Both the position numbers and the translations under genes were made by a program. Below, piece by piece: positions 1 through 64,000 of a DNA stretch of 64,000 nucleotides (the stretch's first letter is position 1; the number at the start of each line of letters is the position of its first letter). The notes beneath the pieces were generated by a model. It was not told the origin of the DNA and did not search any database. It saw only the letters and a program-made list of their open reading frames with translations. The stretch is from Christiangramia forsetii KT0803 (GTDB taxonomy: Bacteria > Bacteroidota > Bacteroidia > Flavobacteriales > Flavobacteriaceae). The stretch covers positions 3,724,501 through 3,788,500 of the forward strand of contig NC_008571.1 of assembly GCF_000060345.1 (NCBI RefSeq). Direction: 5' to 3'.

Positions 1-4
1 TAGC

Positions 5-1162
5 ATGAAAAAGCTCCCATTAAAATTAGAGAAAAGACTTCAGAAGAGAAAAGATGAGGATTCTTTTAGGAAATTATTACCATTTCCACGTGGGGTCGAT
101 TTTTTCTCGAATGATTACCTGGGTTTTTCAAGATCTGAAGCTATTACAGGAAATAGCCTGAAAATAATAAAAGAATTCGGGACTGTAAACGGAGCTACCG
201 GTTCCCGTCTTCTATCAGGAAATCATCCTCTTTTCAAAAAAGTAGAAAACCAGCTTGCCAGTTTTCATAATTCCCAGTCTGCCTTAATATTTAATTCGGG
301 GTACGATGCTAATATTGGCTTTTTTTCGGCGGTTCTCCAAAAAGCTGATATCATTTTATATGATGAATTCTCTCATGCTTCAATACGTGACGGACTTAAA
401 ATGAGCCTGGCCAGAAATTACAAATTTCAGCATAATGATTTGGGAGATCTGGCACAGAAACTGGAGCGTTTAACTTCAAACAAGGAGGAAAAAGAGATCT
501 ATATTGTGACTGAATCTGTTTTTTCTATGGATGGGGATTCTCCAGACATGATAGGCCTTGTGGAATTAGCTGAAAAGTATCATGCAAATCTTATTGTAGA
601 TGAAGCTCATGCCACCGGTGTTTTTGGAGAAAAGGGTCAGGGCCTTGTCCAGCAACTGAAATTAGAAAGTAGAATTTTTGCCAGAATTCATACTTTTGGG
701 AAAGCAATGGGATGTCATGGTGCGGTGATTCTCGGGAGTAGTGATCTAAAGGATTATCTGGTAAACTTTTCCCGAAGCCTTATTTATACCACCGCTTTAT
801 CCCCGCATGCGGTAGCTACAATTAGTGCTGCTTACCGAAATTTAGACAGGGAACAGGGCCATTTAAATGAACTTAAGAAAAATATTCAGCATTTTAAATC
901 TGAAATACTTCAAAATAATCTTCAGTATATTTTTATCGAAAGTGATTCGGCTATTCAGGCCTGTGTTATTTCGGGAAATACCAAAGTGAAACGGGCAGCT
1001 TTGGAACTGCAGAAACAGGGATTTATCGTAAAACCAATTCTTTCTCCCACAGTTCCGGCAGAGAGTGAAAGATTAAGATTTTGCATACATAGCTATAATT
1101 CGAAGCAGGAAATTTCGGAGGTCTTAAAAGTCCTGAGTAATTTTGTGGCAAATTCAGAATAA
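5..1162 (+). CDS. bioF: 8-amino-7-oxononanoate synthase
   Basis: PLP enzyme of the alpha-oxoamine synthase family; it condenses pimeloyl-ACP/CoA with L-alanine to give 8-amino-7-oxononanoate in biotin synthesis, in the cytoplasm. At 385 aa it is full length. Visible landmarks are the substrate/PLP motif GATGSRLLSGNH (residues 63-74), DEAHATGVFG (199-208) and the PLP-binding lysine K233 in HTFGKAMG. The stop codon overlaps the bioD start (TAATG), so translation is probably coupled. The promoter lies outside the window. The related 2-amino-3-ketobutyrate CoA ligase is the main alternative, but the bioD-bioA neighbours settle the call. Confidence 0.96.
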   Translation: MKKLPLKLEKRLQKRKDEDSFRKLLPFPRGVDFFSNDYLGFSRSEAITGNSLKIIKEFGTVNGATGSRLLSGNHPLFKKVENQLASFHNSQSALIFNSGYDANIGFFSAVLQKADIILYDEFSHASIRDGLKMSLARNYKFQHNDLGDLAQKLERLTSNKEEKEIYIVTESVFSMDGDSPDMIGLVELAEKYHANLIVDEAHATGVFGEKGQGLVQQLKLESRIFARIHTFGKAMGCHGAVILGSSDLKDYLVNFSRSLIYTTALSPHAVATISAAYRNLDREQGHLNELKKNIQHFKSEILQNNLQYIFIESDSAIQACVISGNTKVKRAALELQKQGFIVKPILSPTVPAESERLRFCIHSYNSKQEISEVLKVLSNFVANSE

Positions 1163-1785
1163 TGCCAAAAAGCTATTTTATTACCGGGATTGGAACCGAA
1201 GTTGGAAAAACTGTTGTTTCAGCAATAGTTGCGGAAGCACTAAAAGCCGATTACTGGAAACCTATCCAGGCAGGCGATCTTGAAAATTCCGATTCTCATA
1301 AAGTCAAGAAACTGGTAAGTAATAAGGATTCGGTTTTCTTCAAAAACGCATGTGCACTAAATACGCCTATGAGTCCGCATGCCGCTGCTGAAATTGACGG
1401 AATTAAGCTTCAGATTAAAAATATTAAAAGACCCGAAACAGAAAAAGACCTGGTGATCGAAGGTGCCGGCGGACTGATGGTTCCTCTTAATGCTAAAGAA
1501 GTTATTGCAGACCTCATTTCTAAAGAAGATTTGGTTATTCTTGTTTCTAGACATTATTTGGGAAGTATTAATCATACTTTATTAAGTATCGAAGCCTTGA
1601 AAAGCCGGGGAATTGATAAGATCGGGATTATATTTAGTGGTGATGAACATCCAACAACCGAGGCTGCGATCAAAAAACTTGGGAAAGTAAAGGTGGTTGG
1701 AAGAATTGAAGAGGAGCCTTATTTTGATGAAATGGTCGTAAAAGAATATGCTGAAAAATTTAGAAAGAGATTATGCGAGATATAA
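1162..1785 (+). CDS. bioD: Dethiobiotin synthetase
   Basis: ATP-dependent enzyme that closes the ureido ring of dethiobiotin from 7,8-diaminopelargonate and CO2. At 207 aa it is typical for the family. The N-terminal P-loop GIGTEVGKT (residues 9-17) and the conserved KPIQAGD and EGAGGLMVPL segments are present. It overlaps bioF by one base upstream and bioA by 13 bases downstream, indicating a tight bioFDA operon. It catalyses the step after BioA although encoded before it. Confidence 0.95.
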   Translation: MPKSYFITGIGTEVGKTVVSAIVAEALKADYWKPIQAGDLENSDSHKVKKLVSNKDSVFFKNACALNTPMSPHAAAEIDGIKLQIKNIKRPETEKDLVIEGAGGLMVPLNAKEVIADLISKEDLVILVSRHYLGSINHTLLSIEALKSRGIDKIGIIFSGDEHPTTEAAIKKLGKVKVVGRIEEEPYFDEMVVKEYAEKFRKRLCEI

Positions 1786-3062
1786 GCTTAGAACATGAAA
1801 ATCTAACCGAAAGAGATAAAAAGCATTTATGGCATCCCTTAACGCAACATAAAGTCTCTCCGGAAATGTTGCCGATTAAAAAAGCCAAAGGATGTACACT
1901 CACCGATGAGAAAGGAAATGAATATATAGACGGTATTTCCTCTTGGTACACCGCGGTTTATGGCCACTGCAATCCATATATTACAGAAAAGGTAGCTGAG
2001 CAGATGCAGAACCTGGATCAGGTGGTTTTTAGCGGATTTACTCATGAGCCTGCCATTGCACTTTCAGAAGCTTTGATCGAGATCCTGCCTGAAGGTCAGC
2101 AAAAGCTTTTTTTTAACGATAATGGTTCCACAGCTACCGAAATTGGTATCAAAATGGCGCTGCAGTACCATCATAATCTTGGAAATGACCGAAAAGTAAT
2201 GCTGGCTTTTGAAGAGGGGTTTCATGGGGATACTTTTGGAGCAATGTCCGTTTCCGGGTTGTCGGTTTATAATGGGGCTTTTGAGGATCACTTTATCAGG
2301 GTGGAGAGAATTCCTGTGCCGACCGGCGAAAACAACCAGGAGGTCATTTCAATTTTAAATAATATTCTTAAAAATCATAATATCGCCGGGTTTATTTATG
2401 AACCTTTAATCCAGGGAGCGGCAGCCATGAAATTCCATGATGGCGAAGGCTTAAATGAAATACTTAAAATCTGTCGTGAAAATGAGGTTGTATTGGTGGC
2501 CGATGAAGTGATGACGGGATTTGGTAAGACCGGGAGCTACTTTGCTTCAGATTATATGCAAGAAAAACCAGATGTAGTTTGTATGTCCAAAGCTCTTACC
2601 GCAGGTCTTTTGCCTATGGGACTTACTTCCTGCTCCCAAAAGATTTACAACGCCTTCTATTCTAATGATATCGCGAAAGGGTTATTTCATGGCCATACCT
2701 ATACCGCCAATCCGTTAGCCTGTGCCGCGGCTTTGGCTGCAGTTCAGCTTTTAAGAACAGATGAAATTCAGACCGGAATTAATCGAATTACAGAGTCAAA
2801 TATGGCTTTTACGGCGAAATTAAAGGATCATCCCAAGGTTAAGAATGTGAGAAGTAAAGGAGTGATTTTTGCGTTTGAACTGGCTGTAGAAACCGAGCGT
2901 TACGGAGGTTTGCGAAATAAACTTTTCAAATTCTTTATGGATAATGGCGTATTTCTTCGTCCGCTTGGAAATACGATCTATATAGTACCGCCCTATGTGA
3001 TTTCAGAAGAAGAGCTTCAAAAGATATACTCAGTTATAGAAGACGTACTCTCAAATTTCTAA
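1773..3062 (+). CDS. bioA: Adenosylmethionine-8-amino-7-oxononanoate aminotransferase
   Basis: Class III PLP aminotransferase that uses S-adenosylmethionine as amino donor to make 7,8-diaminononanoate. At 429 aa it is full length. It shows the N-terminal WHPLTQH motif, EEGFHGDTFG (147-156), the PLP-contacting DEVMTGFG (244-251) and the Schiff-base lysine K273 in MSKALTAG. The start lies inside the 3' end of bioD. A 76-base gap without an evident terminator separates it from the SET-domain gene, so the operon may continue. Confidence 0.95.
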   Translation: MRDISLEHENLTERDKKHLWHPLTQHKVSPEMLPIKKAKGCTLTDEKGNEYIDGISSWYTAVYGHCNPYITEKVAEQMQNLDQVVFSGFTHEPAIALSEALIEILPEGQQKLFFNDNGSTATEIGIKMALQYHHNLGNDRKVMLAFEEGFHGDTFGAMSVSGLSVYNGAFEDHFIRVERIPVPTGENNQEVISILNNILKNHNIAGFIYEPLIQGAAAMKFHDGEGLNEILKICRENEVVLVADEVMTGFGKTGSYFASDYMQEKPDVVCMSKALTAGLLPMGLTSCSQKIYNAFYSNDIAKGLFHGHTYTANPLACAAALAAVQLLRTDEIQTGINRITESNMAFTAKLKDHPKVKNVRSKGVIFAFELAVETERYGGLRNKLFKFFMDNGVFLRPLGNTIYIVPPYVISEEELQKIYSVIEDVLSNF

Positions 3063-3138
3063 ATAATTGCGTATCAGTCAATATTTTTAATTTTCGGATT
3101 TAATTTTTGTCTAATTTAGATAGGTTAATCTGAAAATT

Positions 3139-3738
3139 ATGATGCATCCCGATACAAAGCTGAAATGGATCAGTGATCAAAAAGGATTTGGAGTTGTGGC
3201 AACGGCTTTAATCCCGAAAGGAACAATTACCTGGGTACAGGATGAACTGGATAGTGTTTTTCCTCCTGAAACACCAGACAGGTTAAAACCTATTACCAGG
3301 GATCACCTGGAAAAGTACAGTTTTAGAAATAATAAAGGGGAGCATATTCTTTGTTGGGATATCGCTAAATATATGAATCATAGCTTTAGTTCCAACTGCC
3401 TTTCTACGGCTCAGAATTTTGAAATTGCGGTTAGGGACATTCAGATAGATGAAGAACTCACCGATGATTATGGGTACTTAAACCTTTCAGAAGCTTTTAT
3501 GCCCGAAGATGAGGATGCAGAGCGTAAAACCGTATTTCCAGACGATATTCTCACCTATTATAAGCAATGGGATAAAACACTGGAGCCTTTGTTTCCGGTT
3601 ATCGAGACGCTGGACCAGCCTCTATTTGAGTTGCTTTCAGAAAAAGTGAAAGATGATATTCATGAAATTGCGAATGGTAAAAAGAAAATGCCATCTACAA
3701 AAAATCTCTATTTTGAGCCTGAGAAAAGCAGAATTTAG
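3139..3738 (+). CDS. SET-domain protein in the biotin locus
   Basis: A 199-residue protein with a compact SET domain over roughly residues 8-118. Visible signatures are KGFGVVATALIPKGT (15-29), the NHSFSSNC segment (80-87) that matches the SAM-binding NHS/C pseudoknot motif, and DEELTDDYG (104-112) with the catalytic-type tyrosine. SET domains are lysine methyltransferases in eukaryotes and occur sporadically in bacteria; the substrate here is unknown. The C-terminal ~80 residues are helical and acidic. A second ATG directly follows the first. It sits between bioA and a ketoacyl synthase gene, all on the same strand, so co-transcription with biotin genes is likely, but a role in biotin metabolism is not shown. 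Confidence 0.82.
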   Translation: MMHPDTKLKWISDQKGFGVVATALIPKGTITWVQDELDSVFPPETPDRLKPITRDHLEKYSFRNNKGEHILCWDIAKYMNHSFSSNCLSTAQNFEIAVRDIQIDEELTDDYGYLNLSEAFMPEDEDAERKTVFPDDILTYYKQWDKTLEPLFPVIETLDQPLFELLSEKVKDDIHEIANGKKKMPSTKNLYFEPEKSRI

Positions 3739-3795
3739 GCTTCTAAATTTAGCCAGTCGGTAATTCAGCCTTATTTTTGCTGAAAAATCAAGCTT

Positions 3796-4950
3796 TTGAA
3801 AAACCCGGTTGCTATAGCCTCTATCGGTACGATTTCTACCTTAGGAAAAACTTCTGAAGAAATCTGGAAAAATTATCTTTCCGAAGATCATTTTTTTCAG
3901 AAAAAAGATATTGAAGGAGCCACTTCCTGGATGGGAAAATTACCTGAAAATATTCAGAAAGAAGTCGCGTCGTTAAGAAGCGAAAATTCAAAATACCGGC
4001 ATCTGGATGAGTCGGTACTTTTTGCTATTCTGGCGGGAAGAGCCGCTTTTAAAAATTTAAATATTTCAGATAAGGACGCCGGTATTAATATAGGTAGCAG
4101 CAGAGGGGCTACCGGTCTTTTTGAAAAATATTATTCAGAATATCTCAAAACGGGAAAATCTTCTATCTATAGTTCACCATCTACTACCCTGGGAAATATC
4201 TCTTCTTGGGTAGCGCAGGATCTGGAACTGGAAGGTCCTGAATTTTCTCACAGTGTCACCTGTTCTACAGGGATGCATTCAATTTTAAATGCCATCGCCT
4301 GGCTTAAAAGCGGAATGGCGAAAAGCTTTCTGGCCGGAGGCAGCGAAGCCCCACTTACTGGTTTTACGCTGGCACAGATGAAGGCGATGAAAATTTATGC
4401 TTCTGAAAATATTGATTTTCCATGCCGTTCGCTGGATATGGACAAAACCAGAAATTCTATGATCCTGGGAGAAGGGGCAGGAGTTGTGGCGTTGAGTCTG
4501 GAAAATGAAGAAACTCCAATAGCGGTGATAAAAGGAATTGGCTTTGCCAATGAAACTTTAAAGCATGGAGCTTCTTTGAGCAAAGATGGAAAGTGTCTTC
4601 AGAAATCTATGGAAATGGCCATGCAAGGCCTGGATAAACAAGATATAGATGCTGTGGTGATGCATGCTCCCGGAACAATTGGGGGAGACCTTTCCGAAGT
4701 AAATGCCGTAAAATCTGTTTTTCAGGATAAATTACCTGCAATTACAAGTAATAAGTGGAAAACAGGACATAGCTTTGCAGCCTCGGGAATACTGAGCCTG
4801 CAAATGGCAATTTTAATGCTTCAGCATCAGCAATTTTTGCCGGTTCCTTTTTCAGAATTTAAACAAGAACCAGATAAACTTGAAAACATATTGGTAAATT
4901 CGGTGGGATTTGGAGGTAATGCAGTATCTCTCCTTATCGGAAAAAAATGA
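3796..4950 (+). CDS. FabF-like beta-ketoacyl synthase in the biotin locus
   Basis: A condensing enzyme of the thiolase superfamily, 384 aa, shorter than canonical FabF (~410). The Cys-His-His triad is intact: C156 in SVTCSTGMHS, H290 in VMHAPGT and H325 in KTGHSFAASG; the GEGAG loop lies at 225-229. The start codon is TTG, chosen because the fold begins at once with VAIASIGTISTLG. Placement between bioA and bioB suggests it helps make or elongate the pimeloyl precursor, as no bioC, bioH or bioG is seen in the window; that role is inference. It is not a KAS III-type BioZ, judging from the two-histidine active site. Confidence 0.85.
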   Translation: MKNPVAIASIGTISTLGKTSEEIWKNYLSEDHFFQKKDIEGATSWMGKLPENIQKEVASLRSENSKYRHLDESVLFAILAGRAAFKNLNISDKDAGINIGSSRGATGLFEKYYSEYLKTGKSSIYSSPSTTLGNISSWVAQDLELEGPEFSHSVTCSTGMHSILNAIAWLKSGMAKSFLAGGSEAPLTGFTLAQMKAMKIYASENIDFPCRSLDMDKTRNSMILGEGAGVVALSLENEETPIAVIKGIGFANETLKHGASLSKDGKCLQKSMEMAMQGLDKQDIDAVVMHAPGTIGGDLSEVNAVKSVFQDKLPAITSNKWKTGHSFAASGILSLQMAILMLQHQQFLPVPFSEFKQEPDKLENILVNSVGFGGNAVSLLIGKK

Positions 4951-5013
4951 TATTGTTCGTTATTCCGTTTATAAATCTTAAGGGAGCTTTCCTGAATAAA
5001 CCTTAGTTTTCGT

Positions 5014-5021
5014 TATTTTTG
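5014..5021 (+). promoter_or_regulatory. Possible -7 box upstream of bioB
   Basis: TATTTTTG matches the Bacteroidota -7 consensus TAnnTTTG, 17 bases before the bioB ATG. The -33 region is poor (CCTG at 4991-4994 with 19-base spacing), so this is only a weak candidate for a separate bioB promoter. Confidence 0.35.
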
Positions 5022-5038
5022 AATACAAATCGAATTAC

Positions 5039-6130
5039 ATGGCACTAAAACACGACTGGACCAAAGAAGAAATTCTAGAAATATATAATAAACCGTTTAT
5101 GGAGCTGCTTTATGATGCAGCTACCATTCACCGTGAACATCACGACCCAAATACGGTTCAGGTTTCAACCCTGCTTTCTATTAAAACAGGAGGATGTCCT
5201 GAAGATTGCGGGTATTGCCCACAGGCAGCCCGGTATCATACAGATCTGGAAGGAAATGATCTTATGAGCGTAAACCAGGTGAAAGCTCAGGCATTAAGAG
5301 CGAAAGCTTCAGGAAGTTCCCGTGTTTGTATGGGTGCAGCCTGGAGAAACGTAAAGGATGGTGAGGAGTTTGATAATGTGCTGGAGATGGTGAGGAGTAT
5401 CAATAAACTGGATATGGAGGTTTGTTGTACGCTGGGAATGCTTACTGAAAACCAGGCGCAACGTCTGGCAGAAGCAGGGTTATATGCATATAACCATAAC
5501 CTGGATTCTTCTGAAGAATATTATAAAGAAGTTATTTCTACCCGTGGTTATCAGGATAGGCTGGATACTATTGGAAATGTTAGAAAAACCAATGTAACTG
5601 TTTGTAGCGGCGGAATTATTGGAATGGGGGAAAGTGAAGCCGACCGTGCAGGAATGCTGGTAGCGCTTTCAACTTTGAATCCTCAGCCGGAATCTGTACC
5701 GATCAATGCTTTGGTGCCGGTAGAAGGAACTCCAATGGAAGAACAGGAGCCGGTTCCAATCTGGGAAATGATTAGAATGGTCGCAACTACCAGAATTGTA
5801 ATGCCTGAAACCCAGGTGAGACTTTCAGCAGGAAGAACACAGATGAGTAGAGAAGGGCAGGCGATGTGTTTCTTCGCAGGAGCAAACTCCATTTTTGCCG
5901 GAGATAAACTACTAACTACTCCTAATCCTGATGTAAGTGAGGATATGGAAATGTTCAAAATGCTTGGGTTAAATCCTCAAAAAGCCTTTGAGAAAAAATC
6001 TCAGCCTGAAAGTGTAGCTGCGGAAAAATCAAAATATCAGTCTCAGGGAGAGAAACCAAGATGGTCACGTCCTGAACATAAAATTGATCGAAACCTGGAA
6101 GCTCAACAAAACGCCAAAACTAAAGCATAG
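5039..6130 (+). CDS. bioB: Biotin synthase
   Basis: Radical-SAM enzyme that inserts sulfur into dethiobiotin, using a SAM-binding [4Fe-4S] cluster and a sacrificial [2Fe-2S] cluster. The cluster motif CPEDCGYC gives C53, C57 and C60 (CxxxCxxC); the YNHNLDSS and GGIIGMGE motifs and RLSAGR near residue 260 are also recognisable. At 363 aa it has a charged C-terminal extension of about 45 residues compared with E. coli BioB. It follows the ketoacyl synthase gene after 88 bases and completes the bioF-D-A-B set. Confidence 0.96.
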   Translation: MALKHDWTKEEILEIYNKPFMELLYDAATIHREHHDPNTVQVSTLLSIKTGGCPEDCGYCPQAARYHTDLEGNDLMSVNQVKAQALRAKASGSSRVCMGAAWRNVKDGEEFDNVLEMVRSINKLDMEVCCTLGMLTENQAQRLAEAGLYAYNHNLDSSEEYYKEVISTRGYQDRLDTIGNVRKTNVTVCSGGIIGMGESEADRAGMLVALSTLNPQPESVPINALVPVEGTPMEEQEPVPIWEMIRMVATTRIVMPETQVRLSAGRTQMSREGQAMCFFAGANSIFAGDKLLTTPNPDVSEDMEMFKMLGLNPQKAFEKKSQPESVAAEKSKYQSQGEKPRWSRPEHKIDRNLEAQQNAKTKA

Positions 6131-6145
6131 TTATAAATAGGATAC

Positions 6146-7018
6146 TTGAAACTTGATCTTGAAAATATTCCCAGAAGAAAGAATCTTTCCAAAGAAGATT
6201 TCCTGAGGGAATATTTTATTCCTAAGAAACCGGTAGTTATCGAAGATCTTACTGAGGATTGGGACGCGAAGAAAAAGTGGAATTTCGAGTATTTTAAAGC
6301 GAAAGCTGGCGAGGTAATAGTTCCATTATATGATGGGACACCCGCCAAAGGCAGGCAGAGTTCACATGGCGCAGCGATGAAGGTTCCTTTTAATGAATAT
6401 ATAGATATACTAAAAAAAGGGCCTACAGATCTAAGAATGTTCTTTTTTAACCTGCTTCAAAATTGCCCTGAGTTAATCAAAGATTTTAAATATCCCGATT
6501 TGGGGGTAAAATTCTTTAAAAAACTTCCGGTATTGTTTGTTGGGGGTGAAGGTTCCAAGGTAGTGATGCATTATGATATGGATCTTGCGAATAACTTTCA
6601 TTTTAATTTTGTAGGAGAGAAGAAAGTTATTCTTTATCCGCCAGATCAAACGGGTTTATTATATAAAGTGCCTTATTCTATTGTGAGTATGGAGGTAATA
6701 GATATGGATAAGCCAGATTTTGACAAATATCCCGCCCTGGCGCAGGCAAAAGGTTTTGAGACCAGGCTAAAACATGGAGATACTTTATATATTCCCAGCC
6801 ATTGGTGGCATTTTATAAAATACGAAACAGCTTGTTTATCATTAACTTTACGTTCACTTCCAAAATCTCCAAAAAAGATTGCCGAAGTTTTAAATAATCT
6901 TTTGTTCATTAGGAATTATGATAATTTAATGCGCAAACTTAGAGGTCAGAATTGGATAGACTATAAAAATAGATTGGCAATAAAAAGAACACATAGAAAG
7001 GCAGGTATTGAAGAATGA
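6146..7018 (+). CDS. Cupin-8/JmjC-like hydroxylase, first of a tandem pair
   Basis: Protein of 290 aa resembling Fe(II)/2-oxoglutarate dioxygenases of the cupin_8/JmjC group, related to FIH-type hydroxylases. The iron triad is visible: H142 and D144 in VVMHYDMD and H222 in PSHWWHF, preceded by the HGDTLYIP strand. The KKPVVIEDLTEDW start of the domain is typical. The start is TTG, 15 bases after bioB, so it may be read from the bio operon. It overlaps its paralogue by 4 bases (ATGA). The target is unknown; family members hydroxylate protein side chains or tRNA bases, or modify peptides. Confidence 0.8.
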   Translation: MKLDLENIPRRKNLSKEDFLREYFIPKKPVVIEDLTEDWDAKKKWNFEYFKAKAGEVIVPLYDGTPAKGRQSSHGAAMKVPFNEYIDILKKGPTDLRMFFFNLLQNCPELIKDFKYPDLGVKFFKKLPVLFVGGEGSKVVMHYDMDLANNFHFNFVGEKKVILYPPDQTGLLYKVPYSIVSMEVIDMDKPDFDKYPALAQAKGFETRLKHGDTLYIPSHWWHFIKYETACLSLTLRSLPKSPKKIAEVLNNLLFIRNYDNLMRKLRGQNWIDYKNRLAIKRTHRKAGIEE

Positions 7019-7896
7019 AGAACGAAAAAATGAAACTGCAGCAAATACCCAGGGTTAAGCGAATTTCTAAAGCAGATTTTATTCGGGATTACGTTCAGCC
7101 ACAAAAACCGGTAGTTATCGAAAGGCTTATCGATGACTGGCCTGCCTATGAGAAATGGAATCTTGAATATATTAAAGAAGTAGCAGGGGATAAAACCGTT
7201 CCTCTTTATGATAACAGGCCAATTTCTTCCAAATATAAATTCAATGAGGCTCATGCGAAAATGAAAATGAGCGAGTATATAGATCTTTTAAAAGCAGGGC
7301 CTACAAACTACCGTATTTTTCTTTATCATTTAATGAAGGAAGTGCCCAGCCTTCAGAAAGATTTTAAGTTTCCTGATGTAGGCTTAAGATTTCTAAAACA
7401 GTTGCCAATGTTATTCTTTGGTGGAGAGAATTCCAAGGTATTTATGCATTATGATATAGATTACGCCAATATTCTTCATTTTCATTTCCACGGAAAAAAG
7501 CAATGTATTTTATTTCCGCCTACACAAAGTAAATATTTATATAAAGTTCCACATGCTTTGATCGCCAGGGAAGATATCAATTTTAATGATCCTGATTTTG
7601 ATCAATTTCCGGTATTAAAAAAAGCTGAAGGCTATATTACAGAATTAAATCATGGGGAAACTTTGTATATGCCTGAAGGTTACTGGCATCATATGACGTA
7701 TCTTACTGCAGGCTTTTCTATGAGCCTTAGAGCAACTTCCCGTAATTTGACTAATTTTTCAAAAGCTGTTTATAATCTTATTTTTATGCGACATTTTGAT
7801 AATTATATGCGCAAGTTAAGAGGTCAGAAGTGGATAGATTACAAAAATGAGCAGGCTGTTAAGCGCACTCATAAAAGAAACGATGTTAGTCTGTAA
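7015..7896 (+). CDS. Cupin-8/JmjC-like hydroxylase, second of a tandem pair
   Basis: Paralogue of the preceding gene (293 aa) with the same order of motifs: KPVVIERLIDDWP near the N-terminus, iron ligands H145 and D147 in FMHYDID, and the distal H225 in EGYWHH after HGETLYMP. The C-termini of both proteins share the MRKLRGQ-WIDYKN motif, so they arose by duplication. The ATGA overlap implies translational coupling and perhaps a heteromeric complex. An alternative ATG lies five codons downstream. The 3' end overlaps convergent recX by 11 bases. Confidence 0.8.
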   Translation: MKNEKMKLQQIPRVKRISKADFIRDYVQPQKPVVIERLIDDWPAYEKWNLEYIKEVAGDKTVPLYDNRPISSKYKFNEAHAKMKMSEYIDLLKAGPTNYRIFLYHLMKEVPSLQKDFKFPDVGLRFLKQLPMLFFGGENSKVFMHYDIDYANILHFHFHGKKQCILFPPTQSKYLYKVPHALIAREDINFNDPDFDQFPVLKKAEGYITELNHGETLYMPEGYWHHMTYLTAGFSMSLRATSRNLTNFSKAVYNLIFMRHFDNYMRKLRGQKWIDYKNEQAVKRTHKRNDVSL

Positions 7897-8362
7897 GATC
7901 GTTAATGCAATCAAAAACTAAAGTAGATTCGTAGCCTTTTCGCAAAAGGTGGTCAGCTAGTTTTCCCTTTTTTTTATATGCATTAGGCTCCTTTATTTTT
8001 TCTAATTTTTTTTCAGCTAACTCATAAAGTGTTTGCCGGTAATCAGACTCTTTTATTTCTGAAAGCCCTAATTTGATGATGGGAGATGAAATTCCACGTT
8101 TTTTCAGTTCCTGAATAATCTTTACTCTTCCCCATTTTTTAATTCTGAATTTCCCGCGAACAAAACTTCTGGCAAAACGTTCTTCATTTAAAAATCCTTC
8201 CTGCATCAGGGAAATAATGATTTGCTCTTTAGCCTCCGGAATCATTTTCATATTATCCAGTTTATCCTCTACCTCCTTCTGAGACCTGTCGCGGTATGCA
8301 CAATAGTGCATTAGCTTTTGCAGCGCTTCTTCTACGGTATAAGACTTTTGATTATGCTGCAT
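7886..8362 (-). CDS. recX: Regulatory protein RecX
   Basis: A 158-residue, all-helical RecX family protein; RecX binds RecA filaments and limits recombinase activity. The YCAYRDRSQKEVEDKL, GFLNEERFARSFVRGKF and KKWGRVKIIQELKKRGIS segments are the classical RecX repeats. No recA is in the window. The start overlaps the upstream small membrane-protein gene by 11 bases, suggesting a bicistronic minus-strand unit. The 3' end overlaps the JmjC gene. Confidence 0.9.
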   Translation of the reverse strand: MQHNQKSYTVEEALQKLMHYCAYRDRSQKEVEDKLDNMKMIPEAKEQIIISLMQEGFLNEERFARSFVRGKFRIKKWGRVKIIQELKKRGISSPIIKLGLSEIKESDYRQTLYELAEKKLEKIKEPNAYKKKGKLADHLLRKGYESTLVFDCINDLTD

Positions 8363-8552
8363 TCTTAGATAGAAATTTCTTCAGATTGATAAGCTGAAAT
8401 ATAATCATGAAAAGTAACCAGATAGAAAAGCAAACCACTTCCGCAGCAATTATATAGTAGGTGTCATAAATATTGATAGTGAGCTTTTCTCCATAAAATG
8501 CAAAACCAAAGATGAGGGTAATAATACTTACTATAGTGGAATATTTTCTCAT
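8352..8552 (-). CDS. Small two-helix membrane protein
   Basis: A 66-residue protein with two hydrophobic segments (about residues 6-22 and 33-55) and a basic C-terminus (NLKKFLSKNAA). I do not recognise a family. It overlaps the recX start by 11 bases, so it is probably translated from the same message. The small size makes the coding call less certain, but the overlap and hydrophobic pattern support it. Confidence 0.5.
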   Translation of the reverse strand: MRKYSTIVSIITLIFGFAFYGEKLTINIYDTYYIIAAEVVCFSIWLLFMIIFQLINLKKFLSKNAA

Positions 8553-8626
8553 ATTCCAAATATAAAATATTGATGAGTATTAAGACATGATAATACAAGA
8601 TTCCCGGTAGATTTTTGGATATAAAA

Positions 8627-8652
8627 AAGCCTTTCAAACGGTTGAAAGGCTT
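8627..8652 (-). terminator. Rho-independent terminator after the DUF892 gene
   Basis: Perfect 11-bp stem AAGCCTTTCAA / TTGAAAGGCTT with a 4-base loop, followed on the minus strand by a T-rich run. It lies 24 bases beyond the stop of the ferritin-like gene. Confidence 0.85.
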
Positions 8653-8676
8653 AAGTAGTTTACAGAATAAAAGGTT

Positions 8677-9159
8677 TTATTTGGCTTTTTTATTGAGTCG
8701 ACTTTCGGCTAGTTTGTCCAGTTTATTGTCGGCATCATATTCTTCATCCAGGGTTTTCTGAAGTTTTTTAGCAATATCTTTATGACCTAGTTCTTTTGCA
8801 TAGCGAACTACTGTACCATAGCCGGAAATTTCATAATGTTCCACTCTTTGCGCATCTGCAATAAGACCGGCATCTCTTACTTCTTCACTGGCATCTTCTT
8901 TTAAAAAGTCTTCAGCCTCTTCAATAAGCCCCTTCATTGCTTTACAGGTCTCTCCGGTTGGTTTTATGCCTAGTTCTTTACAGATTTCGCCTAATCTTTC
9001 TTTATGTTCTTTTGTTTCTTCCAAATGGCTTTCAAAAGCATCTTTTAGCTTTTTGTCGTGGGCATTTTTCACCATTTTAGGTAGTGCCTTAATCAGCTGG
9101 TTTTCTGCACTGTAAAGATCTTTTAATTGATGTTCAAATAACTCCTTTAAATCTTTCAT
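8677..9159 (-). CDS. DUF892/YciF-type ferritin-like stress protein
   Basis: A 160-residue helical-bundle protein of the DUF892 (YciE/YciF) group. Regularly placed acidic residues and histidines fit a ferritin-like di-iron fold, for example EHQLKDLYSAENQL (9-22), HLEETKEHKERL (45-56), DAQRVEHYEISGYG (101-114) and LDEEYDADNKLDKLAE near the end. Family members are often induced by osmotic or general stress, but their biochemistry is poorly known. It stands alone between two terminators. The C-terminus is lysine-rich. Confidence 0.85.
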   Translation of the reverse strand: MKDLKELFEHQLKDLYSAENQLIKALPKMVKNAHDKKLKDAFESHLEETKEHKERLGEICKELGIKPTGETCKAMKGLIEEAEDFLKEDASEEVRDAGLIADAQRVEHYEISGYGTVVRYAKELGHKDIAKKLQKTLDEEYDADNKLDKLAESRLNKKAK

Positions 9160-9314
9160 GATTTTATATTTTATGGTTAATTATATAAAACTACTTCTGA
9201 TTATGCTGTATTGAAGTTAAATGAGTACTAAAGATTTGTTGAGTATTTGCTAATTCAATCTTCTGAACTAATAATATTTTTAAAAGTGCTAATTCTGAAA
9301 AGTTCAGGCATAAA

Positions 9315-9346
9315 AAAACGCCTTCCAATTGCTTGAAAGGCGTTTT
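9315..9346 (-). terminator. Terminator after RNase G
   Basis: Ten-bp stem AAAACGCCTT / AAGGCGTTTT with an inner CAA/TTG continuation, A- and T-rich flanks, four bases beyond the rng stop codon. Confidence 0.85.
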
Positions 9347-9349
9347 CTT

Positions 9350-10888
9350 TTATTTAATCACTTTCCCGTCTTTATCGTGAAAGTGGTACTCTAAATACGT
9401 GTAAGCATCGCGAGGTAAAATTTTCACCCAACGTTTGTGGTCTACAAACCACTTAGATCGGGGAGATGGAAAGCCTTTGGTTAAAAAGGCTGCAATAAAT
9501 GGATGTGCGCTAAGCGTGATCTTTTTATGTTCTTTTTTGATCAGTTTTTCAAGGTCCACTTTAATTTTGTTCACCAAACTTATTGGTGCTTCAATTTCAC
9601 CATTACCGTTAGGGTTGTCCTCACGGGTCTTGATGTTCATTTCTGGCCTTACGCGCTGTCTCGTAATTTGAATTAATCCAAACTTACTTGGAGGCAATAT
9701 TTTGTGTTTTGCCCTGTCGTCACTCATCTCATTTCTGAGGTGGTCATAAAGCTTCTTTCTATTTTCAGCTTTATTCATGTCTATGAAGTCTACTACAATA
9801 ATACCTCCCATATCACGAAGTCGTAACTGGCGGGCTATTTCTGTAGCGCTAATCATATTTACCTCTAGTGCGGTATCTTCCTGGTTTTTGGATTTATTGG
9901 AACGATTTCCGCTATTTACGTCTACAACGTGCATAGCTTCTGTGTGTTCTATTACCAGATAGGCGCCTTTACTCATAGAAACGGTGCGGCCAAAGGAAGT
10001 TTTAATTTGTCTTTCGATACCACTTTTTTCGAAAATGGGTTGGTTGGATTGATGCAATTTTACGATTGATTCTTTTTCTGGAGCAATTTCGCTCACATAA
10101 TCTTTAATTTGGGTATAAAGCGTCTCATCGTCTACTACTATAGAAGTAAAGGAGTCATTAAAAATGTCTCTTAGCAGGGACGATGCCCTGTTCAATTCTC
10201 CCAATACTTTAGAAGGATGATGCGGTTTATACAGTTTTTTACACATGGCTGTCCAGCGACCTACTAAATTTTGGAGATCTCTGTCCAGTTCTGCTACTTT
10301 TTTGCCTTCGGCTACGGTTCTTACAATAACCCCAAAACCTTTGGGTTTAATGCTTTTTACCAATCTCTTTAGGCGTTCCTTTTCATCTTTGCTTTCAATT
10401 TTTTGAGAAACTGAAATTCGGTTTGAAAAAGGTACTAATACAATATAACGGCCGGGTAAGGAAAGCTCTGAGCTTATCCTTGGGCCTTTTGTAGAGATAG
10501 GTTCTTTTACAATTTGAACCAGTAGCGACTGATTTGATTTTAAGACATCGGCAATAGAGCCGTTTTTGTCTATATCCTTTTCAAAAGAAAAATTCTTTAA
10601 AGAATAATCTTTTAATTTACCTGTGCTTACACGTTTTAAGAACTTCAATAAAGAAGATACCTGAGGTCCCAGATCATGATAGTGTAAAAAACCATCTTTC
10701 TCATAGCCAACATTAACAAATGCGGCATTTAAACCCGGTACAGCTTTTCTAATTTTAGCGATATAAATATCACCAACATTAAATTTTGTACTGTCTTCTT
10801 CCTTGTTGAGTTCAATAAGTTTTCCATCTTTTAATAAGGCAAAATCTACAGCAGAAGGTTCGGACCGGATAATTAATTCTTTGTCCAC
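9350..10888 (-). CDS. rng: Ribonuclease E/G family endonuclease
   Basis: Endoribonuclease for rRNA and mRNA processing. I prefer a GTG start at 10888 (VDKELIIRSEPSAVDF), which aligns with the beginning of E. coli RNase G; an in-frame ATG at 10945 would add 19 residues. In the 512-aa form an S1 RNA-binding domain covers about residues 20-100 (NVGDIYIAKI...GLNAAFVNVGYEKDGFLH). The DNase-I-like catalytic core follows with VVDVNSGNR and VVDFIDMN, which hold the two metal-binding aspartates. The Zn-link CPxC motif that normally follows the RQR/RPE segment is replaced by a cysteine-free NPNGNGE stretch. There is no RNase E-type degradosome tail. Confidence 0.92.
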   Translation of the reverse strand: MDKELIIRSEPSAVDFALLKDGKLIELNKEEDSTKFNVGDIYIAKIRKAVPGLNAAFVNVGYEKDGFLHYHDLGPQVSSLLKFLKRVSTGKLKDYSLKNFSFEKDIDKNGSIADVLKSNQSLLVQIVKEPISTKGPRISSELSLPGRYIVLVPFSNRISVSQKIESKDEKERLKRLVKSIKPKGFGVIVRTVAEGKKVAELDRDLQNLVGRWTAMCKKLYKPHHPSKVLGELNRASSLLRDIFNDSFTSIVVDDETLYTQIKDYVSEIAPEKESIVKLHQSNQPIFEKSGIERQIKTSFGRTVSMSKGAYLVIEHTEAMHVVDVNSGNRSNKSKNQEDTALEVNMISATEIARQLRLRDMGGIIVVDFIDMNKAENRKKLYDHLRNEMSDDRAKHKILPPSKFGLIQITRQRVRPEMNIKTREDNPNGNGEIEAPISLVNKIKVDLEKLIKKEHKKITLSAHPFIAAFLTKGFPSPRSKWFVDHKRWVKILPRDAYTYLEYHFHDKDGKVIK

Positions 10889-11039
10889 ACTTCCAGATTT
10901 TTTTATCCATATCTGTATTAAAACAAACATAGATGGATTAAACATTATTTTTTCACAGGTTTTGAATCCTGAAGAAACCTCGGCGACATAAATAATTTGT
11001 CGAGGGTTTCAATTTCAAAGAACGATTTTAATTAAATAA

Positions 11040-11065
11040 AAAAAGTAGTAATCACACTACTTTTT
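11040..11065 (-). terminator. Terminator overlapping the small basic peptide gene
   Basis: Ten-bp stem AAAAAGTAGT / ACTACTTTTT around a six-base loop, with a U-rich tail on the minus strand. The stop codon of the 29-aa gene lies inside the stem. Confidence 0.7.
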
Positions 11066-11146
11066 CTTGTGGCGATTTGCTCTTCTTCTTTTCTTACGCT
11101 TGTGCGTAGCCACCTTATGTCTTTTTCTTTTTTTACCACTTGGCAT
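11057..11146 (-). CDS. 29-residue Lys/Arg-rich peptide
   Basis: ATG at 11146 opens a 29-codon frame beginning MPSGKKRKRHKVATHKRKKR and ending RHKKK, with about 60 percent Lys, Arg or His. I recall nearly identical short proteins next to HU and rng in many Bacteroidota, so it is almost certainly real; the composition suggests a ribosome- or RNA-bound peptide, but its function is unknown to me. It lies between HU (62 bases away) and rng, on the same strand, and ends in a terminator that overlaps its stop codon. Confidence 0.75.
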   Translation of the reverse strand: MPSGKKRKRHKVATHKRKKRRRANRHKKK

Positions 11147-11208
11147 AGTGTACTGTCATTTAAATTAATAATTATTTCTTTTGAAGCCTGACCAGGGTCG
11201 GGGATCAA

Positions 11209-11499
11209 TTATTTTACCTCAACATTAGATTTCACTCCTTCAACAAAAATCTTTGCAGGCTTGAATGCCGGAATGTTGTGTGCCGGAATTTTAATGGTAG
11301 TGTTCTTAGAAATGTTTCTACCGGTTTTTTCTGCTCTTGTTTTTACAACAAAGCTTCCAAAGCCACGAAGGTACACATTATCTCCACTTTCAAGAGAAGT
11401 TTTTACTTCATCCATAAAAGATTCAATAGTAGCTTGTACGTCTCCTTTTTCCATTCCCAGCTTTTCTGAAATGTTTGCTACGATATCTGCTTTCGTCAT
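11209..11499 (-). CDS. HU/IHF family DNA-binding protein
   Basis: A 96-residue histone-like protein. The MTKADIVANISEKLG helix, the GFGSFVVKTRAEKTGRN hinge entering the DNA-binding arms, and the IPAFKPAK arm tip are all typical. It bends DNA non-specifically (HU) or at sites (IHF); the sequence does not decide which. A good Bacteroidota promoter lies about 50 bases upstream on the minus strand. The position beside rng and mutY is a familiar Bacteroidota arrangement. Confidence 0.93.
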   Translation of the reverse strand: MTKADIVANISEKLGMEKGDVQATIESFMDEVKTSLESGDNVYLRGFGSFVVKTRAEKTGRNISKNTTIKIPAHNIPAFKPAKIFVEGVKSNVEVK

Positions 11500-11547
11500 T
11501 TTCGTGCTATTTAAATTTATAATTGGGGTTTCAATTTTTCAAGGGGG

Positions 11548-11580
11548 CAAATATAAGAATTAAATCTGCAATATTTCAAA
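11548..11580 (-). promoter_or_regulatory. Promoter of the HU gene
   Basis: On the minus strand the -7 box TATATTTG (11548-11555) matches TAnnTTTG exactly and a TTTG -33 element (11577-11580) lies 21 bases upstream. Confidence 0.65.
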
Positions 11581-11639
11581 CCTAATCCACTAATAATAAC
11601 GGAATAAACTCCTATTATTGCAGAGATTCCTAATTTAAT

Positions 11640-12692
11640 ATGGTTTTATCCAATAGACTGACGCATTGGTACTTGCAAAACAAACGTGATCTGCCATGGA
11701 GAAAGACTCACGAACCGTACCACATTTGGCTAAGCGAAATCATGCTTCAGCAAACGCGAATAGAGCAGGGTTTACCTTATTATAATAAGTTTATACAGGC
11801 TTATCCAAGTGTTTTTGATCTTGCAAATGCAACCCCAGAAGAAGTACTAAAACTTTGGCAGGGATTAGGGTATTATTCCCGAGCTAGAAACCTTCACGAA
11901 ACAGCAAAATATGTTGCCTTTGAGCTCAATGGTAAATTTCCCGGTACATATAAGGGGCTTCTAAAATTAAAAGGAGTTGGTGATTATACTGCCAGTGCTA
12001 TTGCTTCCATTTGTTATAATGAGCCGGTAGCGGTTGTTGATGGAAATGTTTATCGCGTGCTATCACGTATTTTTGGAATAGACACTCCTATTAATAGTGC
12101 CGCAGGCATCAAAGAATTTAAGCTGCTGGCGCAAGAATTACTGGATAAAAATGATCCGGCAACTTTTAATCAGGCTATTATGGAGTTTGGAGCCTTGCAT
12201 TGCAAGCCACAGAAACCAAAATGCGAAATATGTCCTTTTAACGATAGTTGTTTAGCTCTAAAAAATGATAAGATCAAAGAGCTTCCGGTAAAGCTGAAGA
12301 AGAATAAGGTTAAGAAAAGGTATTTCAATTACCTGGTTTTTAATCATGAAAATGAAACAACAATTCTTGAGCAACGTGTTGGAAAAGGGATCTGGAATGG
12401 GTTATATCAATTTCCACTGGTAGAATCTGAAAGATTAATAGATGAAAAAGAATTGGTAACATTTGAAGCTTTTAAAAACTCAATTACCGGTTCTGGTGTT
12501 GAACTGGAACTTTTTAATGAGATTCCTGTGATTCATAAGCTATCACACCAACATTTAATTACCAGGTTTTGGGTGGTAAATTCGGGTACAGCTTCAGAAA
12601 ATTCTGTCAAACTTAAAAATGTTACAGATTATCCCGTCCCGGTTTTAATTGAAAATTTTTTGAATGAGTATCTGCCTGATGGCTATAAATAG
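11640..12692 (+). CDS. mutY: A/G-specific adenine glycosylase
   Basis: Base-excision enzyme that removes adenine mispaired with 8-oxoguanine. At 350 aa it is full length. The HhH-GPD domain shows the catalytic glutamate E33 (WLSEIMLQQTR), the helix-hairpin-helix LKGVGDYTASAI (110-121) and the aspartate D134 in VVDGNVYRV. The [4Fe-4S] ligands C188, C195, C198 and C204 keep the C-x6-C-x2-C-x5-C spacing. The C-terminal ~130 residues form the NUDIX-like domain that recognises 8-oxoG. It is followed by ssb after about 110 bases. Confidence 0.95.
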   Translation: MVLSNRLTHWYLQNKRDLPWRKTHEPYHIWLSEIMLQQTRIEQGLPYYNKFIQAYPSVFDLANATPEEVLKLWQGLGYYSRARNLHETAKYVAFELNGKFPGTYKGLLKLKGVGDYTASAIASICYNEPVAVVDGNVYRVLSRIFGIDTPINSAAGIKEFKLLAQELLDKNDPATFNQAIMEFGALHCKPQKPKCEICPFNDSCLALKNDKIKELPVKLKKNKVKKRYFNYLVFNHENETTILEQRVGKGIWNGLYQFPLVESERLIDEKELVTFEAFKNSITGSGVELELFNEIPVIHKLSHQHLITRFWVVNSGTASENSVKLKNVTDYPVPVLIENFLNEYLPDGYK

Positions 12693-12713
12693 ATCCTTGT
12701 TTATATCTTTGAC

Positions 12714-12721
12714 GTTTTTTG
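12714..12721 (+). promoter_or_regulatory. Possible -7 box upstream of ssb
   Basis: TATCTTTG matches the TAnnTTTG consensus, but no TTG element is found at the expected distance, so the call is weak. Confidence 0.3.
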
Positions 12722-12804
12722 CCCAATCAGGCAGAAATTTTTAGTATTTTAGAATAAATTTTGACTCAATAAAACCGTTTTTCGGCTAATAAAAAATGTA
12801 GGTA

Positions 12805-13275
12805 ATGACAGGAACATTGAATAAAGTAATGCTAATTGGGCATACAGGAGATGACGTGAAAATGCATTATTTTGAAGGTGGCGGTTCTATTGGAAGATTT
12901 CCGCTTGCTACAAATGAAAGCTATACCAATCGTACTACCGGTGAACGTGTTACCAATACAGAATGGCATAATGTAGTGGTTAGAAATAAAGCTGCTGAAG
13001 TTTGTGAGAAATATCTCAAGAAAGGGGATAAGGTTTATATTGAAGGTCGTATAAAAACACGTAAATGGCAGGATGATGCTGGAAATGAAAAGTATTCTAC
13101 AGAAGTTCATTGTACAGAATTTACATTTTTAACGCCTAAAAATGAATCTAATGCGGAGCCTTCAGGAAAATCACAGGCTTCTGGAAATACTTCCGCTAAA
13201 CCTAAAAGTGATAACTTTGCAAACAAGAATGAGTTTTACTCTCAGGACGAAGAGGAAGATGATTTACCATTCTAA
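12805..13275 (+). CDS. ssb: Single-stranded DNA-binding protein
   Basis: A 156-residue SSB. The OB fold covers about residues 1-110 (TGTLNKVMLIGHTGDDVKM, TEWHNVVVRNKAAEVCEKYLKKGDKVYIEGRIKTRKW). A Ser/Asn/Lys-rich disordered linker follows, and then the acidic tip EEEDDLPF, the binding site for partner proteins. It probably serves replication and repair, beside mutY. The Cys-containing EVCEKYL variant is normal in the phylum. Confidence 0.95.
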   Translation: MTGTLNKVMLIGHTGDDVKMHYFEGGGSIGRFPLATNESYTNRTTGERVTNTEWHNVVVRNKAAEVCEKYLKKGDKVYIEGRIKTRKWQDDAGNEKYSTEVHCTEFTFLTPKNESNAEPSGKSQASGNTSAKPKSDNFANKNEFYSQDEEEDDLPF

Positions 13276-13296
13276 ATTTAACTAAAATTTTCGCCT

Positions 13297-14619
13297 TTGG
13301 ATTCGGAGCCTCCCAGTTTGCTTTTGTTGTGGACCACAATGGGAATTACCCATCTTTTCAGCTTGATATTTTTATTTGTGCTATTGCTATGTTCTGCGCT
13401 TATTTCAGGTGCTGAAGTAGCATTCTTTTCACTAACTCCCGCGAATTTTATTACTGAAGACGGGAAAAGGTCAAAAACGCAAAATATTGTTATAAATCTT
13501 CTGGAAAAGCCTAAAAAGCTTCTGGCTACTATTCTGGTGGCCAATAATTTTATAAATATCGCGATCGTTCTATTATTCGATAGTTTGGCAGACGATCTTT
13601 TTTCTGGCATAAATACAGAGTTTTATGGGGTGGATCTCCGATTCTTCTTTGAAGTTGGTTTAGTAACTTTTCTAATCCTTCTTTTTGGTGAAATTTTGCC
13701 TAAAGTTTATGCGAGCCGAAATAAAGTTCAATTTTCAAACTTTATGGCTTACCCCATCAATTTTTTGGATAGTCTTTTTTCTCCGCTCAGTACTCCAATG
13801 CGGGCAGTAACCCTTTTCTTTCATGAGAAATTTGGAAAACAGAAATCCTTTATTAGCATAGATCATCTTTCCCAGGCCCTGGAACTTACCAGTGAAGAGG
13901 ATACCACAAGGGAAGAACAGAAAATACTTCAGGGAATTGTTAGCTTTGGAAATACAGATACCAAGCAGGTAATGAGGCCAAGAATGGACATTTTTGCTCT
14001 TAATGAAGAGAGTTCTTACTTTGATATTATTCCCGATATTATTGAAAATGGATATTCGAGAATTCCGGTATATAAAGAGAATGTAGATAATGTAACTGGG
14101 ATTTTATATATAAAGGACTTGTTACCTTATCTTAATAAGAAGAATTTTGAATGGACCAGTTTACTTAGAGAACCTTATTTTGTTCCAGAAAATAAGAAGC
14201 TTGATGATCTATTAAATGATTTTAAGAATAAGAAAAATCACCTTGCCATCGTTGTAGATGAGTATGGTGGTACCAGTGGCCTTATTTCTTTGGAGGATAT
14301 TATTGAAGAGATTGTAGGGGATATTAGTGATGAGTTTGATGATGAAGATCTTATCTATTCTAAACTGGATGAAAATAATTTTGTCTTTGAAGGCAAAACT
14401 CCGTTGAAAGATTTTTATAAGATAGCCAAGATCGAAGATCCAATGGTTTTTGAAGATCAAAAAGGAGAGGCAGATACGCTTGCAGGATTTCTATTAGAGA
14501 TTTCCGGAGGTTTTCCAAAGAAAAATGATGAGATCACATTTTTAAATTATTCCTTTATAATTGAAGTGATCGATGATAAACGAATCAAACAAATAAAACT
14601 GAGTATCGCGCCAGTATGA
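13297..14619 (+). CDS. gldE: Gliding-motility-associated CNNM/CBS protein GldE
   Basis: A 440-residue membrane protein of the CNNM/CorC type. An N-terminal DUF21 membrane domain with about four helices (first hydrophobic run near residues 18-38) precedes a tandem CBS pair (MRPRMDIFALNEE, YSRIPVYKENVDNVTGILYIKDLL, VVDEYGGTSGLISLEDIIEEIVGDI, about residues 220-345) and a C-terminal transporter-associated domain. The start is TTG in LDSEPPSLLLL, favoured because the downstream ATG (MGITHLF) would cut the conserved N-terminal tail. It overlaps gldD by 4 bases, the classical gldE-gldD pair, which identifies it over other CorC paralogues. Confidence 0.9.
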   Translation: MDSEPPSLLLLWTTMGITHLFSLIFLFVLLLCSALISGAEVAFFSLTPANFITEDGKRSKTQNIVINLLEKPKKLLATILVANNFINIAIVLLFDSLADDLFSGINTEFYGVDLRFFFEVGLVTFLILLFGEILPKVYASRNKVQFSNFMAYPINFLDSLFSPLSTPMRAVTLFFHEKFGKQKSFISIDHLSQALELTSEEDTTREEQKILQGIVSFGNTDTKQVMRPRMDIFALNEESSYFDIIPDIIENGYSRIPVYKENVDNVTGILYIKDLLPYLNKKNFEWTSLLREPYFVPENKKLDDLLNDFKNKKNHLAIVVDEYGGTSGLISLEDIIEEIVGDISDEFDDEDLIYSKLDENNFVFEGKTPLKDFYKIAKIEDPMVFEDQKGEADTLAGFLLEISGGFPKKNDEITFLNYSFIIEVIDDKRIKQIKLSIAPV

Positions 14620-15182
14620 GAAAATTGATTTTGGCTTTTATAGGAATTTCCTTTCTGTTTTCATCATGTAAGAATGATGTGCAGCCTAAGCCTAAAGCTT
14701 TTCTTGCACTAGAGTATCCGGAAGCGAAATATGATCAGGTTGATATAGGTTGTCCTTATATTTTTGATAAAAATATGCTGGCAAAAGTGGCTCCTTCCAG
14801 AAATCGTATCCCATGTTGGATTCAACTGGATTATGAAAACATGAAAGGCTCTATTTTTATTACCTATCAACCGGTGAAAAATAATTTAGATTCCCTGTTG
14901 ACTGATGCTCAAAAATTACCCTTACAACACACCATCAAAGCAGATGTGATTGAAGGTGATGTATATACCAATAAACTCCATAGTACTTATGGAATGTTTT
15001 ATGAGGTTGACGGGGATGCTGCTTCGCAAGCTCAATTTTATCTTACCGATAGCACGAACCATTTTCTTACGGGTTCTGTGTATTTTCAAAGTCTTCCAAA
15101 TTTTGACTCTATAGTTCCTGCTGCTGAGTATCTTAAAAAAGATATTCGTCATTTGATGGAAAGTCTTCGCTGGTCTTATTAA
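14616..15182 (+). CDS. gldD: Gliding motility lipoprotein GldD
   Basis: A 188-residue lipoprotein: signal peptide with lipobox LFSSC (lipidated C18), then a single globular domain. GldD is needed for gliding and, with other Gld proteins, for type IX secretion function in Flavobacterium. The 4-base ATGA overlap with gldE and the matching neighbour support the call. The GldD-type segments PKAFLALEYPEAKY and HLMESLRW at the end are recognisable. Confidence 0.9.
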   Translation: MRKLILAFIGISFLFSSCKNDVQPKPKAFLALEYPEAKYDQVDIGCPYIFDKNMLAKVAPSRNRIPCWIQLDYENMKGSIFITYQPVKNNLDSLLTDAQKLPLQHTIKADVIEGDVYTNKLHSTYGMFYEVDGDAASQAQFYLTDSTNHFLTGSVYFQSLPNFDSIVPAAEYLKKDIRHLMESLRWSY

Positions 15183-15271
15183 CATTTGTATGTTAATTAT
15201 TCCTAGTATTTATTGGGAAATCCTTAATAAAAATGCTTATTATTGTTAATATAACTGTAAAATTAACAATT

Positions 15272-18229
15272 ATGAAGCAATTTTCTTTGAGTTATTTCAA
15301 AGTGATTTTCTTTCTGCTTTTTCCTTCTTTACTTCTGTCTCAGGAAGTTCTGGAAGGGAAAACGATCAATGATGCTACCGGTGAGGTGGTGCCTTTTGTA
15401 AATGTGATCGAGAAAGGAACTAGTAATGGTACTACCAGTGACTTTGAAGGTAATTTTAGTATTAGCGTACCGTCACTCCCCACGACCCTGGTATTCTCAT
15501 ATTTAGGTTTTGAAACTCAAGAGCTAAATGTTACCGAGAATTCTCCTTTAACAATAAGTTTTACTGAATCTGCCGCAGCGCTGGATGAAGTTGTTGTTAC
15601 GGGACTCGCAACATCTGTTAAACGTACTAATTCTGCAAATGCGGTAGCTTCAATTTCAGCTGATGAACTTACTGGAACCACCCCTCCACCTACACTAGAT
15701 GGAGCGCTATATGGTAAATTTCCGGGCGCTATCGTTAACGCCAACTCCGGCGCACCTGGGGGAGGTCTTTCGGTAAAGTTAAGAGGTGCTACATCTATTC
15801 AGGGAAATACACAGCCATTATATATAGTAGATGGTGTATATATAGATAACTCATCTATTGCCGCTGGTTTAAATACAGTGTCTGCCGCTGCTGCGGGAGG
15901 TAGTGCTTCTAACCAGGATAACCCAACCAATCGTATAGCAGATATAAATCCAGAAGATATTGCCAATATTGAAATATTAAAAGGTGCGTCTGCGGCTGCT
16001 ATTTATGGATCTCGTGCTGCTGCCGGGGTTGTAATTATTACCACTAAAAGAGGTAAAGCCGGCGAAACCAAATTTAGATTATCCCAGTCGGTAGGTTGGA
16101 GCGAAGCAATTAATCTTTTAGGTGTTCGTGATTATACTGAAGAAAGAGTATTAGATAGCTTTGGAGAAGATGATCTTGAAGCCTTCATCGCGGCTAGAGA
16201 TGCTGGGAGACTTGTAGATTATGAGAATGAAATTTATGGTGAAAAAGGAATCATTGCGATTACAAATTTCAGTATGAGTGGAGGTAGCGAAAACACTAAA
16301 TTCTTTGCAGGAGTTACTCATAATAATGAAGAAGGTATTGTGAAAGGAACCGGATACGAGAAAACATCTTTAAGACTGAATCTGGATCATAGTCCGGAGG
16401 ATTTTTTAAAATTCACTTTAAGCTCAAATTATATATACTCCGCATCAAACCGTGGTTTCTTCAACAATGATAACTCGGGAACAACTATTGGTATTGCTTT
16501 AACACGATCCAGACCTTGGGATCAACTTTTTCCAAACGAAGACGGAATATATCCGGATCACCCGAATAACTCATCAAACCCATTACAAACTCGTGATTTG
16601 GTAACGAATAGAGAAATTGTAAACAGACTTATAATGGGTGGAACTGCAAATCTGGATATTTACAGAGCTGATAGTTCTAATCTTGAATTAATTCTACGAG
16701 GTGGACTTGATTTTTATGGACAAAAATCGAGAGCAATATTTCCGAAAGCATTGCAATTTCAAAAAATTTCGAATGGTGGTTTAAATGGTGTTTCCGTTCA
16801 GGGAGATACTCAAAATAAAAATTATAACCTTTCAGCATTTTTAGTGCACAACTATTTTACGGATAGTGATGTAAATTTCAGAACACAATTTGGTGTAACC
16901 AGAGAATATTTTGATCAAAACATAGAGCTTATTACCGCTACCGGACTCGTAGCTTCTGAAACCAATGTGGATCAGGCTGCCAATACCGGTGTGAACCAAA
17001 CTAGATTACTACAGGAAGATTCAGGTTTCTTTGCTCAGGAAGAGGTTAATTTTCAAGATAAGTTTATAGCTACTTTAGGTATTCGTGGAGATAAATCTTC
17101 TAATAATGGTAATGCAAACGACTTATTTTATTATCCAAAAGCATCCTTGGCAGTTAATCTAAATGAATTCGGTTTCTGGAATGAATCTTCAGCCTGGAAT
17201 CAATTGAAATTAAGGGCTGCTTATGGGGAAGCTGGAAACTTTCCTCCTTTTGGAGCGTTATTTACTTCATATAACGCATTTTCAACAGATGGTATTCTCG
17301 GGATCAGTCTTATTGGTATTAGAGGAGACGGTGATCTAAAGTCTGAGCGCCAGAAGGAACTGGAATTTGGTACTGATGTGAGTTTCTTTGAAAATAGATT
17401 GAGCCTTTCTGCTACTTATTATATTAAAACTATTGAAGATCTTATTCTGCAAGCGAATCTTGAACCATCTACAGGTTTTACTACTCAATTTGTAAATGCG
17501 GGAAGCTTGAGGAATAAAGGTGTGGAGATAGGTTTAAATGCAACTCCTATTTTCACAGATGATATGCACTGGAATGTTGGGGTAAATTTCTTTAAGAACA
17601 CTTCTGAAATTACAGAATTAGATGTTCCTCCTTTTAATATTGGTGCCTTTGGGGCGAGTCTTGGAACTTTTAGAATTGAAGAAGGTAAAAGTGCAACCCA
17701 GATAGTTGGGGGATATCCTGAAGGTTTAAGAGTGATTGGGAATGCTGAACCCGACTTTCAAATGGGATTCAATAGTGATTTCAATTATAAAGATTTTCAA
17801 TTCACCATGCTATGGCAGTGGAAAAATGGAGGAGACAATGTGAACCTCACCACACTTCTTACAGATCTTAATAGAACAAGTCATGATTTTGATGATTTTG
17901 GAGCAGATCCATCAGGAGAATTGACCAATGGTGAATATAGACCTGGAGCGCCACCGGAAGTGCATGTGGAAGATGCAAGTTATGTAAGGTTACGCGAAGT
18001 TGGTCTGTATTATACTTTAGATGATGATATAATTTCAGGGATTCTTAATGGAAGTATAGACAGCGTGAAATTTGGACTTTCTGGAACTAACCTATTGAAC
18101 TTCTTTGATTATAACAGTTACGATCCCGAAGTTTCTAATTTTGGAGGAGCCTCAATCTTTACAGGAGTTGATGTTTTACCTTTTCCTTCTTCAAAAAGGT
18201 TTTTATTCAATGTAGCAGTTAACTTTTAA
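15272..18229 (+). CDS. SusC/RagA-type TonB-dependent outer-membrane transporter 1
   Basis: Outer-membrane transporter; the ATG at 15272 starts a good signal peptide (MKQFSLSYFKVIFFLLFPSL...SQ), while the upstream ATG would add 13 unrelated residues. A carboxypeptidase-D-like beta-sandwich (EGKTINDATGEVVPFVNV) is followed by the TonB-box area and the plug with LKGASAAAIYGSRAAAGVVIITTKRG, the SusC/RagA signature. The beta-barrel ends in a C-terminal aromatic residue (VAVNF). It pairs with the SusD-like gene 8 bases downstream. No glycoside hydrolase or sulfatase lies near, so the nutrient is unknown. Confidence 0.93.
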   Translation: MKQFSLSYFKVIFFLLFPSLLLSQEVLEGKTINDATGEVVPFVNVIEKGTSNGTTSDFEGNFSISVPSLPTTLVFSYLGFETQELNVTENSPLTISFTESAAALDEVVVTGLATSVKRTNSANAVASISADELTGTTPPPTLDGALYGKFPGAIVNANSGAPGGGLSVKLRGATSIQGNTQPLYIVDGVYIDNSSIAAGLNTVSAAAAGGSASNQDNPTNRIADINPEDIANIEILKGASAAAIYGSRAAAGVVIITTKRGKAGETKFRLSQSVGWSEAINLLGVRDYTEERVLDSFGEDDLEAFIAARDAGRLVDYENEIYGEKGIIAITNFSMSGGSENTKFFAGVTHNNEEGIVKGTGYEKTSLRLNLDHSPEDFLKFTLSSNYIYSASNRGFFNNDNSGTTIGIALTRSRPWDQLFPNEDGIYPDHPNNSSNPLQTRDLVTNREIVNRLIMGGTANLDIYRADSSNLELILRGGLDFYGQKSRAIFPKALQFQKISNGGLNGVSVQGDTQNKNYNLSAFLVHNYFTDSDVNFRTQFGVTREYFDQNIELITATGLVASETNVDQAANTGVNQTRLLQEDSGFFAQEEVNFQDKFIATLGIRGDKSSNNGNANDLFYYPKASLAVNLNEFGFWNESSAWNQLKLRAAYGEAGNFPPFGALFTSYNAFSTDGILGISLIGIRGDGDLKSERQKELEFGTDVSFFENRLSLSATYYIKTIEDLILQANLEPSTGFTTQFVNAGSLRNKGVEIGLNATPIFTDDMHWNVGVNFFKNTSEITELDVPPFNIGAFGASLGTFRIEEGKSATQIVGGYPEGLRVIGNAEPDFQMGFNSDFNYKDFQFTMLWQWKNGGDNVNLTTLLTDLNRTSHDFDDFGADPSGELTNGEYRPGAPPEVHVEDASYVRLREVGLYYTLDDDIISGILNGSIDSVKFGLSGTNLLNFFDYNSYDPEVSNFGGASIFTGVDVLPFPSSKRFLFNVAVNF

Positions 18230-18237
18230 GCAAAATA

Positions 18238-19569
18238 ATGATGAAAAAATATATATATAAAATATTGTTTCTTACTTCGCTTCTTTTGGTAACAAATTCC
18301 TGCGAGGTAGAAGAATATTCCGATTTAAATAATGCGGAAGTAGATGCATTTCAAGATAACCTTACAAGAGGGGACTTACAGGATCTTGTAGGTGGTATTC
18401 TTTATAGTTCCAGAGTTCGTTTAGGAACCTATTTTGACGATACCGGAGTGATAGGTCGCGAATATTACAGATTTTCAGGCTCAGAACCTCGTTTTACAGG
18501 CGATTTACTGGGTAGAGAAGGGCTTATGCTGGATAATAATACCTTTTATATCACTGCTCCATGGGGCGCTCGCTATAGAACGGTTAAAAATGCCAATTTA
18601 ATTCTGGGCTTTTTAGAAGGTCAGGATCTTTCAGCTCAATTTTCTGAAGCTGAATTATCCGGAGCCAGAGGATTTCTAAAAACATTTATTGCCTATGAAT
18701 TACTGTTAAATCTTAATCTTACCTACGAAAATGGGATTCGATTAGATGTAGATGATGAAAATAATTTAGGTCCGTTTGTTTCCAGAACTGAAGCTCTATC
18801 GGGTATTAGATCATTATTGGAAGAAGGTGCCGGCGATTTAGCAAGTGGCGGGGATTCATTTCCTTTTATTCTATCCTCAGGCTTTAGTGAATTCGATTCA
18901 CCAGATTCATTTTTAGAAGCTAATAAAGCAATTTCGGCAAGGGTTGCAGCATATCAGGAAGATTATCCTGCTGTACTATCTTTCTTAGAGGATTCTTTCT
19001 TATCTCTGGATGCTACAGAACTGAATAATGGTATTTTTTATAACTTTTCCCTGGATCAAACTGATATTTCAAATCCATTGTTTTTTGCTGTGGAAGGTTT
19101 AACAGCGGGGAATGCAAGAGTTATGCAACCATCATTTTTAACAGATGCTGAAAGTGGGGACGAAAGATTAGATAAAGTTGCCGAGTTGGATGCGCCAATT
19201 ACGCAGGACAATTTATCTGGAACTTATGCCGTATTCAGATATAAATCCAATACAGATGATATTCCAATTATCCGTAATGAAGAGCTTATACTTCTTTATG
19301 CGGAAGCCAATATTTTTCAAAACCCAGATGAAGCTGTAAGTGCTTTAAATATTATAAGAAACGCGGCTGGTCTTGATGATTATGACGGAGCTACTTCTGA
19401 AACAGCTCTAATTGATGAAATGTTGATGCAGCGAAGGTATTCGCTGTATGCAGAAGGGCATAGATGGATAGATATGAGAAGGTATGATAGATTAGATGAA
19501 TTGCCAACAGACAGGCCGGAAGATGATGTCTTTGTGCAATTTCCAATTCCACTTACCGAGAATCAGTAA
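18238..19569 (+). CDS. SusD/RagB-type nutrient-binding lipoprotein 1
   Basis: A 443-residue surface lipoprotein with lipobox LVTNSC (lipidated C22) and the TPR-like SusD fold. The C-terminal RNEELILLYAEANI...ALNIIRNAAGL and RRYSLYAEGHRWIDMRRY motifs are diagnostic. It caps the barrel of the preceding SusC-like protein. Two consecutive ATGs make the start uncertain by one codon. A strong terminator follows, closing a two-gene unit. Confidence 0.93.
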   Translation: MMKKYIYKILFLTSLLLVTNSCEVEEYSDLNNAEVDAFQDNLTRGDLQDLVGGILYSSRVRLGTYFDDTGVIGREYYRFSGSEPRFTGDLLGREGLMLDNNTFYITAPWGARYRTVKNANLILGFLEGQDLSAQFSEAELSGARGFLKTFIAYELLLNLNLTYENGIRLDVDDENNLGPFVSRTEALSGIRSLLEEGAGDLASGGDSFPFILSSGFSEFDSPDSFLEANKAISARVAAYQEDYPAVLSFLEDSFLSLDATELNNGIFYNFSLDQTDISNPLFFAVEGLTAGNARVMQPSFLTDAESGDERLDKVAELDAPITQDNLSGTYAVFRYKSNTDDIPIIRNEELILLYAEANIFQNPDEAVSALNIIRNAAGLDDYDGATSETALIDEMLMQRRYSLYAEGHRWIDMRRYDRLDELPTDRPEDDVFVQFPIPLTENQ

Positions 19570-19593
19570 TTAAAAGCTCATAATGCTAGAATT

Positions 19594-19624
19594 AAATCCA
19601 CTTCAATTTATTTGAAGTGGATTT
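19594..19624 (+). terminator. Terminator of the first susCD pair
   Basis: Thirteen-bp stem AAATCCACTTCAA / TTGAAGTGGATTT with a 5-base loop and a T-run (ATTTTTTATTTT). Confidence 0.9.
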
Positions 19625-19684
19625 TTTATTTTCAAACCAAACCTAAAATATATCTTCGCAGTCTGAAATTAAAAATAGCAGGCT

Positions 19685-20584
19685 TTGAAAAACCTAAAAT
19701 GGATCTATTTAATCATACTTTCTATAGTTTGGGGAAGTTCTTTTATTCTAATTAAAAAGGCGCTTATTGGTTTAACGGCTATGCAGGTTGGTTCTTTCAG
19801 GATCATATTTGCAGCTATATTTTTGATATTGGTAGGCTTTAAGAGTATTAGCAGGTTAACAGGAAAACAATGGAAATGGATCATAATATCAGGTTTTCTT
19901 GGGTCTTTTTTTCCGGTTTATTTATTTGCCTATGCTGAAACTGAAATAGACAGCGCTATTGCATCTATTCTGAATGCAACCACCCCATTATTAACCCTCA
20001 TTTTTGGAGTCTTATTCTTTCGGGCTGTTTTTACTCAGAATAAAATTCTAGGGGTTATAATAGGATTATTGGGTACAGCCGGACTTATTTTAAGTGGAGC
20101 CAGTATCAATCCAGATCAGAATTATCTCTATTCTCTACTGGTTGTTATTGCTGCAGGATGTTATGCTATGAATGTAAATATCTTAAAGACCCGAATGAGT
20201 GATATTTCGCCTTTGGGGATTGCCGCCGGAAACTTCACTGTACTACTAATTCCTGCACTCGCTTTACTATATTTTACGGGTTTCTTTAGTCTTCCGGAAT
20301 ATACTCAGGAGATTGAATTATCTATACTGTTTGTAGCGATTCTTGGTGTTATTGGAACTGGGGTGGCCATGATCATTTTTAATAAGCTTGTTCAAATAAC
20401 AGATCCGGTTTTTACAACTTCCGTAACCTATACTATTCCTGTAGTAGCCTTGGGGTGGGGAGTTTTGGATGGTGAGATTTTTAGTTTTTGGCAGCTTGTT
20501 TCAGCCTTTGTGATCTTAGTAGGAGTTTTTATAGTGAATAAGTCTAGAAATCTTATTTCCAGGCATAGTAAACAGGCAACATAA
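19685..20584 (+). CDS. EamA/DMT-family permease
   Basis: A 299-residue inner-membrane protein with ten predicted helices arranged as two EamA repeats. LSIVWGSSFILIKKAL at the N-terminus is the classic first helix, and FAYAETEIDSAIASILNATTPLLT is typical of repeat 1. The start is TTG. The family exports small metabolites or amino acids; the substrate cannot be read from the sequence. It is monocistronic between two terminators. Confidence 0.87.
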   Translation: MKNLKWIYLIILSIVWGSSFILIKKALIGLTAMQVGSFRIIFAAIFLILVGFKSISRLTGKQWKWIIISGFLGSFFPVYLFAYAETEIDSAIASILNATTPLLTLIFGVLFFRAVFTQNKILGVIIGLLGTAGLILSGASINPDQNYLYSLLVVIAAGCYAMNVNILKTRMSDISPLGIAAGNFTVLLIPALALLYFTGFFSLPEYTQEIELSILFVAILGVIGTGVAMIIFNKLVQITDPVFTTSVTYTIPVVALGWGVLDGEIFSFWQLVSAFVILVGVFIVNKSRNLISRHSKQAT

Positions 20585-20585
20585 A

Positions 20586-20609
20586 AAAAGCCCCAATCAA
20601 GGGGCTTTT
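20586..20609. terminator. Bidirectional terminator between the EamA gene and the M16 pair
   Basis: Stem AAAAGCCCC / GGGGCTTTT with a 6-base loop and A/T tracts on both sides; serves the two convergent units. Confidence 0.85.
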
Positions 20610-20632
20610 CTATTATCTAACAATTTTGGAAA

Positions 20633-22705
20633 TTACTCCGCATCTACTTTAAAATCTTCTTCGGAAACTCCTTCGTTTACTAAGATTTCAGAAACTTTGA
20701 ATTCAAAAGACTGTGGTCCCATGCTTTGAGCGATCATAAATGGAAACTTAACGCCTTCCACTTCCTGATAATCACTAAACATTGTAGGGATAGTCATAGA
20801 TTGACCACCTTGATTTACAGTTTTCACAGATTTAACTTTCAATCCGCTTTCTACAGAGTAGAAATTCTTGTTGTTTTCATCCATCATAACTACATAAGCG
20901 TCTTTTCCATCAACCTGTTCTATACCATTTACCTTGGCATCGCCAACAGTTAATTCAGGAAACGGAGTAGCTTCAGTCTTAGCAGCTTCAATTTGTTCTT
21001 CGCTATAAGGCATTTTTTGACCCTGAGCCATCACATACCCTGTCTCTCCGTTGAAAACATTCTTGTTCATCACATTTCCATTCATGGAGATAGCTTGAGA
21101 AGACATTCCATTCGTGGTTTGCTTAGCTTCAAGATTTAGTTGCATTCCCTGGATTTCAGCACCGGCCATCATGACTACGCTCTCCACTTTATTCACTGCA
21201 TCTTTACCACCTATAGCATCAATATATTTAGAGAATACTTTCTCAGCTGTTACAGAAGCATCTACTTTCTTAGCTTCCGGCTTTTCTGTCTTTTCACCAA
21301 ATCTATTGTAGTAATTGATTGGAATAGTTTTACCGTTATAAGTCATTTTTTCAAGGTTCTCCAATACATCAGAACCTTTACCTGCAATTACAATTCTAGA
21401 GTTATCTGCCATGAAATATTTCTTAGCAACTCTTTGAACATCTTCTTTGGTTACTTCATCAATCTTTTCAAGATATTCTTCATAGAAGTTATCGTCAAGA
21501 TCTTCAGTTTCAATTTCCATCGCAAAATTAGAAATGGTTGTTGGTTGTTCTAAAGCAAGTACAAAATCTCCGGTAAGTTTTGCTTTTGCATTTGCAAGTT
21601 CACTATCAGTTACCTTCTCATTTCTAATTTTATATACCTCGTCAAGAAATGCCACCACAGAACTATCTGTTACTTCATTTCTAACGCTTGCACTGGCTAC
21701 GAAAGTAGAAGCGTATTTGTCATTTCCTGCACTGGAATATGCTCCGTAGGTGTAACCTTTGTCTTCACGAAGATTTAGGAAAAGTCTGGCTTCACCACCA
21801 CCACCTAAGATCTTGTTTGCAACAAGAACAGGGAAATAATCGCCATCTTTTTTCTTAAGATCTATCGTGTTTACTAATGCGATCTCACTTTGTACAGCAT
21901 TAGGCATGTTAACAAAGTTAATCTCTGTTTTTTCTACATTAGATACCGCTGGCATATTTGCTTTTGGAACTTCAGCTCCTTTCCAGCTAGAAAAACTCTT
22001 TTTTACGAGGTCTTTCACTTCATCTTCATCTACATCTCCAACAATTATTAAATAAGCGCTTTTTGGAGAGAACCATTTGCTGTAATAAGATTTTACATCT
22101 GCAAGTTGAATTGCATTTACAGTTTCTTCAGTAGAAAATTCACCATAAGGGTGGTCTTTACCATATGCAAGTGCAGAGCGAACCCTTCTTGCGTTATAGG
22201 AAACATCTTTTTCACTTTGTTTTAATCCATCAATGGTTCTGGCTTTAGACTTATCAAATTCTTCCTGAGTGAATTCAGGATTAACCATGCCATCTGCCAT
22301 TAACTTTAGAACTTCAGGGAAATACTTTGATAAGGTATTGGCGGTAGCCCCTCCAGAATAGAAGTTAAGTCTTGCCCCAAGAAAATCAACTTTTTCGTTG
22401 AATTCGTCTTTAGACATATTCTTAGTTCCGGTTCCTAAAAGGTCTCCGGTAAGTCCGGAAACCCCGGCTTTAGAACCTTCGAGGTGTGGAGGATTGTCAA
22501 ATCTTAGTGATATACCTACTCTGGGTAATTTATGATTTTCAACAATCATTACCTGTAATCCGTTGTCAAGATCAAAAGTTTCAGGTTCATCAATATTTAC
22601 TTTCGGAGCAGGTCCCGGTTCGGGCATCGTGCTACGGTCTATTTGAGCTGAAACCCCAACAGATATCGTAAGAAACGCTGCTAGAGTTAATATATTTTTT
22701 CTCAT
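20633..22705 (-). CDS. M16 peptidase-like subunit, inactive type, with extra C-terminal domain
   Basis: Exported M16-family protein (signal peptide MRKNILTLAAFLTISVGVSAQ). I take the ATG at 22705; the longer frame begins with TTG at 22714. The position of the zinc motif HxxEH is occupied by SGLTGDLLGTGT near residues 84-94, so it cannot bind zinc in the usual way. The RxDKGYTYG region typical of the non-catalytic partner is present. After about residue 460 comes a fused domain of roughly 230 residues (SKYIDAIGGKDAVNKVESV...) resembling lipoprotein-sorting-type outer-membrane folds. It lies 22 bases after the catalytic subunit, so a heterodimeric periplasmic protease is likely. Confidence 0.88.
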   Translation of the reverse strand: MRKNILTLAAFLTISVGVSAQIDRSTMPEPGPAPKVNIDEPETFDLDNGLQVMIVENHKLPRVGISLRFDNPPHLEGSKAGVSGLTGDLLGTGTKNMSKDEFNEKVDFLGARLNFYSGGATANTLSKYFPEVLKLMADGMVNPEFTQEEFDKSKARTIDGLKQSEKDVSYNARRVRSALAYGKDHPYGEFSTEETVNAIQLADVKSYYSKWFSPKSAYLIIVGDVDEDEVKDLVKKSFSSWKGAEVPKANMPAVSNVEKTEINFVNMPNAVQSEIALVNTIDLKKKDGDYFPVLVANKILGGGGEARLFLNLREDKGYTYGAYSSAGNDKYASTFVASASVRNEVTDSSVVAFLDEVYKIRNEKVTDSELANAKAKLTGDFVLALEQPTTISNFAMEIETEDLDDNFYEEYLEKIDEVTKEDVQRVAKKYFMADNSRIVIAGKGSDVLENLEKMTYNGKTIPINYYNRFGEKTEKPEAKKVDASVTAEKVFSKYIDAIGGKDAVNKVESVVMMAGAEIQGMQLNLEAKQTTNGMSSQAISMNGNVMNKNVFNGETGYVMAQGQKMPYSEEQIEAAKTEATPFPELTVGDAKVNGIEQVDGKDAYVVMMDENNKNFYSVESGLKVKSVKTVNQGGQSMTIPTMFSDYQEVEGVKFPFMIAQSMGPQSFEFKVSEILVNEGVSEEDFKVDAE

Positions 22706-22727
22706 TATTTTCAATTTTTTTGATTTA

Positions 22728-24050
22728 TTATTCTGCCTGATCGCTTGCAGGTAGGTATTCTAATACTACTCTCTGGCTAGGCTTAAGGTACTCGCCTGCA
22801 ACTCTTTTGATATCTTCACGAGTGATAGCGCGATAAATCTCGATCTCATCATTAATAAGATCTGTGTTTCCGTAAAGAAGATAGTTTCGAGCTAAAGAGT
22901 TGGCGATTCCTGCAACACTTGAATTCGAGTTTACGAAACTGTTCTCTGCTTTATTCTGAAGTTTCTGAAAGTCATTTTCAGAAATCATCTCATTTCTAAG
23001 TTTGGCGATCTCTTTTTCAATTTCAGTATTCAAAGTCTCCAGGGAAGTTTCTCCTAGTGGGATTGTGAAAATAAGATACATTCCATAATCTTCCTGCTCA
23101 AGGTTAAAAGCTCCAACCTGTAAGGCTTGTTTTTGCTCATCTACAAGTTTCTTATATAATTTAGAGCTGTTACCATCACTAAGGTAATCTGAAATCATAT
23201 TAAGTACATAAGAATCCTTTTTGGTAAAAGAAGGAGTTCTATATCCTATTACTGAAGCAGGTATTTGGATATTTGTATCATATGCTTTTGCATTGATTTG
23301 CTCTGTGATCGGTTCTTCTTTTGGATAATCTCTGGTGATCTCCTCACCTTTTTCGATAGGTCCAAAATAATCCTTGATCATTTTCTTTGTTTCATCGATT
23401 TTAATATCCCCTGCAACAACTAAAACTGCGTTGTTAGGAACATAATATTTGTCAAAATATGCCTTAAACTCATCAAGAGTTGCAGCATCAAGATCTTCCA
23501 TGTAGCCAACATTCGGATCTTTATATGGATGTTTTACAAACATATTATCCTGCATAGACTGAAGAAGGTTTCCGTAAGGAGAGTTGTCGTAACGAAGTCT
23601 TCTTTCTTCTTTTACAACTTCATTCTGCGTGTCAACACCTTTTTGACCGATGATCGGGTGCATCATTCTTTCAGATTCCATCCAAAGGCCAAGCTCTAAA
23701 TTATTAGATGGGAAAACCTCATAATAATAGGTTCTATCCTGGCTTGTGTTCGCATTGTTGCTTCCACCATTAGAAGCTACGATCTCAAACCATTTTCCAT
23801 TTGGAATGTTTTCTGTCCCTTCAAAAAGAAGATGTTCAAAGAAATGCGCCATTCCGGTTCTACCATCTTCACGGTCTTTTCCACCAACGTGGTACATCAC
23901 AGAGGTTGTAACAACAGGGGCAGAATTATCCTTATGCAGGATCACGTGCAGCCCATTGTCTAAATCATACTCAGAGAATTCAACTTCCTGAGCGAATCCT
24001 ACTAATCCTATAAAGAAAAAGCAGAATAACAGTCTTAGTTTGTTAATCAT
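22728..24050 (-). CDS. M16 zinc peptidase, catalytic subunit
   Basis: A 440-residue insulinase-family protease with signal peptide (MINKLRLLFCFFFIGLVGFAQ). The inverted zinc motif HFFEH (69-73) is intact and the third ligand lies in VVKEERR (E148/E149). RYDNSPYGN and the second, non-catalytic half follow. It degrades peptides, here probably in the periplasm. It precedes the inactive-type subunit in one minus-strand operon, the usual arrangement for two-component M16B enzymes in Bacteroidota. Confidence 0.92.
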   Translation of the reverse strand: MINKLRLLFCFFFIGLVGFAQEVEFSEYDLDNGLHVILHKDNSAPVVTTSVMYHVGGKDREDGRTGMAHFFEHLLFEGTENIPNGKWFEIVASNGGSNNANTSQDRTYYYEVFPSNNLELGLWMESERMMHPIIGQKGVDTQNEVVKEERRLRYDNSPYGNLLQSMQDNMFVKHPYKDPNVGYMEDLDAATLDEFKAYFDKYYVPNNAVLVVAGDIKIDETKKMIKDYFGPIEKGEEITRDYPKEEPITEQINAKAYDTNIQIPASVIGYRTPSFTKKDSYVLNMISDYLSDGNSSKLYKKLVDEQKQALQVGAFNLEQEDYGMYLIFTIPLGETSLETLNTEIEKEIAKLRNEMISENDFQKLQNKAENSFVNSNSSVAGIANSLARNYLLYGNTDLINDEIEIYRAITREDIKRVAGEYLKPSQRVVLEYLPASDQAE

Positions 24051-24143
24051 TTTAAAATAAGTTTTTTCAATTTTAAATATTTGTAACAGTTACGGGTGAA
24101 AAGTTACAGAAATTTGAAGAAAATAAATCAATTATGCGTAATG

Positions 24144-24157
24144 TGTTAAAATTAACA
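24144..24157. repeat. Small inverted repeat between divergent genes
   Basis: TGTTAA-AA-TTAACA, with a third TGTTAA at 24161-24166, in the 168-base gap between the minus-strand M16 operon and the plus-strand DUF4199 gene. It could be an operator or chance in AT-rich DNA. Confidence 0.25.
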
Positions 24158-24218
24158 TGCTGTTAAGGTAAAAACCGCTACAATTTTTAGAAATTTAGAC
24201 TTAAAATCTCAAAATGCT

Positions 24219-24701
24219 ATGGGTAAATTCAGTATTCCTATTAAATATGGGGTTGCGATTGCAGCCGGTTTAATTGCTTATTTTTTAATTTTGTCTCTCT
24301 TTGGGGGTCATGTAAATCCTATTTACAGTTTGTTTAATGGGGTGATCATGGCATATGGTATGTTTGAAGCCATTAAACATTACAGACTACATAAAGGGAA
24401 TAAATTCAAATATCAAAAAGGTTTTATGGCGAGTCTCTTAACGGGATTTAATGCAACCATTATTTTTACTATTTTCTTCGGACTTTATGCGGCAGAATTC
24501 AATCCAGGTTTTTTAGATGACCTTATTAGTGTTTGGATTACCGATTATAATACGAATATAGGTATAGTGCTTTTTGTTGTCGCTGTTATGGGGTTTGCCA
24601 CAAGCTTAGTTCTTACGCTTGCATATATGCAGTTATTTAAACAGTCATGGAACACTAAAGAAGCTAAAAAGCATACTATTTCAGGTAATTCTGAAAAATA
24701 G
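24219..24701 (+). CDS. DUF4199-family membrane protein
   Basis: A 160-residue protein with four hydrophobic helices (about residues 8-28, 32-48, 73-92 and 113-140), matching the DUF4199 architecture common in Bacteroidota. The loop between helices 2 and 3 is basic (KHYRLHKGNKFKYQKGF). The function is unknown. It lies just upstream of the rplU promoter with no terminator between, so read-through is possible. Confidence 0.75.
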   Translation: MGKFSIPIKYGVAIAAGLIAYFLILSLFGGHVNPIYSLFNGVIMAYGMFEAIKHYRLHKGNKFKYQKGFMASLLTGFNATIIFTIFFGLYAAEFNPGFLDDLISVWITDYNTNIGIVLFVVAVMGFATSLVLTLAYMQLFKQSWNTKEAKKHTISGNSEK

Positions 24702-24708
24702 AAAAACC

Positions 24709-24739
24709 TTTGTGAATTAATTAATTAGAATTATATTTG
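24709..24739 (+). promoter_or_regulatory. Promoter of rplU-rpmA
   Basis: TTTG (24709-24712), 19-base spacer, TATATTTG (24732-24739): a near-perfect Bacteroidota sigma-A promoter about 60 bases before the rplU ATG, as expected for a ribosomal operon. Confidence 0.8.
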
Positions 24740-24799
24740 CACCCGCTTGCGTGAAAACGTAAGTTATATTTTATGCATTTTAATAATTAATTATACGCT

Positions 24800-25324
24800 A
24801 TGTACGCAATTGTAGAGATAGCAGGGCAGCAATTTAAAGTTGCAAAAGACCAAAAGGTTTATGTTAACCGTTTAGCAGGAGAAGAAGGAGATAGTATCTC
24901 TTTTGATAAAGTACTTCTTACTGCAGATGGTGATAGTATAACCGTTGGCGCCCCGGCTATAGATGGAGCTCTTGTTGGAGCCAAAATCAATCGTCACTTA
25001 AAAGGTGATAAGGTTATTGTATTCAAAAAGAAAAGACGTAAAGGATACCGTGTTAAGAACGGCCACCGTCAAGCTCTAACAGAGATTCTTATTGAAGGGA
25101 TAGACCTTAAAGGAGGAAAAAAAGCTACTTCAACTAAAAAGGCTGAGCCTAAAAAAGAAGAAGCAAAGAAAGAAACTAAGAAGAGTGATGATGCCAGTTC
25201 TGATAAAAAATCAGAAGACCTTAGCCAGAATACAGTTGTAGAACTTAGAGAAATGGCTAAAGAAAAAGGTGTTGAAGGTTATTCTTCTATGAAGAAAGCA
25301 GAATTGATTGCTGCATTAAGCTAA
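24800..25324 (+). CDS. rplU: 50S ribosomal protein L21 with C-terminal Rho-N/SAP-like extension
   Basis: Residues 1-104 are a normal L21 (MYAIVEIAGQQFKV, KKKRRKGYRVKNGHRQ, LTEILIEGI). They are followed by a Lys/Glu-rich linker (about 106-142) and a helical module, VVELREMAKEKGVEGYSSMKKAELIAAL, that resembles a Rho N-terminal or SAP domain. Total 174 aa compared with ~103 for E. coli L21. The tail probably contacts nucleic acid, but that is inference. The gene is transcribed with rpmA from a strong promoter. Confidence 0.95.
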   Translation: MYAIVEIAGQQFKVAKDQKVYVNRLAGEEGDSISFDKVLLTADGDSITVGAPAIDGALVGAKINRHLKGDKVIVFKKKRRKGYRVKNGHRQALTEILIEGIDLKGGKKATSTKKAEPKKEEAKKETKKSDDASSDKKSEDLSQNTVVELREMAKEKGVEGYSSMKKAELIAALS

Positions 25325-25349
25325 GTTAAACTACTAAAAACGAAATAAA

Positions 25350-25610
25350 ATGGCACATAAAAAAGGAGTTGGTAGTTCCAAGAACGGTAGAGAATCAGAA
25401 TCAAAACGCTTAGGTGTGAAGATTTTTGGTGGACAAGCTGCTATTGCTGGAAATATCATTGTAAGACAAAGAGGTACTGCACATCGTCCAGGTGACAATG
25501 TTTACGCAGGAAAAGATCATACGCTACACGCTAGAGTAGATGGTCTTGTAAAGTTTACAAAAAAGAAAGATGATAAATCTTATGTTTCTATTGAGCCTTT
25601 TGAAGCTTAA
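25350..25610 (+). CDS. rpmA: 50S ribosomal protein L27
   Basis: An 86-residue L27 starting [20 protein letters not shown] with the conserved [15 protein letters not shown] and [13 protein letters not shown] segments. The N-terminus reaches the peptidyl-transferase centre. There is no Firmicutes-type cleavable leader. It lies 25 bases after rplU and is followed by a terminator. Confidence 0.97.
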
Positions 25611-25633
25611 TTAGAAATAAACTTTTATATAAG

Positions 25634-25662
25634 AACCCTTTCATTATTTTATTGAAAGGGTT
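25634..25662 (+). terminator. Terminator of rplU-rpmA
   Basis: Ten-bp stem AACCCTTTCA / TGAAAGGGTT, 9-base loop, then an uninterrupted run of T. Confidence 0.9.
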
Positions 25663-25717
25663 TTTTTTGCTGTAGAATCATTTTTGTTTAATTTTATACC
25701 ATAAAAGATAAACAAAA

Positions 25718-26014
25718 ATGAGCGTAGTAGATGATTTTCAATTTGATGAAAGACAGGTAGATCGAATTATTGCAATGGCCTGGGAAGATAGAACCACTTT
25801 TGAAGCAATAGAATATCAATTTGGATTAACCGAGAAGCAGGTGATTAAATTTATGAAAGAGCAGATGCATCCTCATAATTGGAGAAAGTGGAGAGCACGT
25901 GTTCAGGGTAGAAAGACAAAACATGAAAAGTTGAGGGGAGATGAAGTGAAAAGATTTAAAAGTAATTCTCAAAGATTAATCACAGGGAATAGAATTTCCA
26001 AGAAGAAATATTAA
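25718..26014 (+). CDS. DUF2805 (TIGR03643-type) protein
   Basis: A 98-residue basic protein with a helix-turn-helix-like N-terminal half (RIIAMAWEDRTTFEAIEYQFGLTEKQVIKFMKEQM) and the conserved HNWRKWRARVQGRKTKHEKLR stretch that marks DUF2805. The look is of a small nucleic-acid-binding protein, but no function is established to my knowledge. It is monocistronic, with terminators on both sides. Confidence 0.82.
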   Translation: MSVVDDFQFDERQVDRIIAMAWEDRTTFEAIEYQFGLTEKQVIKFMKEQMHPHNWRKWRARVQGRKTKHEKLRGDEVKRFKSNSQRLITGNRISKKKY

Positions 26015-26016
26015 AT

Positions 26017-26045
26017 AAAAATCCCCGCCCTACACGGGGATTTTT
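26017..26045. terminator. Terminator between DUF2805 and the convergent LVIVD gene
   Basis: Eleven-bp stem AAAAATCCCCG / CGGGGATTTTT with a 7-base loop; it can act in both directions. Confidence 0.88.
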
Positions 26046-26072
26046 AAAAAAACCAAACAAAAAAAAAGGGAA

Positions 26073-27302
26073 TTAATTTAAATTGAAAGTACTTATTAAA
26101 TTAATCTCGTTTCCCTTATAGGAGTACTGAGAAAGTATATTGTCCCCAACCATAAGTAATCTCTCATCCAGGGGGATTACATCATAGGTGTTAATGTTAT
26201 TGAATTGATCGATATACTCAAGGTTAGGGGTGTTTTCTATTCCGAATATTTTTAAACCGGCACTTCCATCACATACAAAGAGCCAATTATCCTTTACACC
26301 CAGTCCATAGGGACTCACCATGCCGTAGGTACCAACCACTTCAGGCTGAGCTTTATCTGAAATATCAACAATTTCGAGCTGATTCAAATCCTGGCCGCAG
26401 GCATTACCACCACGTATGGTGACATAGGCATAATTGTCTTTAACTACAACAGGATCACATCCAAGAACGTGCTGTAAAAACGAAAGTTTTTCGGGTTTTT
26501 CGGGATTTTCAATGCTATAAATGTACATTCCGGTACTGCTTCCCAGATATAAATGATCTTGATAATTAAAGATAGTTTCTATTTGCCATCCTATATACTC
26601 ATTACTAATCCTGATAGGGTTGGAAGGAGTTGATATATCAAAAGCCGAAAGTGAAGATTCGTCGGCAACATATAAATAATTATCGTTTAAGCTAAATCTC
26701 GCCATACTTCCACCGGTTCCGGTAGTTCCTCCACCGCTATCTCCATTAGCGAATTCGGGCATAGGGGAATCGTCCCTTGCATACTCAATCTTTCTCTTTT
26801 CAATTAAATAACCAATAATTACTTCCTGACTTGGATCAAAACTTGCAAAATCAACGTAGCTAACACCTTCCGGAGCCGTTGCGTAATAGTTAGGGAATAC
26901 ATCCTGAACCCTGCCCACTTCAGAAATTTTATCAATATTGCTTATATCAAAAACAACCAGATCCATTCCGTTATCGGCATAAAGTTTTTCATTCTTTATG
27001 GCGATATCCATATTTCTAGGAATTTTGAGAAATTTGATATTTTGGGGATTAAAAGGATCGGTGTTATCTATAATATGAACACCTTCGTTTTTATCATTAA
27101 TGAAAATATAATCTTTCCAGGCATATATTTTTCCTGATTCCTGTATCGTTCTGGGTTCCTGAACTTTCACCGAAGCTCTAAAGTCTGCGATAGATTGTGT
27201 AACCGGTACTGCAACATTTGAAAGATTAGCTTCTTTATCATCTTCGCAAGATTGGAAGCTGAAAAACATCAATAAGAGTGGAAGGAATAGAAGCTTTTTC
27301 AT
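26073..27302 (-). CDS. LVIVD-repeat beta-propeller lipoprotein
   Basis: A 409-residue lipoprotein (lipobox FSFQSC, lipidated C19) made of repeated blades with VxIID/LxxFDI/LEIVDI-like strands, for example GVHIIDNTDPFNPQ, LVVFDISNI, LSAFDISTPSNP, MYIYSIENPEKP and LEIVDISDKAQPEV. This is the LVIVD pattern of secreted and surface propellers. The role is unknown; such proteins may bind ligands on the cell surface. A Gly-rich loop (SGGGTTGTGGS) interrupts the middle. It is monocistronic. Confidence 0.82.
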   Translation of the reverse strand: MKKLLFLPLLLMFFSFQSCEDDKEANLSNVAVPVTQSIADFRASVKVQEPRTIQESGKIYAWKDYIFINDKNEGVHIIDNTDPFNPQNIKFLKIPRNMDIAIKNEKLYADNGMDLVVFDISNIDKISEVGRVQDVFPNYYATAPEGVSYVDFASFDPSQEVIIGYLIEKRKIEYARDDSPMPEFANGDSGGGTTGTGGSMARFSLNDNYLYVADESSLSAFDISTPSNPIRISNEYIGWQIETIFNYQDHLYLGSSTGMYIYSIENPEKPEKLSFLQHVLGCDPVVVKDNYAYVTIRGGNACGQDLNQLEIVDISDKAQPEVVGTYGMVSPYGLGVKDNWLFVCDGSAGLKIFGIENTPNLEYIDQFNNINTYDVIPLDERLLMVGDNILSQYSYKGNEINLISTFNLN

Positions 27303-27382
27303 TTTAAAACCCGGTTAGTTACTTTGTAGATGCAATTAAAAAGAAAAGGTTGCGTGTATATTTATAATTTTTTTTCTGTCAC

Positions 27383-27413
27383 TTTGTCAGAACTGTCTTT
27401 AGTCCTATCTTTG
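27383..27413 (+). promoter_or_regulatory. Promoter of miaB
   Basis: TTTG (27383-27386), 19-base spacer and TATCTTTG (27406-27413), a full match to the Bacteroidota consensus, 33 bases before the miaB ATG. Confidence 0.8.
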
Positions 27414-27446
27414 CCAATCTAAAAACCGACAGGTTATTAAAGAATT

Positions 27447-28892
27447 ATGGAGAAGATAATAGACGAGAAGAAGCAGGGAAACTCTTTGGTATTGGAGCCT
27501 AAGGCGAAGAACACCCGTAAACTTTTTATTGAAAGTTATGGCTGTGCAATGAATTTTAGCGATAGCGAGATAGTGGCCTCTATTCTTTCAAAAGAAGGTT
27601 TTAATACAACACAAAACCTGGAAGAAGCAGATCTTGTTTTGGTAAATACCTGTTCTATAAGGGAGAAGGCTGAACAAACTGTACGCAAGCGTTTAGAAAA
27701 ATATAATGCTGTAAAGAGAATCAATCCTGGAATGAAGGTAGGTGTTCTTGGTTGTATGGCTGAGCGTTTGAAAGATAAATTTTTGGAAGAAGAAAAGATC
27801 GTGGACCTTGTTGTAGGTCCAGACGCCTATAAAGATCTTCCTAATCTTATAAATGAGGTAGAAGAAGGCCGGGATGCTATTAATGTGATTTTAAGTAAGG
27901 AAGAGACTTACGGAGATATTTCACCGGTAAGATTACAGAGCAACGGAGTTTCGGCATTCGTGTCTATTACCCGTGGATGTGATAATATGTGTACTTTTTG
28001 TGTAGTTCCTTTTACAAGAGGGCGTGAAAGAAGCCGGGATCCCCAAAGTATTGTGGAGGAGGTAAATGATCTTGCAGCTAAAGGATACAAAGAGATTACG
28101 CTTTTGGGTCAGAATGTAGATAGTTATCTATGGTATGGCGGCGGACTCAAAAAGGATTTCAAAAATGCTACAGAAATTCAGAAAGCTACGGCGACTAATT
28201 TTGCCGCGCTTTTAAAACTTGTTGCTGAAGCTCAGCCGAAAATGAGAATTCGCTTTTCTACTTCTAATCCGCAGGATATGACGCTGGATGTAATTGAAGC
28301 AATGGCAGCATATAGAAATATTTGTAATTACATTCATTTACCGGTACAGAGTGGAAGCGATCGTATTTTGAAGAAAATGAATCGTCTCCATACGAGGGAA
28401 GAATATTTTACCTTGATAGATAATATCAAGAAGATGATCCCTAATTGCGGAATATCTCATGACCTTATCACAGGTTTCCCTACAGAAACTGAAGAAGACC
28501 ATCAGGATACGCTGTCTCTAATGGAATATGTGAAATATGATTTCGGGTATATGTTTACCTATTCTGAAAGACCAGGAACAACAGCCGAGCGTAAACTTGA
28601 AGATGATATTCCTGAAGAGACTAAGAAAAGAAGACTTCAGGAGATTGTAGATCTTCAGCAAAAGCATAGTAAACAAAATACAAATTCAGTAATAGGGACT
28701 ACGGTTGAAGTATTAATTGAGAAAGAATCTAAAAAATCTAATAAGCATTGGAGTGGTCGAAATGAGCGAAATACGGTGACCGTATTTTCAAAAGAAAACT
28801 ACCAAATTGGAGATTTTGTGAAAGTCAAAATTCATGATTGTACCAGTGCGACTTTAATAGGGGAGCCAATAGGATTAAGCGATAACAATTAA
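27447..28892 (+). CDS. miaB: tRNA-2-methylthio-N6-dimethylallyladenosine synthase
   Basis: Methylthiotransferase that modifies A37 of tRNAs reading U-starting codons. The N-terminal UPF0004 domain carries C33, C69 and C103 for the auxiliary [4Fe-4S] cluster; the radical-SAM motif is C178-x3-C182-x2-C185 in [11 protein letters not shown]; a TRAM domain ends the protein ([13 protein letters not shown]...[18 protein letters not shown]). At 481 aa it is slightly long because of an insert near residues 230-255, usual in the phylum. A sigma-54 activator gene follows 30 bases later. Confidence 0.95.
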
Positions 28893-28922
28893 ATAACTCC
28901 TGAATATCAGGATATAGAATAT

Positions 28923-30188
28923 ATGGAATCAGTTCAGGCAATTAAACAACGTTTTGGAATTATTGGTGATGATCCAAAACTTAACCGTGCGGTTGAAAAA
29001 GCGATACAGGTGGCTCCTACAGATATTTCGGTATTGGTAACCGGAGAAAGTGGGGTGGGAAAGGAAAGTATTCCTAAAATTATTCACGCGCTATCACATA
29101 GAAAACATGGTAAATATATAGCAGTAAACTGTGGGGCAATTCCGGAAGGCACAATAGATAGTGAGCTTTTTGGTCATGAAAAAGGAGCTTTTACCGGTGC
29201 GACTCAAACCAGGAACGGGTATTTTGAAGTTGCAGATGGAGGTACCATCTTTTTAGATGAAGTAGGGGAATTACCGTTGCCTACCCAGGTTAGATTGCTT
29301 CGGGTTCTCGAAAATGGCGAATTTATAAAAGTAGGGTCCTCGAAGGTTCAAAAAACGAATGTACGTATTGTGGCGGCTACTAACATTAATATGTTCGAGT
29401 CTATTCAAAAGCAGAAATTTCGGGAAGATCTTTATTATCGTTTGAGTACGGTGGAGATCAATCTTCCTCCGCTTCGTGATAGAAAGGATGATATTCATCT
29501 GTTATTTAGAAAATTCGCTTCAGATTTTGGCCTTAAATACAAAATGCCAACTATAAAACTGGAAGATGAGGCTGTTGCCCTATTGCTGAAATATCGCTGG
29601 GGCGGAAATATCCGTCAGCTTAGAAATATTGCTGAACAGATCTCGGTTTTAGAACAAAGTAGAATTATAACGGCTTCAGATTTGCGACATTATCTTCCGG
29701 ATGTGGGGAGTAATCTTCCTGCAGTGATTTCAGATAAAAAGAAAGAAGGGGATTTCAGTAATGAGAGGGAAATCCTGTATAAGGTGCTTTTTGATATGAA
29801 AGGTGATCTTAATGATCTTAAGAAGTTAACATTGAAACTGATGCAGGATGGCGATAGTAAACAGGTTCAGGATGAAAATGAAGGGCTTATAGAGAAAATT
29901 TATGGAAATAGCGGGGATGATATTGATGAAGCCGATATAGATGAAGATGAATTAAACGTACTCCAGATTCCCGAACAAAATTCATCTGCTTCAAAACAGG
30001 AAGAAAAAGATAAGTATTATTTTGCTGAAGAAATCGAAGAGGAAGAAACCCTTTCTTTACAGGATAAGGAATTGGAGCTAATTAAGAAATCATTAGAACG
30101 ACATAGCGGTAAGAGAAAAGCTGCTGCAGATGAACTGGGGATAAGCGAAAGAACGCTCTACAGAAAGATTAAACAATATAATTTGTAG
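28923..30188 (+). CDS. Sigma-54-dependent transcriptional activator without receiver domain
   Basis: A 421-residue enhancer-binding protein. The AAA+ domain starts almost at the N-terminus: Walker A GESGVGK (41-47), the sigma-54 contact loop GAFTGA (88-93), Walker B IFLDE (109-113) and REDLYYRLSTVEI with the arginine finger region. A long acidic linker (about 255-375) leads to a Fis-type HTH (GKRKAAADELGISERTLYRKIKQYNL). With no N-terminal sensor or receiver it must be controlled in another way, by partner protein or level. It probably shares the miaB message, and lptE follows. Its regulon is unknown. Confidence 0.9.
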   Translation: MESVQAIKQRFGIIGDDPKLNRAVEKAIQVAPTDISVLVTGESGVGKESIPKIIHALSHRKHGKYIAVNCGAIPEGTIDSELFGHEKGAFTGATQTRNGYFEVADGGTIFLDEVGELPLPTQVRLLRVLENGEFIKVGSSKVQKTNVRIVAATNINMFESIQKQKFREDLYYRLSTVEINLPPLRDRKDDIHLLFRKFASDFGLKYKMPTIKLEDEAVALLLKYRWGGNIRQLRNIAEQISVLEQSRIITASDLRHYLPDVGSNLPAVISDKKKEGDFSNEREILYKVLFDMKGDLNDLKKLTLKLMQDGDSKQVQDENEGLIEKIYGNSGDDIDEADIDEDELNVLQIPEQNSSASKQEEKDKYYFAEEIEEEETLSLQDKELELIKKSLERHSGKRKAAADELGISERTLYRKIKQYNL

Positions 30189-30292
30189 AAATAAGCCGTC
30201 GGCCTAATGCTATAAGCTTTTGTTCTGAAATTTAGTATTTTGGTTCTCAAATAGCTTAGGGCTTAGAGTTTAAGGCTTACAGCTAAAAACAT

Positions 30293-30796
30293 ATGAAGAA
30301 ACTATTTTTTATTTTTTGCTCCATCTTACTCTTAAGCCTGCAGGCTTGCGGTATTTACTCCTTTACCGGGGCAGATACAGGTAAAGCTGAAACTTTCCAG
30401 GTAAACTTTTTTCAGAATAATGCTGATCTCGTAGAACCGGGAATAGACAGGGCTTTTACAAATTCATTGCAGGATCTTATATTAAACCAAACAAGTTTAA
30501 GTCTTACCAATACTAATGGAGACCTGATTTTTGAGGGGGAGATCACGCAGTTTTATATTTCACCAATGTCTGCAACGGCGCAGAATACAGCAGCACAGAA
30601 CAGGTTAACCATTTCTGTAAATGTTAGATACTACAATACTTTGGAACCGGAGAAAGACTTTGAAAATCGTTTTTCATTCTATTATGATTATCCGGCTCAG
30701 ACGCAATTAGTAGGTGCAGCCCTGGAGACGGCGCTTGATGAGATTTATAACAGGTTGACCCAGGATATTTTTAATGCGGCATTGACCGACTGGTAA
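30293..30796 (+). CDS. lptE: LPS-assembly lipoprotein LptE
   Basis: A 167-residue lipoprotein (lipobox SLQAC, lipidated C19) with the Bacteroidota LptE pattern: ACGIYSFTGA at the mature N-terminus, AFTNSLQDLILNQTSLSL, then beta strands GDLIFEGEITQFYI and a C-terminal helix. LptE plugs the LptD translocon for LPS export. It is followed by a TPR-like gene with the stop and start overlapping (TAATG) and by secG. The assignment rests on pattern recognition and on this familiar order. Confidence 0.82.
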   Translation: MKKLFFIFCSILLLSLQACGIYSFTGADTGKAETFQVNFFQNNADLVEPGIDRAFTNSLQDLILNQTSLSLTNTNGDLIFEGEITQFYISPMSATAQNTAAQNRLTISVNVRYYNTLEPEKDFENRFSFYYDYPAQTQLVGAALETALDEIYNRLTQDIFNAALTDW

Positions 30797-31674
30797 TGGA
30801 GGTAAATAAACTTACATATCTTTTAGAGAATCCGGGAGAGATCACCTCAGAAGATACTCGCGAGATCGAAGGTGTGCTATCTAAAGCGCCCTATTTCCAG
30901 GCAGCAAGAGCCATTAGACTCAAAGGGCTAAAAGAACATCAGGAGTTTAGTTATAATGATGCATTAAAGAAAACGGCGGCGTACACTACAGACAGAAGTA
31001 TTTTGTTTGATTTTATAACCTCTCCGGAATTTAATCAGAACCAGATTGCGAAACAAATTCGTGAGCAGGATGAGAAATTGAAGCAGATCACGGTTTACGA
31101 AGCCGAAGAAGTTCACGGTAAGCGCAGTCTGGATATCAATGAGGCTATTAAGATGAAGCAGTCTGAATCTGAAAGAGTGATGGATCCTGCTTTGTTTGAA
31201 AGACCTGCAACAACAGACGTAAACGAAAATGAGCGGGTTGAACCAAATGAACCTTCTGAAGAAAAATTAGGAATCGGAAAACCTTTAGAATTTGATGGAA
31301 AAGAATCTCACTCTTTTTCAGAATGGTTAAAACTTACTAAAGCAAAACCTGTAGAAAGAGAAGAAGAGAAAATAGATCAGGAAACCGATGAGGGACGTTC
31401 GAGAAAGTTTGAACTTATAGAGGAGTTTATTTCTAAAAACCCGAAAATTAAACCTGGTAAAAAAGCTAATAAAGCAAACCTTGCAGAAAATAGTATTACC
31501 GCTCCAGAGTCATTGATGACAGAGACTTTAGCCAAGGTTTATTTAGAACAAAAAAACTATAAAAAGGCCATCCAGGCATATAAAATATTAATTTTGAAAA
31601 ATCCCGAAAAAAGTGGTTTCTTTGCAGACCAAATTCGGGCAATAGAGAAATTACAAGACACTAATAACGATTAA
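30796..31674 (+). CDS. TPR-like protein between lptE and secG
   Basis: A 292-residue soluble, helical, charged protein with no signal peptide. A conserved N-terminal domain (about 1-90) and a C-terminal TPR-like hairpin (ETLAKVYLEQKNYKKAIQAYKILILKNPEKSGFFADQI, about 245-282) flank an acidic, probably disordered middle. I know this as a conserved hypothetical in Bacteroidota. The position between lptE and secG, coupled to both (1-base overlap, 2-base gap), suggests a role linked to envelope biogenesis, but this is inference. Confidence 0.75.
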   Translation: MEVNKLTYLLENPGEITSEDTREIEGVLSKAPYFQAARAIRLKGLKEHQEFSYNDALKKTAAYTTDRSILFDFITSPEFNQNQIAKQIREQDEKLKQITVYEAEEVHGKRSLDINEAIKMKQSESERVMDPALFERPATTDVNENERVEPNEPSEEKLGIGKPLEFDGKESHSFSEWLKLTKAKPVEREEEKIDQETDEGRSRKFELIEEFISKNPKIKPGKKANKANLAENSITAPESLMTETLAKVYLEQKNYKKAIQAYKILILKNPEKSGFFADQIRAIEKLQDTNND

Positions 31675-31676
31675 GA

Positions 31677-32021
31677 ATGAGTACATTCACTATATTTTTA
31701 GCTTTAATAATTATCGTAGCATTTTTGCTGGTAGTTGTGATTATGGTACAAAATCCTAAAGGAGGAGGGCTTTCTTCATCTTTTGGTGGCGGAGGTCAAC
31801 AAATTGGAGGAGTAAAAAAGACAGGAGATTTTCTTGATAAAAGTACGTGGACGTTAGCAACATTATTATTGGTGCTAATATTACTTTCTAACGTAACTAT
31901 TATGGATGCTCCGGCTGAAACTGGAACCAGAGTTTTTGAAAGTGATGAGCCTGTAAATACAGAAGCTCCTGCAACTCAAACTCCGGCACAACAACCAATG
32001 AAAACTGACAGTACTCAGTAA
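31677..32021 (+). CDS. secG: Preprotein translocase subunit SecG
   Basis: A 114-residue SecG with two transmembrane helices (about residues 3-23 and 58-76) around the conserved NPKGGGLSSSFGGGGQQIGGVKKT loop, ending in a Pro/Thr/Gln-rich tail. It assists SecYE-dependent export. Last gene of the lptE unit; a strong terminator follows. Confidence 0.93.
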   Translation: MSTFTIFLALIIIVAFLLVVVIMVQNPKGGGLSSSFGGGGQQIGGVKKTGDFLDKSTWTLATLLLVLILLSNVTIMDAPAETGTRVFESDEPVNTEAPATQTPAQQPMKTDSTQ

Positions 32022-32046
32022 ATTTCACAAAACATTATACTTTGAA

Positions 32047-32073
32047 AATGCCAGCTTATGACAAGCTGGCATT
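32047..32073 (+). terminator. Terminator after secG
   Basis: Eleven-bp stem AATGCCAGCTT / AAGCTGGCATT, 5-base loop and a run of T. Confidence 0.92.
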
Positions 32074-32174
32074 TTTTTTTGGCTTATGGCAGAAATAAAC
32101 TACTGGCATAATTTTAGAAATATCCCTAGCAACATTGAAAAAATTAATTAACCTATAATAAAATTTCGAAAAAA

Positions 32175-32450
32175 ATGGGACTAAACGTTAAGCCACTTTC
32201 AGATAGGGTTGTTATTGAACCTGCTGCTGCAGAAAACAAAACTGCCTCTGGTATTATTATTCCTGAAACTGCTAAAGAGAAACCTCAAAGAGGTAAAGTA
32301 GTAGCTGTTGGTAAGGGAACCAAAGATCACGAAATGACCGTTAAAGAAGGTGATATGGTGCTTTATGGAAAATATGCCGGTACTGAGCTAAAGCTGGAAG
32401 GTACAGACTACCTTATAATGAGGGAAGATGATATACTTGCAATCGTATAA
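32175..32450 (+). CDS. groS: Co-chaperonin GroES
   Basis: A 91-residue Cpn10 with the N-terminal [14 protein letters not shown] strand, the mobile loop [19 protein letters not shown] (20-38) and the [25 protein letters not shown] end. It caps GroEL. It stands 109 bases upstream of groL on the same strand. I looked for a CIRCE element (TTAGCACTC-N9-GAGTGCTAA) and did not find one, in keeping with heat-shock control by other means in Bacteroidota. Confidence 0.97.
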
Positions 32451-32516
32451 GTTTTTCTAAAAATATAGTTGCCTTGCAACCGCAGGGTATCAATTCAATA
32501 AAAATTAATTAACCAC

Positions 32517-34200
<1,684 letters not shown>

Positions 34201-34223
34201 TAAATACATCCATACTCAATATA

Positions 34224-34251
34224 AAAAACCCGACTTCTCAGTCGGGTTTTT
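34224..34251. terminator. Bidirectional terminator after groL
   Basis: Twelve-bp stem AAAAACCCGACT / AGTCGGGTTTTT with a TCTC loop; serves groL and the convergent SRPBCC gene. Confidence 0.92.
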
Positions 34252-34273
34252 GTTTTATGTGAGCTTTTATAGA

Positions 34274-34735
34274 TTACTCGGGAGATTCCATAAAATCAAA
34301 ACCTCCTTTACGCAGGTTGATCCCGAATTCCAGATACGCTTTTAAACAGGCCAGAAAATTTGCCCATCCTTCTGTATTTCTCCCATACCAAACGATTCCT
34401 TCTTCTGTAGCCTGCATTTTTCCTTCGGTAATTTTTACTAATGTGGAGTTATTAGGTTTTTCTTCTAAGGTAATTTTGACTTGCAGTAACTCATCTTTAG
34501 CTCCTTCCCATTCAAAAATGATCAATTTTGGAGCAGTGGTTTTAATCACCCTCACGGGGACTTCCATATCTTCAAATTCCGGAAATTTCCAGGTTACAGA
34601 GATCCCTTCTTCCATTTTACCGGTGCTTTCGGAAATAAAATAATGAGACATTTTTTCCGGATCTACGATTGCTTCAAAAACCTCCTGTGCCGTTTTTCTA
34701 ATCTGTAAAGCTGCTTTAATTTCCAGTTCTTTCAT
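34274..34735 (-). CDS. SRPBCC/AHSA1-like domain protein
   Basis: A 153-residue protein of the START/AHSA1 (SRPBCC) fold: KAALQIRKTAQEVFEAIVDPEKMSHYFI at the N-terminus, a beta-rich middle (VTWKFPEFEDMEVPVRVIK, LIIFEWEG) and the closing helix EGWANFLACLKAYLEFGINLRKGGFDF. The fold binds hydrophobic ligands or, in Aha1, Hsp90. No specific role can be read. It is monocistronic and convergent with groL. Confidence 0.82.
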   Translation of the reverse strand: MKELEIKAALQIRKTAQEVFEAIVDPEKMSHYFISESTGKMEEGISVTWKFPEFEDMEVPVRVIKTTAPKLIIFEWEGAKDELLQVKITLEEKPNNSTLVKITEGKMQATEEGIVWYGRNTEGWANFLACLKAYLEFGINLRKGGFDFMESPE

Positions 34736-34845
34736 AAATACGTGCTTTAAAACTTCAATATCGTAAATTTTAGTGAAGCTTATCTTTCTGCTATCTGAAT
34801 AAATTAACCGGAGTTATTTATCTTGGATGCATAATCTGAGATATA

Positions 34846-36327
34846 ATGAATCACATTTCTAAACGTATTGCCCTTTTTCTGGGGCCACTAGTCTTTATTT
34901 TATTACAGATTATTGGTAAGCCTGCGTCAATGCCAGAAGCTGCCTTTGATGTACTTTGCGTCACCATTTTAATGGCAGTTTGGTGGGTAACTGAAGCAAT
35001 TCCAATCTCGGTAACGGCTTTGATTCCGATAATTCTTTTTCCGCTAACCGGGGCATTAGATATTGAAACTACCACCGCCGCTTTCGGACATAAATATGTG
35101 TTCTTATATCTTGGAGGTTTCATGCTGGCTGTGGCTATTGAAAAATGGAATCTGCATAGACGGATAGCACTCTCTATTATCAACATTATCGGGACCAATA
35201 TAAAATTGATCATCCTTGGGTTTATGGTGGCTACAGCATTTCTATCTATGTGGATCTCAAATACGGCAACTTCGGTAATGATGTTGCCAATAGGAACGGC
35301 AATTATAAGTCAGCTTAAGGACAATCCCAATACCAGGCACAATGAAAATAAAGTCTTTGGTAAAGCACTGATGCTAGCTATAGCTTACAGTGCTTCTATT
35401 GGTGGGATCGCAACGCTTATTGGAACTCCTCCAAATCTGGTTCTTGCCGGGATCGTAGAAGAGCTCTATGGCATAGAAATCAGCTTTACGAAATGGATCA
35501 TTCTGGGCTTTCCCATCTCTGTTCTCCTGCTATTTATTTGCTGGAAATATCTAACTACAAAGGCATTTAAGTTTACACATCATGAATTTCCGGGAGGTAA
35601 AAAAGAAATTGAAAGACTGCTTAATGAACTTGGGAAAATAAGCACGCAGGAGAAACGAGTGCTGGTTGTTTTCGGCCTGACTGCCTTTTGCTGGATAAGC
35701 AGGAGTTTTTTAATTCAGCCATTTTTACCTTTTATAGATGATACGATCATTGCCATGTCGGCTGCCGTTTGTCTTTTTTTGATTCCGTCAGGCAAATCAG
35801 GACGGAAGCTTATAAATTGGGAGCAAGCCGTAAAGATTCCCTGGGGTATCATTTTACTATTTGGTGGTGGTATGGCGCTAGCAAAAGGATTTGGTGATTC
35901 AGGCTTAGCGGTTTGGATAGGAGGTCAGCTAACCAATCTTGAAAACCTACCGTTATTCTTGCTGGTGTTAGTGCTCATCGCTGCTGTGAACTTTTTAACC
36001 GAGGTAACTTCCAATCTGGCCACTACCGCCATGTTGCTGCCAATTCTCGCTTCTATGGCCGTGGCACTGAATTTACATCCTTACTTTTTAATGGTAGGCG
36101 CTACCCTGGCCGCTTCCTGTGCTTTTATGCTTCCGGTAGCGACTCCGCCTAATGCCGTGGTTTTCGGCTCAGGTTATCTGCATATCCCGGATATGATAAA
36201 AACAGGTATTTTTATGAATATACTTTCTATAATTATACTCAGTCTCGTGGTATATTTTGCGCTACCATTACTTTGGGATTTTGATCCTGAAGTTATTCCG
36301 AAGAAATTTAAAATACCAGTGACTTAA
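34846..36327 (+). CDS. DASS/SLC13-family anion transporter
   Basis: A 493-residue membrane protein of about 11-12 helices. Both sodium/anion clamshell motifs are visible: SNTATSVMMLPIGTAI with ASIGGIATLIGTPPNLV in the first half, and SNLATTAMLLPILASMA with LPVATPPNAVVFGSG in the second. The family takes up dicarboxylates, citrate or sulfate with sodium, or exchanges anions. The substrate cannot be assigned. The 3' end overlaps the convergent AraC regulator gene by 4 bases. Confidence 0.9.
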   Translation: MNHISKRIALFLGPLVFILLQIIGKPASMPEAAFDVLCVTILMAVWWVTEAIPISVTALIPIILFPLTGALDIETTTAAFGHKYVFLYLGGFMLAVAIEKWNLHRRIALSIINIIGTNIKLIILGFMVATAFLSMWISNTATSVMMLPIGTAIISQLKDNPNTRHNENKVFGKALMLAIAYSASIGGIATLIGTPPNLVLAGIVEELYGIEISFTKWIILGFPISVLLLFICWKYLTTKAFKFTHHEFPGGKKEIERLLNELGKISTQEKRVLVVFGLTAFCWISRSFLIQPFLPFIDDTIIAMSAAVCLFLIPSGKSGRKLINWEQAVKIPWGIILLFGGGMALAKGFGDSGLAVWIGGQLTNLENLPLFLLVLVLIAAVNFLTEVTSNLATTAMLLPILASMAVALNLHPYFLMVGATLAASCAFMLPVATPPNAVVFGSGYLHIPDMIKTGIFMNILSIIILSLVVYFALPLLWDFDPEVIPKKFKIPVT

Positions 36328-37370
36328 TCTTGTTCCTCTTCGAATTCTTCGTTTTTAGCGAATTTTTTAGATCTTAAAAAATACTTGGGGCTTACACCAT
36401 ATTTCTCCTTAAAGATCTTTGAGAAATAACTCCGATTATTTAAACCGATAGAAGTAACAATCTCTGAAATATTCTTTTCTGAAAGTTTCAGCATTTCTTT
36501 AGCAGCTTCCAGTTTTATATGCTGCATATATTTATTCACCGTAAAATTATACACATATTTAAAACCTTCCTGAAGCTTATTTACATTGGTGCCGGCTTCT
36601 TTTGCCAGCATTTCTACGGTAAGATTGGTGCTTAGGTCTCCCTGAATTCTTTTGGCTACATAATCTACTTTTTCAATATCAGATTTTCTCAATATCTGGG
36701 GTAGATTCTCTCCATTTTCATCATCTTCATATTGAGCGATCTGGATAACAAGCATTTCAAAGGCCTTACCTTCCAGAAAAAGATTTCTCAAAAATCCGGT
36801 ATAATCTTTTGTATTGATTTCTTCCATAAGATCTGCAGCCTTAATACTGTAATTTCCCTGATAGAAGAATTGCTTTTTTGAAACCGCATCCTTAAAAAGT
36901 TCCTTTAGAGTAGGATCAAGATCTTTAAAATCATAGTTAGATCTATGGGTGAAAACAGACCGGATAATCTCCAGGCTGGAAACATGGGTAGGAACATCCT
37001 TCTTGAAATATAAAATATGCCCATCGTAGCCATTACTGCTCACCACAATATTTTGATAGGTGTCTATTTTATGAATTCTTTCTGTTTTCTGAAAACAATG
37101 CCCTGCGCTACCTTCAGAGCAAAAGATAAATTTTAAAGGATGAACTGTATTTAGAGAAAAATGGATTTCAACGTCTTCGAAAAATTTACAGTTATAAGAA
37201 ACATATCCCATTCCGGAATCAAAGCTTACTCCCTTAATAGAGCCTTCGCCAATTTCAGAAGGTATATCAACAGTTAGTTCACCACTGTCGTTTTTTAGTT
37301 CGGTATTAAGAGTTTCGGCAATATCCTCAAGGATTTCATTAACCGGTAGGGTTTTTACATCAATTCTCAT
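36324..37370 (-). CDS. AraC-family transcriptional regulator
   Basis: A 348-residue protein with a C-terminal AraC/XylS double HTH (about 240-335): NLTVEMLAKEAGTNVNKLQEGFKYVYNFTVNKYMQHIKLEAAKEML followed by ISEIVTSIGLNNRSYFSKIFKEKYGVSPKYF. The N-terminal ~170 residues resemble a ligand-binding beta domain like that of other Bacteroidota single-component AraC proteins. It is divergent from the 37.6 kb genes, leaving a 254-base shared regulatory region, so control of the neighbouring arsenosugar locus is possible but unproven. Confidence 0.88.
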   Translation of the reverse strand: MRIDVKTLPVNEILEDIAETLNTELKNDSGELTVDIPSEIGEGSIKGVSFDSGMGYVSYNCKFFEDVEIHFSLNTVHPLKFIFCSEGSAGHCFQKTERIHKIDTYQNIVVSSNGYDGHILYFKKDVPTHVSSLEIIRSVFTHRSNYDFKDLDPTLKELFKDAVSKKQFFYQGNYSIKAADLMEEINTKDYTGFLRNLFLEGKAFEMLVIQIAQYEDDENGENLPQILRKSDIEKVDYVAKRIQGDLSTNLTVEMLAKEAGTNVNKLQEGFKYVYNFTVNKYMQHIKLEAAKEMLKLSEKNISEIVTSIGLNNRSYFSKIFKEKYGVSPKYFLRSKKFAKNEEFEEEQD

Positions 37371-37624
37371 TTGTAAATTTCGTGCAATTAACGCTTTTTA
37401 ACAAATATTTTTTATTCAATAATTATGCAAAAGTAAAATTTGTCTGAAAATATAGGGGTTTTCATAAACATTATTGTCTATTAAGTTAATTCTAATGCGA
37501 ATAACGTTATTTGCAGATTCGTATTTTTCCTGTTAGATTTTTGGAGGATATTGTATAATTAGAATTATTTGTTAAAACTTTTTATAGACTTCATTAAGGC
37601 TGTATTTTCAATAAAAATCCTAAT
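37371..37624. promoter_or_regulatory. Divergent intergenic region upstream of the arsenosugar locus
   Basis: A 254-base AT-rich gap between the minus-strand AraC gene and the plus-strand 60-aa gene. On the minus strand TACTTTTG (37428-37435) fits the -7 box for the AraC gene but has no clear -33 element. I found no full consensus promoter for the plus strand, no hairpin of note and no RNA gene. Confidence 0.35.
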
Positions 37625-37807
37625 ATGAGTACAGATAAAGATAGATCTTCGCCTGTTCCTACAGATCATAAAAAATCTGAAGACGGTGTAAATCAGTCAA
37701 CCGAAACCAGAACTCAAAATTCCCGTTCAAAATTATGGGTTGTTATACTAGTGGTAATCATTTTTTTGCTTATCATTCTTGCGATTACCGGCGTAGTGAA
37801 TTTGTAA
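37625..37807 (+). CDS. 60-residue single-pass membrane protein
   Basis: A short protein with a polar, charged N-terminal half (residues 1-35, rich in Ser, Thr, Asp, Lys) and one C-terminal transmembrane helix (WVVILVVIIFLLIILAITGVV, about 38-58), i.e. a tail-anchored design. I do not recognise a family. It is the first plus-strand gene before the arsenosugar set, 49 bases ahead of the AhpD-like gene, and could share its message. Coding status rests on the composition and context only. Confidence 0.5.
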   Translation: MSTDKDRSSPVPTDHKKSEDGVNQSTETRTQNSRSKLWVVILVVIIFLLIILAITGVVNL

Positions 37808-37856
37808 AACTGAACGTCGTAATATTTCGTAAATAGTATAAACCAATAATGATAGT

Positions 37857-38192
37857 ATGTCTAAAAATTATTATGACGCTGCCGACTTAAGAAAATTTGG
37901 TGAAATAACCGAATGGAGTGAAGAACTGGGAACAAAATTCTTTGACTATTATGGAAAAGTTTTTGAAGAAGGAGCTCTTTCTGCAAGGGAAAAATCGTTG
38001 ATAGCCCTTGCTGTATCACATGTGGTGAAATGTCCTTATTGTATAGATGCTTATACAAAAGATGGTTTGCAGCGTGGGATCACCAAAGAAGAAATGATGG
38101 AAGCGGTTCATGCCGGTGCTGCAATTGAAAGTGGCGCGACATTGGTGCATGGAGTGCAAATGATGAATAAATACAAGAAACTGAGTATGTAA
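37857..38192 (+). CDS. AhpD-like, arsenosugar-associated CxxC protein
   Basis: A 111-residue carboxymuconolactone decarboxylase/AhpD-fold protein with the redox pair C59-P-Y-C62 in HVVKCPYCIDAYTK, followed by the helix GITKEEMMEAVHAGAAIESGATLVHG. This short form is the type found next to ArsS radical-SAM genes and annotated as arsenosugar-associated peroxidase-like protein; some relatives have selenocysteine in the first Cys position, here it is TGT cysteine. A reductant or peroxide role for arsenic intermediates is plausible, not shown. It opens the cluster, 46 bases before arsS. Confidence 0.85.
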   Translation: MSKNYYDAADLRKFGEITEWSEELGTKFFDYYGKVFEEGALSAREKSLIALAVSHVVKCPYCIDAYTKDGLQRGITKEEMMEAVHAGAAIESGATLVHGVQMMNKYKKLSM

Positions 38193-38238
38193 GTTTCCCA
38201 TAACTTATCATACTAACCCTGTAAATTGAATTACCTTT

Positions 38239-39297
38239 ATGCTTACTAAATCGCTTAAAGCGAGAAAGGACGACCTTTCAAGCCCTAAAAATCAATTAAA
38301 GTTTTTAAATAATGGAATCTTTAAAGAGGGGGAACTTCCTCGATTTAAAGATAAAATTGCAGAAACTGGAAATTTCCCCTTAAAACCTAAAAAGCTGGAA
38401 ATTCTTCAATTAAATCTTGGTTACATGTGTAACCAGGTATGTTCTCATTGTCACGTTGATGCCGGTCCAGATAGAAAGGAGATCATGACTAAAGAGACCA
38501 TGGAACAGTGCCTGGAAGTTATTAAAACTACCGGAGCACATACTTTAGATCTTACAGGGGGTGCACCGGAGATGAATCCTAATTTTAGATGGTTTGTAGA
38601 GGAAGCTTCGAAAGCCGGGATCAAAGATTTTATTGTACGATCTAATCTTACCATTATTCTTGCAAATAAAAAGTATCACGATCTTCCGCAGTTTTTTAAG
38701 AAGCATAATGTCCATGTAGCTTCATCGCTTCCTTTTTATAAAAGGGAAAAAACCGATAAGCAGCGTGGTAGTGGAGTGTTTGATAAGTCTATCAAAGCTT
38801 TACAGATGTTGAATGAAGTTGGTTATGCCCAGGAAGGTACCGGTCTTAAACTAGATCTGGTCTATAATCCCTCCGGAGCATTTTTACCTACCGACCAGGA
38901 AGCTATGGAACATGATTTCAAAGTTGCCTTAAAAGAGGATTTTAATATAGATTTTAATAGTCTTTTCGCTATTACCAATTTGCCAATAAGTCGTTTTCTT
39001 GAATATTTAATAGCATCAGAGAATTACGAAGATTATATGTATGCACTGGTAGAAGCGTATAATCCAACAGCGGTAGAAAATGTAATGTGTACCAATACTA
39101 TTTCTATTAGCTGGGATGGCTGGTTGTATGATTGTGATTTTAATCAAATGCTTGAGCTTAAGGTAGACAGTAAAGTGCAACATATCAGCGAGTATAACGA
39201 AGACCTTTTAAACGATAGAGAAATTATAATTTCTCAGCATTGCTATGGCTGTACTGCCGGAGCAGGAAGTAGCTGTCAGGGAACAGTAACAGAATAA
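38239..39297 (+). CDS. arsS: Arsenosugar biosynthesis radical SAM protein ArsS
   Basis: Radical-SAM enzyme of 352 aa. The SAM-cluster motif is C64-x3-C68-x2-C71 in GYMCNQVCSHCHVDAGPDR. A cysteine-rich C-terminal motif (CYGCTAGAGSSCQG, C335, C338, C346) and C-x-C segments in the middle (NVMCTNT, LYDCDFNQML) are typical. In cyanobacteria ArsS transfers the 5'-deoxyadenosyl group of SAM to dimethylarsenite, making the first carbon-arsenic bond to the ribose. The C-terminal motif is all cysteine here, so no Sec insertion is needed. The DUF2064 gene follows after 8 bases. Confidence 0.93.
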   Translation: MLTKSLKARKDDLSSPKNQLKFLNNGIFKEGELPRFKDKIAETGNFPLKPKKLEILQLNLGYMCNQVCSHCHVDAGPDRKEIMTKETMEQCLEVIKTTGAHTLDLTGGAPEMNPNFRWFVEEASKAGIKDFIVRSNLTIILANKKYHDLPQFFKKHNVHVASSLPFYKREKTDKQRGSGVFDKSIKALQMLNEVGYAQEGTGLKLDLVYNPSGAFLPTDQEAMEHDFKVALKEDFNIDFNSLFAITNLPISRFLEYLIASENYEDYMYALVEAYNPTAVENVMCTNTISISWDGWLYDCDFNQMLELKVDSKVQHISEYNEDLLNDREIIISQHCYGCTAGAGSSCQGTVTE

Positions 39298-39305
39298 ATA
39301 GCAGA

Positions 39306-39986
39306 ATGAGGAATAATTCTGCTGTTCTAATTTTTGCAAATACTGTTGAAAAAGAGATTTTGAAGAAGGGAATTCCTTCTTCTGAATTTTTTGACGAGCT
39401 CAATGAACAGGTACTTCGGACTGTAAAAAAATCTGGATTAACTTATTTCCTGATTACTGAAAATGAGCAAATCGGGAATTCTTTTGGCGAACGTTTTAGT
39501 AATGCTATTCAGCAGGTATTTGATAAGGGCTATGAAAATGTTATAAGTATTGGAAATGATACTCCGCAACTTACAGCTGCTCATTTAAGACAGACCAATG
39601 AACTGCTTCGGGATAAAAAGATCGTACTTGGTCCTTCCCTGGATGGTGGATTTTATCTCATGGGTATTCATAAATCTCTCTTTAGAAGAGCGCAATTCTT
39701 GAAATTACCATGGCAAACCGCCAGTTTAGTAAAATGTGTTGAAAGATTAATTCATAAATCCGGAGCTGCCAGTTATCGGTTGGAAGTGCTTCAGGATATT
39801 GATGATGCCAAAGACTTAAATTCTTTACTTCATATTTTTAGCGGAATTTCGTCAGAGATACGCCGCATCATTGTTCAGCTTCTAAGAAAAAGCTTCTCAT
39901 TCTTTCAAAAGAAGCAAAAAATAGAAAGAAGCACTTACCAGTATAGCTTTTACAACAAAGGTTCTCCCGTAATACTTCATAATTAG
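39306..39986 (+). CDS. DUF2064 glycosyltransferase-like protein, divergent paralogue
   Basis: A 226-residue GT-A/CofC-like protein of the DUF2064 (TIGR04282) family. The central part is clear: VISIGNDTPQLTAAHL (80-95) and VLGPSLDGGFYLMG (107-120), which carry the metal and acceptor-site residues. The N-terminal nucleotide-binding loop PVAGKVKTRLA of the paralogue at 47.6 kb is missing, replaced by VEKEILKKGIPSSEFF. A basic C-terminal tail of about 50 residues is extra. It may have a changed donor or be a regulatory partner. It follows arsS by 8 bases, so the two are surely co-expressed. Confidence 0.82.
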   Translation: MRNNSAVLIFANTVEKEILKKGIPSSEFFDELNEQVLRTVKKSGLTYFLITENEQIGNSFGERFSNAIQQVFDKGYENVISIGNDTPQLTAAHLRQTNELLRDKKIVLGPSLDGGFYLMGIHKSLFRRAQFLKLPWQTASLVKCVERLIHKSGAASYRLEVLQDIDDAKDLNSLLHIFSGISSEIRRIIVQLLRKSFSFFQKKQKIERSTYQYSFYNKGSPVILHN

Positions 39987-40038
39987 TTGAACTCAGGCTG
40001 AACTCTTCAGCAAACACTCATTTTAACTTAACTAACCA

Positions 40039-43000
40039 ATGAAGTTTATTTTCATAAGCATTGCTATGTGCTTATCACTATCTGTATTTTCACAACAGAA
40101 AATCACGGGTAGGGTAACCGATAGTTCGGGAATTGCACTTCCTTATGTGAACGTGATTCTGGAAAATTCCTCAAAAGGAACTACTACCAACGATGCCGGG
40201 CGATATAGTATTAGTCTGGAAAAACTGAAAGGAAATCTTGAATTCTCCTCTCTGGGATATAAAACACAACTTGTACCGATAAAGGGAAGGAATACTATTG
40301 ATGTGGTCTTTTACGAGTCTGAATCTGTCCTTAATGAAGTGGTGGTTACCGCTTTGGGACAGGCCCGAGAAACCCGGGGTCTTGGGTATGCTGTACAAAG
40401 CATTCAGGAGAAAGAAATTTCAGAAGTTAAGGCTCCGAATTTCCTTGATAATCTGGGCGGAAAACTTGCCGGGGTCACCGTTAACCAGGGTGCAACTGGA
40501 GTAGGCTCATCTACAAAAGTGACGATTCGGGGAGAAGCTTCTTTTTCTAACAACAATCCATTGTTAATAGTAGACGGTACTCCTATTAATAACAATACTG
40601 TATTCCCGGCAACTTCTGAAGCTGCTGCAGGATTTCAGGAGGTAGATTTTGGAAATGGAGCTATGGAAGTGAATCCAGATGATATCGCTTCGGTTTCGGT
40701 CTTAAAAGGTCCTAGTGCAGCAGCACTCTATGGTACGCGTGCTTCTAACGGGGTTATTATTATTGAAACTAAAGATGGTTCTAAACAAAAAGGCTTGGGA
40801 ATTAGTATAAATTCCAGTGTTTTTATAGATACCGCTTTTCAATTACCTGAATTTCAGAACGAATTTGGACAGGGAAATTCAGGTCAGTTTGAATTTGTAG
40901 ATGGTCTTGGAGGTGGAATCAACGATCTAATTACTTATAGCTGGGGTCCGAGACTGGATGTGGTAAATATGATTTCGCAATTCGATAGCCCGGTAGTTTT
41001 AGATAATGGAACGTTAGTTAGAGGAGGAGATACTTCGGTCTATGGAGAAGAAGCTATCACTCCTACTGCTTTCAATTCCCATCCCGATAATTTGAAGGAT
41101 TTTTATAGAACAGGAGTGACAACGATTAACAATGCCGCAGTTTCTTCCGGTTTTAATAATGGTAATTATCGTCTGTCGTTTACCGATCTTCGAAGCGAAT
41201 CTATTCTTCCGGGAGTTAATTTAGACCGGCAAACCGTAGCAGCCAGTTTAAATTTTAAGCCATTAAGAGGTCTGAAAATAAGGTCTCATATTAATTACGT
41301 GAATTCCGGTAGCGATAATCGGCCTGCAAATGGATATGGTTCAGAAAACCTGAATTATTCTCTGGTTGCGTGGGGTCCCCGTTCTTTAAAGATCGAAAAT
41401 TTAAAAGATTACTGGCAGCCCGGGCTAGAAGGTGTAAAGCAGTTCTCTTATAATTACACCTATTTTGATAATCCATATTTTACGCTTTATGAAAATACCA
41501 ACTCCTTTGGAAGGGATCGTGTTTTTGGAAACATTTCTGCTACCCAAAAGATCAATTCCAATTGGAGCGTGAGTTTACGTTCGGGAATGGATTATTCTAA
41601 TGAAAAACGGAAATTTAAACGAGCTTTCAGTTCTAACAGGTTTAAGAATGGCGCTTACGGCGAGCAGGATGTACTTTATAGGGAAATAAACACCGATTTT
41701 TTAATAAACTATACCAAAGATTTTGGCGATATTTCTGCTGATATTTCTTTCGGCGGAAATAGATTAGACCAGAAGGTTTCGAATACACAAAGTCAAACAA
41801 CAACACTTGCACAGCCTGGGGTTTTCAAACTTACTAATGCAGCTTCACCAATTGAAGTGTATCAGTTTGAATCTGAAAAACGGATTAACAGCCTCTACGG
41901 AATTGCGAAGTTGAAGTATAAGAACTTTCTCTTTCTGGATGTAACCGGAAGAAATGACTGGTCGAGTGCACTGGCAACACCATTTTCAGTAGATAATACC
42001 TCTTTCTTTTATCCTTCGGTTTCTTCCAGTTTTATTTTATCTGAAGTGATAGAATTGCCTGAAGTGATATCTTTTGTGCAGCTACGCGCAAGTTGGGCGC
42101 AGGTTGGAAACGATACAAACCCTTATCAAACTACGGGCGCTTTTGTGTCGCAAACTCCTTATAGATCGCAACCTACCTACAGTGATCAGAACATTATTTC
42201 CAATCCTAACTTAAATCCTGAGCAAACAACTTCGTATGAGGTAGGAGGTGATATTCGCTTTTTCAATGATAGACTGCGCTTTGATGTGACTTATTATAAT
42301 GCATTGACTGAAGACCAAATCCTTTCCCTACCTATAGGGATTTCTTCAGGCTATACCCAGAAAGTAGTGAATGCAGGAAAAGTACGATCTCAGGGGGTGG
42401 AAATTATTGCCGGAATGGTTCCTATTAGAACTTCTAATTTTCAATGGGACGCCACATTTAATTTCAGCAAGAATGTTTCAAGAGTGGAAGAGTTGCCGCA
42501 GGAAGCCGGTAGATTAACGCTGGCATATAATAGAATTTATGATAATCCAGATCAAACCGTTTGGCTACAGGTGGAAGAAGGTGGTGAAATAGGAGATCTT
42601 TACGGAACCGGCTATAGAAAGAATGAAAATGGAGATTTTATTTTAACGGAAGAAGGCCGTTATATAGCCGATAATAATTTGCAGAAATTAGGGAACTATA
42701 ATCCCGATTTTATGCTGGGCATCAATAATAACTTCAATTATAAAAACTGGAATCTTTCGTTTCTTTTTGATTGGAGACAGGGCGGAATCCTGGTTTCCAG
42801 AACCAGAGCCTTAGCAACGGTTGGCGGACAACTAGCTGAAACCACTCCACGACCTGAAGAAGGAATAGTACCCCAAGGTGTGGTAAATATGGGGACTGAA
42901 GAGAATCCTGAATATGTGCAAAATACGACTGCAGTTTCAGCAGAGTCGTATTATCGCCAGTTTTATGATCGAAATCATGAAGAAAATAATACTTACGACG

Positions 43001-43254
43001 CTTCTTATTTGAAGTTGAGACAATTTTCCCTTGGATATACATTTGATCTTAAGAACGATTTTCTTGGATTTATGAAGCAGGGCGGTACCGTGAATCTTTC
43101 GTTGATTGGCAGGAATCTATTTGCACTTAGCGAAATTCCACATTTTGATCCTGAACAACTTGCTGTACAGGGACAGGGTTTTATCAGCGGAGTGGAAGAT
43201 ATGTCTTATGCGACTACGAGAAGTATAGGATTTAAAGCAGGGATTAATTTTTAG
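40039..43254 (+). CDS. SusC/RagA-type TonB-dependent transporter 2, in the arsenosugar cluster
   Basis: A 1071-residue outer-membrane transporter. Signal peptide MKFIFISIAMCLSLSVFSQ, carboxypeptidase-D-like domain (QKITGRVTDSSGIALPYVNVILE), plug with LKGPSAAALYGTRASNGVIIIETKDG, and a barrel ending in AGINF. It needs TonB energy and pairs with the SusD-like gene. It starts 52 bases after the DUF2064 gene without a terminator, so it may take up an arsenical, an organic precursor or a sugar for the cluster; the substrate is unknown. Its barrel is only distantly related to the pair at 15-19 kb. Confidence 0.92.
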   Translation: MKFIFISIAMCLSLSVFSQQKITGRVTDSSGIALPYVNVILENSSKGTTTNDAGRYSISLEKLKGNLEFSSLGYKTQLVPIKGRNTIDVVFYESESVLNEVVVTALGQARETRGLGYAVQSIQEKEISEVKAPNFLDNLGGKLAGVTVNQGATGVGSSTKVTIRGEASFSNNNPLLIVDGTPINNNTVFPATSEAAAGFQEVDFGNGAMEVNPDDIASVSVLKGPSAAALYGTRASNGVIIIETKDGSKQKGLGISINSSVFIDTAFQLPEFQNEFGQGNSGQFEFVDGLGGGINDLITYSWGPRLDVVNMISQFDSPVVLDNGTLVRGGDTSVYGEEAITPTAFNSHPDNLKDFYRTGVTTINNAAVSSGFNNGNYRLSFTDLRSESILPGVNLDRQTVAASLNFKPLRGLKIRSHINYVNSGSDNRPANGYGSENLNYSLVAWGPRSLKIENLKDYWQPGLEGVKQFSYNYTYFDNPYFTLYENTNSFGRDRVFGNISATQKINSNWSVSLRSGMDYSNEKRKFKRAFSSNRFKNGAYGEQDVLYREINTDFLINYTKDFGDISADISFGGNRLDQKVSNTQSQTTTLAQPGVFKLTNAASPIEVYQFESEKRINSLYGIAKLKYKNFLFLDVTGRNDWSSALATPFSVDNTSFFYPSVSSSFILSEVIELPEVISFVQLRASWAQVGNDTNPYQTTGAFVSQTPYRSQPTYSDQNIISNPNLNPEQTTSYEVGGDIRFFNDRLRFDVTYYNALTEDQILSLPIGISSGYTQKVVNAGKVRSQGVEIIAGMVPIRTSNFQWDATFNFSKNVSRVEELPQEAGRLTLAYNRIYDNPDQTVWLQVEEGGEIGDLYGTGYRKNENGDFILTEEGRYIADNNLQKLGNYNPDFMLGINNNFNYKNWNLSFLFDWRQGGILVSRTRALATVGGQLAETTPRPEEGIVPQGVVNMGTEENPEYVQNTTAVSAESYYRQFYDRNHEENNTYDASYLKLRQFSLGYTFDLKNDFLGFMKQGGTVNLSLIGRNLFALSEIPHFDPEQLAVQGQGFISGVEDMSYATTRSIGFKAGINF

Positions 43255-43286
43255 TCCATAATGGGCATTTATAAATGAAAAGGATT

Positions 43287-43346
43287 CGTCAAGCTGAACA
43301 TGTTCCAGCTTCTCAATTTTAGGTTCTGAAGCAAGTTCAGAATGAT
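43287..43346 (+). repeat. Two-hairpin palindromic element between susC and susD
   Basis: First hairpin at 43291-43311 (AAGCTGAAC...CAGCTT, one bulged C), second TTCTGAA-GCAAG-TTCAGAA at 43324-43342. The phrase CTGAA...TTCAG is shared with dispersed palindromes frequent in Bacteroidota genomes (from memory). It lies in the 112-base spacer and may reduce or stabilise the downstream message. Confidence 0.6.
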
Positions 43347-43366
43347 GTAATTATAAAAATCAGAGG

Positions 43367-44806
43367 ATGAAAAAATATAAAAATATAGCAGTGATCGTTT
43401 TGGCAATTTTCGCCATGCTTTCCTGCACTAATAATTTCAAGGAGAAGAACACCAATCCTAATGCCCCGGTAGAAGTTCAACCTGGTTTATTATTGAGGCA
43501 GGTAATTTACGATTATGGCGAGCAAATGTCTTATGAGGGTTTTGTTGCCGGTAATTTGCTGGGGCAGTATTTAACTGCTCTGGATTTTAACCTTTTTGAT
43601 CGTCATGCTTTGAAGTCACCACAGTTGGGAGGAAATCCCTGGCCAATTCTCTATACCAATCTTCGCAATAATCAAATCATCCTGAATAAGTCAAGGGAAA
43701 ATGAAGCTTTTCGTGTTTATGAAGGTCCGGCATTGATACTAAAAGCCTATATGGCCGCAACTTTGACCGATCTTTTTGGCGATGTTCCTTATACTGAAGC
43801 TTTTCAGGGAAAAGAAGTGACAACAACCCCGGTATATGATGCGCAGGAGGATATTTATTTAGCTGAAGATGGAATTTTGGAAAATCTGGAGAATGGAATT
43901 GCAGCAATAGAGGCATATGATGGTAATTTTTCTTTAGAAGGGGATATACTTTTTGATGGAAATCTTGATAACTGGGTTCGTTTTGCCAATTCATTGAAGA
44001 TTAAATATTTGATGAGAATTTCTTCCCGGGAAAATGTTTCAGCTGAGTTACAAGAGCTTTATTCTGAAGGGAATTATATCAAAGAAAACGCTCAAAATGC
44101 GGTGTTTGACTTTACTTCAGGAGAGCCAAATAGTTTTAGAATGCAACAACTAAGAGTTGGTGATTTTAATAATTTCGTCATGTCTGAAACAATTGAAGAG
44201 ATACTTGTAGAATTAGATGATTCAAGAATAGAAGTTTTATTTAGGCCAACGGCAAATGATGATGCCATTTATAACGGACTTATAAACGGAATTGATGCTT
44301 CTCAAACTTCTATTTCCCCTGCAAATTATTCGTATGCAGGAATGATTTTCAGAGAAAATACAGGTGTTTTAGACGCCAATTTTCTTACTGCCTGGGAAAC
44401 CAATTTCTGGCTGGCAGAAGCTGCTGAAAAAGGAATGATTTCCGCAAATCCTGAAATGCTTTACAACACTGCAGTAGAACAAAGTTTTGATTACTGGAAT
44501 ACACCCTTTTCTGAAGAATATTTAAACGGGACGGCTGCATATGGGACAACAGGAAATAATATAGAGCAAATTATTACTCAAAAATGGATTGGGAATATGA
44601 TTAATGGATATGAAGGCTGGATTGAGTGGCGAAGAACCGGCTATCCAGATCTAAAACCCATTTCTGCCAGCCTGAATAATGATTTAATTCCTGTTAGAAT
44701 GCCATATCCTACAGAAGAAGAAGCGTTAAATGCTGAAAATTTCGACGAAGCGGCTGCGGCTACTGATGGGAATAGTATCAATTTCCCGGTATGGTGGGAT
44801 GAGTAA
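43367..44806 (+). CDS. SusD/RagB-like lipoprotein 2, in the arsenosugar cluster
   Basis: A 479-residue lipoprotein (lipobox FAMLSC, lipidated C20) of the SusD-like type with the SusD/RagB architecture: LTDLFGDVPYTEAFQG (about 125-140), WVRFANSLKIKYLMRIS (197-213) and WETNFWLAEAAEKGM near the C-terminus, with the closing YEGWIEWRRTGYPDL. This subfamily often binds ligands other than starch. It follows its SusC partner after a spacer with two hairpins. Confidence 0.9.
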   Translation: MKKYKNIAVIVLAIFAMLSCTNNFKEKNTNPNAPVEVQPGLLLRQVIYDYGEQMSYEGFVAGNLLGQYLTALDFNLFDRHALKSPQLGGNPWPILYTNLRNNQIILNKSRENEAFRVYEGPALILKAYMAATLTDLFGDVPYTEAFQGKEVTTTPVYDAQEDIYLAEDGILENLENGIAAIEAYDGNFSLEGDILFDGNLDNWVRFANSLKIKYLMRISSRENVSAELQELYSEGNYIKENAQNAVFDFTSGEPNSFRMQQLRVGDFNNFVMSETIEEILVELDDSRIEVLFRPTANDDAIYNGLINGIDASQTSISPANYSYAGMIFRENTGVLDANFLTAWETNFWLAEAAEKGMISANPEMLYNTAVEQSFDYWNTPFSEEYLNGTAAYGTTGNNIEQIITQKWIGNMINGYEGWIEWRRTGYPDLKPISASLNNDLIPVRMPYPTEEEALNAENFDEAAAATDGNSINFPVWWDE

Positions 44807-44816
44807 ATGAATTTCT

Positions 44817-44842
44817 TGTCATCCTGAGCGCAGTCGAAGGAT
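44817..44842 (+). repeat. Single dispersed repeat unit (CTGAGCG-AGTCGAAG type)
   Basis: TGTCATCCTGAGCGCAGTCG followed by AAGGAT; the core CTGAGCGCAGTCGAAG (44824-44839) recurs inverted and direct at 59756-59771 and 59822-59837. It lies between the susD-like and symporter genes. This unit is a well-known dispersed sequence in Bacteroidota genomes (from memory). Confidence 0.75.
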
Positions 44843-44874
44843 GCTTTCGAACCTGAATATTAAAAGTGAATTAA

Positions 44875-46227
44875 TTGATTGATTTTTCTGAAATAGCACC
44901 GGTTTACTGGCAATGGTGGTTGCTTATAGTCTCCAGTCTGGCATTTTTGATATTGTCGCCCTGGGCAAAGACTAAAGCGCAGTTTTTCAAAGCTACCTTC
45001 CGTAATAGAGCTCCAAGTGCAGGGATGCTCACCGGGAGCCTTATAATTTCCTGGATCTTTGCCAAGAGCATTACCAATGCTGCAAATCTTGGGCTTGATT
45101 TTGGGATCGTTGGAGGAGTTGCTTACGCGGGGTATTACCTTTCTTTTGCGATCGCTGGGATCATAATTTACTTAATGCGGGTAAAAGGTGGTTTTAAAAG
45201 CATCCACCAGTTTCTTATTGAAAAGTTTGGCAGGGGAGCAATTGTTATTTTCTCGATTCTTATCAGTATTCGGCTTTTTAATGAGGTTTGGTCCAATACC
45301 ATGGTAATCGGAAGTTATTTTGGTGAAATTGGATCATCATCCTTTTACTGGTCTATTCTAGTGTTTACAGTGTTAACCCTGGCCTATGCACTAAAGGGAG
45401 GCCTTAGTAGTTCCATTTTTACCGATGTGATCCAGATGGGCTTATTCGCTGTATTGCTATGTGTGATCTTGTGGAATATTTTTAGCATTGGAGAAATGGA
45501 GGTGAAAGAAGTTGTAAGCTCTGGTGACTGGACCATGGCTACAGGATTGAATCTGCTTTTTGCGGCGGTATTGCAATCTTTTAGTTATCCGTTTCATGAT
45601 CCTGTATTAACCGATAGAGGCTTTATTAGTAAACCTAAAACTACGCTTCGAAGCTTTATATTTGCTAGTATTTTCGGCGGAATCTGCATTGTTTTATTCA
45701 GTATTATTGGTGTCTATGCTCAGAAAAACGGAATGGAAGGTCAGGCGGCCGTTGAGGTTGGGAAGTCTTTTGGAGTGGTGATATTATTGGTGATCAATTT
45801 TATCATGATCACCTCTGCGGCATCTACCCTGGATTCTACTTTTTCATCATCTTCAAAATTATTAACCCTGGACCTGAAATTTGGAAAAACTATCAAATCA
45901 GGTAGAATCGCGATGATCATTGTGGCGATACTGGGAACAATTCCCGTTTTCCTAAATGCTGAAATACTTTCAGCAACTACCATTTCAGGAACAATGGTTA
46001 TTGGCTTAACTCCTATTTTTATATTCTGGAATATGAAAGTGCCGAAGATCAGTTTCTATCTTAGTGTGATTTGCGGACTCGTTTTTGGATTCCTACTGGT
46101 CTTTAATTTTTTCCCTCAATTCCTGATTTTTACGGAAGGTCCCTATGCCGATCTTCTGTGGATTAATATTTGGGGAATACTTAGTTGTATAATCTTATAT
46201 TTGATCCCGAAATGGCTGAAAAAGTAA
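44875..46227 (+). CDS. Sodium:solute symporter (SSS family)
   Basis: A 450-residue inner-membrane protein with about 13 helices and SSS features: AKSITNAANLGLDFGIVGGVAYAGYY (first helices), ALKGGLSSSIFTDVIQMG near the middle, and ITSAASTLDSTFSSSSKLLTLD (about 305-326), the conserved sodium-site helix. The start is TTG (MIDFSEIAPVYWQWW); no better ATG precedes the first helix. It overlaps the metallophosphoesterase-like gene by 16 bases. In context it probably moves a cluster substrate across the inner membrane after SusCD uptake. Confidence 0.88.
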   Translation: MIDFSEIAPVYWQWWLLIVSSLAFLILSPWAKTKAQFFKATFRNRAPSAGMLTGSLIISWIFAKSITNAANLGLDFGIVGGVAYAGYYLSFAIAGIIIYLMRVKGGFKSIHQFLIEKFGRGAIVIFSILISIRLFNEVWSNTMVIGSYFGEIGSSSFYWSILVFTVLTLAYALKGGLSSSIFTDVIQMGLFAVLLCVILWNIFSIGEMEVKEVVSSGDWTMATGLNLLFAAVLQSFSYPFHDPVLTDRGFISKPKTTLRSFIFASIFGGICIVLFSIIGVYAQKNGMEGQAAVEVGKSFGVVILLVINFIMITSAASTLDSTFSSSSKLLTLDLKFGKTIKSGRIAMIIVAILGTIPVFLNAEILSATTISGTMVIGLTPIFIFWNMKVPKISFYLSVICGLVFGFLLVFNFFPQFLIFTEGPYADLLWINIWGILSCIILYLIPKWLKK

Positions 46228-47036
46228 TCGATCTAAATAATATTGAAGGGAGAATCCTTGTATTCGGGGGTGTTTATAGCAACCTACAGGCATTACAGGA
46301 ACTCATTCATAAGGCTGAATCTTTAGGGATTCCTCCTGAAAACTGTATATGCACAGGAGATATTGTTGGTTATTGTGCACAACCGGAAGAAACGGTGCAG
46401 GCTTTCAGGAAATGGGGCGCTCACAGCATCGCCGGGAATGTCGAAATTCAGCTTGCGGAAGATAAGGAGGATTGTGGATGCGATTTTCGTGAAGGCTCTC
46501 GTTGTGATGACTTTTCAAAGCAATGGTATCCTTATGCTAAAATTCATCTTTCTCAGGCTTCCATTGAATGGATGAAAGATTTACCGCTTCATATCCGATT
46601 TAATTATGTCGGAAAGAAGGTGCAGGTAGTTCATGGCTCGGCTTTTCAGGTTTCAGAATTTATTTTTAAGTCTACAGATTGGTCGCTTAAACAACGGAAT
46701 TTTACTGAAACTGACACCGATGTGATCATAGCAGGTCATTGTGGATTACCATTTTCGCATTCAAAAGAAGAAAAATTATGGCTGAATCCCGGGGTTATTG
46801 GAATGCCTGCAAATGATGGTTCTCCTAAAACCTGGTATGCGGTCCTGGATTCAGAAAAGAAAATTACTTTTGATCATCATTCCTTAAAATATGATCATCA
46901 ACTGGCAAGTTCACTCATGATGAAGAACCAGTTGCCGCAAGAATATGCACGAACCCTTATTACCGGAATTTGGGATAACACCGAAATATTACCCGGCCTG
47001 GAAAGCGGTTTACAGGGGTTTGGCTTAAATGTTTAG
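46212..47036 (+). CDS. Metallophosphoesterase-fold protein with degenerate metal site
   Basis: A 274-residue protein; I take ATG 46212 (MAEKVIDLNN) rather than the upstream 46185, which lies deep in the symporter. It matches the MJ0912-type phosphoesterase fold: GDIVGYCAQPEE (49-60), VHGS, GH and NPGVIGMPANDGSPKTWYAVLD. However motif I, normally DIHGN, reads GVYSN (20-24), GNHD reads GNVE (75-78), and GHTH reads GHCG, so several metal ligands are lost. It is also cysteine-rich (C45, C47, C55, C88, C90, C98). Probably not an ordinary phosphatase; a role in binding arsenic or a phosphosugar is conceivable. Confidence 0.82.
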   Translation: MAEKVIDLNNIEGRILVFGGVYSNLQALQELIHKAESLGIPPENCICTGDIVGYCAQPEETVQAFRKWGAHSIAGNVEIQLAEDKEDCGCDFREGSRCDDFSKQWYPYAKIHLSQASIEWMKDLPLHIRFNYVGKKVQVVHGSAFQVSEFIFKSTDWSLKQRNFTETDTDVIIAGHCGLPFSHSKEEKLWLNPGVIGMPANDGSPKTWYAVLDSEKKITFDHHSLKYDHQLASSLMMKNQLPQEYARTLITGIWDNTEILPGLESGLQGFGLNV

Positions 47037-47090
47037 AAAACAATAACATCTCTTGTCGCTTTAAATTCGTAAATAGAAGAAAGAATTACT

Positions 47091-47591
47091 TTGAAGAACC
47101 TACTAATTATACTTTTTATAATATCCGGCTGCTTAATCGCATCAGCGCAAGATAAACCTTTAGACAAATTGTTATCCAGGTATAATAGTGGAAAGGTTTC
47201 ATATATCTCTGTGGAAGAGTTGAAGATGAAATACTTGAATGATGCTGTGGTTATTTTGGATGCACGGGAAAAGATAGAGTATGATGTGAGCCATTTGCCC
47301 GAGGCAATATTTGTTGGGTATTCCAATTTTTCTGAGGATGAAGTCTCAAAGAGGTTTAAAGACAAATCTGCTTCTATCGTGGTCTACTGTTCTATAGGGA
47401 TTCGTTCAGAAAATATTGCTGAAAAACTTCAAAAAGCTGGTTATACAAATGTTTCAAATTTGTACGGTGGAATCTTTGAATGGAAAAATACAGGTTTTAA
47501 GGTTTTTTCCAACGGGAAAGAAACGAATAAAGTACATGCCTTCTCCAAAAACTGGGCGAAGTATCTAGAAAAAGGCGAAAAAATATATTAA
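47091..47591 (+). CDS. Exported rhodanese-domain protein
   Basis: A 166-residue protein with an N-terminal signal (MKNLLIILFIISGCLIASAQ; ISGC could serve as a lipobox) and one rhodanese domain. The active-site loop is C100-S-I-G-I-R-S and the CDC25-like VILDAREKIEYDVSHLPEAI precedes it. It is thus periplasmic or lipidated, unlike cytoplasmic sulfurtransferases. The start is TTG. The next gene begins directly after its stop codon. Arsenate reductases share rhodanese-like folds, so arsenic or sulfur chemistry is possible; not shown. Confidence 0.86.
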   Translation: MKNLLIILFIISGCLIASAQDKPLDKLLSRYNSGKVSYISVEELKMKYLNDAVVILDAREKIEYDVSHLPEAIFVGYSNFSEDEVSKRFKDKSASIVVYCSIGIRSENIAEKLQKAGYTNVSNLYGGIFEWKNTGFKVFSNGKETNKVHAFSKNWAKYLEKGEKIY

Positions 47592-48209
47592 GTGACTGAA
47601 ATAAATAAAGAAAAATTACTTCTCATATTTACAAAAAATCCGGTTGCCGGAAAAGTAAAGACCAGGCTGGCGAAAGATCTTGGAAATGAGAAAGCACTCG
47701 AAATCTATAAGTTTTTATTAGATCATTCTGCAAAATTTACTTCTTCTGTAAATGCTGCTAAACAGGTTCATTATTCCGATTCGGTTAATAACAATGATAT
47801 CTGGAATAATGAGATGTATTCAAAAAAGAAACAATTTGGGGAAGATCTTGGTGAGCGCATGCTGAATGCGTTCAAAAATGGATTTGAAGAGAATTATAAA
47901 AAGATAATTGTCATTGGAAGCGATATGTATGATATCGATTCTAATGATATTGAAAATGCTTTCGAGGAATTGGAAAATCACGAGTATGTAATTGGACCTG
48001 CTGAAGATGGCGGGTACTATCTATTCGGGATGAAATCCTTAAATTCGGACGTATTTAAAGATAAAGAATGGGGAACTTCCAGTGTTTTAAAAGATACTTT
48101 GAAAGATCTTAGTAATGAAGACGTCAAATTACTGGAATCCCGAAACGATGTAGATCTATTGGATGATATTAAAGATCATCCTGCATTTCAAAAATATATA
48201 ACTATATGA
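47592..48209 (+). CDS. TIGR04282-type arsenosugar biosynthesis glycosyltransferase
   Basis: A 205-residue CofC-like GT-A protein with the complete family set: LLLIFTKNPVAGKVKTRLAKDLG (nucleotide-binding loop, residues 9-31), GERMLNAFKNGF, VIGSDMYDI and VIGPAEDGGYYLFG. This group recurs with arsS and arsM. It likely transfers a sugar or nucleotide to the arsenoribose. The start is GTG, zero bases after the rhodanese stop, and it overlaps the phosphorylase gene by 4 bases (ATGA). Confidence 0.9.
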   Translation: MTEINKEKLLLIFTKNPVAGKVKTRLAKDLGNEKALEIYKFLLDHSAKFTSSVNAAKQVHYSDSVNNNDIWNNEMYSKKKQFGEDLGERMLNAFKNGFEENYKKIIVIGSDMYDIDSNDIENAFEELENHEYVIGPAEDGGYYLFGMKSLNSDVFKDKEWGTSSVLKDTLKDLSNEDVKLLESRNDVDLLDDIKDHPAFQKYITI

Positions 48210-49018
48210 CCGATAGAATAAACGAATCTGTAGATTATTTAAAATCCAAAGGCTTTGGTGAGCCGGAAGTCGGAATCATCTTAGGTACAGGCCTGGGGAA
48301 ACTTCTGGATGATGTAGAAATAGAAGTAGAAGCCAGTTATAACCATATACCTTATTTTCCAACCGCCACGGTAGAATTTCATAAAGGGAAGCTGATCTTC
48401 GGAACGCTACAAGGGAAAAAAGTAGTGGTGATGCAGGGCAGGTTTCATTTATATGAAGGTTACAGCCTGTTTGATGTTACCTTTCCGGTAAGGGTAATGA
48501 AGCGTTTGGGGATGAAAAGATTATTGGTTTCCAACGCATCAGGAGCAATTAATCTTGATTTTAAAGAGGGAGAATTAATGCTGATTGATGATCACATTAA
48601 TTTACAAGGTGGATCTCCTTTGGCTTTCCATGGTGTTGAAAAACTGGGAGAACGTTTTGTGGATATGAGCGAACCTTATGATGCTACCATGAACCAAATT
48701 TTTGAAGAAGCTGCCAAAAACCAGAATATCACTTTACATAAAGGAGTATATGCTTCGGTTGTTGGTCCGCAACTGGAAACCAGGGCAGAATATCGATTTT
48801 TGAAAATTATCGGTGCAGATGCAGTAGGAATGAGTACGGTACCGGAAATTATTGTGGCGAATCATTTGGGAATCCCGGTTTCAGCAATTTCTGTGATCAC
48901 AGATCAGGGTGATCCTGAGAATCTTGAAAAAGTGAATATTCAGAAGATACTCGCCAATGCGGCGAAAGCAGAACCTGATATGGTGAAATTATTTAAAGAA
49001 TTACTTCAGAAGATATAA
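48206..49018 (+). CDS. Purine nucleoside phosphorylase
   Basis: A 270-residue trimeric-type (PNP/MTAP family) enzyme: GIILGTGLGKLLDD (phosphate loop), GRFHLYEGY, VSNASGAINLDFKEGEL, VVGPQLETRAEYRFLKIIGADAVGMSTVPE. It cleaves purine nucleosides with phosphate to base and ribose-1-phosphate. Placement between the TIGR04282 gene (4-base overlap) and arsM strongly suggests it removes adenine from the dimethylarsinoyl-adenosine made by ArsS, leaving arsenoribose-1-phosphate; this is inference. General purine salvage is the alternative. Confidence 0.9.
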   Translation: MTDRINESVDYLKSKGFGEPEVGIILGTGLGKLLDDVEIEVEASYNHIPYFPTATVEFHKGKLIFGTLQGKKVVVMQGRFHLYEGYSLFDVTFPVRVMKRLGMKRLLVSNASGAINLDFKEGELMLIDDHINLQGGSPLAFHGVEKLGERFVDMSEPYDATMNQIFEEAAKNQNITLHKGVYASVVGPQLETRAEYRFLKIIGADAVGMSTVPEIIVANHLGIPVSAISVITDQGDPENLEKVNIQKILANAAKAEPDMVKLFKELLQKI

Positions 49019-49019
49019 C

Positions 49020-49988
49020 ATGAGTTATTTAGAAACGACCAAAGATGTATATAGAGACGCAGCATTAACTCCAGATGTTGGATTGTGTTGTACTACCAAT
49101 CCTGTTTGGGAATTACCGGGTTTAAAGATACCTAAGATCATGCAGGAGATGAATTATGGCTGCGGAACTACCGTGCATGCAAGAGATCTCACCAACGACC
49201 CCAGAATACTTTATGTAGGTGTAGGTGGAGGAATGGAGTTACTGCAGTTCGCTTATTTTTCAAGGCAAAAATCTGGTGTTGTAGGGATAGATGTAGTAGA
49301 TGAAATGCTGGAAGCTTCCAGAAAGAATTTCAAAGTAGCAGAAGAAATGAACCCGTGGTTCAAATCAGAATTTGTTGACCTTAAAAAAGGGGATGCCACA
49401 GATCTGCCTGTAGAAGATAATTCTATTGATGTAGCGGCTCAGAATTGTCTTTTCAATATTTTTAAAACTGAAGAGCTTACCAAGGCTTTGAAGGAAATGT
49501 ATCGGGTATTGAAGCCGCATGGGAAACTTGTAATGAGTGATCCTACTTGTGAGCAGGAGATGAATGACGAGTTGAGAAACGATGAAAGACTACGTGCATT
49601 ATGTCTTAGCGGAAGCTTATCTATCAAAGATTATGTAAAGGCACTAACCGATGCAGGTTTTGGTACAATTGAAATTAGGGCGAGAAAACCATACAGAATT
49701 CTGGATCCAAAAAACTATCCTACTGAAGAACTCGTATATATAGAGTCTATTGAAGTTGCGGCGATCAAAGATCCAATGCCGGAGGATGGCCCCTGTATCT
49801 TCACCGGAAAGGCGGCAATTTATTATGGACAGGAAGATCTTTTTGATGATAAAAAAGGACATATTTTACTAAAAAATCAACCTTTAGCAATTTGCGATAA
49901 AACAGCAAATGCTTTAGCCGACTTAGGTCGCGATGATATTTATATCAGTGAGTCTACTTTTCATTATGATGGAGGAGGCTGCTGTTAA
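49020..49988 (+). CDS. arsM: Arsenite methyltransferase ArsM, arsenosugar type
   Basis: A 322-residue SAM methyltransferase. The SAM motif is YVGVGGGMELLQF (65-77). Arsenic-binding cysteines typical of this subtype are C23-C24 (GLCCTTNP), C48 (GCG), C143, C177 and C195, and the protein ends GGGCC. The NPVWELPGLKIPKIMQEMNYGCG segment is specific to the arsenosugar-linked ArsM. It methylates As(III) to dimethylarsenite for ArsS. It starts one base after the phosphorylase gene. Confidence 0.94.
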   Translation: MSYLETTKDVYRDAALTPDVGLCCTTNPVWELPGLKIPKIMQEMNYGCGTTVHARDLTNDPRILYVGVGGGMELLQFAYFSRQKSGVVGIDVVDEMLEASRKNFKVAEEMNPWFKSEFVDLKKGDATDLPVEDNSIDVAAQNCLFNIFKTEELTKALKEMYRVLKPHGKLVMSDPTCEQEMNDELRNDERLRALCLSGSLSIKDYVKALTDAGFGTIEIRARKPYRILDPKNYPTEELVYIESIEVAAIKDPMPEDGPCIFTGKAAIYYGQEDLFDDKKGHILLKNQPLAICDKTANALADLGRDDIYISESTFHYDGGGCC

Positions 49989-50005
49989 TTTTTAAAATTT
50001 AAACT

Positions 50006-50803
50006 ATGAAAAAGTTATTTTTAAGTTTTGCAATTCTAATTTCAGGAGCATGTATGTTTGCTTCCTGTAATCTTATTTCCAGTGCGGGATTAAACAGTAA
50101 AGGATTGCCTACTCCAGATGCTTCTGAACAATCGAGCACAGATAATTCAGAACAAATTGTGGATCACAGTATATGGGATGAACTTCTGAAAAAACATGTA
50201 AAGGAAAACGGACTGGTAGATTATAAAGGTTTTAAGAACGATCGTGAAAAACTGGATAAATACCTGAAAATGCTTTCTTCAAAAAATCCTTCGGAAGACT
50301 GGGGAGCAAACGAGTTACTTGCTTACTATATCAATCTTTATAATGCCTATACGGTAGATCTTATATTGAGAAATTATCCAGTAAAAAGTATTAAAGATAT
50401 TGATAGTCCATGGACAGAAGAATTTGTAAAAGTTGGGGATACCGAAATTTCTCTTGGCGGAATTGAGAACAGCGTGTTGCGTAAAATGAATGAACCAAGA
50501 ATTCATTTTGCTATTAATTGTGCTTCCATTTCATGTCCGAAACTTATGAACTGGGCCTATACAGCTGATAAAATTGATAAGCAGTTGGACCAGGCAACCA
50601 AAGAATTTATCAATTCAGACAAAAATGAGATTACGGCCAATTCAGCTAAATTATCATCAATTTTTGACTGGTATAAAAAAGATTATACAGAATCTGGGAT
50701 GAGTATTATTGAATATGTGAATCAATATTCCAATACGAAGATTAATTCTGGAACTAAGACTACCTATAAAGATTATAACTGGAACCTGAATGATACGAAA
50801 TAG
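50006..50803 (+). CDS. DUF547 lipoprotein
   Basis: A 265-residue lipoprotein (lipobox MFASC, lipidated C21) with a Ser/Thr-rich linker and then a DUF547 domain: LVDYKGFKNDREKLDKYLKML, LLAYYINLYNAYTVDLILRNYPVKSIKDI, INCASISCPKL and the closing FDWYKKDY. The conserved NCAS-SCP cysteines may form a disulfide or an active site. DUF547 proteins are common neighbours of arsenosugar genes in my recollection. It lies 17 bases after arsM and 5 before the next glycosyltransferase gene. The function is unknown. Confidence 0.86.
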   Translation: MKKLFLSFAILISGACMFASCNLISSAGLNSKGLPTPDASEQSSTDNSEQIVDHSIWDELLKKHVKENGLVDYKGFKNDREKLDKYLKMLSSKNPSEDWGANELLAYYINLYNAYTVDLILRNYPVKSIKDIDSPWTEEFVKVGDTEISLGGIENSVLRKMNEPRIHFAINCASISCPKLMNWAYTADKIDKQLDQATKEFINSDKNEITANSAKLSSIFDWYKKDYTESGMSIIEYVNQYSNTKINSGTKTTYKDYNWNLNDTK

Positions 50804-50808
50804 GTTTT

Positions 50809-51495
50809 ATGATTAGTATTATCATTCCGGCGTATAATGAAGAAGAACAGCTTCCTGTGTTGTTAAAGCATCTCGAAGCTGTTTCCTCGGGTTATATTTC
50901 TGAAATATTAATCGTGGATGGTGGAAGTACTGATAATACTGCTGAAATTTCCAGAAATCATCCAAAAGTATTCTATGTACCTTCAGAAAAAGGTAGGGCC
51001 GTTCAAATGAATACCGGTGCAAAACTTGCCCGGGGAAAAATACTTTACTTTTTACATGCAGATAGTTTGCCGCCCAAAAATTTTGATTCTTTAATTGTAA
51101 ATGAATTCAAAAATGGTAATAAGGCCGGCTGTTTTCAAATGAAATTTGATAAAGATCACTGGTGGCTTAATCTAATGGGGCACTTTACAAAAGTGAACCA
51201 CATTACCTGTAGAGGAGGTGATCAATCCCTGTTTGTTGAAAAAAATCTTTTTGATGAAATTGGTGGTTTTAATGAGACGTACAGGGTATATGAAGACAAT
51301 GAGATTATTAGAAGACTTTATAAAAAGAAACAGTTTACGGTAATTAAAAGCTGGATCACTACCTCAGCGCGCCTCTACGAAAGAATGGGAGTTTGGAATA
51401 CACAGTGGTTTTTTATTGAAATTTACTGGAAAAGAAGGCGTGGAGCTTCACCCGAAGAACTCTACAATCACTACTACAAAAGGCTTAGTTCCTGA
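50809..51495 (+). CDS. TIGR04283-type arsenosugar biosynthesis glycosyltransferase
   Basis: A 228-residue GT2 enzyme: MISIIIPAYNEEEQLP, the first aspartates in VDGGSTDNTAEI, the DxD motif region HADSLPP and RGGDQSLFVEKNLFDEIGGFNE, the family signature, then EIYWKRRRGASPEELY at the end. It is the glyco_like_mftF type that occurs with arsM, arsS and TIGR04282 proteins. It probably adds a glycosyl unit to the arsenoribose. Last plus-strand gene of the core cluster, overlapping the convergent glycosidase-like gene by 11 bases. Confidence 0.91.
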   Translation: MISIIIPAYNEEEQLPVLLKHLEAVSSGYISEILIVDGGSTDNTAEISRNHPKVFYVPSEKGRAVQMNTGAKLARGKILYFLHADSLPPKNFDSLIVNEFKNGNKAGCFQMKFDKDHWWLNLMGHFTKVNHITCRGGDQSLFVEKNLFDEIGGFNETYRVYEDNEIIRRLYKKKQFTVIKSWITTSARLYERMGVWNTQWFFIEIYWKRRRGASPEELYNHYYKRLSS

Positions 51496-52522
51496 ATTTT
51501 TCATAGTATTCTTTAATTATATTTTCAGCAGGTTTATTTTGGGGGGTAAAACGGTTATTATCTAGTCCGCCAGAAGTTTCATGCTGATGCCATTTCCAAA
51601 TATAACCGCCGGCAAACCAGCTTTGGGTCCAGAACTCTTCATAGATAACTTTCAGCGCCCTCGCTTGTAGACTATGGTTTGTCCCAATAATATCCCTATT
51701 TGAATTCCAGGGTTCTTTTAAAGAATAATCAATACTTCTATAACCATATTCTGTAAATACCACCTGCTTATCATAATTAGAAGACAGCTTTTCAAGCATT
51801 ATTTTATGCTTTTCCCACCCCTGCTTGATCTCTTCTTCAGTAGGAGAAATCTTTTCACTTAAAGGGAAATAAGCATCTACACCAATATAATCTAATTGTT
51901 TCCACAGATCTATCTTATCAGCTTTATCCCAGTTTTCGGCATATACCAATTTTCCATTGTAAACTTTTCGAATATCTACAATAAGTTCTTTCCAGAATTG
52001 AGGTCTGGAATTTACAAAGTTGTACAATTCTGTGCCAATGCATAAAATCTCAATATGGTGCTTTTCCGAGATCTTTGCATAGAGCATCATGTATTCTTTA
52101 TACGAAGCTTCAAATTGCTTCCATTCAGCTTCCGAAGAAAATTTGAGATTACCAGTGAAATCCCCATTTCTTAACCAGATGTGAGGCTTCATCATAATTT
52201 TCAAATTTTGCTCTTTCAAAAGCAAAATAGCCTGTTCTATGCCCTCAGCTTTTTCGCCAAACCACTGCCGTTCTATATTAAAGATCAATTCAGGGTTTTC
52301 CTTATTCCGCATAAAGGCATAGGGCATAAGTGCTACGGCATTAGCATTGATATTTATAATTGGATCCAGATGATTTGAATGAAGGCTGTCCCGGGAAGCT
52401 ACAAGACTAATCCCGTTGATTTTTTCCTTGTTATTAGAACTCTGGCAGGAACAAAGAAAGAGGGAGCCTATCAGCAATAAATAATTCAGGGAATTTCTGG
52501 TAAAGAAAAATTCAAATTTCAC
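51485..52522 (-). CDS. GH113-like glycosidase lipoprotein
   Basis: A 345-residue lipoprotein (lipobox LFLCSC) with a TIM-barrel pattern close to GH113/DUF-type glycosidases. The acid/base glutamate is in LCIGTELYNF and the nucleophile in VVFTEYGYRSIDY; KIMMKPHIWLRNGDF and YIGVDAYFPLSE are other strand ends. The start is GTG. GH113 enzymes cleave beta-mannan, but the family range is wide, so the substrate stays open. Monocistronic, convergent with the arsenosugar cluster. Confidence 0.8.
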   Translation of the reverse strand: MKFEFFFTRNSLNYLLLIGSLFLCSCQSSNNKEKINGISLVASRDSLHSNHLDPIININANAVALMPYAFMRNKENPELIFNIERQWFGEKAEGIEQAILLLKEQNLKIMMKPHIWLRNGDFTGNLKFSSEAEWKQFEASYKEYMMLYAKISEKHHIEILCIGTELYNFVNSRPQFWKELIVDIRKVYNGKLVYAENWDKADKIDLWKQLDYIGVDAYFPLSEKISPTEEEIKQGWEKHKIMLEKLSSNYDKQVVFTEYGYRSIDYSLKEPWNSNRDIIGTNHSLQARALKVIYEEFWTQSWFAGGYIWKWHQHETSGGLDNNRFTPQNKPAENIIKEYYEKFRN

Positions 52523-52616
52523 GCTTAATTCAAATTAAAATAAAGGGCTTTGCATACTGGTAAAAGCTTGAAATGATCCATGATCAAATTTAATTAGAAA
52601 TAAGCAAATTAATATC

Positions 52617-53573
52617 TTAATTAGGTCTTTGATACGACTTTTCCGGGTTTTTCTTATTCACACTTTCAAACTGACGCTGCATTTGTTTCACCGTTAAAGT
52701 ACTGCCATCAGGACTCCAGCCGGGAGGGCCAAATACGTACATGAATCTTTCTTTAAAATTTTCCCCATTTTTTACATCTTTCCAAATGTCTTTAAATTCA
52801 TGGGTCAGAATGATCAGCGGATTATAGGAATTGGGAGCATGGGTCACTCCGTATTTTACTTCGATACTTTCATCAAATTCTTTCCAGGTACCAAACATCC
52901 TGTCGAAAATATTAAGAATCCCTCCATGATTTTTATCCAGATATTCTACGTTTTGAGAATGGTGTACCTGGTGCATGGTATGCGTATTCAGGAACTTTTC
53001 AAAAAAGCCCAATTTGGGAATGTATTGAGAATGTAACTGGAATTGCCATAAGGACTCGATACCTAAACAAATAATAACCATCTCTACCGGAAAACCAATC
53101 GCAGGTAACCACATATAAAAGAAAGGTTTATAAACAAGGGTAAACCAGCCATTCCTGATGCCCGTTCCGAGATTAAAATTATCTGAAGAGTGATGTACAA
53201 TATGTGCGGCCCAGAAAATTCTTATTTCATGATTGGCCCGGTGAAACCAGTAATATGCAAAATCATCTCCAAGCATACATAAACCCCAGAAATACCATTG
53301 GTATCCAAAGGATTCATATCCAAAAATATTAGTGTGTACACCATTCACTACGGGATTAAAGAGTGCATACACCGATTCAAATAAGAAAATCATGAAAACC
53401 ACCTTTAACAGTGGGGATATAATAGCAGTTCCAATTCCCATAGATCCGCTTGCCATAAGATCTTTCCAAGAATATAATTCCTTATTTCCATCATGATGGC
53501 TATAAGAAAGTTCTAGTAAGATTAATGCTATAAAGCATGGAACTCCATAAATCAAGGGATTCGTTAAATCCAT
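52617..53573 (-). CDS. Sterol desaturase/fatty acid hydroxylase family membrane enzyme
   Basis: A 318-residue di-iron membrane protein with about four helices and the three histidine boxes: HRANHE, HIVHHSSDNFN and HQVHHSQNVEYLDKNHGG. Members hydroxylate or desaturate lipids, cleave alkylglycerol ethers or modify carotenoids. The neighbouring arsenic genes and GT2/LAB_N genes point towards lipid modification, possibly of an arsenolipid, but this is speculative. It lies divergent from the FAD oxidoreductase gene at a 258-base distance in which I see no clear promoter, hairpin or RNA. Confidence 0.87.
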   Translation of the reverse strand: MDLTNPLIYGVPCFIALILLELSYSHHDGNKELYSWKDLMASGSMGIGTAIISPLLKVVFMIFLFESVYALFNPVVNGVHTNIFGYESFGYQWYFWGLCMLGDDFAYYWFHRANHEIRIFWAAHIVHHSSDNFNLGTGIRNGWFTLVYKPFFYMWLPAIGFPVEMVIICLGIESLWQFQLHSQYIPKLGFFEKFLNTHTMHQVHHSQNVEYLDKNHGGILNIFDRMFGTWKEFDESIEVKYGVTHAPNSYNPLIILTHEFKDIWKDVKNGENFKERFMYVFGPPGWSPDGSTLTVKQMQRQFESVNKKNPEKSYQRPN

Positions 53574-53831
53574 AAAAAGTACAGGCTAAATTTAATTCAA
53601 CATTAGATGTAATCTCAGCTTTTTAATTCGTCTAAAAAAGTGAAATAAAAAGTAGGGGCTTAAAGTAATTTAATTATGGAGATTGATCGTATCAATCTTT
53701 TATTATTTAGATTAAATTTTGAGATATTAATTTAATCCAGGCTTATCTTGGTAATCCTTAACTTTTCTTATTACTTTACTAAAGTTAATACGTTGGTTTC
53801 TTACCTGCTATTCTTCTAGATCATAAAATTA

Positions 53832-55121
53832 ATGAGTCATATTGTAATTATTGGTAACGGAATTTCAGGGATCACTGCTGCGAGGCATATCCGGAAACGT
53901 TCCGATCACAGGATTACTGTGGTTTCAGGCGAATCAGATTATTTTTTTTCCCGTACCGCCCTAATGTATGTATATATGGGACATATGAAGTGGGACCACT
54001 TAAAACCTTATGAAGACTGGTTTTGGGAGAAGAATAGAATTGAATTAAAGAAAGCCTGGGTAGAACAAATAGATTTTAAGAAAAAGAAATTGCGTTTTTC
54101 TTCGGGAGAGCCTTTGGAATATGATAAGCTCGTAATTGCCACAGGTTCTGTTTATAATAAATTTGGTTGGGAGGGACAGGATCTTAAAGGAGTTCAGGGA
54201 CTGGTTACGAAACAGGACCTTATTGAACTCGAAGAGAATACTCCTTATACAAAAAAAGCCGTTATCATTGGAGGAGGTTTAATTGGTGTTGAGCTTGCTG
54301 AAATGCTTAGGACTCGTAAGATAGAAGTTACTTTTTTGGTTCGTGAAAAAGCTTTTTGGAGTAGTGTATTACCGCTTCCAAATGCAAAGCTGATTTCAGA
54401 CCATATTAAGTCTCATGGGGTAGATCTAAGGCATAATACCGAATTGGATAAAATTCTTTCCGATGAAAATGGAAGAGTAAGAGCTGTGAAAACTAAAGAT
54501 GGCAAAGAAATAGACTGTCAGCTTGTAGGGCTTTGCGCGGGAGTACGACCTAATATAGACTTTTTAAAAGATTCAGATTTGGAAACCGATAAGGGTATCT
54601 TGGTAAATGAATTTCTGGAAACCAATATTCCAGACGTTTATTCTATTGGGGATTGCGCTCAACAAAAAACGACCATAGGTTTAAGAAAACCAGTGGAAGC
54701 TGTGTGGTATACAGGGAGAATCATGGGGGAGACACTTGCCTATACTTTAACCGGAGAGCGAACCGCCTATCAACCGGGAAATTGGTTTAATTCAGCTAAA
54801 TTTTTTGATATAGAGTATCAAACTTATGGCTGGGTTTGGCCGAGGCCGAAAAACAATGAACAACACTTTCACTGGCAACATGAGTCGGGATTAAAAGCCA
54901 TTACCATTTCCTATAATTCTGAAATCAATGAATTTTTGGGTGTTAACACCTTCGGAATACGAATGAGACAGGAAGTGATAAACCTATGGCTGGACGAACA
55001 TCGAAAGATAGATCATGTTCTTGCAAACCTGAAACTTGCAAATTTTGATCCCGAGTTTTACGACCGACACGAAAAAGAGATTTTCAGAAGTTTTAAAAAT
55101 AATTTAGAGAAAGCATACTAA
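53832..55121 (+). CDS. FAD/NAD(P)-dependent oxidoreductase
   Basis: A 429-residue flavoprotein of the pyridine-nucleotide-disulfide type without redox cysteines. The FAD fingerprint is GNGISGITAARHI (8-20), the NAD(P) Rossmann motif is VIIGGGLIGVELAEML (about 143-158), and DVYSIGDCAQ closes the FAD site. The C-terminal ~110 residues (FFDIEYQTYGWVWPRPKNN...) are unusual compared with nitrite- or rubredoxin-reductases. It overlaps the next gene by one base (TAATG), so it probably feeds electrons to that membrane Fe-S protein. Confidence 0.88.
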   Translation: MSHIVIIGNGISGITAARHIRKRSDHRITVVSGESDYFFSRTALMYVYMGHMKWDHLKPYEDWFWEKNRIELKKAWVEQIDFKKKKLRFSSGEPLEYDKLVIATGSVYNKFGWEGQDLKGVQGLVTKQDLIELEENTPYTKKAVIIGGGLIGVELAEMLRTRKIEVTFLVREKAFWSSVLPLPNAKLISDHIKSHGVDLRHNTELDKILSDENGRVRAVKTKDGKEIDCQLVGLCAGVRPNIDFLKDSDLETDKGILVNEFLETNIPDVYSIGDCAQQKTTIGLRKPVEAVWYTGRIMGETLAYTLTGERTAYQPGNWFNSAKFFDIEYQTYGWVWPRPKNNEQHFHWQHESGLKAITISYNSEINEFLGVNTFGIRMRQEVINLWLDEHRKIDHVLANLKLANFDPEFYDRHEKEIFRSFKNNLEKAY

Positions 55122-56716
55122 TGAGTAGAATTGAACATAATATGGCGCTTACCGGAGAAGCTCCCAAAGCTATTAATACCCAACAAAAGCTCGCTACTTT
55201 TTTAGGAATGGCTGGTCTTATCATCCTTCTCCTTGCTTCTTTGAATATAAATTTTCCGAATAAAATTTTGTGGTTAAGTATTTCTTTACTTTCCATAATT
55301 ACCGGAATTGTTTGGTTTGCCCAGGCTGCTTATGCAGATACACATCCGGGGATCAAAAATGATGGAGTGTGGTTCAAGTCAATGACCAATAGGGGTTACC
55401 TAGCCTGGATTGCAGGTATCGCACTCACCGGTTTTTATATTGTTCTTTATTTTTATCCTCAATTTATTGGTTTAAGGGCAGAAGGTGATAATGTAGGTTT
55501 AATTGCATTATTTGATCCTTTAAGTAACCTATTAAGCGGAAATCCCGCCAGCCAGTGGTTTGTTTATGGAACCTTATATACGATTGCCATTACTGCTTTC
55601 GGGGTAAAGTTTTTCTTAAAATACCGGCATAATAGATATGAAAAGATCAGAACGGTTTCTGTTATGTTTTTCCAGACGTCTTTCGCCTTTCTTATTCCGG
55701 AGTTTATGTCGAGATTGAATGGTAAAGGCTTTTCCCTGCCCTATTATGATCTTAAGAATATATGGCCGCTCAATTATTATAATTTTGAACAATATCGCGT
55801 AGATGATTTTATTTCTGCAGGGAATATTGGATTGGCGTTATTACTATTCGGGATCGCTTCCATCTTTATAATTACCCCAATTCTAACTTATAAATATGGG
55901 AAACGCTGGTACTGTAGCTGGGTTTGTGGTTGTGGAGGTCTGGCTGAAACCGCCGGAGACCCTTACCGTCATTTATCAGATAAAAGCCAGTTTGCCTGGA
56001 AAGTAGAAAGATGGGTGGTGCATAGCGTACTGGTTTTTGTAGTGGTAATGACTACCGCTGTTGTTTATTCTTATCTGGGAGACGATCCCGCAAAGTACTG
56101 GCTCACAAGGGATGTTTTTCTCATTGGAGTGGGGGTGTTTCTTACTTTACTTTTTGCTGCTATCTGGCATTTTAAGAGAGAAGAACTTGAAAAAGATGCC
56201 CGGTATGGCGCAATTGGTTATCTGGTGATTATTCTTTCACTAATCGGTTTTCATTATATGAGCGGAAATAATTTGTTCCTGTTTAATGCTGAAACCCTTA
56301 GATCAACCTATGGATTCCTGATTGGAGCGATATTCAGCGGAGTTATTGGTACAGGTTTTTATCCAATCTTCGGAAACAGGGTTTGGTGTAGATTTGGTTG
56401 CCCAATGGCAGCGATTCTTGGGTTACAACAAAGGTTGTTTTCAAAATTCCGAATCACCACGAATGGCGGGCAGTGTATTTCCTGCGGAAATTGTTCTACT
56501 TACTGTGAAATGGGAATTGATGTTAGGGCATATGCACAGAAAGGTCAGAATATTGTAAGATCCAGTTGCGTTGGTTGCGGAATTTGTTCAGCAGTTTGTC
56601 CAAGAGGAGTACTGAAACTCGAAAATGGATCGCAAAAAAATAGGATTGATTCTGAAGATGGTATCTTAGGCGATAATGTAGATCTTCTGGATCTAATCAA
56701 TCAAAAAAGTAAATAA
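55121..56716 (+). CDS. Polytopic membrane protein with two [4Fe-4S] clusters
   Basis: A 531-residue membrane protein with about eight helices. It has NapH/RdxA-like cysteine motifs in the membrane part (YCSWVCGCGGLAETAGDP near 264-281 and WCRFGCPMAAI near 422-433) and a C-terminal bacterial-ferredoxin domain with CISCGNCSTYC (452-462) and CVGCGICSAVC (483-493). This fits electron transfer between a cytoplasmic flavoprotein and the quinone pool or periplasm. The ATG overlaps the stop of the oxidoreductase gene. The natural substrate is unknown. Confidence 0.88.
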   Translation: MSRIEHNMALTGEAPKAINTQQKLATFLGMAGLIILLLASLNINFPNKILWLSISLLSIITGIVWFAQAAYADTHPGIKNDGVWFKSMTNRGYLAWIAGIALTGFYIVLYFYPQFIGLRAEGDNVGLIALFDPLSNLLSGNPASQWFVYGTLYTIAITAFGVKFFLKYRHNRYEKIRTVSVMFFQTSFAFLIPEFMSRLNGKGFSLPYYDLKNIWPLNYYNFEQYRVDDFISAGNIGLALLLFGIASIFIITPILTYKYGKRWYCSWVCGCGGLAETAGDPYRHLSDKSQFAWKVERWVVHSVLVFVVVMTTAVVYSYLGDDPAKYWLTRDVFLIGVGVFLTLLFAAIWHFKREELEKDARYGAIGYLVIILSLIGFHYMSGNNLFLFNAETLRSTYGFLIGAIFSGVIGTGFYPIFGNRVWCRFGCPMAAILGLQQRLFSKFRITTNGGQCISCGNCSTYCEMGIDVRAYAQKGQNIVRSSCVGCGICSAVCPRGVLKLENGSQKNRIDSEDGILGDNVDLLDLINQKSK

Positions 56717-56764
56717 TCTATAAGGTGTAGGCTTATATTCGCACTTCCTGTTAAACTCTGAATT

Positions 56765-57469
56765 TTGCATACCCCAGTGCCACTTATTATCAAGGTAATT
56801 ATTCCCGCATTTAATGAAGCTGAATCGATTTCGCATGTGATTTCGGAAATTCCGGATTCAGTAGATGAGGTAATCGTGGTTAGTAATAATTCCACAGATG
56901 AGACTGAAGCGAATGCTGAAAGCGCAGGTGCCACGGTATTAACTGAAGCTCAAAAAGGTTATGGTTATGCCTGCTTAAAAGGGATGGATTATATTTCTAA
57001 ACAAAACCAGAAACCTGATATTATCGTATTTCTTGATGGTGATTATTCCGATTATCCTGATGAGATGTCCAAAATTGTAGATCCAATTATCAATGATGAT
57101 AAAGATTTTGTAGTAGGGGCAAGAGTTGATGAATGGAGAGAAAAAGGTTCCATGACGCTTCCTCAGAGATTTGGAAACAAACTGGCGACCACATTAATGA
57201 AGTTATTCTTCAATTCCAGGTTTACAGATCTTGGTCCATTTAGAGCGATAAAGTATGAAAAATTGCTTCAGCTAAATATGCAAGACAAAACTTACGGGTG
57301 GACGGTTGAAATGCAATTGAAAGCTTTACGACAAAATTTAAGTTATGCTGAGGTTCCTGTGCATTATAAAAATAGGATTGGTGTTTCAAAAGTTTCAGGA
57401 ACCATCAAAGGTGCTATCTTTGCCGGCGTGAAGATTCTTGGTTGGATTTTTAAATACAGTTTTAAATGA
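56765..57469 (+). CDS. GT2 family glycosyltransferase, DPM1-like
   Basis: A 234-residue family 2 glycosyltransferase resembling polyprenyl-phosphate mannosyl/glucosyltransferases: KVIIPAFNEAESI, DEVIVVSNNSTDETEA, DxD in FLDGDYSDYPDEM, and FGNKLATTLMKLFFNSRFTDLGPFRAI. It lacks the C-terminal transmembrane pair seen in GtrB proteins. The start is TTG, with GTG (codon 5) as the alternative. The next GT2 gene starts inside its stop (4-base overlap). It may provide lipid-linked sugars for the GT-C enzyme two genes on. Confidence 0.86.
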   Translation: MHTPVPLIIKVIIPAFNEAESISHVISEIPDSVDEVIVVSNNSTDETEANAESAGATVLTEAQKGYGYACLKGMDYISKQNQKPDIIVFLDGDYSDYPDEMSKIVDPIINDDKDFVVGARVDEWREKGSMTLPQRFGNKLATTLMKLFFNSRFTDLGPFRAIKYEKLLQLNMQDKTYGWTVEMQLKALRQNLSYAEVPVHYKNRIGVSKVSGTIKGAIFAGVKILGWIFKYSFK

Positions 57470-58932
57470 TCGATTTAGCGGTAATTATAATTTATACACT
57501 AGCCTTACTCGCTATTTTTGTTTATAGCCTCTCCCAGCTTCATTTATTAATCAATTATTTAAAGGCAACCAAAGCTACTGATGATGCTGAAAAGTTTGAT
57601 TTTTCAGAAGATAAATTGCCCATAGTTACAATCCAGCTTCCACTTTATAACGAATATTATGTCGTGGAAAGACTTCTGAAAAATATAGGGAAGATCAATT
57701 ATCCCAAAGATAAATTGGAGATCCAGGTTTTAGATGATTCTACCGATCATTCTATTGATAAAACTTCAGAAATCATTCTGGAGCTTCAAAATTCAGGTCT
57801 CGATATTCAACATATAAGAAGAGAAAATAGAACCGGTTTTAAAGCAGGTGCATTAAAAGAAGGCTTGAAAATAGCTAAAGGGGAATTTGTTGCCGTTTTC
57901 GATTCCGATTTTGTTCCAGGTGAAAACTGGCTTATGCAAACACTTCCTTATTTTAAAAATCCAAAAATAGGAGTAGTCCAAACCCGCTGGGGTCACTTAA
58001 ATAGAGATTATTCTTTGCTTACCAGAATTCAGGCTTTTGCGCTGGACTTTCATTTTATTCTGGAGCAAACAGGTAGAAATTTTGGAAGAAATTTTATCAA
58101 TTTCAATGGCACTGCGGGAATTTGGAGAAAAGAGTGTATTCTGGATGCCGGTAACTGGAGTGGGGATACTTTAACCGAAGATCTTGATCTAAGTTATCGT
58201 GCCCAAATGAAAAACTGGGAATTCAAATATCTTGAAAATGTGGAAACTCCAGCTGAACTTCCCGTAGTAATTAGTGCGGCGAGAAGTCAGCAATTTAGAT
58301 GGAATAAAGGAGCTGCAGAGAACTTTAAGAAGAATTACGGGAAATTATGGAAGGATAAATCGGTTTCTTTTAGTACCAAATTTCATGGCTTTTTTCATTT
58401 ATTGAATTCCAGTATGTTTCTAATAGTTTTGCTATTAGGGATTTTGAGCGTTCCGGTGCTTTATATCAAAAATAACAACCCGGACTTTTCGTGGTATTTC
58501 AATGTGCTGGCAACTTTTGCGACCAGTACTTTTATATTTTTTGCTTGTTATTACGTAGCCTATTCAAGAATTCATGGTGCCGGTTTTAAAAGTTTTTTGA
58601 AATTTATAGGCATGTTTATTACGTTCTTTTCTATTGCTATGGGTTTTTCTGTTCACAATTCACTGGCAGTACTGGAAGGACATTTTGGAAAGAAATCTGA
58701 ATTTATTAGAACTCCAAAGTTCAATCTTAATTCCGTCAAAGATTCCTGGAAGGGAAATAAATATTTAAGCAATCAGTTTTCAAAAAATATAATTTTAGAA
58801 GGACTCTTGTTTCTTTATTTTGGCTTTGCCATATGGAGTGCCTTTAAGTTGAATGATTTTGGCCTGTTGATCTTTCATTTAATGTTATTTACAGGTTTTG
58901 GCTTTGTATTCTTTAAAAGTCTGAGAGCATAA
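57466..58932 (+). CDS. Cellulose-synthase-like membrane glycosyltransferase
   Basis: A 488-residue processive-type GT2 enzyme: one N-terminal helix (residues 5-28), the catalytic domain with VTIQLPLYNEYYV, VLDDSTDHS, DxD in VAVFDSDFVPG, TEDLDLSYRA and QQFRW, and then at least four C-terminal helices. All the D, DxD, TED and QxxRW motifs are complete. Members make beta-glucan, mannan or glycosphingolipid-type products. It overlaps the preceding gene by 4 bases; the mannosyltransferase-like gene follows 36 bases later. Confidence 0.9.
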   Translation: MIDLAVIIIYTLALLAIFVYSLSQLHLLINYLKATKATDDAEKFDFSEDKLPIVTIQLPLYNEYYVVERLLKNIGKINYPKDKLEIQVLDDSTDHSIDKTSEIILELQNSGLDIQHIRRENRTGFKAGALKEGLKIAKGEFVAVFDSDFVPGENWLMQTLPYFKNPKIGVVQTRWGHLNRDYSLLTRIQAFALDFHFILEQTGRNFGRNFINFNGTAGIWRKECILDAGNWSGDTLTEDLDLSYRAQMKNWEFKYLENVETPAELPVVISAARSQQFRWNKGAAENFKKNYGKLWKDKSVSFSTKFHGFFHLLNSSMFLIVLLLGILSVPVLYIKNNNPDFSWYFNVLATFATSTFIFFACYYVAYSRIHGAGFKSFLKFIGMFITFFSIAMGFSVHNSLAVLEGHFGKKSEFIRTPKFNLNSVKDSWKGNKYLSNQFSKNIILEGLLFLYFGFAIWSAFKLNDFGLLIFHLMLFTGFGFVFFKSLRA

Positions 58933-58968
58933 ATTTTTATATTTTAGCTGAAAGTCTACTGCTCTTTT

Positions 58969-60402
58969 ATGGATTTCAGATTCTTTAAACTTTATAAATT
59001 CCCAATCTTGCTGGCGCTTTCTTGCGTAGCTTTTTATTTCTCTTTTGCTTATGGGCTTGAACGGGCAGACTTTATTAGGCTGATAGGTCTTTACGCGGCA
59101 CTTTTTTATCTAAGCTTTAAACTTATACAGATGCAGAAATTTAATTTCTGGTTTCTGGCAGCGCTGGCTTTAATTTTTAGATTGGTTTTTATTGTTTCCT
59201 TACCGGAACTGTCTCAGGATTATTTTCGCTTTATCTGGGATGGGAGGTTAATTGCTGAAGGTTGGAATCCGTATGAATTTATTCCTGATGAATTAATTAG
59301 TAAAGCGGAATTTAGCATTTCTAAGCCTATGGAACTAATAAAAGGAATGGGAAGTCTAAGTTCCGGCCATTATTCCAATTATGGGCCTTTAAATCAGTTG
59401 ATGTTCGCGATTGCAGGTTGGCTTTCGGCTCAAAGTATTTTAGGAGCCGTTGTTATCTTCAGGATATTTATTATTCTTGCAGATCTTGGTACGCTGTTCT
59501 TCGGAAGAAAATTATTGAAATCAATTGGATTGCCAGAATATCAAATTTTCTGGTATGTTCTAAATCCATTTATTATTATTGAAATGACTGGGAACTTGCA
59601 TTTCGAGTCTGTAATGGTTTTCTTTTTAATCTGGTCGCTGTATTTGTTACACCAGCGAAAATGGTTTTGGAGTGCTGTTCTATTCGGACTTTCCATATCT
59701 GTAAAATTACTGCCATTATTATTGTTGCCATTATTGTTCAAATATTTCTTTAAGGCTTCGACTGCGCTCAGCCAGACAAATGCTATAAGTGAAGATGAGA
59801 ATGTTACAGATAAAAGTCATCCTGAGCGTAGTCGAAGGATAGACGGTTTCAAAAGGTTGTTTCTGTATTATGTTGTATGTATTTCAACTGTAGTTGTTTC
59901 ATTTCTGCCATTTTATTCTGCGGAAGTAGTTTCAAATTTCCTTAGCAGTGTGGGATTATGGTTTGGGAAATTCGAATTCAATGCCAGCATCTATTATATT
60001 ATAAGGTGGGTTGGGTTCCAGGTTAAGGGTTACAATATTATTGAAACCGTTGGAAAGATCTTACCAATTATTACCATTCTTATAATTCTAGGATTGACCT
60101 TTTTGAGGAAATATCAAAATATACAACAGCTTTTGAAAAATATGTTGTTTGCGGTAACCGCCTATTTATTTTTAGCAACTACGGTGCATCCATGGTATCT
60201 AGCTATTCCATTAATTCTTAGTGTGTTTACAGAGATGAAATATGTAATCGCATGGTCCATTGTAATTATGGTTAGTTATTACGCCTATTCTAATCCCGAT
60301 TTCCAGGAGAATCTTTGGTTGGTTGCATTTGAATACCTGGTTGTATTTGGATATATGATTAGAGAGCTATTTTTAAAGTCAGGAAGGATTGTCAAAACTT
60401 AG
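58969..60402 (+). CDS. GT-C (DUF2029/GT87-like) mannosyltransferase with in-frame repeat insertion
   Basis: A 477-residue membrane protein with about 10-12 helices; the SQDYFRFIWDGRLIAEGWNPY motif after helix 3 carries the acidic residues of GT-C enzymes that use polyprenyl-phosphate sugars. Residues ~262-291 (ASTALSQTNAISEDENVTDK then SHPERSRRID) are encoded by an inverted pair of dispersed repeats (59754-59840) inserted in frame in a loop after FKYFF. The frame remains open and both sides match one continuous helical protein, so it is probably functional. It is the last gene of the GT2 trio. Confidence 0.84.
   Translation: MDFRFFKLYKFPILLALSCVAFYFSFAYGLERADFIRLIGLYAALFYLSFKLIQMQKFNFWFLAALALIFRLVFIVSLPELSQDYFRFIWDGRLIAEGWNPYEFIPDELISKAEFSISKPMELIKGMGSLSSGHYSNYGPLNQLMFAIAGWLSAQSILGAVVIFRIFIILADLGTLFFGRKLLKSIGLPEYQIFWYVLNPFIIIEMTGNLHFESVMVFFLIWSLYLLHQRKWFWSAVLFGLSISVKLLPLLLLPLLFKYFFKASTALSQTNAISEDENVTDKSHPERSRRIDGFKRLFLYYVVCISTVVVSFLPFYSAEVVSNFLSSVGLWFGKFEFNASIYYIIRWVGFQVKGYNIIETVGKILPIITILIILGLTFLRKYQNIQQLLKNMLFAVTAYLFLATTVHPWYLAIPLILSVFTEMKYVIAWSIVIMVSYYAYSNPDFQENLWLVAFEYLVVFGYMIRELFLKSGRIVKT
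59754..59840 (+). repeat. Inverted pair of dispersed repeats inside a coding region
   Basis: Left arm CTTCGACTGCGCTCAG (59756-59771) and right arm CTGAGCGTAGTCGAAG (59822-59837) are inverted copies with one mismatch, separated by 50 bases. The right arm matches the single copy at 44824-44839. The span of about 87 bases is divisible by three, so the insertion keeps the reading frame. Confidence 0.85.
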
Positions 60403-60503
60403 ATCTTTGATCATAGGAAAACTAATTTTTTCCGTAAAGCTGGTATTTTTCAATAGCTAGTCCTCTCAATACTTATTTAATTGAAAAAAACATTGAAATG
60501 AAA

Positions 60504-61148
60504 TTAGGACTCAATGCTCTCCGTTCGTTCTCCAGATTTTTTCAAGAGGTACATATCTCGCACATAGATAATACCTCCAAAGAAATGGGCGGCCACCAGA
60601 ACCGGGTCATCTCTGAAAATTCCGTAGGTAAATAATAAAATAGAACCTATAAGACTTAGTACCCAAAACCCCATTGGCAATGAAGATTCTTGAGTCTTTT
60701 CAGAATGGTACCACTGGTAAAAAAATCTTGAGGTATAAACTATTTGGCCAATTATTCCCAATGCTATAAGCAGCGCCGTGATATTTTCAGATTTATAAAG
60801 ATCTGACCATTGTAAGGAGCCCAGAAATAAAATATAAGCGGTAATACCAATTGGAAAAACGATGACCAGAGATTTAAAAAAAATATTCCTGTTATGCCAT
60901 TCACCTTGTAAATTCAGGTTTCGCCAGTAAATACCATAAATTAAAAACTGTCCAAGCATGATAGCCAGATCTTCCCGCAAATACCCGTAGATAAATAAAA
61001 GGATCGAGGCGAGTAGGCTAAGTTTCCAGAAAAGAACCGGAGTCTCTACTTTCTGAGATTTTTCAGATAAAAACCACTGTGAAATGAGCCTGGCAGAGAA
61101 TAATAATTGCGCTAAAAAACCAATAGTAAATATGGGCCAGTTTTCCAT
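60504..61148 (-). CDS. Double LAB_N-domain membrane protein
   Basis: A 214-residue protein of about six helices made of two LAB_N (lipid-A-disaccharide synthase N-terminal) repeats. Repeat 1 (about 8-78) has FLAQLLFSARLISQWFLSEK...LSLLASILLFIYGYLREDL; repeat 2 (about 128-205) has IGQIVYTSRFFYQWYHSEK...LSLIGSILLFTYGIFRDDP. The domain occurs near polyprenyl-phosphate glycosyltransferases and in lipid modification systems. It lies beside the GT2 trio but on the other strand, 11 bases after the lipoprotein gene. Confidence 0.86.
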   Translation of the reverse strand: MENWPIFTIGFLAQLLFSARLISQWFLSEKSQKVETPVLFWKLSLLASILLFIYGYLREDLAIMLGQFLIYGIYWRNLNLQGEWHNRNIFFKSLVIVFPIGITAYILFLGSLQWSDLYKSENITALLIALGIIGQIVYTSRFFYQWYHSEKTQESSLPMGFWVLSLIGSILLFTYGIFRDDPVLVAAHFFGGIIYVRDMYLLKKSGERTESIES

Positions 61149-61159
61149 TAGTTAAATAT

Positions 61160-61735
61160 TTATATTCTTCTCAAGATTTTTTTCAAACTCTTATTAAGCA
61201 TGGTATTCGAACTTACGGCAAAAGAAAAATCTTTAGTATCATTGTTGTCAGAAAGCTCTGCTCTTACCTGAGAAAAAAAGATGCTTGCCTGATCGTTTAA
61301 ATTAATAATTTCCATTCCTACCGTTACTATATTTTTATCAGATGGATCCAGATTGCCTATAACCATTGATTGTACATCATCACTTTCTTTTTCTGCAATG
61401 ATATTGATAATATAGTCATAATTACCAGTACTTTGATCCCATTCCTTTATAGTTTCCTGATCTGGGTGAAAGTGGATTTTCGATGGGATAATACGTATTG
61501 TTGCTTTTTGCAGGCTTGTAATATTTTTTTGACCTATTTCTTCACCAAATTCTTCAAAAATCATCTCCTGCATATCCAGTCGTACTGCCTCTGGCGCATC
61601 AATTGTATTCAATAGATAATTTCCTTTTGGAAATTTAAAATAGTTAGATGAAGTTCGGTCAAATACATAGCTGGGACTATGGCAGGAAATTAGAGTAAAA
61701 GAAAGGGCGACAAGTAAAATAAAATATTTTTTCAT
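61160..61735 (-). CDS. Hypothetical lipoprotein
   Basis: A 191-residue lipoprotein (lipobox TLISC, lipidated C18) with a beta-rich mature part (YDYIINIIAEKES, NIVTVGMEIINLNDQASIFFSQV) and a basic C-terminal helix (MLNKSLKKILRRI). I do not recognise a family; the strand pattern hints at a GNA1162/LPP20-type or CsgG-like fold, but this is guesswork. It is followed after 11 bases by the double LAB_N gene, so they form one unit. Confidence 0.7.
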   Translation of the reverse strand: MKKYFILLVALSFTLISCHSPSYVFDRTSSNYFKFPKGNYLLNTIDAPEAVRLDMQEMIFEEFGEEIGQKNITSLQKATIRIIPSKIHFHPDQETIKEWDQSTGNYDYIINIIAEKESDDVQSMVIGNLDPSDKNIVTVGMEIINLNDQASIFFSQVRAELSDNNDTKDFSFAVSSNTMLNKSLKKILRRI

Positions 61736-61754
61736 CTAAAAAGGCCATATTAAA

Positions 61755-61797
61755 AAAGCTGTTCAATATTACTAATTTAGAAATACTGAACAGCTTT
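61755..61797 (-). terminator. Terminator of the polyamine operon
   Basis: Eleven-bp stem AAAGCTGTTCA / TGAACAGCTTT, extended by TATT/AATA after one mismatch, with a T-rich end on the minus strand, 24 bases beyond the deoxyhypusine-synthase-like stop. Confidence 0.8.
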
Positions 61798-61820
61798 AAC
61801 TTACTTTAATAATTTGTTAA

Positions 61821-62792
61821 TTACATATCCAGCAGATATGCAAAAACTAAGGGAGCGACGATGGTTGCGTCACTTTCTATAATGTGTTTTGGAGTATCGA
61901 TGTCTAATTTACCCCAGGTAATCTTCTCATTTGGAACCGCTCCGGAATAGGAACCGTAACTGGTTGTAGAATCTGAAATCTGGCAGAAGTAACTCCAGAA
62001 AGGAGTATCTGGTCTTTCCATATCCTGGTATAACATAGGCACTACACAAATTGGGAAATCCCCTGCGATACCACCGCCAATCTGGAAGAATCCAATTCCG
62101 TCCTTAGAATTATCAGTATACCAGTCGGCAAGGAAAGTCATATATTCAATACCCGATTTCATGGTGCTTGCTTTTAATTCACCTTTTAAAACATAAGAGG
62201 CGAAAATATTCCCAAGCGTAGAATCTTCCCAACCCGGAACTACCATTGGCAGGTTTTTTTCAGCTGCAGCGTACATCCATGAATCTTTCAGGTCTATTTC
62301 ATAATGCTCTTCCATCACGCCGCTTAATAAAAGCTTATGGAGAAATTCATGCGGAAAAAAACGTTCCCCTTTTTCTTCAGCATCTTTCCAGATCTTGAAA
62401 ATATGCTCCTGAATTCTTCTAAAAGCTTCTTCTTCAGGAATACAGGTATCGGTCACGCGGTTCAATCCTTTTTCCAGTAAATCCCATTCATCTTGCGGAG
62501 TAAGATCACGATAATTTGGAACTCTTTTATAATGTGAATGGGCCACAAGGTTCATTACGTCCTCCTCCAAGTTTGCACCCGTACAGGAGATAATATGAAC
62601 CTTATCCTGGCGGATCATTTCAGCAAAGATTTTCCCAATTTCGGCTGTACTCATCGCGCCAGCCAGGGAAACCAGCATTTTAGAACCTCCTTCAAGCTGT
62701 TTTTCGTAATCTTTCGCAGCATCTACAAGAGCCGCTGCATTAAAATGTAAATAGTATTTCTCAATAAACTGAGATATCTGTCCTTTACTCAT
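61821..62792 (-). CDS. Deoxyhypusine synthase-like protein (probable polyamine aminobutyl transferase)
   Basis: A 323-residue member of the deoxyhypusine synthase family. NAD-site features LVSLAGAMSTAEIGKIFAEMI, IISCTGANLEEDVM, and the active-site lysine K295 in KITWGKLDID are present. Bacteria have no eIF5A; some such homologues make sym-homospermidine or related polyamines by NAD-dependent aminobutyl transfer. The gene overlaps speB by 8 bases and shares its operon with speA, which supports a polyamine role. The exact product is unknown. Confidence 0.88.
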   Translation of the reverse strand: MSKGQISQFIEKYYLHFNAAALVDAAKDYEKQLEGGSKMLVSLAGAMSTAEIGKIFAEMIRQDKVHIISCTGANLEEDVMNLVAHSHYKRVPNYRDLTPQDEWDLLEKGLNRVTDTCIPEEEAFRRIQEHIFKIWKDAEEKGERFFPHEFLHKLLLSGVMEEHYEIDLKDSWMYAAAEKNLPMVVPGWEDSTLGNIFASYVLKGELKASTMKSGIEYMTFLADWYTDNSKDGIGFFQIGGGIAGDFPICVVPMLYQDMERPDTPFWSYFCQISDSTTSYGSYSGAVPNEKITWGKLDIDTPKHIIESDATIVAPLVFAYLLDM

Positions 62793-63660
62793 CTTCGTCT
62801 TGTTCGTTATAATCTTGATATTTGAATTTGTAGCTCAACATTTTATAGTAAAGTTTTGCCGCCAGGAAATCTGACGATTTTTCCTCTTTATTCGGGCATA
62901 ATTCTACAATGTCAAAGCCTACCACGTTTTTTTTCTTGAACATCATTTTTAGGAATTCCAGCGTTTCATACCAGAACAATCCTCCTGGTTCGGGGGTTCC
63001 TGTAGAAGGCATAATGCTTGGGTCCAAAGCATCCAGGTCTATGGTGATAAATACATTAGGCGTCATTTGTCCTATAGCATCTTCCTGCCAGTCTTCATAT
63101 AGATCATGAGCAAAGTACACCTGATTTTCATCCATATGGTCATTTTCTGAAACATCCATAGAACGAATTCCTACCTGTACTAAATTCGTCGTTTTGCTAG
63201 CTTCGTGCATGGCGCATGCATGATTACAGCTGGAGCCTTCATACTCCGGTCTAAGATCGGCATGTGCATCTAGTTGTACTACCGTTAGATCTTCAAAAGA
63301 CTCGTTAAAAGCTTTGATACTCCCAATAGAGATCGAATGTTCACCCCCAAATAAAGTAACAAACTTGTCCTGCTTAATATAGTTTTTGGTGGTCTTATAA
63401 ACAGCTTCCACCATCTTTTCCGGAGAAGAATCTTCGGTTACAGGAGGAGCAAGGTAAATACCTTGTCTGTAAACCTCACTTCGAGTCTCAATATCGTACA
63501 GCTCCATATTTTCGGAGGCGTTTAAAAATGCCTCAGGGCCTTTATCGGCACCTTTTTGCCAGGTACTGGTCCCATCATAGGGAACAGGAATCAATACCAC
63601 TTTTGCTTCGTCTATACGAGCGTGTTTATCGGGTATCCCGGCATAATTCTTTTTGCTCAT
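62785..63660 (-). CDS. speB: Agmatinase (arginase/agmatinase/formiminoglutamase family)
   Basis: A 291-residue ureohydrolase: GGEHSIS (105-111), DAHADLR (131-137) and TIDLDALDPS carry the two-manganese ligands. It hydrolyses agmatine to putrescine and urea. The pairing with arginine decarboxylase upstream and the deoxyhypusine-synthase-like gene downstream favours agmatinase over arginase. It overlaps the downstream gene by 8 bases and lies 45 bases after speA. Confidence 0.9.
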   Translation of the reverse strand: MSKKNYAGIPDKHARIDEAKVVLIPVPYDGTSTWQKGADKGPEAFLNASENMELYDIETRSEVYRQGIYLAPPVTEDSSPEKMVEAVYKTTKNYIKQDKFVTLFGGEHSISIGSIKAFNESFEDLTVVQLDAHADLRPEYEGSSCNHACAMHEASKTTNLVQVGIRSMDVSENDHMDENQVYFAHDLYEDWQEDAIGQMTPNVFITIDLDALDPSIMPSTGTPEPGGLFWYETLEFLKMMFKKKNVVGFDIVELCPNKEEKSSDFLAAKLYYKMLSYKFKYQDYNEQDEDE

Positions 63661-63705
63661 GGCTAATTGAATTGATTAGTTAGTTGATCTTTAAAGTTAT
63701 AAATA

Positions 63706-64000
63706 TTATTTGTTTCTATCATAACCCAAAATATTCAGCATGTCTTCATGGTTTTGCTCCTCACTGAACAGGCGGGTGTTTAATTGGCCATTTTCATCTT
63801 TGTTTATCAAAATATGTTTCGGCTGCGGAATTAAACAATGCTGTAATCCACCAAAACCACCAATAGTATCCTGGTAAGCTCCGGTATTAAAAAATCCTAT
63901 GTATAAAGGCTTTTCCTTTTTGAATTTTGGAAGGTAAATGGCATTTGTGTGTTGTTCAGAATTATAATAATCGTCACTATCACAGGTAAGCCCACCTAAA
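63706..64000 (-). CDS. speA: Biosynthetic arginine decarboxylase, C-terminal fragment cut by the window
   Basis: The last 97 residues, reading toward lower coordinates to a TAA at 63706-63708. GGLTCDSDDYY, the substrate-site motif of PLP group IV decarboxylases, is followed by LYIGFFNTGAYQDTIGGFGG and HCLIPQPKHILIN, and the end ILGYDRNK. The upstream part lies outside the window. It makes agmatine for SpeB; the three genes are read in the same direction as one operon. Confidence 0.9.
   Translation of the reverse strand, partial: LGGLTCDSDDYYNSEQHTNAIYLPKFKKEKPLYIGFFNTGAYQDTIGGFGGLQHCLIPQPKHILINKDENGQLNTRLFSEEQNHEDMLNILGYDRNK

Follow-up and report, generated by a model that had tools for sequence, protein, structure and literature searches.

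In marine algae and seafood, arsenosugars are among the major arsenic compounds, and their handling by heterotrophic bacteria is poorly explained. The closest described system is the ArsM/ArsS arsenosugar biosynthesis of cyanobacteria, and its five NCBIfam marker families (TIGR04167, TIGR04169, TIGR04282, TIGR04283 and NF038099) are all found above their cut-offs in one operon of Christiangramia forsetii KT0803, within the 64,000-nucleotide stretch analysed here (the window). Compared with the cyanobacterial system, this operon adds an uptake cassette for two membranes, and 14 of the 30 genomes of the family that carry the cassette have no NF038099-type ArsM. SusCD polysaccharide and peptide utilisation loci likewise place a SusC-SusD pair beside an inner-membrane transporter; here, in contrast, a profile search of the 14 genes found no degradative CAZyme and no family of degradative glycosidases, lyases or peptidases, and the partners of the pair are ntA, a metallophosphoesterase-like protein (MPE) and ArsS. 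Among the matches listed from the open-licence literature (titles and abstract openings), none linked arsenosugar genes to uptake through SusCD or TonB systems. A Gramella-related metagenome bin has been reported without ArsM, and neither arsenosugars nor TonB occur in the available part of that text (PMC5430908).

The operon is a plus-strand run at 37625-51495 in which neighbouring genes overlap slightly or lie 0-112 bp apart in the list of open reading frames (ORFs), and it is not a chance arrangement because the gene set is found together again in many loci of Flavobacteriaceae. An earlier note on this DNA counted fourteen genes from the AhpD-like gene on; the tight same-strand run stands, and the number is 13 from that gene, or 14 with the preceding gene included. 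Families were called by the curated cut-offs of NCBIfam, with Pfam used for SusD and DUF547. The biosynthetic core opens with the AhpD-like protein (37857..38192; TIGR04169, 198.8 bits, cut-off 120), which has a CPYC motif, and the radical SAM protein ArsS (38239..39297; TIGR04167, 441.4 bits, cut-off 300). It continues downstream of the cassette with a rhodanese-domain protein (47091..47591; NF045521, 204.3 bits, cut-off 145), the nucleotidyltransferase/glycosyltransferase-like ntB (47592..48209; TIGR04282, 211.8 bits, cut-off 134), a purine nucleoside phosphorylase, PNP (48206..49018; NF006054, 339.3 bits, cut-off 218), an arsenosugar-type ArsM (49020..49988; NF038099, 574.2 bits, cut-off 400), a DUF547 protein (50006..50803; PF04784, 8.3e-27) and the glycosyltransferase gt2 (50809..51495; TIGR04283, 243.7 bits, cut-off 182). 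The ArsS, ArsM, TIGR04283, PNP, rhodanese and DUF547 assignments of the earlier note are thereby borne out, as is its small membrane protein ahead of the run, a single-span protein of 60 aa (37625..37807). Homologues of the latter, 69-83% identical, occupy the same position in three other Christiangramia loci (L003-L005), and searches of NCBIfam and Pfam returned no match in the former and one sub-cut-off match in the latter.

Divergent from the operon, on the minus strand, lies an AraC-type regulator (36324..37370; Pfam HTH_18, 1e-15), which is also found upstream in the cassette-free Christiangramia, Zunongwangia and Salegentibacter loci L003-L007 and is a candidate regulator of the core locus. 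The pattern TTTG-N17-24-TANNTTTG, which we take to be the Bacteroidetes-type promoter, was counted 7 times across the window, where 5.5 would be expected, and 51 sigma-70-like sites fell in 37000-52700 (expected, 50.9); with counts near expectation, promoter patterns were dropped as evidence for transcription units. Terminator-like sites in 37000-52700 numbered 20 against 10.8 expected, and a GH113 gene lies convergent to the operon on the opposite strand. Within the window, no Rfam match was found at gathering scores and no tRNA gene, and thus no sign of a tRNA-linked insertion.

The cassette ntA-susC-susD-sss-mpe occupies 7.8 kb between arsS, ending at 39297, and the rhodanese gene, starting at 47091. 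Its first gene, ntA (39306..39986), encodes a divergent DUF2064/CofC-like protein (DUF2064, 3.4e-22). The earlier note had taken both ntA and ntB as TIGR04282-type; this holds for ntB and not for ntA, which scores 101.7 bits against the cut-off of 134 and is without the G-x-V-K-T-R-L stretch. Each ORF was assigned to an ntA-like or ntB-like group according to which of the two window proteins it matched better, with repeats within a genome counted; the N-terminal motif G-x-[VIA]-K-[TS]-R occurred in 0 of 63 ntA-like and 83 of 118 ntB-like ORFs, and an NKGSP-type C-terminus in 53 of the 63 ntA-like ones. Judged from these sequences, a motif that we presume, from the CofC/GlmU superfamily, to bind nucleotides is lost in ntA.

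A SusC-type TonB-dependent receptor (40039..43254; TIGR04056, 573.5 bits, cut-off 368.25) and a SusD-like lipoprotein (43367..44806; PF12771, 296 bits) follow, confirming the earlier SusCD call and together forming the pair of an outer-membrane importer. The closest solved chain to SusC is 5fq6_B, which is BT_2264 (E 1.4e-129; residues 76-1043 of 1071 align), and BT2264 is assigned to the peptide-type SusCD systems in the available part of PMC11817032; the sequence of SusC therefore does not point to an arsenical.

For the inner membrane, the cassette encodes a putative symporter of SSS/SLC5 type (44875..46227). The family was named by the earlier note as well, and it is the predicted fold that upholds it, the sequence match being weak (TIGR00813, 30.5 bits, E 1.8e-7, cut-off 184; no Pfam match). 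The AlphaFold model (pLDDT 84.9) clearly has an SLC5/LeuT-type fold, with SGLT, CHT1 and SiaT among its Foldseek neighbours (SGLT2, E 4e-12, probability 1.00), and the protein is 12-17% identical to those solved SSS members that were listed. These fold neighbours transport sugars, choline, sialate, urea and iodide; the cassette symporter is set apart by its orthologous group, whose members in the class sample are almost confined to genomes with ArsS. A homologue of 45.5% identity is carried on a Marinobacter plasmid, where chemotaxis genes are among the annotated neighbours and ars genes are not.

The last cassette gene encodes MPE (46212..47036; Metallophos_2, 1.5e-10), for which the ATG at 46212 was preferred over the TTG at 46185 because most homologues start there. 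Its model (pLDDT 86.4) has a metallophosphoesterase fold (Foldseek 3qfn_A, E 1.6e-13) resembling SapH (3qfm), an Ap4A hydrolase and phosphodiesterase, so the earlier phosphoesterase-like call stands for the fold; three canonical ligands of the full two-metal set (DxH, GD, GNH, H, GHxH) are gone. While sharing the fold of the SapH/YfcE-type enzymes, MPE differs from them in having GxY for DxH and GH[CSA]G for GHTH, as found in 59/59 cassette rows (53 distinct sequences), and additional cassette-specific cysteines in GYC and RC. It retains GD, GN, the VHG histidine and the first His of GHxH, and the DxH and last His of GHxH are present in the 12 non-cassette relatives. With the ligand identities, presumed from general knowledge and an alignment with 3rqz, read in this way, the loss of the DxH pair and of the second GHxH His would make ordinary two-metal phosphodiesterase chemistry unlikely. 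In nine genomes of three families, MPE and the AhpD-like protein form a single ORF; because a Met is retained where AhpD begins, the two may still be translated separately.

Comparison of gene order across relatives showed that the core genes recur together and that the cassette is absent or elsewhere in several loci. What the earlier note described as one large collinear arsenosugar locus has the genes that it listed, and is more aptly seen as a biosynthetic core with a separately inherited uptake cassette. The three Christiangramia loci L003-L005 are without the cassette, arsS and the rhodanese gene lying ten bases apart in L005, and no such symporter was found anywhere in these genomes; in other loci the cassette precedes ahpD, runs on the opposite strand or stands by itself. 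On the ArsS tree, no fewer than 24 changes of state were counted.

Counting ArsS only above the TIGR04167 cut-off (148/148 family and 66/66 class genomes), the symporter was found in 30 of the 199 genomes of the family sample, each of these being one of the 148 with ArsS (p 6e-5), and its gene lay no more than 9 kb from arsS in 29 genomes of the 30. In the class sample (ArsS in 66/395 genomes), ArsS was present in 13/14 carriers against 53/381 non-carriers (p 3e-10), the exception, G383, being 89% complete and having no ArsS over the cut-off; MPE was found in exactly the same 14 genomes (at least 361 bits; next matches, 126). In 8 of the 13 ArsS-bearing class carriers the cassette and arsS were on different contigs or some 70-90 kb apart, and linkage alone therefore does not explain the co-occurrence.

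Cassette carriage also went with loss of ArsM. By two models, NF038099 and a generic one that was searched in the 62 ArsS genomes without NF038099 and seven others, so that a methyltransferase outside both would be missed, ArsM was absent from 13/30 carriers and 7/118 non-carriers among the family ArsS genomes (p 2.5e-6). Three carriers with a generic match over the cut-off were scored as ArsM-positive, and two of these matches contain a stop. With genomes at least 95% complete, which omits 23 of the 148, one of them a carrier, the counts were 12/29 and 3/96 (p 8.5e-7), and with both samples merged 20/42 and 18/165 (p 5.5e-7); in the class sample alone, with NF038099, the association was weak (absent from 9/13 carriers and 22/53 non-carriers, one-sided p 0.069). 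Of the 14 family carriers without NF038099, 10 retain rhod, ntB, pnp, duf547 and gt2 in the locus, indicating that it is arsM in particular that is lost. Algibacter pacificus H164 (L042/L209) and a close relative in L229 are examples of carriers lacking ArsM. Seventeen of the 30 family carriers, the window genome among the ArsM-bearing ones, keep ArsM by either model, and the cassette is thus not simply a replacement of ArsM.

The phylogenetically corrected support for this association is moderate. On an ArsS tree of 154/207 ArsS genomes, with all 42 carriers and 112/165 non-carriers, 24 independent pairs gave 9.3 in the same and 1.6 in the opposite direction (median p 0.039); with well-supported branches only, 12 pairs gave 6.1 and 0.7 (median p 0.07), and NF038099 alone on all branches gave a median p of 0.09. 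The tree holds 38 of the 39 non-carriers without NF038099 but 74 of the 126 with it, and this skewed sampling weights against the association.

One complete genome without ArsM and without the cassette (G536) has an unrelated TonB receptor and an ABC importer in the same slot, a module seen at this one locus. G536 is one of the three non-carriers at least 95% complete that lack ArsM, and no recognised importer was found near arsS in the other two. In three loci with sss and mpe only (L208, L224 and L232), a by-eye sequence comparison recognised no replacement outer-membrane partner upstream of ahpD or arsS, where the genes look mutually unrelated. Two candidates were rejected: the 757-aa protein before ntA in L046, considered as a receptor, is an Ig-domain protein, and the 387-aa protein after pnp in L221, considered as a methyltransferase, is an MFS transporter.

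We therefore propose, with a probability of about one half, that the locus is an arsenosugar-type operon with an inserted cassette importing a pre-methylated arsenical for ArsS, a supply that supplements or replaces ArsM. ArsM would methylate arsenite, and a dimethylarsenical and the adenosyl group of SAM would be converted to arsenosugar through the AhpD-like protein, ArsS, PNP, ntB and the glycosyltransferase. SusCD would carry the substrate across the outer membrane, energised by TonB, and the symporter across the inner membrane; MPE, which forms a single polypeptide with AhpD in certain species, would pass it on, and AhpD, through its CPYC motif, may reduce it to the trivalent form used by ArsS. 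The substrate would most likely be a pre-methylated organoarsenical, either a dimethylarsenic compound or a soluble product released when algal arsenosugars or arsenolipids are degraded, so that external methylated arsenic supplements or replaces the product of ArsM. The uptake idea of the earlier note thus gains indirect support from the co-occurrence with ArsS even when unlinked, the MPE-AhpD fusions and the enrichment of ArsM loss in carriers, an arsenical as the substrate being inferred.

Considerably less probable, yet the strongest of the alternatives, is import of a non-arsenical co-substrate of the pathway, such as a peptide thiol, a nucleoside or sugar, or an arsenosugar acceptor. The tight ArsS association, the peptide-type BT2264 as nearest relative of SusC, and the sugar and choline carriers among the fold relatives of the symporter all agree with it, but it leaves unexplained why ArsM is specifically lost while rhod, pnp, ntB, duf547 and gt2 are kept in 10/14. 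It is rather improbable that whole arsenosugars or glycerophospho-arsenosugars are salvaged as such, for carbon or as a lipid head group, with MPE as the past or present opener of the phosphodiester: the two-membrane route, the SapH-like fold, the core glycosyltransferase and a fatty-acid-hydroxylase-like gene near 13/29 cassette loci would fit, whereas all 59 MPE rows are without the DxH pair and the second GHxH His. That ArsS of the ArsM-less carriers acts on another arsenical or a non-arsenical, the pathway and not the arsenic source having changed, is improbable to a greater degree, since every counted ArsS exceeds the TIGR04167 cut-off and the downstream genes are retained in 10 of the 14 family carriers without NF038099, even if no paper on the biochemistry of Bacteroidota ArsS was among the literature matches listed. 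Hitchhiking of a SusCD nutrient cassette with arsS, with no functional link, is already disfavoured and very improbable: SusCD pairs are common in Bacteroidota and the changes of state on the ArsS tree fit, but ArsS accompanies nearly all class and all family carriers, linked or not, and MPE is fused to AhpD.

Extending the proposal of arsenical import beyond this operon, we tentatively suggest, a little less confidently than for the locus itself, that flavobacteria and related Bacteroidota may have a two-membrane import system dedicated to methylated arsenic or to compounds derived from arsenosugars, delivering through a repurposed, metal-site-degenerate phosphoesterase fold to the AhpD-like reductase and on to ArsS. 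Their own arsenic methylase would then be dispensable, arsenosugars being made from algal organoarsenicals, and a non-homologous TonB/ABC importer would have taken the same slot at least once. The ArsM-less carriers, the MPE-AhpD fusions and the empty-site comparison inside one genus provide gene sets in which this can be tested. If such a dedicated route into ArsS exists, some bloom bacteria would act by recycling organoarsenicals and not by detoxifying arsenite.

In the single-contig genome of C. forsetii KT0803 (3,798,465 bp; window at bases 3724501–3788500), fourteen plus-strand genes with a largest gap of 112 bp occupy window positions 37625–51495, encoding, in order, a 60-aa membrane protein, an AhpD-like TIGR04169 protein, ArsS, a divergent DUF2064/CofC-like protein (ntA), SusC, SusD, an SSS-type symporter (sss), a metallophosphoesterase-fold protein (MPE; mpe), a rhodanese (rhod), a TIGR04282 protein (ntB), a purine nucleoside phosphorylase (pnp), ArsM, DUF547 and a TIGR04283 glycosyltransferase (gt2). 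Window ArsS is matched at 92–93% identity in three named Christiangramia records. A divergent AraC-type regulator lies upstream of the run, and two minus-strand genes face it downstream, a GH113-like glycosidase gene (51485–52522), convergent with gt2, and a fatty-acid-hydroxylase-like gene (52617–53573). The former may belong to the arsenosugar pathway, because its cluster was present in 24/141 analysed ArsS-centred stretches; distant relatives (23–28% identity) of the latter precede duf547 in 13 of the 29 cassette loci L206–L234, which would fit arsenolipid formation. Further off, a Cpn60/TCP-1-type chaperonin gene (32560–34200, plus strand) precedes an AHSA1-domain gene of the opposite strand.

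The earlier note read this run as one large collinear locus. The gene calls bore out the fourteen-gene run itself; comparison of gene order with 80 named ArsS loci did not bear out a single block, the five genes ntA-susC-susD-sss-mpe acting as one unit, a cassette placed separately across ArsS loci. In the window, as in loci of Winogradskyella, Cochleicola, Algibacter, Marinirhabdus and Patiriisocius, the cassette separates arsS from rhod; in Maribacter and Flagellimonas it comes ahead of ahpD or of an mpe-ahpD fusion, and in genome G242 (locus L148) four of its genes adjoin arsS on the opposite strand. It is absent from three Christiangramia loci (L003–L005), in whose genomes no such symporter was found, and the arsS–rhod gap is ten bases in L005 versus 7.8 kb in the window. 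All five genes form an operon apart from arsS in G001, G108, G200, G307 and G331, as do four in G351 and G058 (in the latter on a 17-kb contig, whose break could hide linkage to arsS); the cassette is rearranged in G210, and in G560 its five genes lie 180 kb from arsS. A reduced form, arsS-sss-mpe, without ntA and SusCD, was found in four loci (L208, L224, L232, L062), and ntA without the other cassette genes adjoins ahpD or arsS in, for example, L019, L020 and L034, in whose genomes a search for the cassette symporter found none. On the ArsS tree, cassette presence switches at least 24 times.

Statistically, the cassette symporter was found in 16/80 named genomes (10/50 + 6/30). Of the 395 genomes in a class sample, 66 had ArsS (TIGR04167) and 14 the symporter, and MPE (≥361 bits) occurred in exactly these 14 carriers, the next MPE matches scoring 126 bits. 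ArsS was present in 13 of the 14 (Fisher P=3e-10); the sole exception, G383 (840 contigs, 89% complete), has a best ArsS match of 33.7 bits. In 8 of the 13 ArsS carriers, the cassette was on another contig or about 70–90 kb from arsS. In a family sample with one genome per genus (199 in total), the 30 carriers all fell among the 148 ArsS genomes (P=6e-5), and sss lay <9 kb from arsS in 29 of them. Moreover, one open reading frame encodes both MPE and AhpD, with the AhpD start methionine retained, in 11 loci from nine genomes and three families by the sampler's codes. A functional tie of some kind between the cassette and the ArsS pathway is very likely.

Carriers frequently lack ArsM. Among the 148 family-sample ArsS genomes, the arsenosugar-type ArsM model NF038099 was absent in 14/30 carriers versus 17/118 non-carriers (P=3e-4), and the generic model NF008823, above cut-off, matched in 1 of those 14 carriers versus 10 of those 17 non-carriers. 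Both models were absent in 13/30 carriers versus 7/118 non-carriers (P=2.5e-6), and in 12/29 versus 3/96 for genomes at least 95% complete (P=8.5e-7). In the class sample, NF038099 was absent in 9/13 carriers versus 22/53 non-carriers (one-sided P=0.069); with both samples merged, each genome counted once and both models used, ArsM was absent in 20/42 versus 18/165 (P=5.5e-7). Correction for kinship weakened this association without removing it. In a 154-genome ArsS tree, 24 independent pairs differed in the cassette; ArsM absence ran in the same direction in 9.3 and the opposite in 1.6 (both models, median P=0.039, 5–95% range 0.012–0.11); 12 pairs on well-supported branches gave 6.1 versus 0.7 (median P=0.07), and NF038099 alone gave median P=0.09 (all branches) and 0.375 (well-supported branches). 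The tree sample had been thinned among ArsM-positive non-carriers, and is therefore biased against the association.

In 10 of the 14 NF038099-lacking family carriers, arsM in particular is missing, their loci retaining rhod, ntB, pnp, duf547 and gt2 (L206, L207, L209, L211, L215, L218, L221, L224, L228, L229); among them, the generic ArsM match of G593 (L224) contains an internal stop, and G609 (L211) is 75% complete. The remaining four are Maribacter-like loci without these five genes. The ArsS of L229 shares 90% identity with that of the window; this locus reads ahpD-arsS-susC-susD-sss-mpe-rhod-ntB-pnp-duf547-gt2, and neither model found ArsM there. L209 is the same stretch as L042 of Algibacter pacificus H164, with an identical MPE. 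In L232, a DM13-domain secreted protein (12235–12930) lies between ntB and pnp and, judged by eye, is resembled by cluster c33 (10/141 stretches).

Three complete non-carriers also lack ArsM. No recognised importer was found in the stretches fetched from G519 and G571, where some proteins have no family. In G536 (L254), the order is ahpD-arsS-ntA-TonB receptor-ABC solute-binding protein-permease-permease-ATPase-radical SAM-rhod-ntB, so that a non-homologous two-membrane importer occupies the exact slot of the SusCD cassette elsewhere; this module was found at this locus only. The second radical SAM protein there, following the ABC importer, has 314 aa (17786–18727). Five cassette-free loci (L054, at 11862–14972; L023; L069; L079; L116) have another receptor-like outer-membrane barrel near arsS (c66, about 1037 aa), which lacks a plug domain, scores just below the TonB-receptor Pfam cut-off and adjoins ntA in L054 and L116; arsM is present in 5/5. 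On a Marinobacter adhaerens plasmid (L307, NC_017507.1 91436–92797), a 45.5% identical symporter lies near chemotaxis genes, with no annotated ars genes nearby.

MPE has a SapH/YfcE fold (model pLDDT 86.4; Foldseek 3qfn_A, E 1.6e-13). In 59/59 cassette rows (53 distinct sequences), DxH is changed to GxY and GHTH to GH[CSA]G, with GD, GN and the VHG histidine retained; FSD[IV]H and GH[TS]H persist in the 12 non-cassette relatives. These motif residues serve as metal ligands, as was also read from the alignment with 3rqz, so cassette MPE has lost three ligands of one metal and kept those of the other. Its GYC and RC cysteines are cassette-specific, while CGC is common to relatives. The G-x-V-K-T-R stretch occurs in 0/63 ntA-like versus 83/118 ntB-like open reading frames, and an NKGSP-type motif ends 53 of the 63. 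Both proteins look like phosphate- or nucleotide-sugar-type folds that lost their usual catalysis.

A literature search gave no description of the cassette among the matches listed. The component families are already known; new here are the gene combination, its statistics and the degeneracy of MPE and ntA. The nearest solved SusC is BT_2264, for which PMC11817032 describes peptide fitting, and the substrate class is therefore not readable from sequence. Arsenic is adenosylated by a radical SAM enzyme in oxo-arsenosugar biosynthesis, according to PMC12159101, which cites Cheng et al. 2021 on ArsS. The Maribacter-like gene order mpe-ahpD-arsS agrees with the flow that we propose. The ArsS substrate is dimethylarsenite. 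We give roughly even odds (about 0.5) that the cassette substrate is a methylated arsenical, which SusCD and the symporter would import, MPE would hold or process, AhpD (CPYC) would reduce and ArsS would adenosylate, the core enzymes then completing the arsenosugar.
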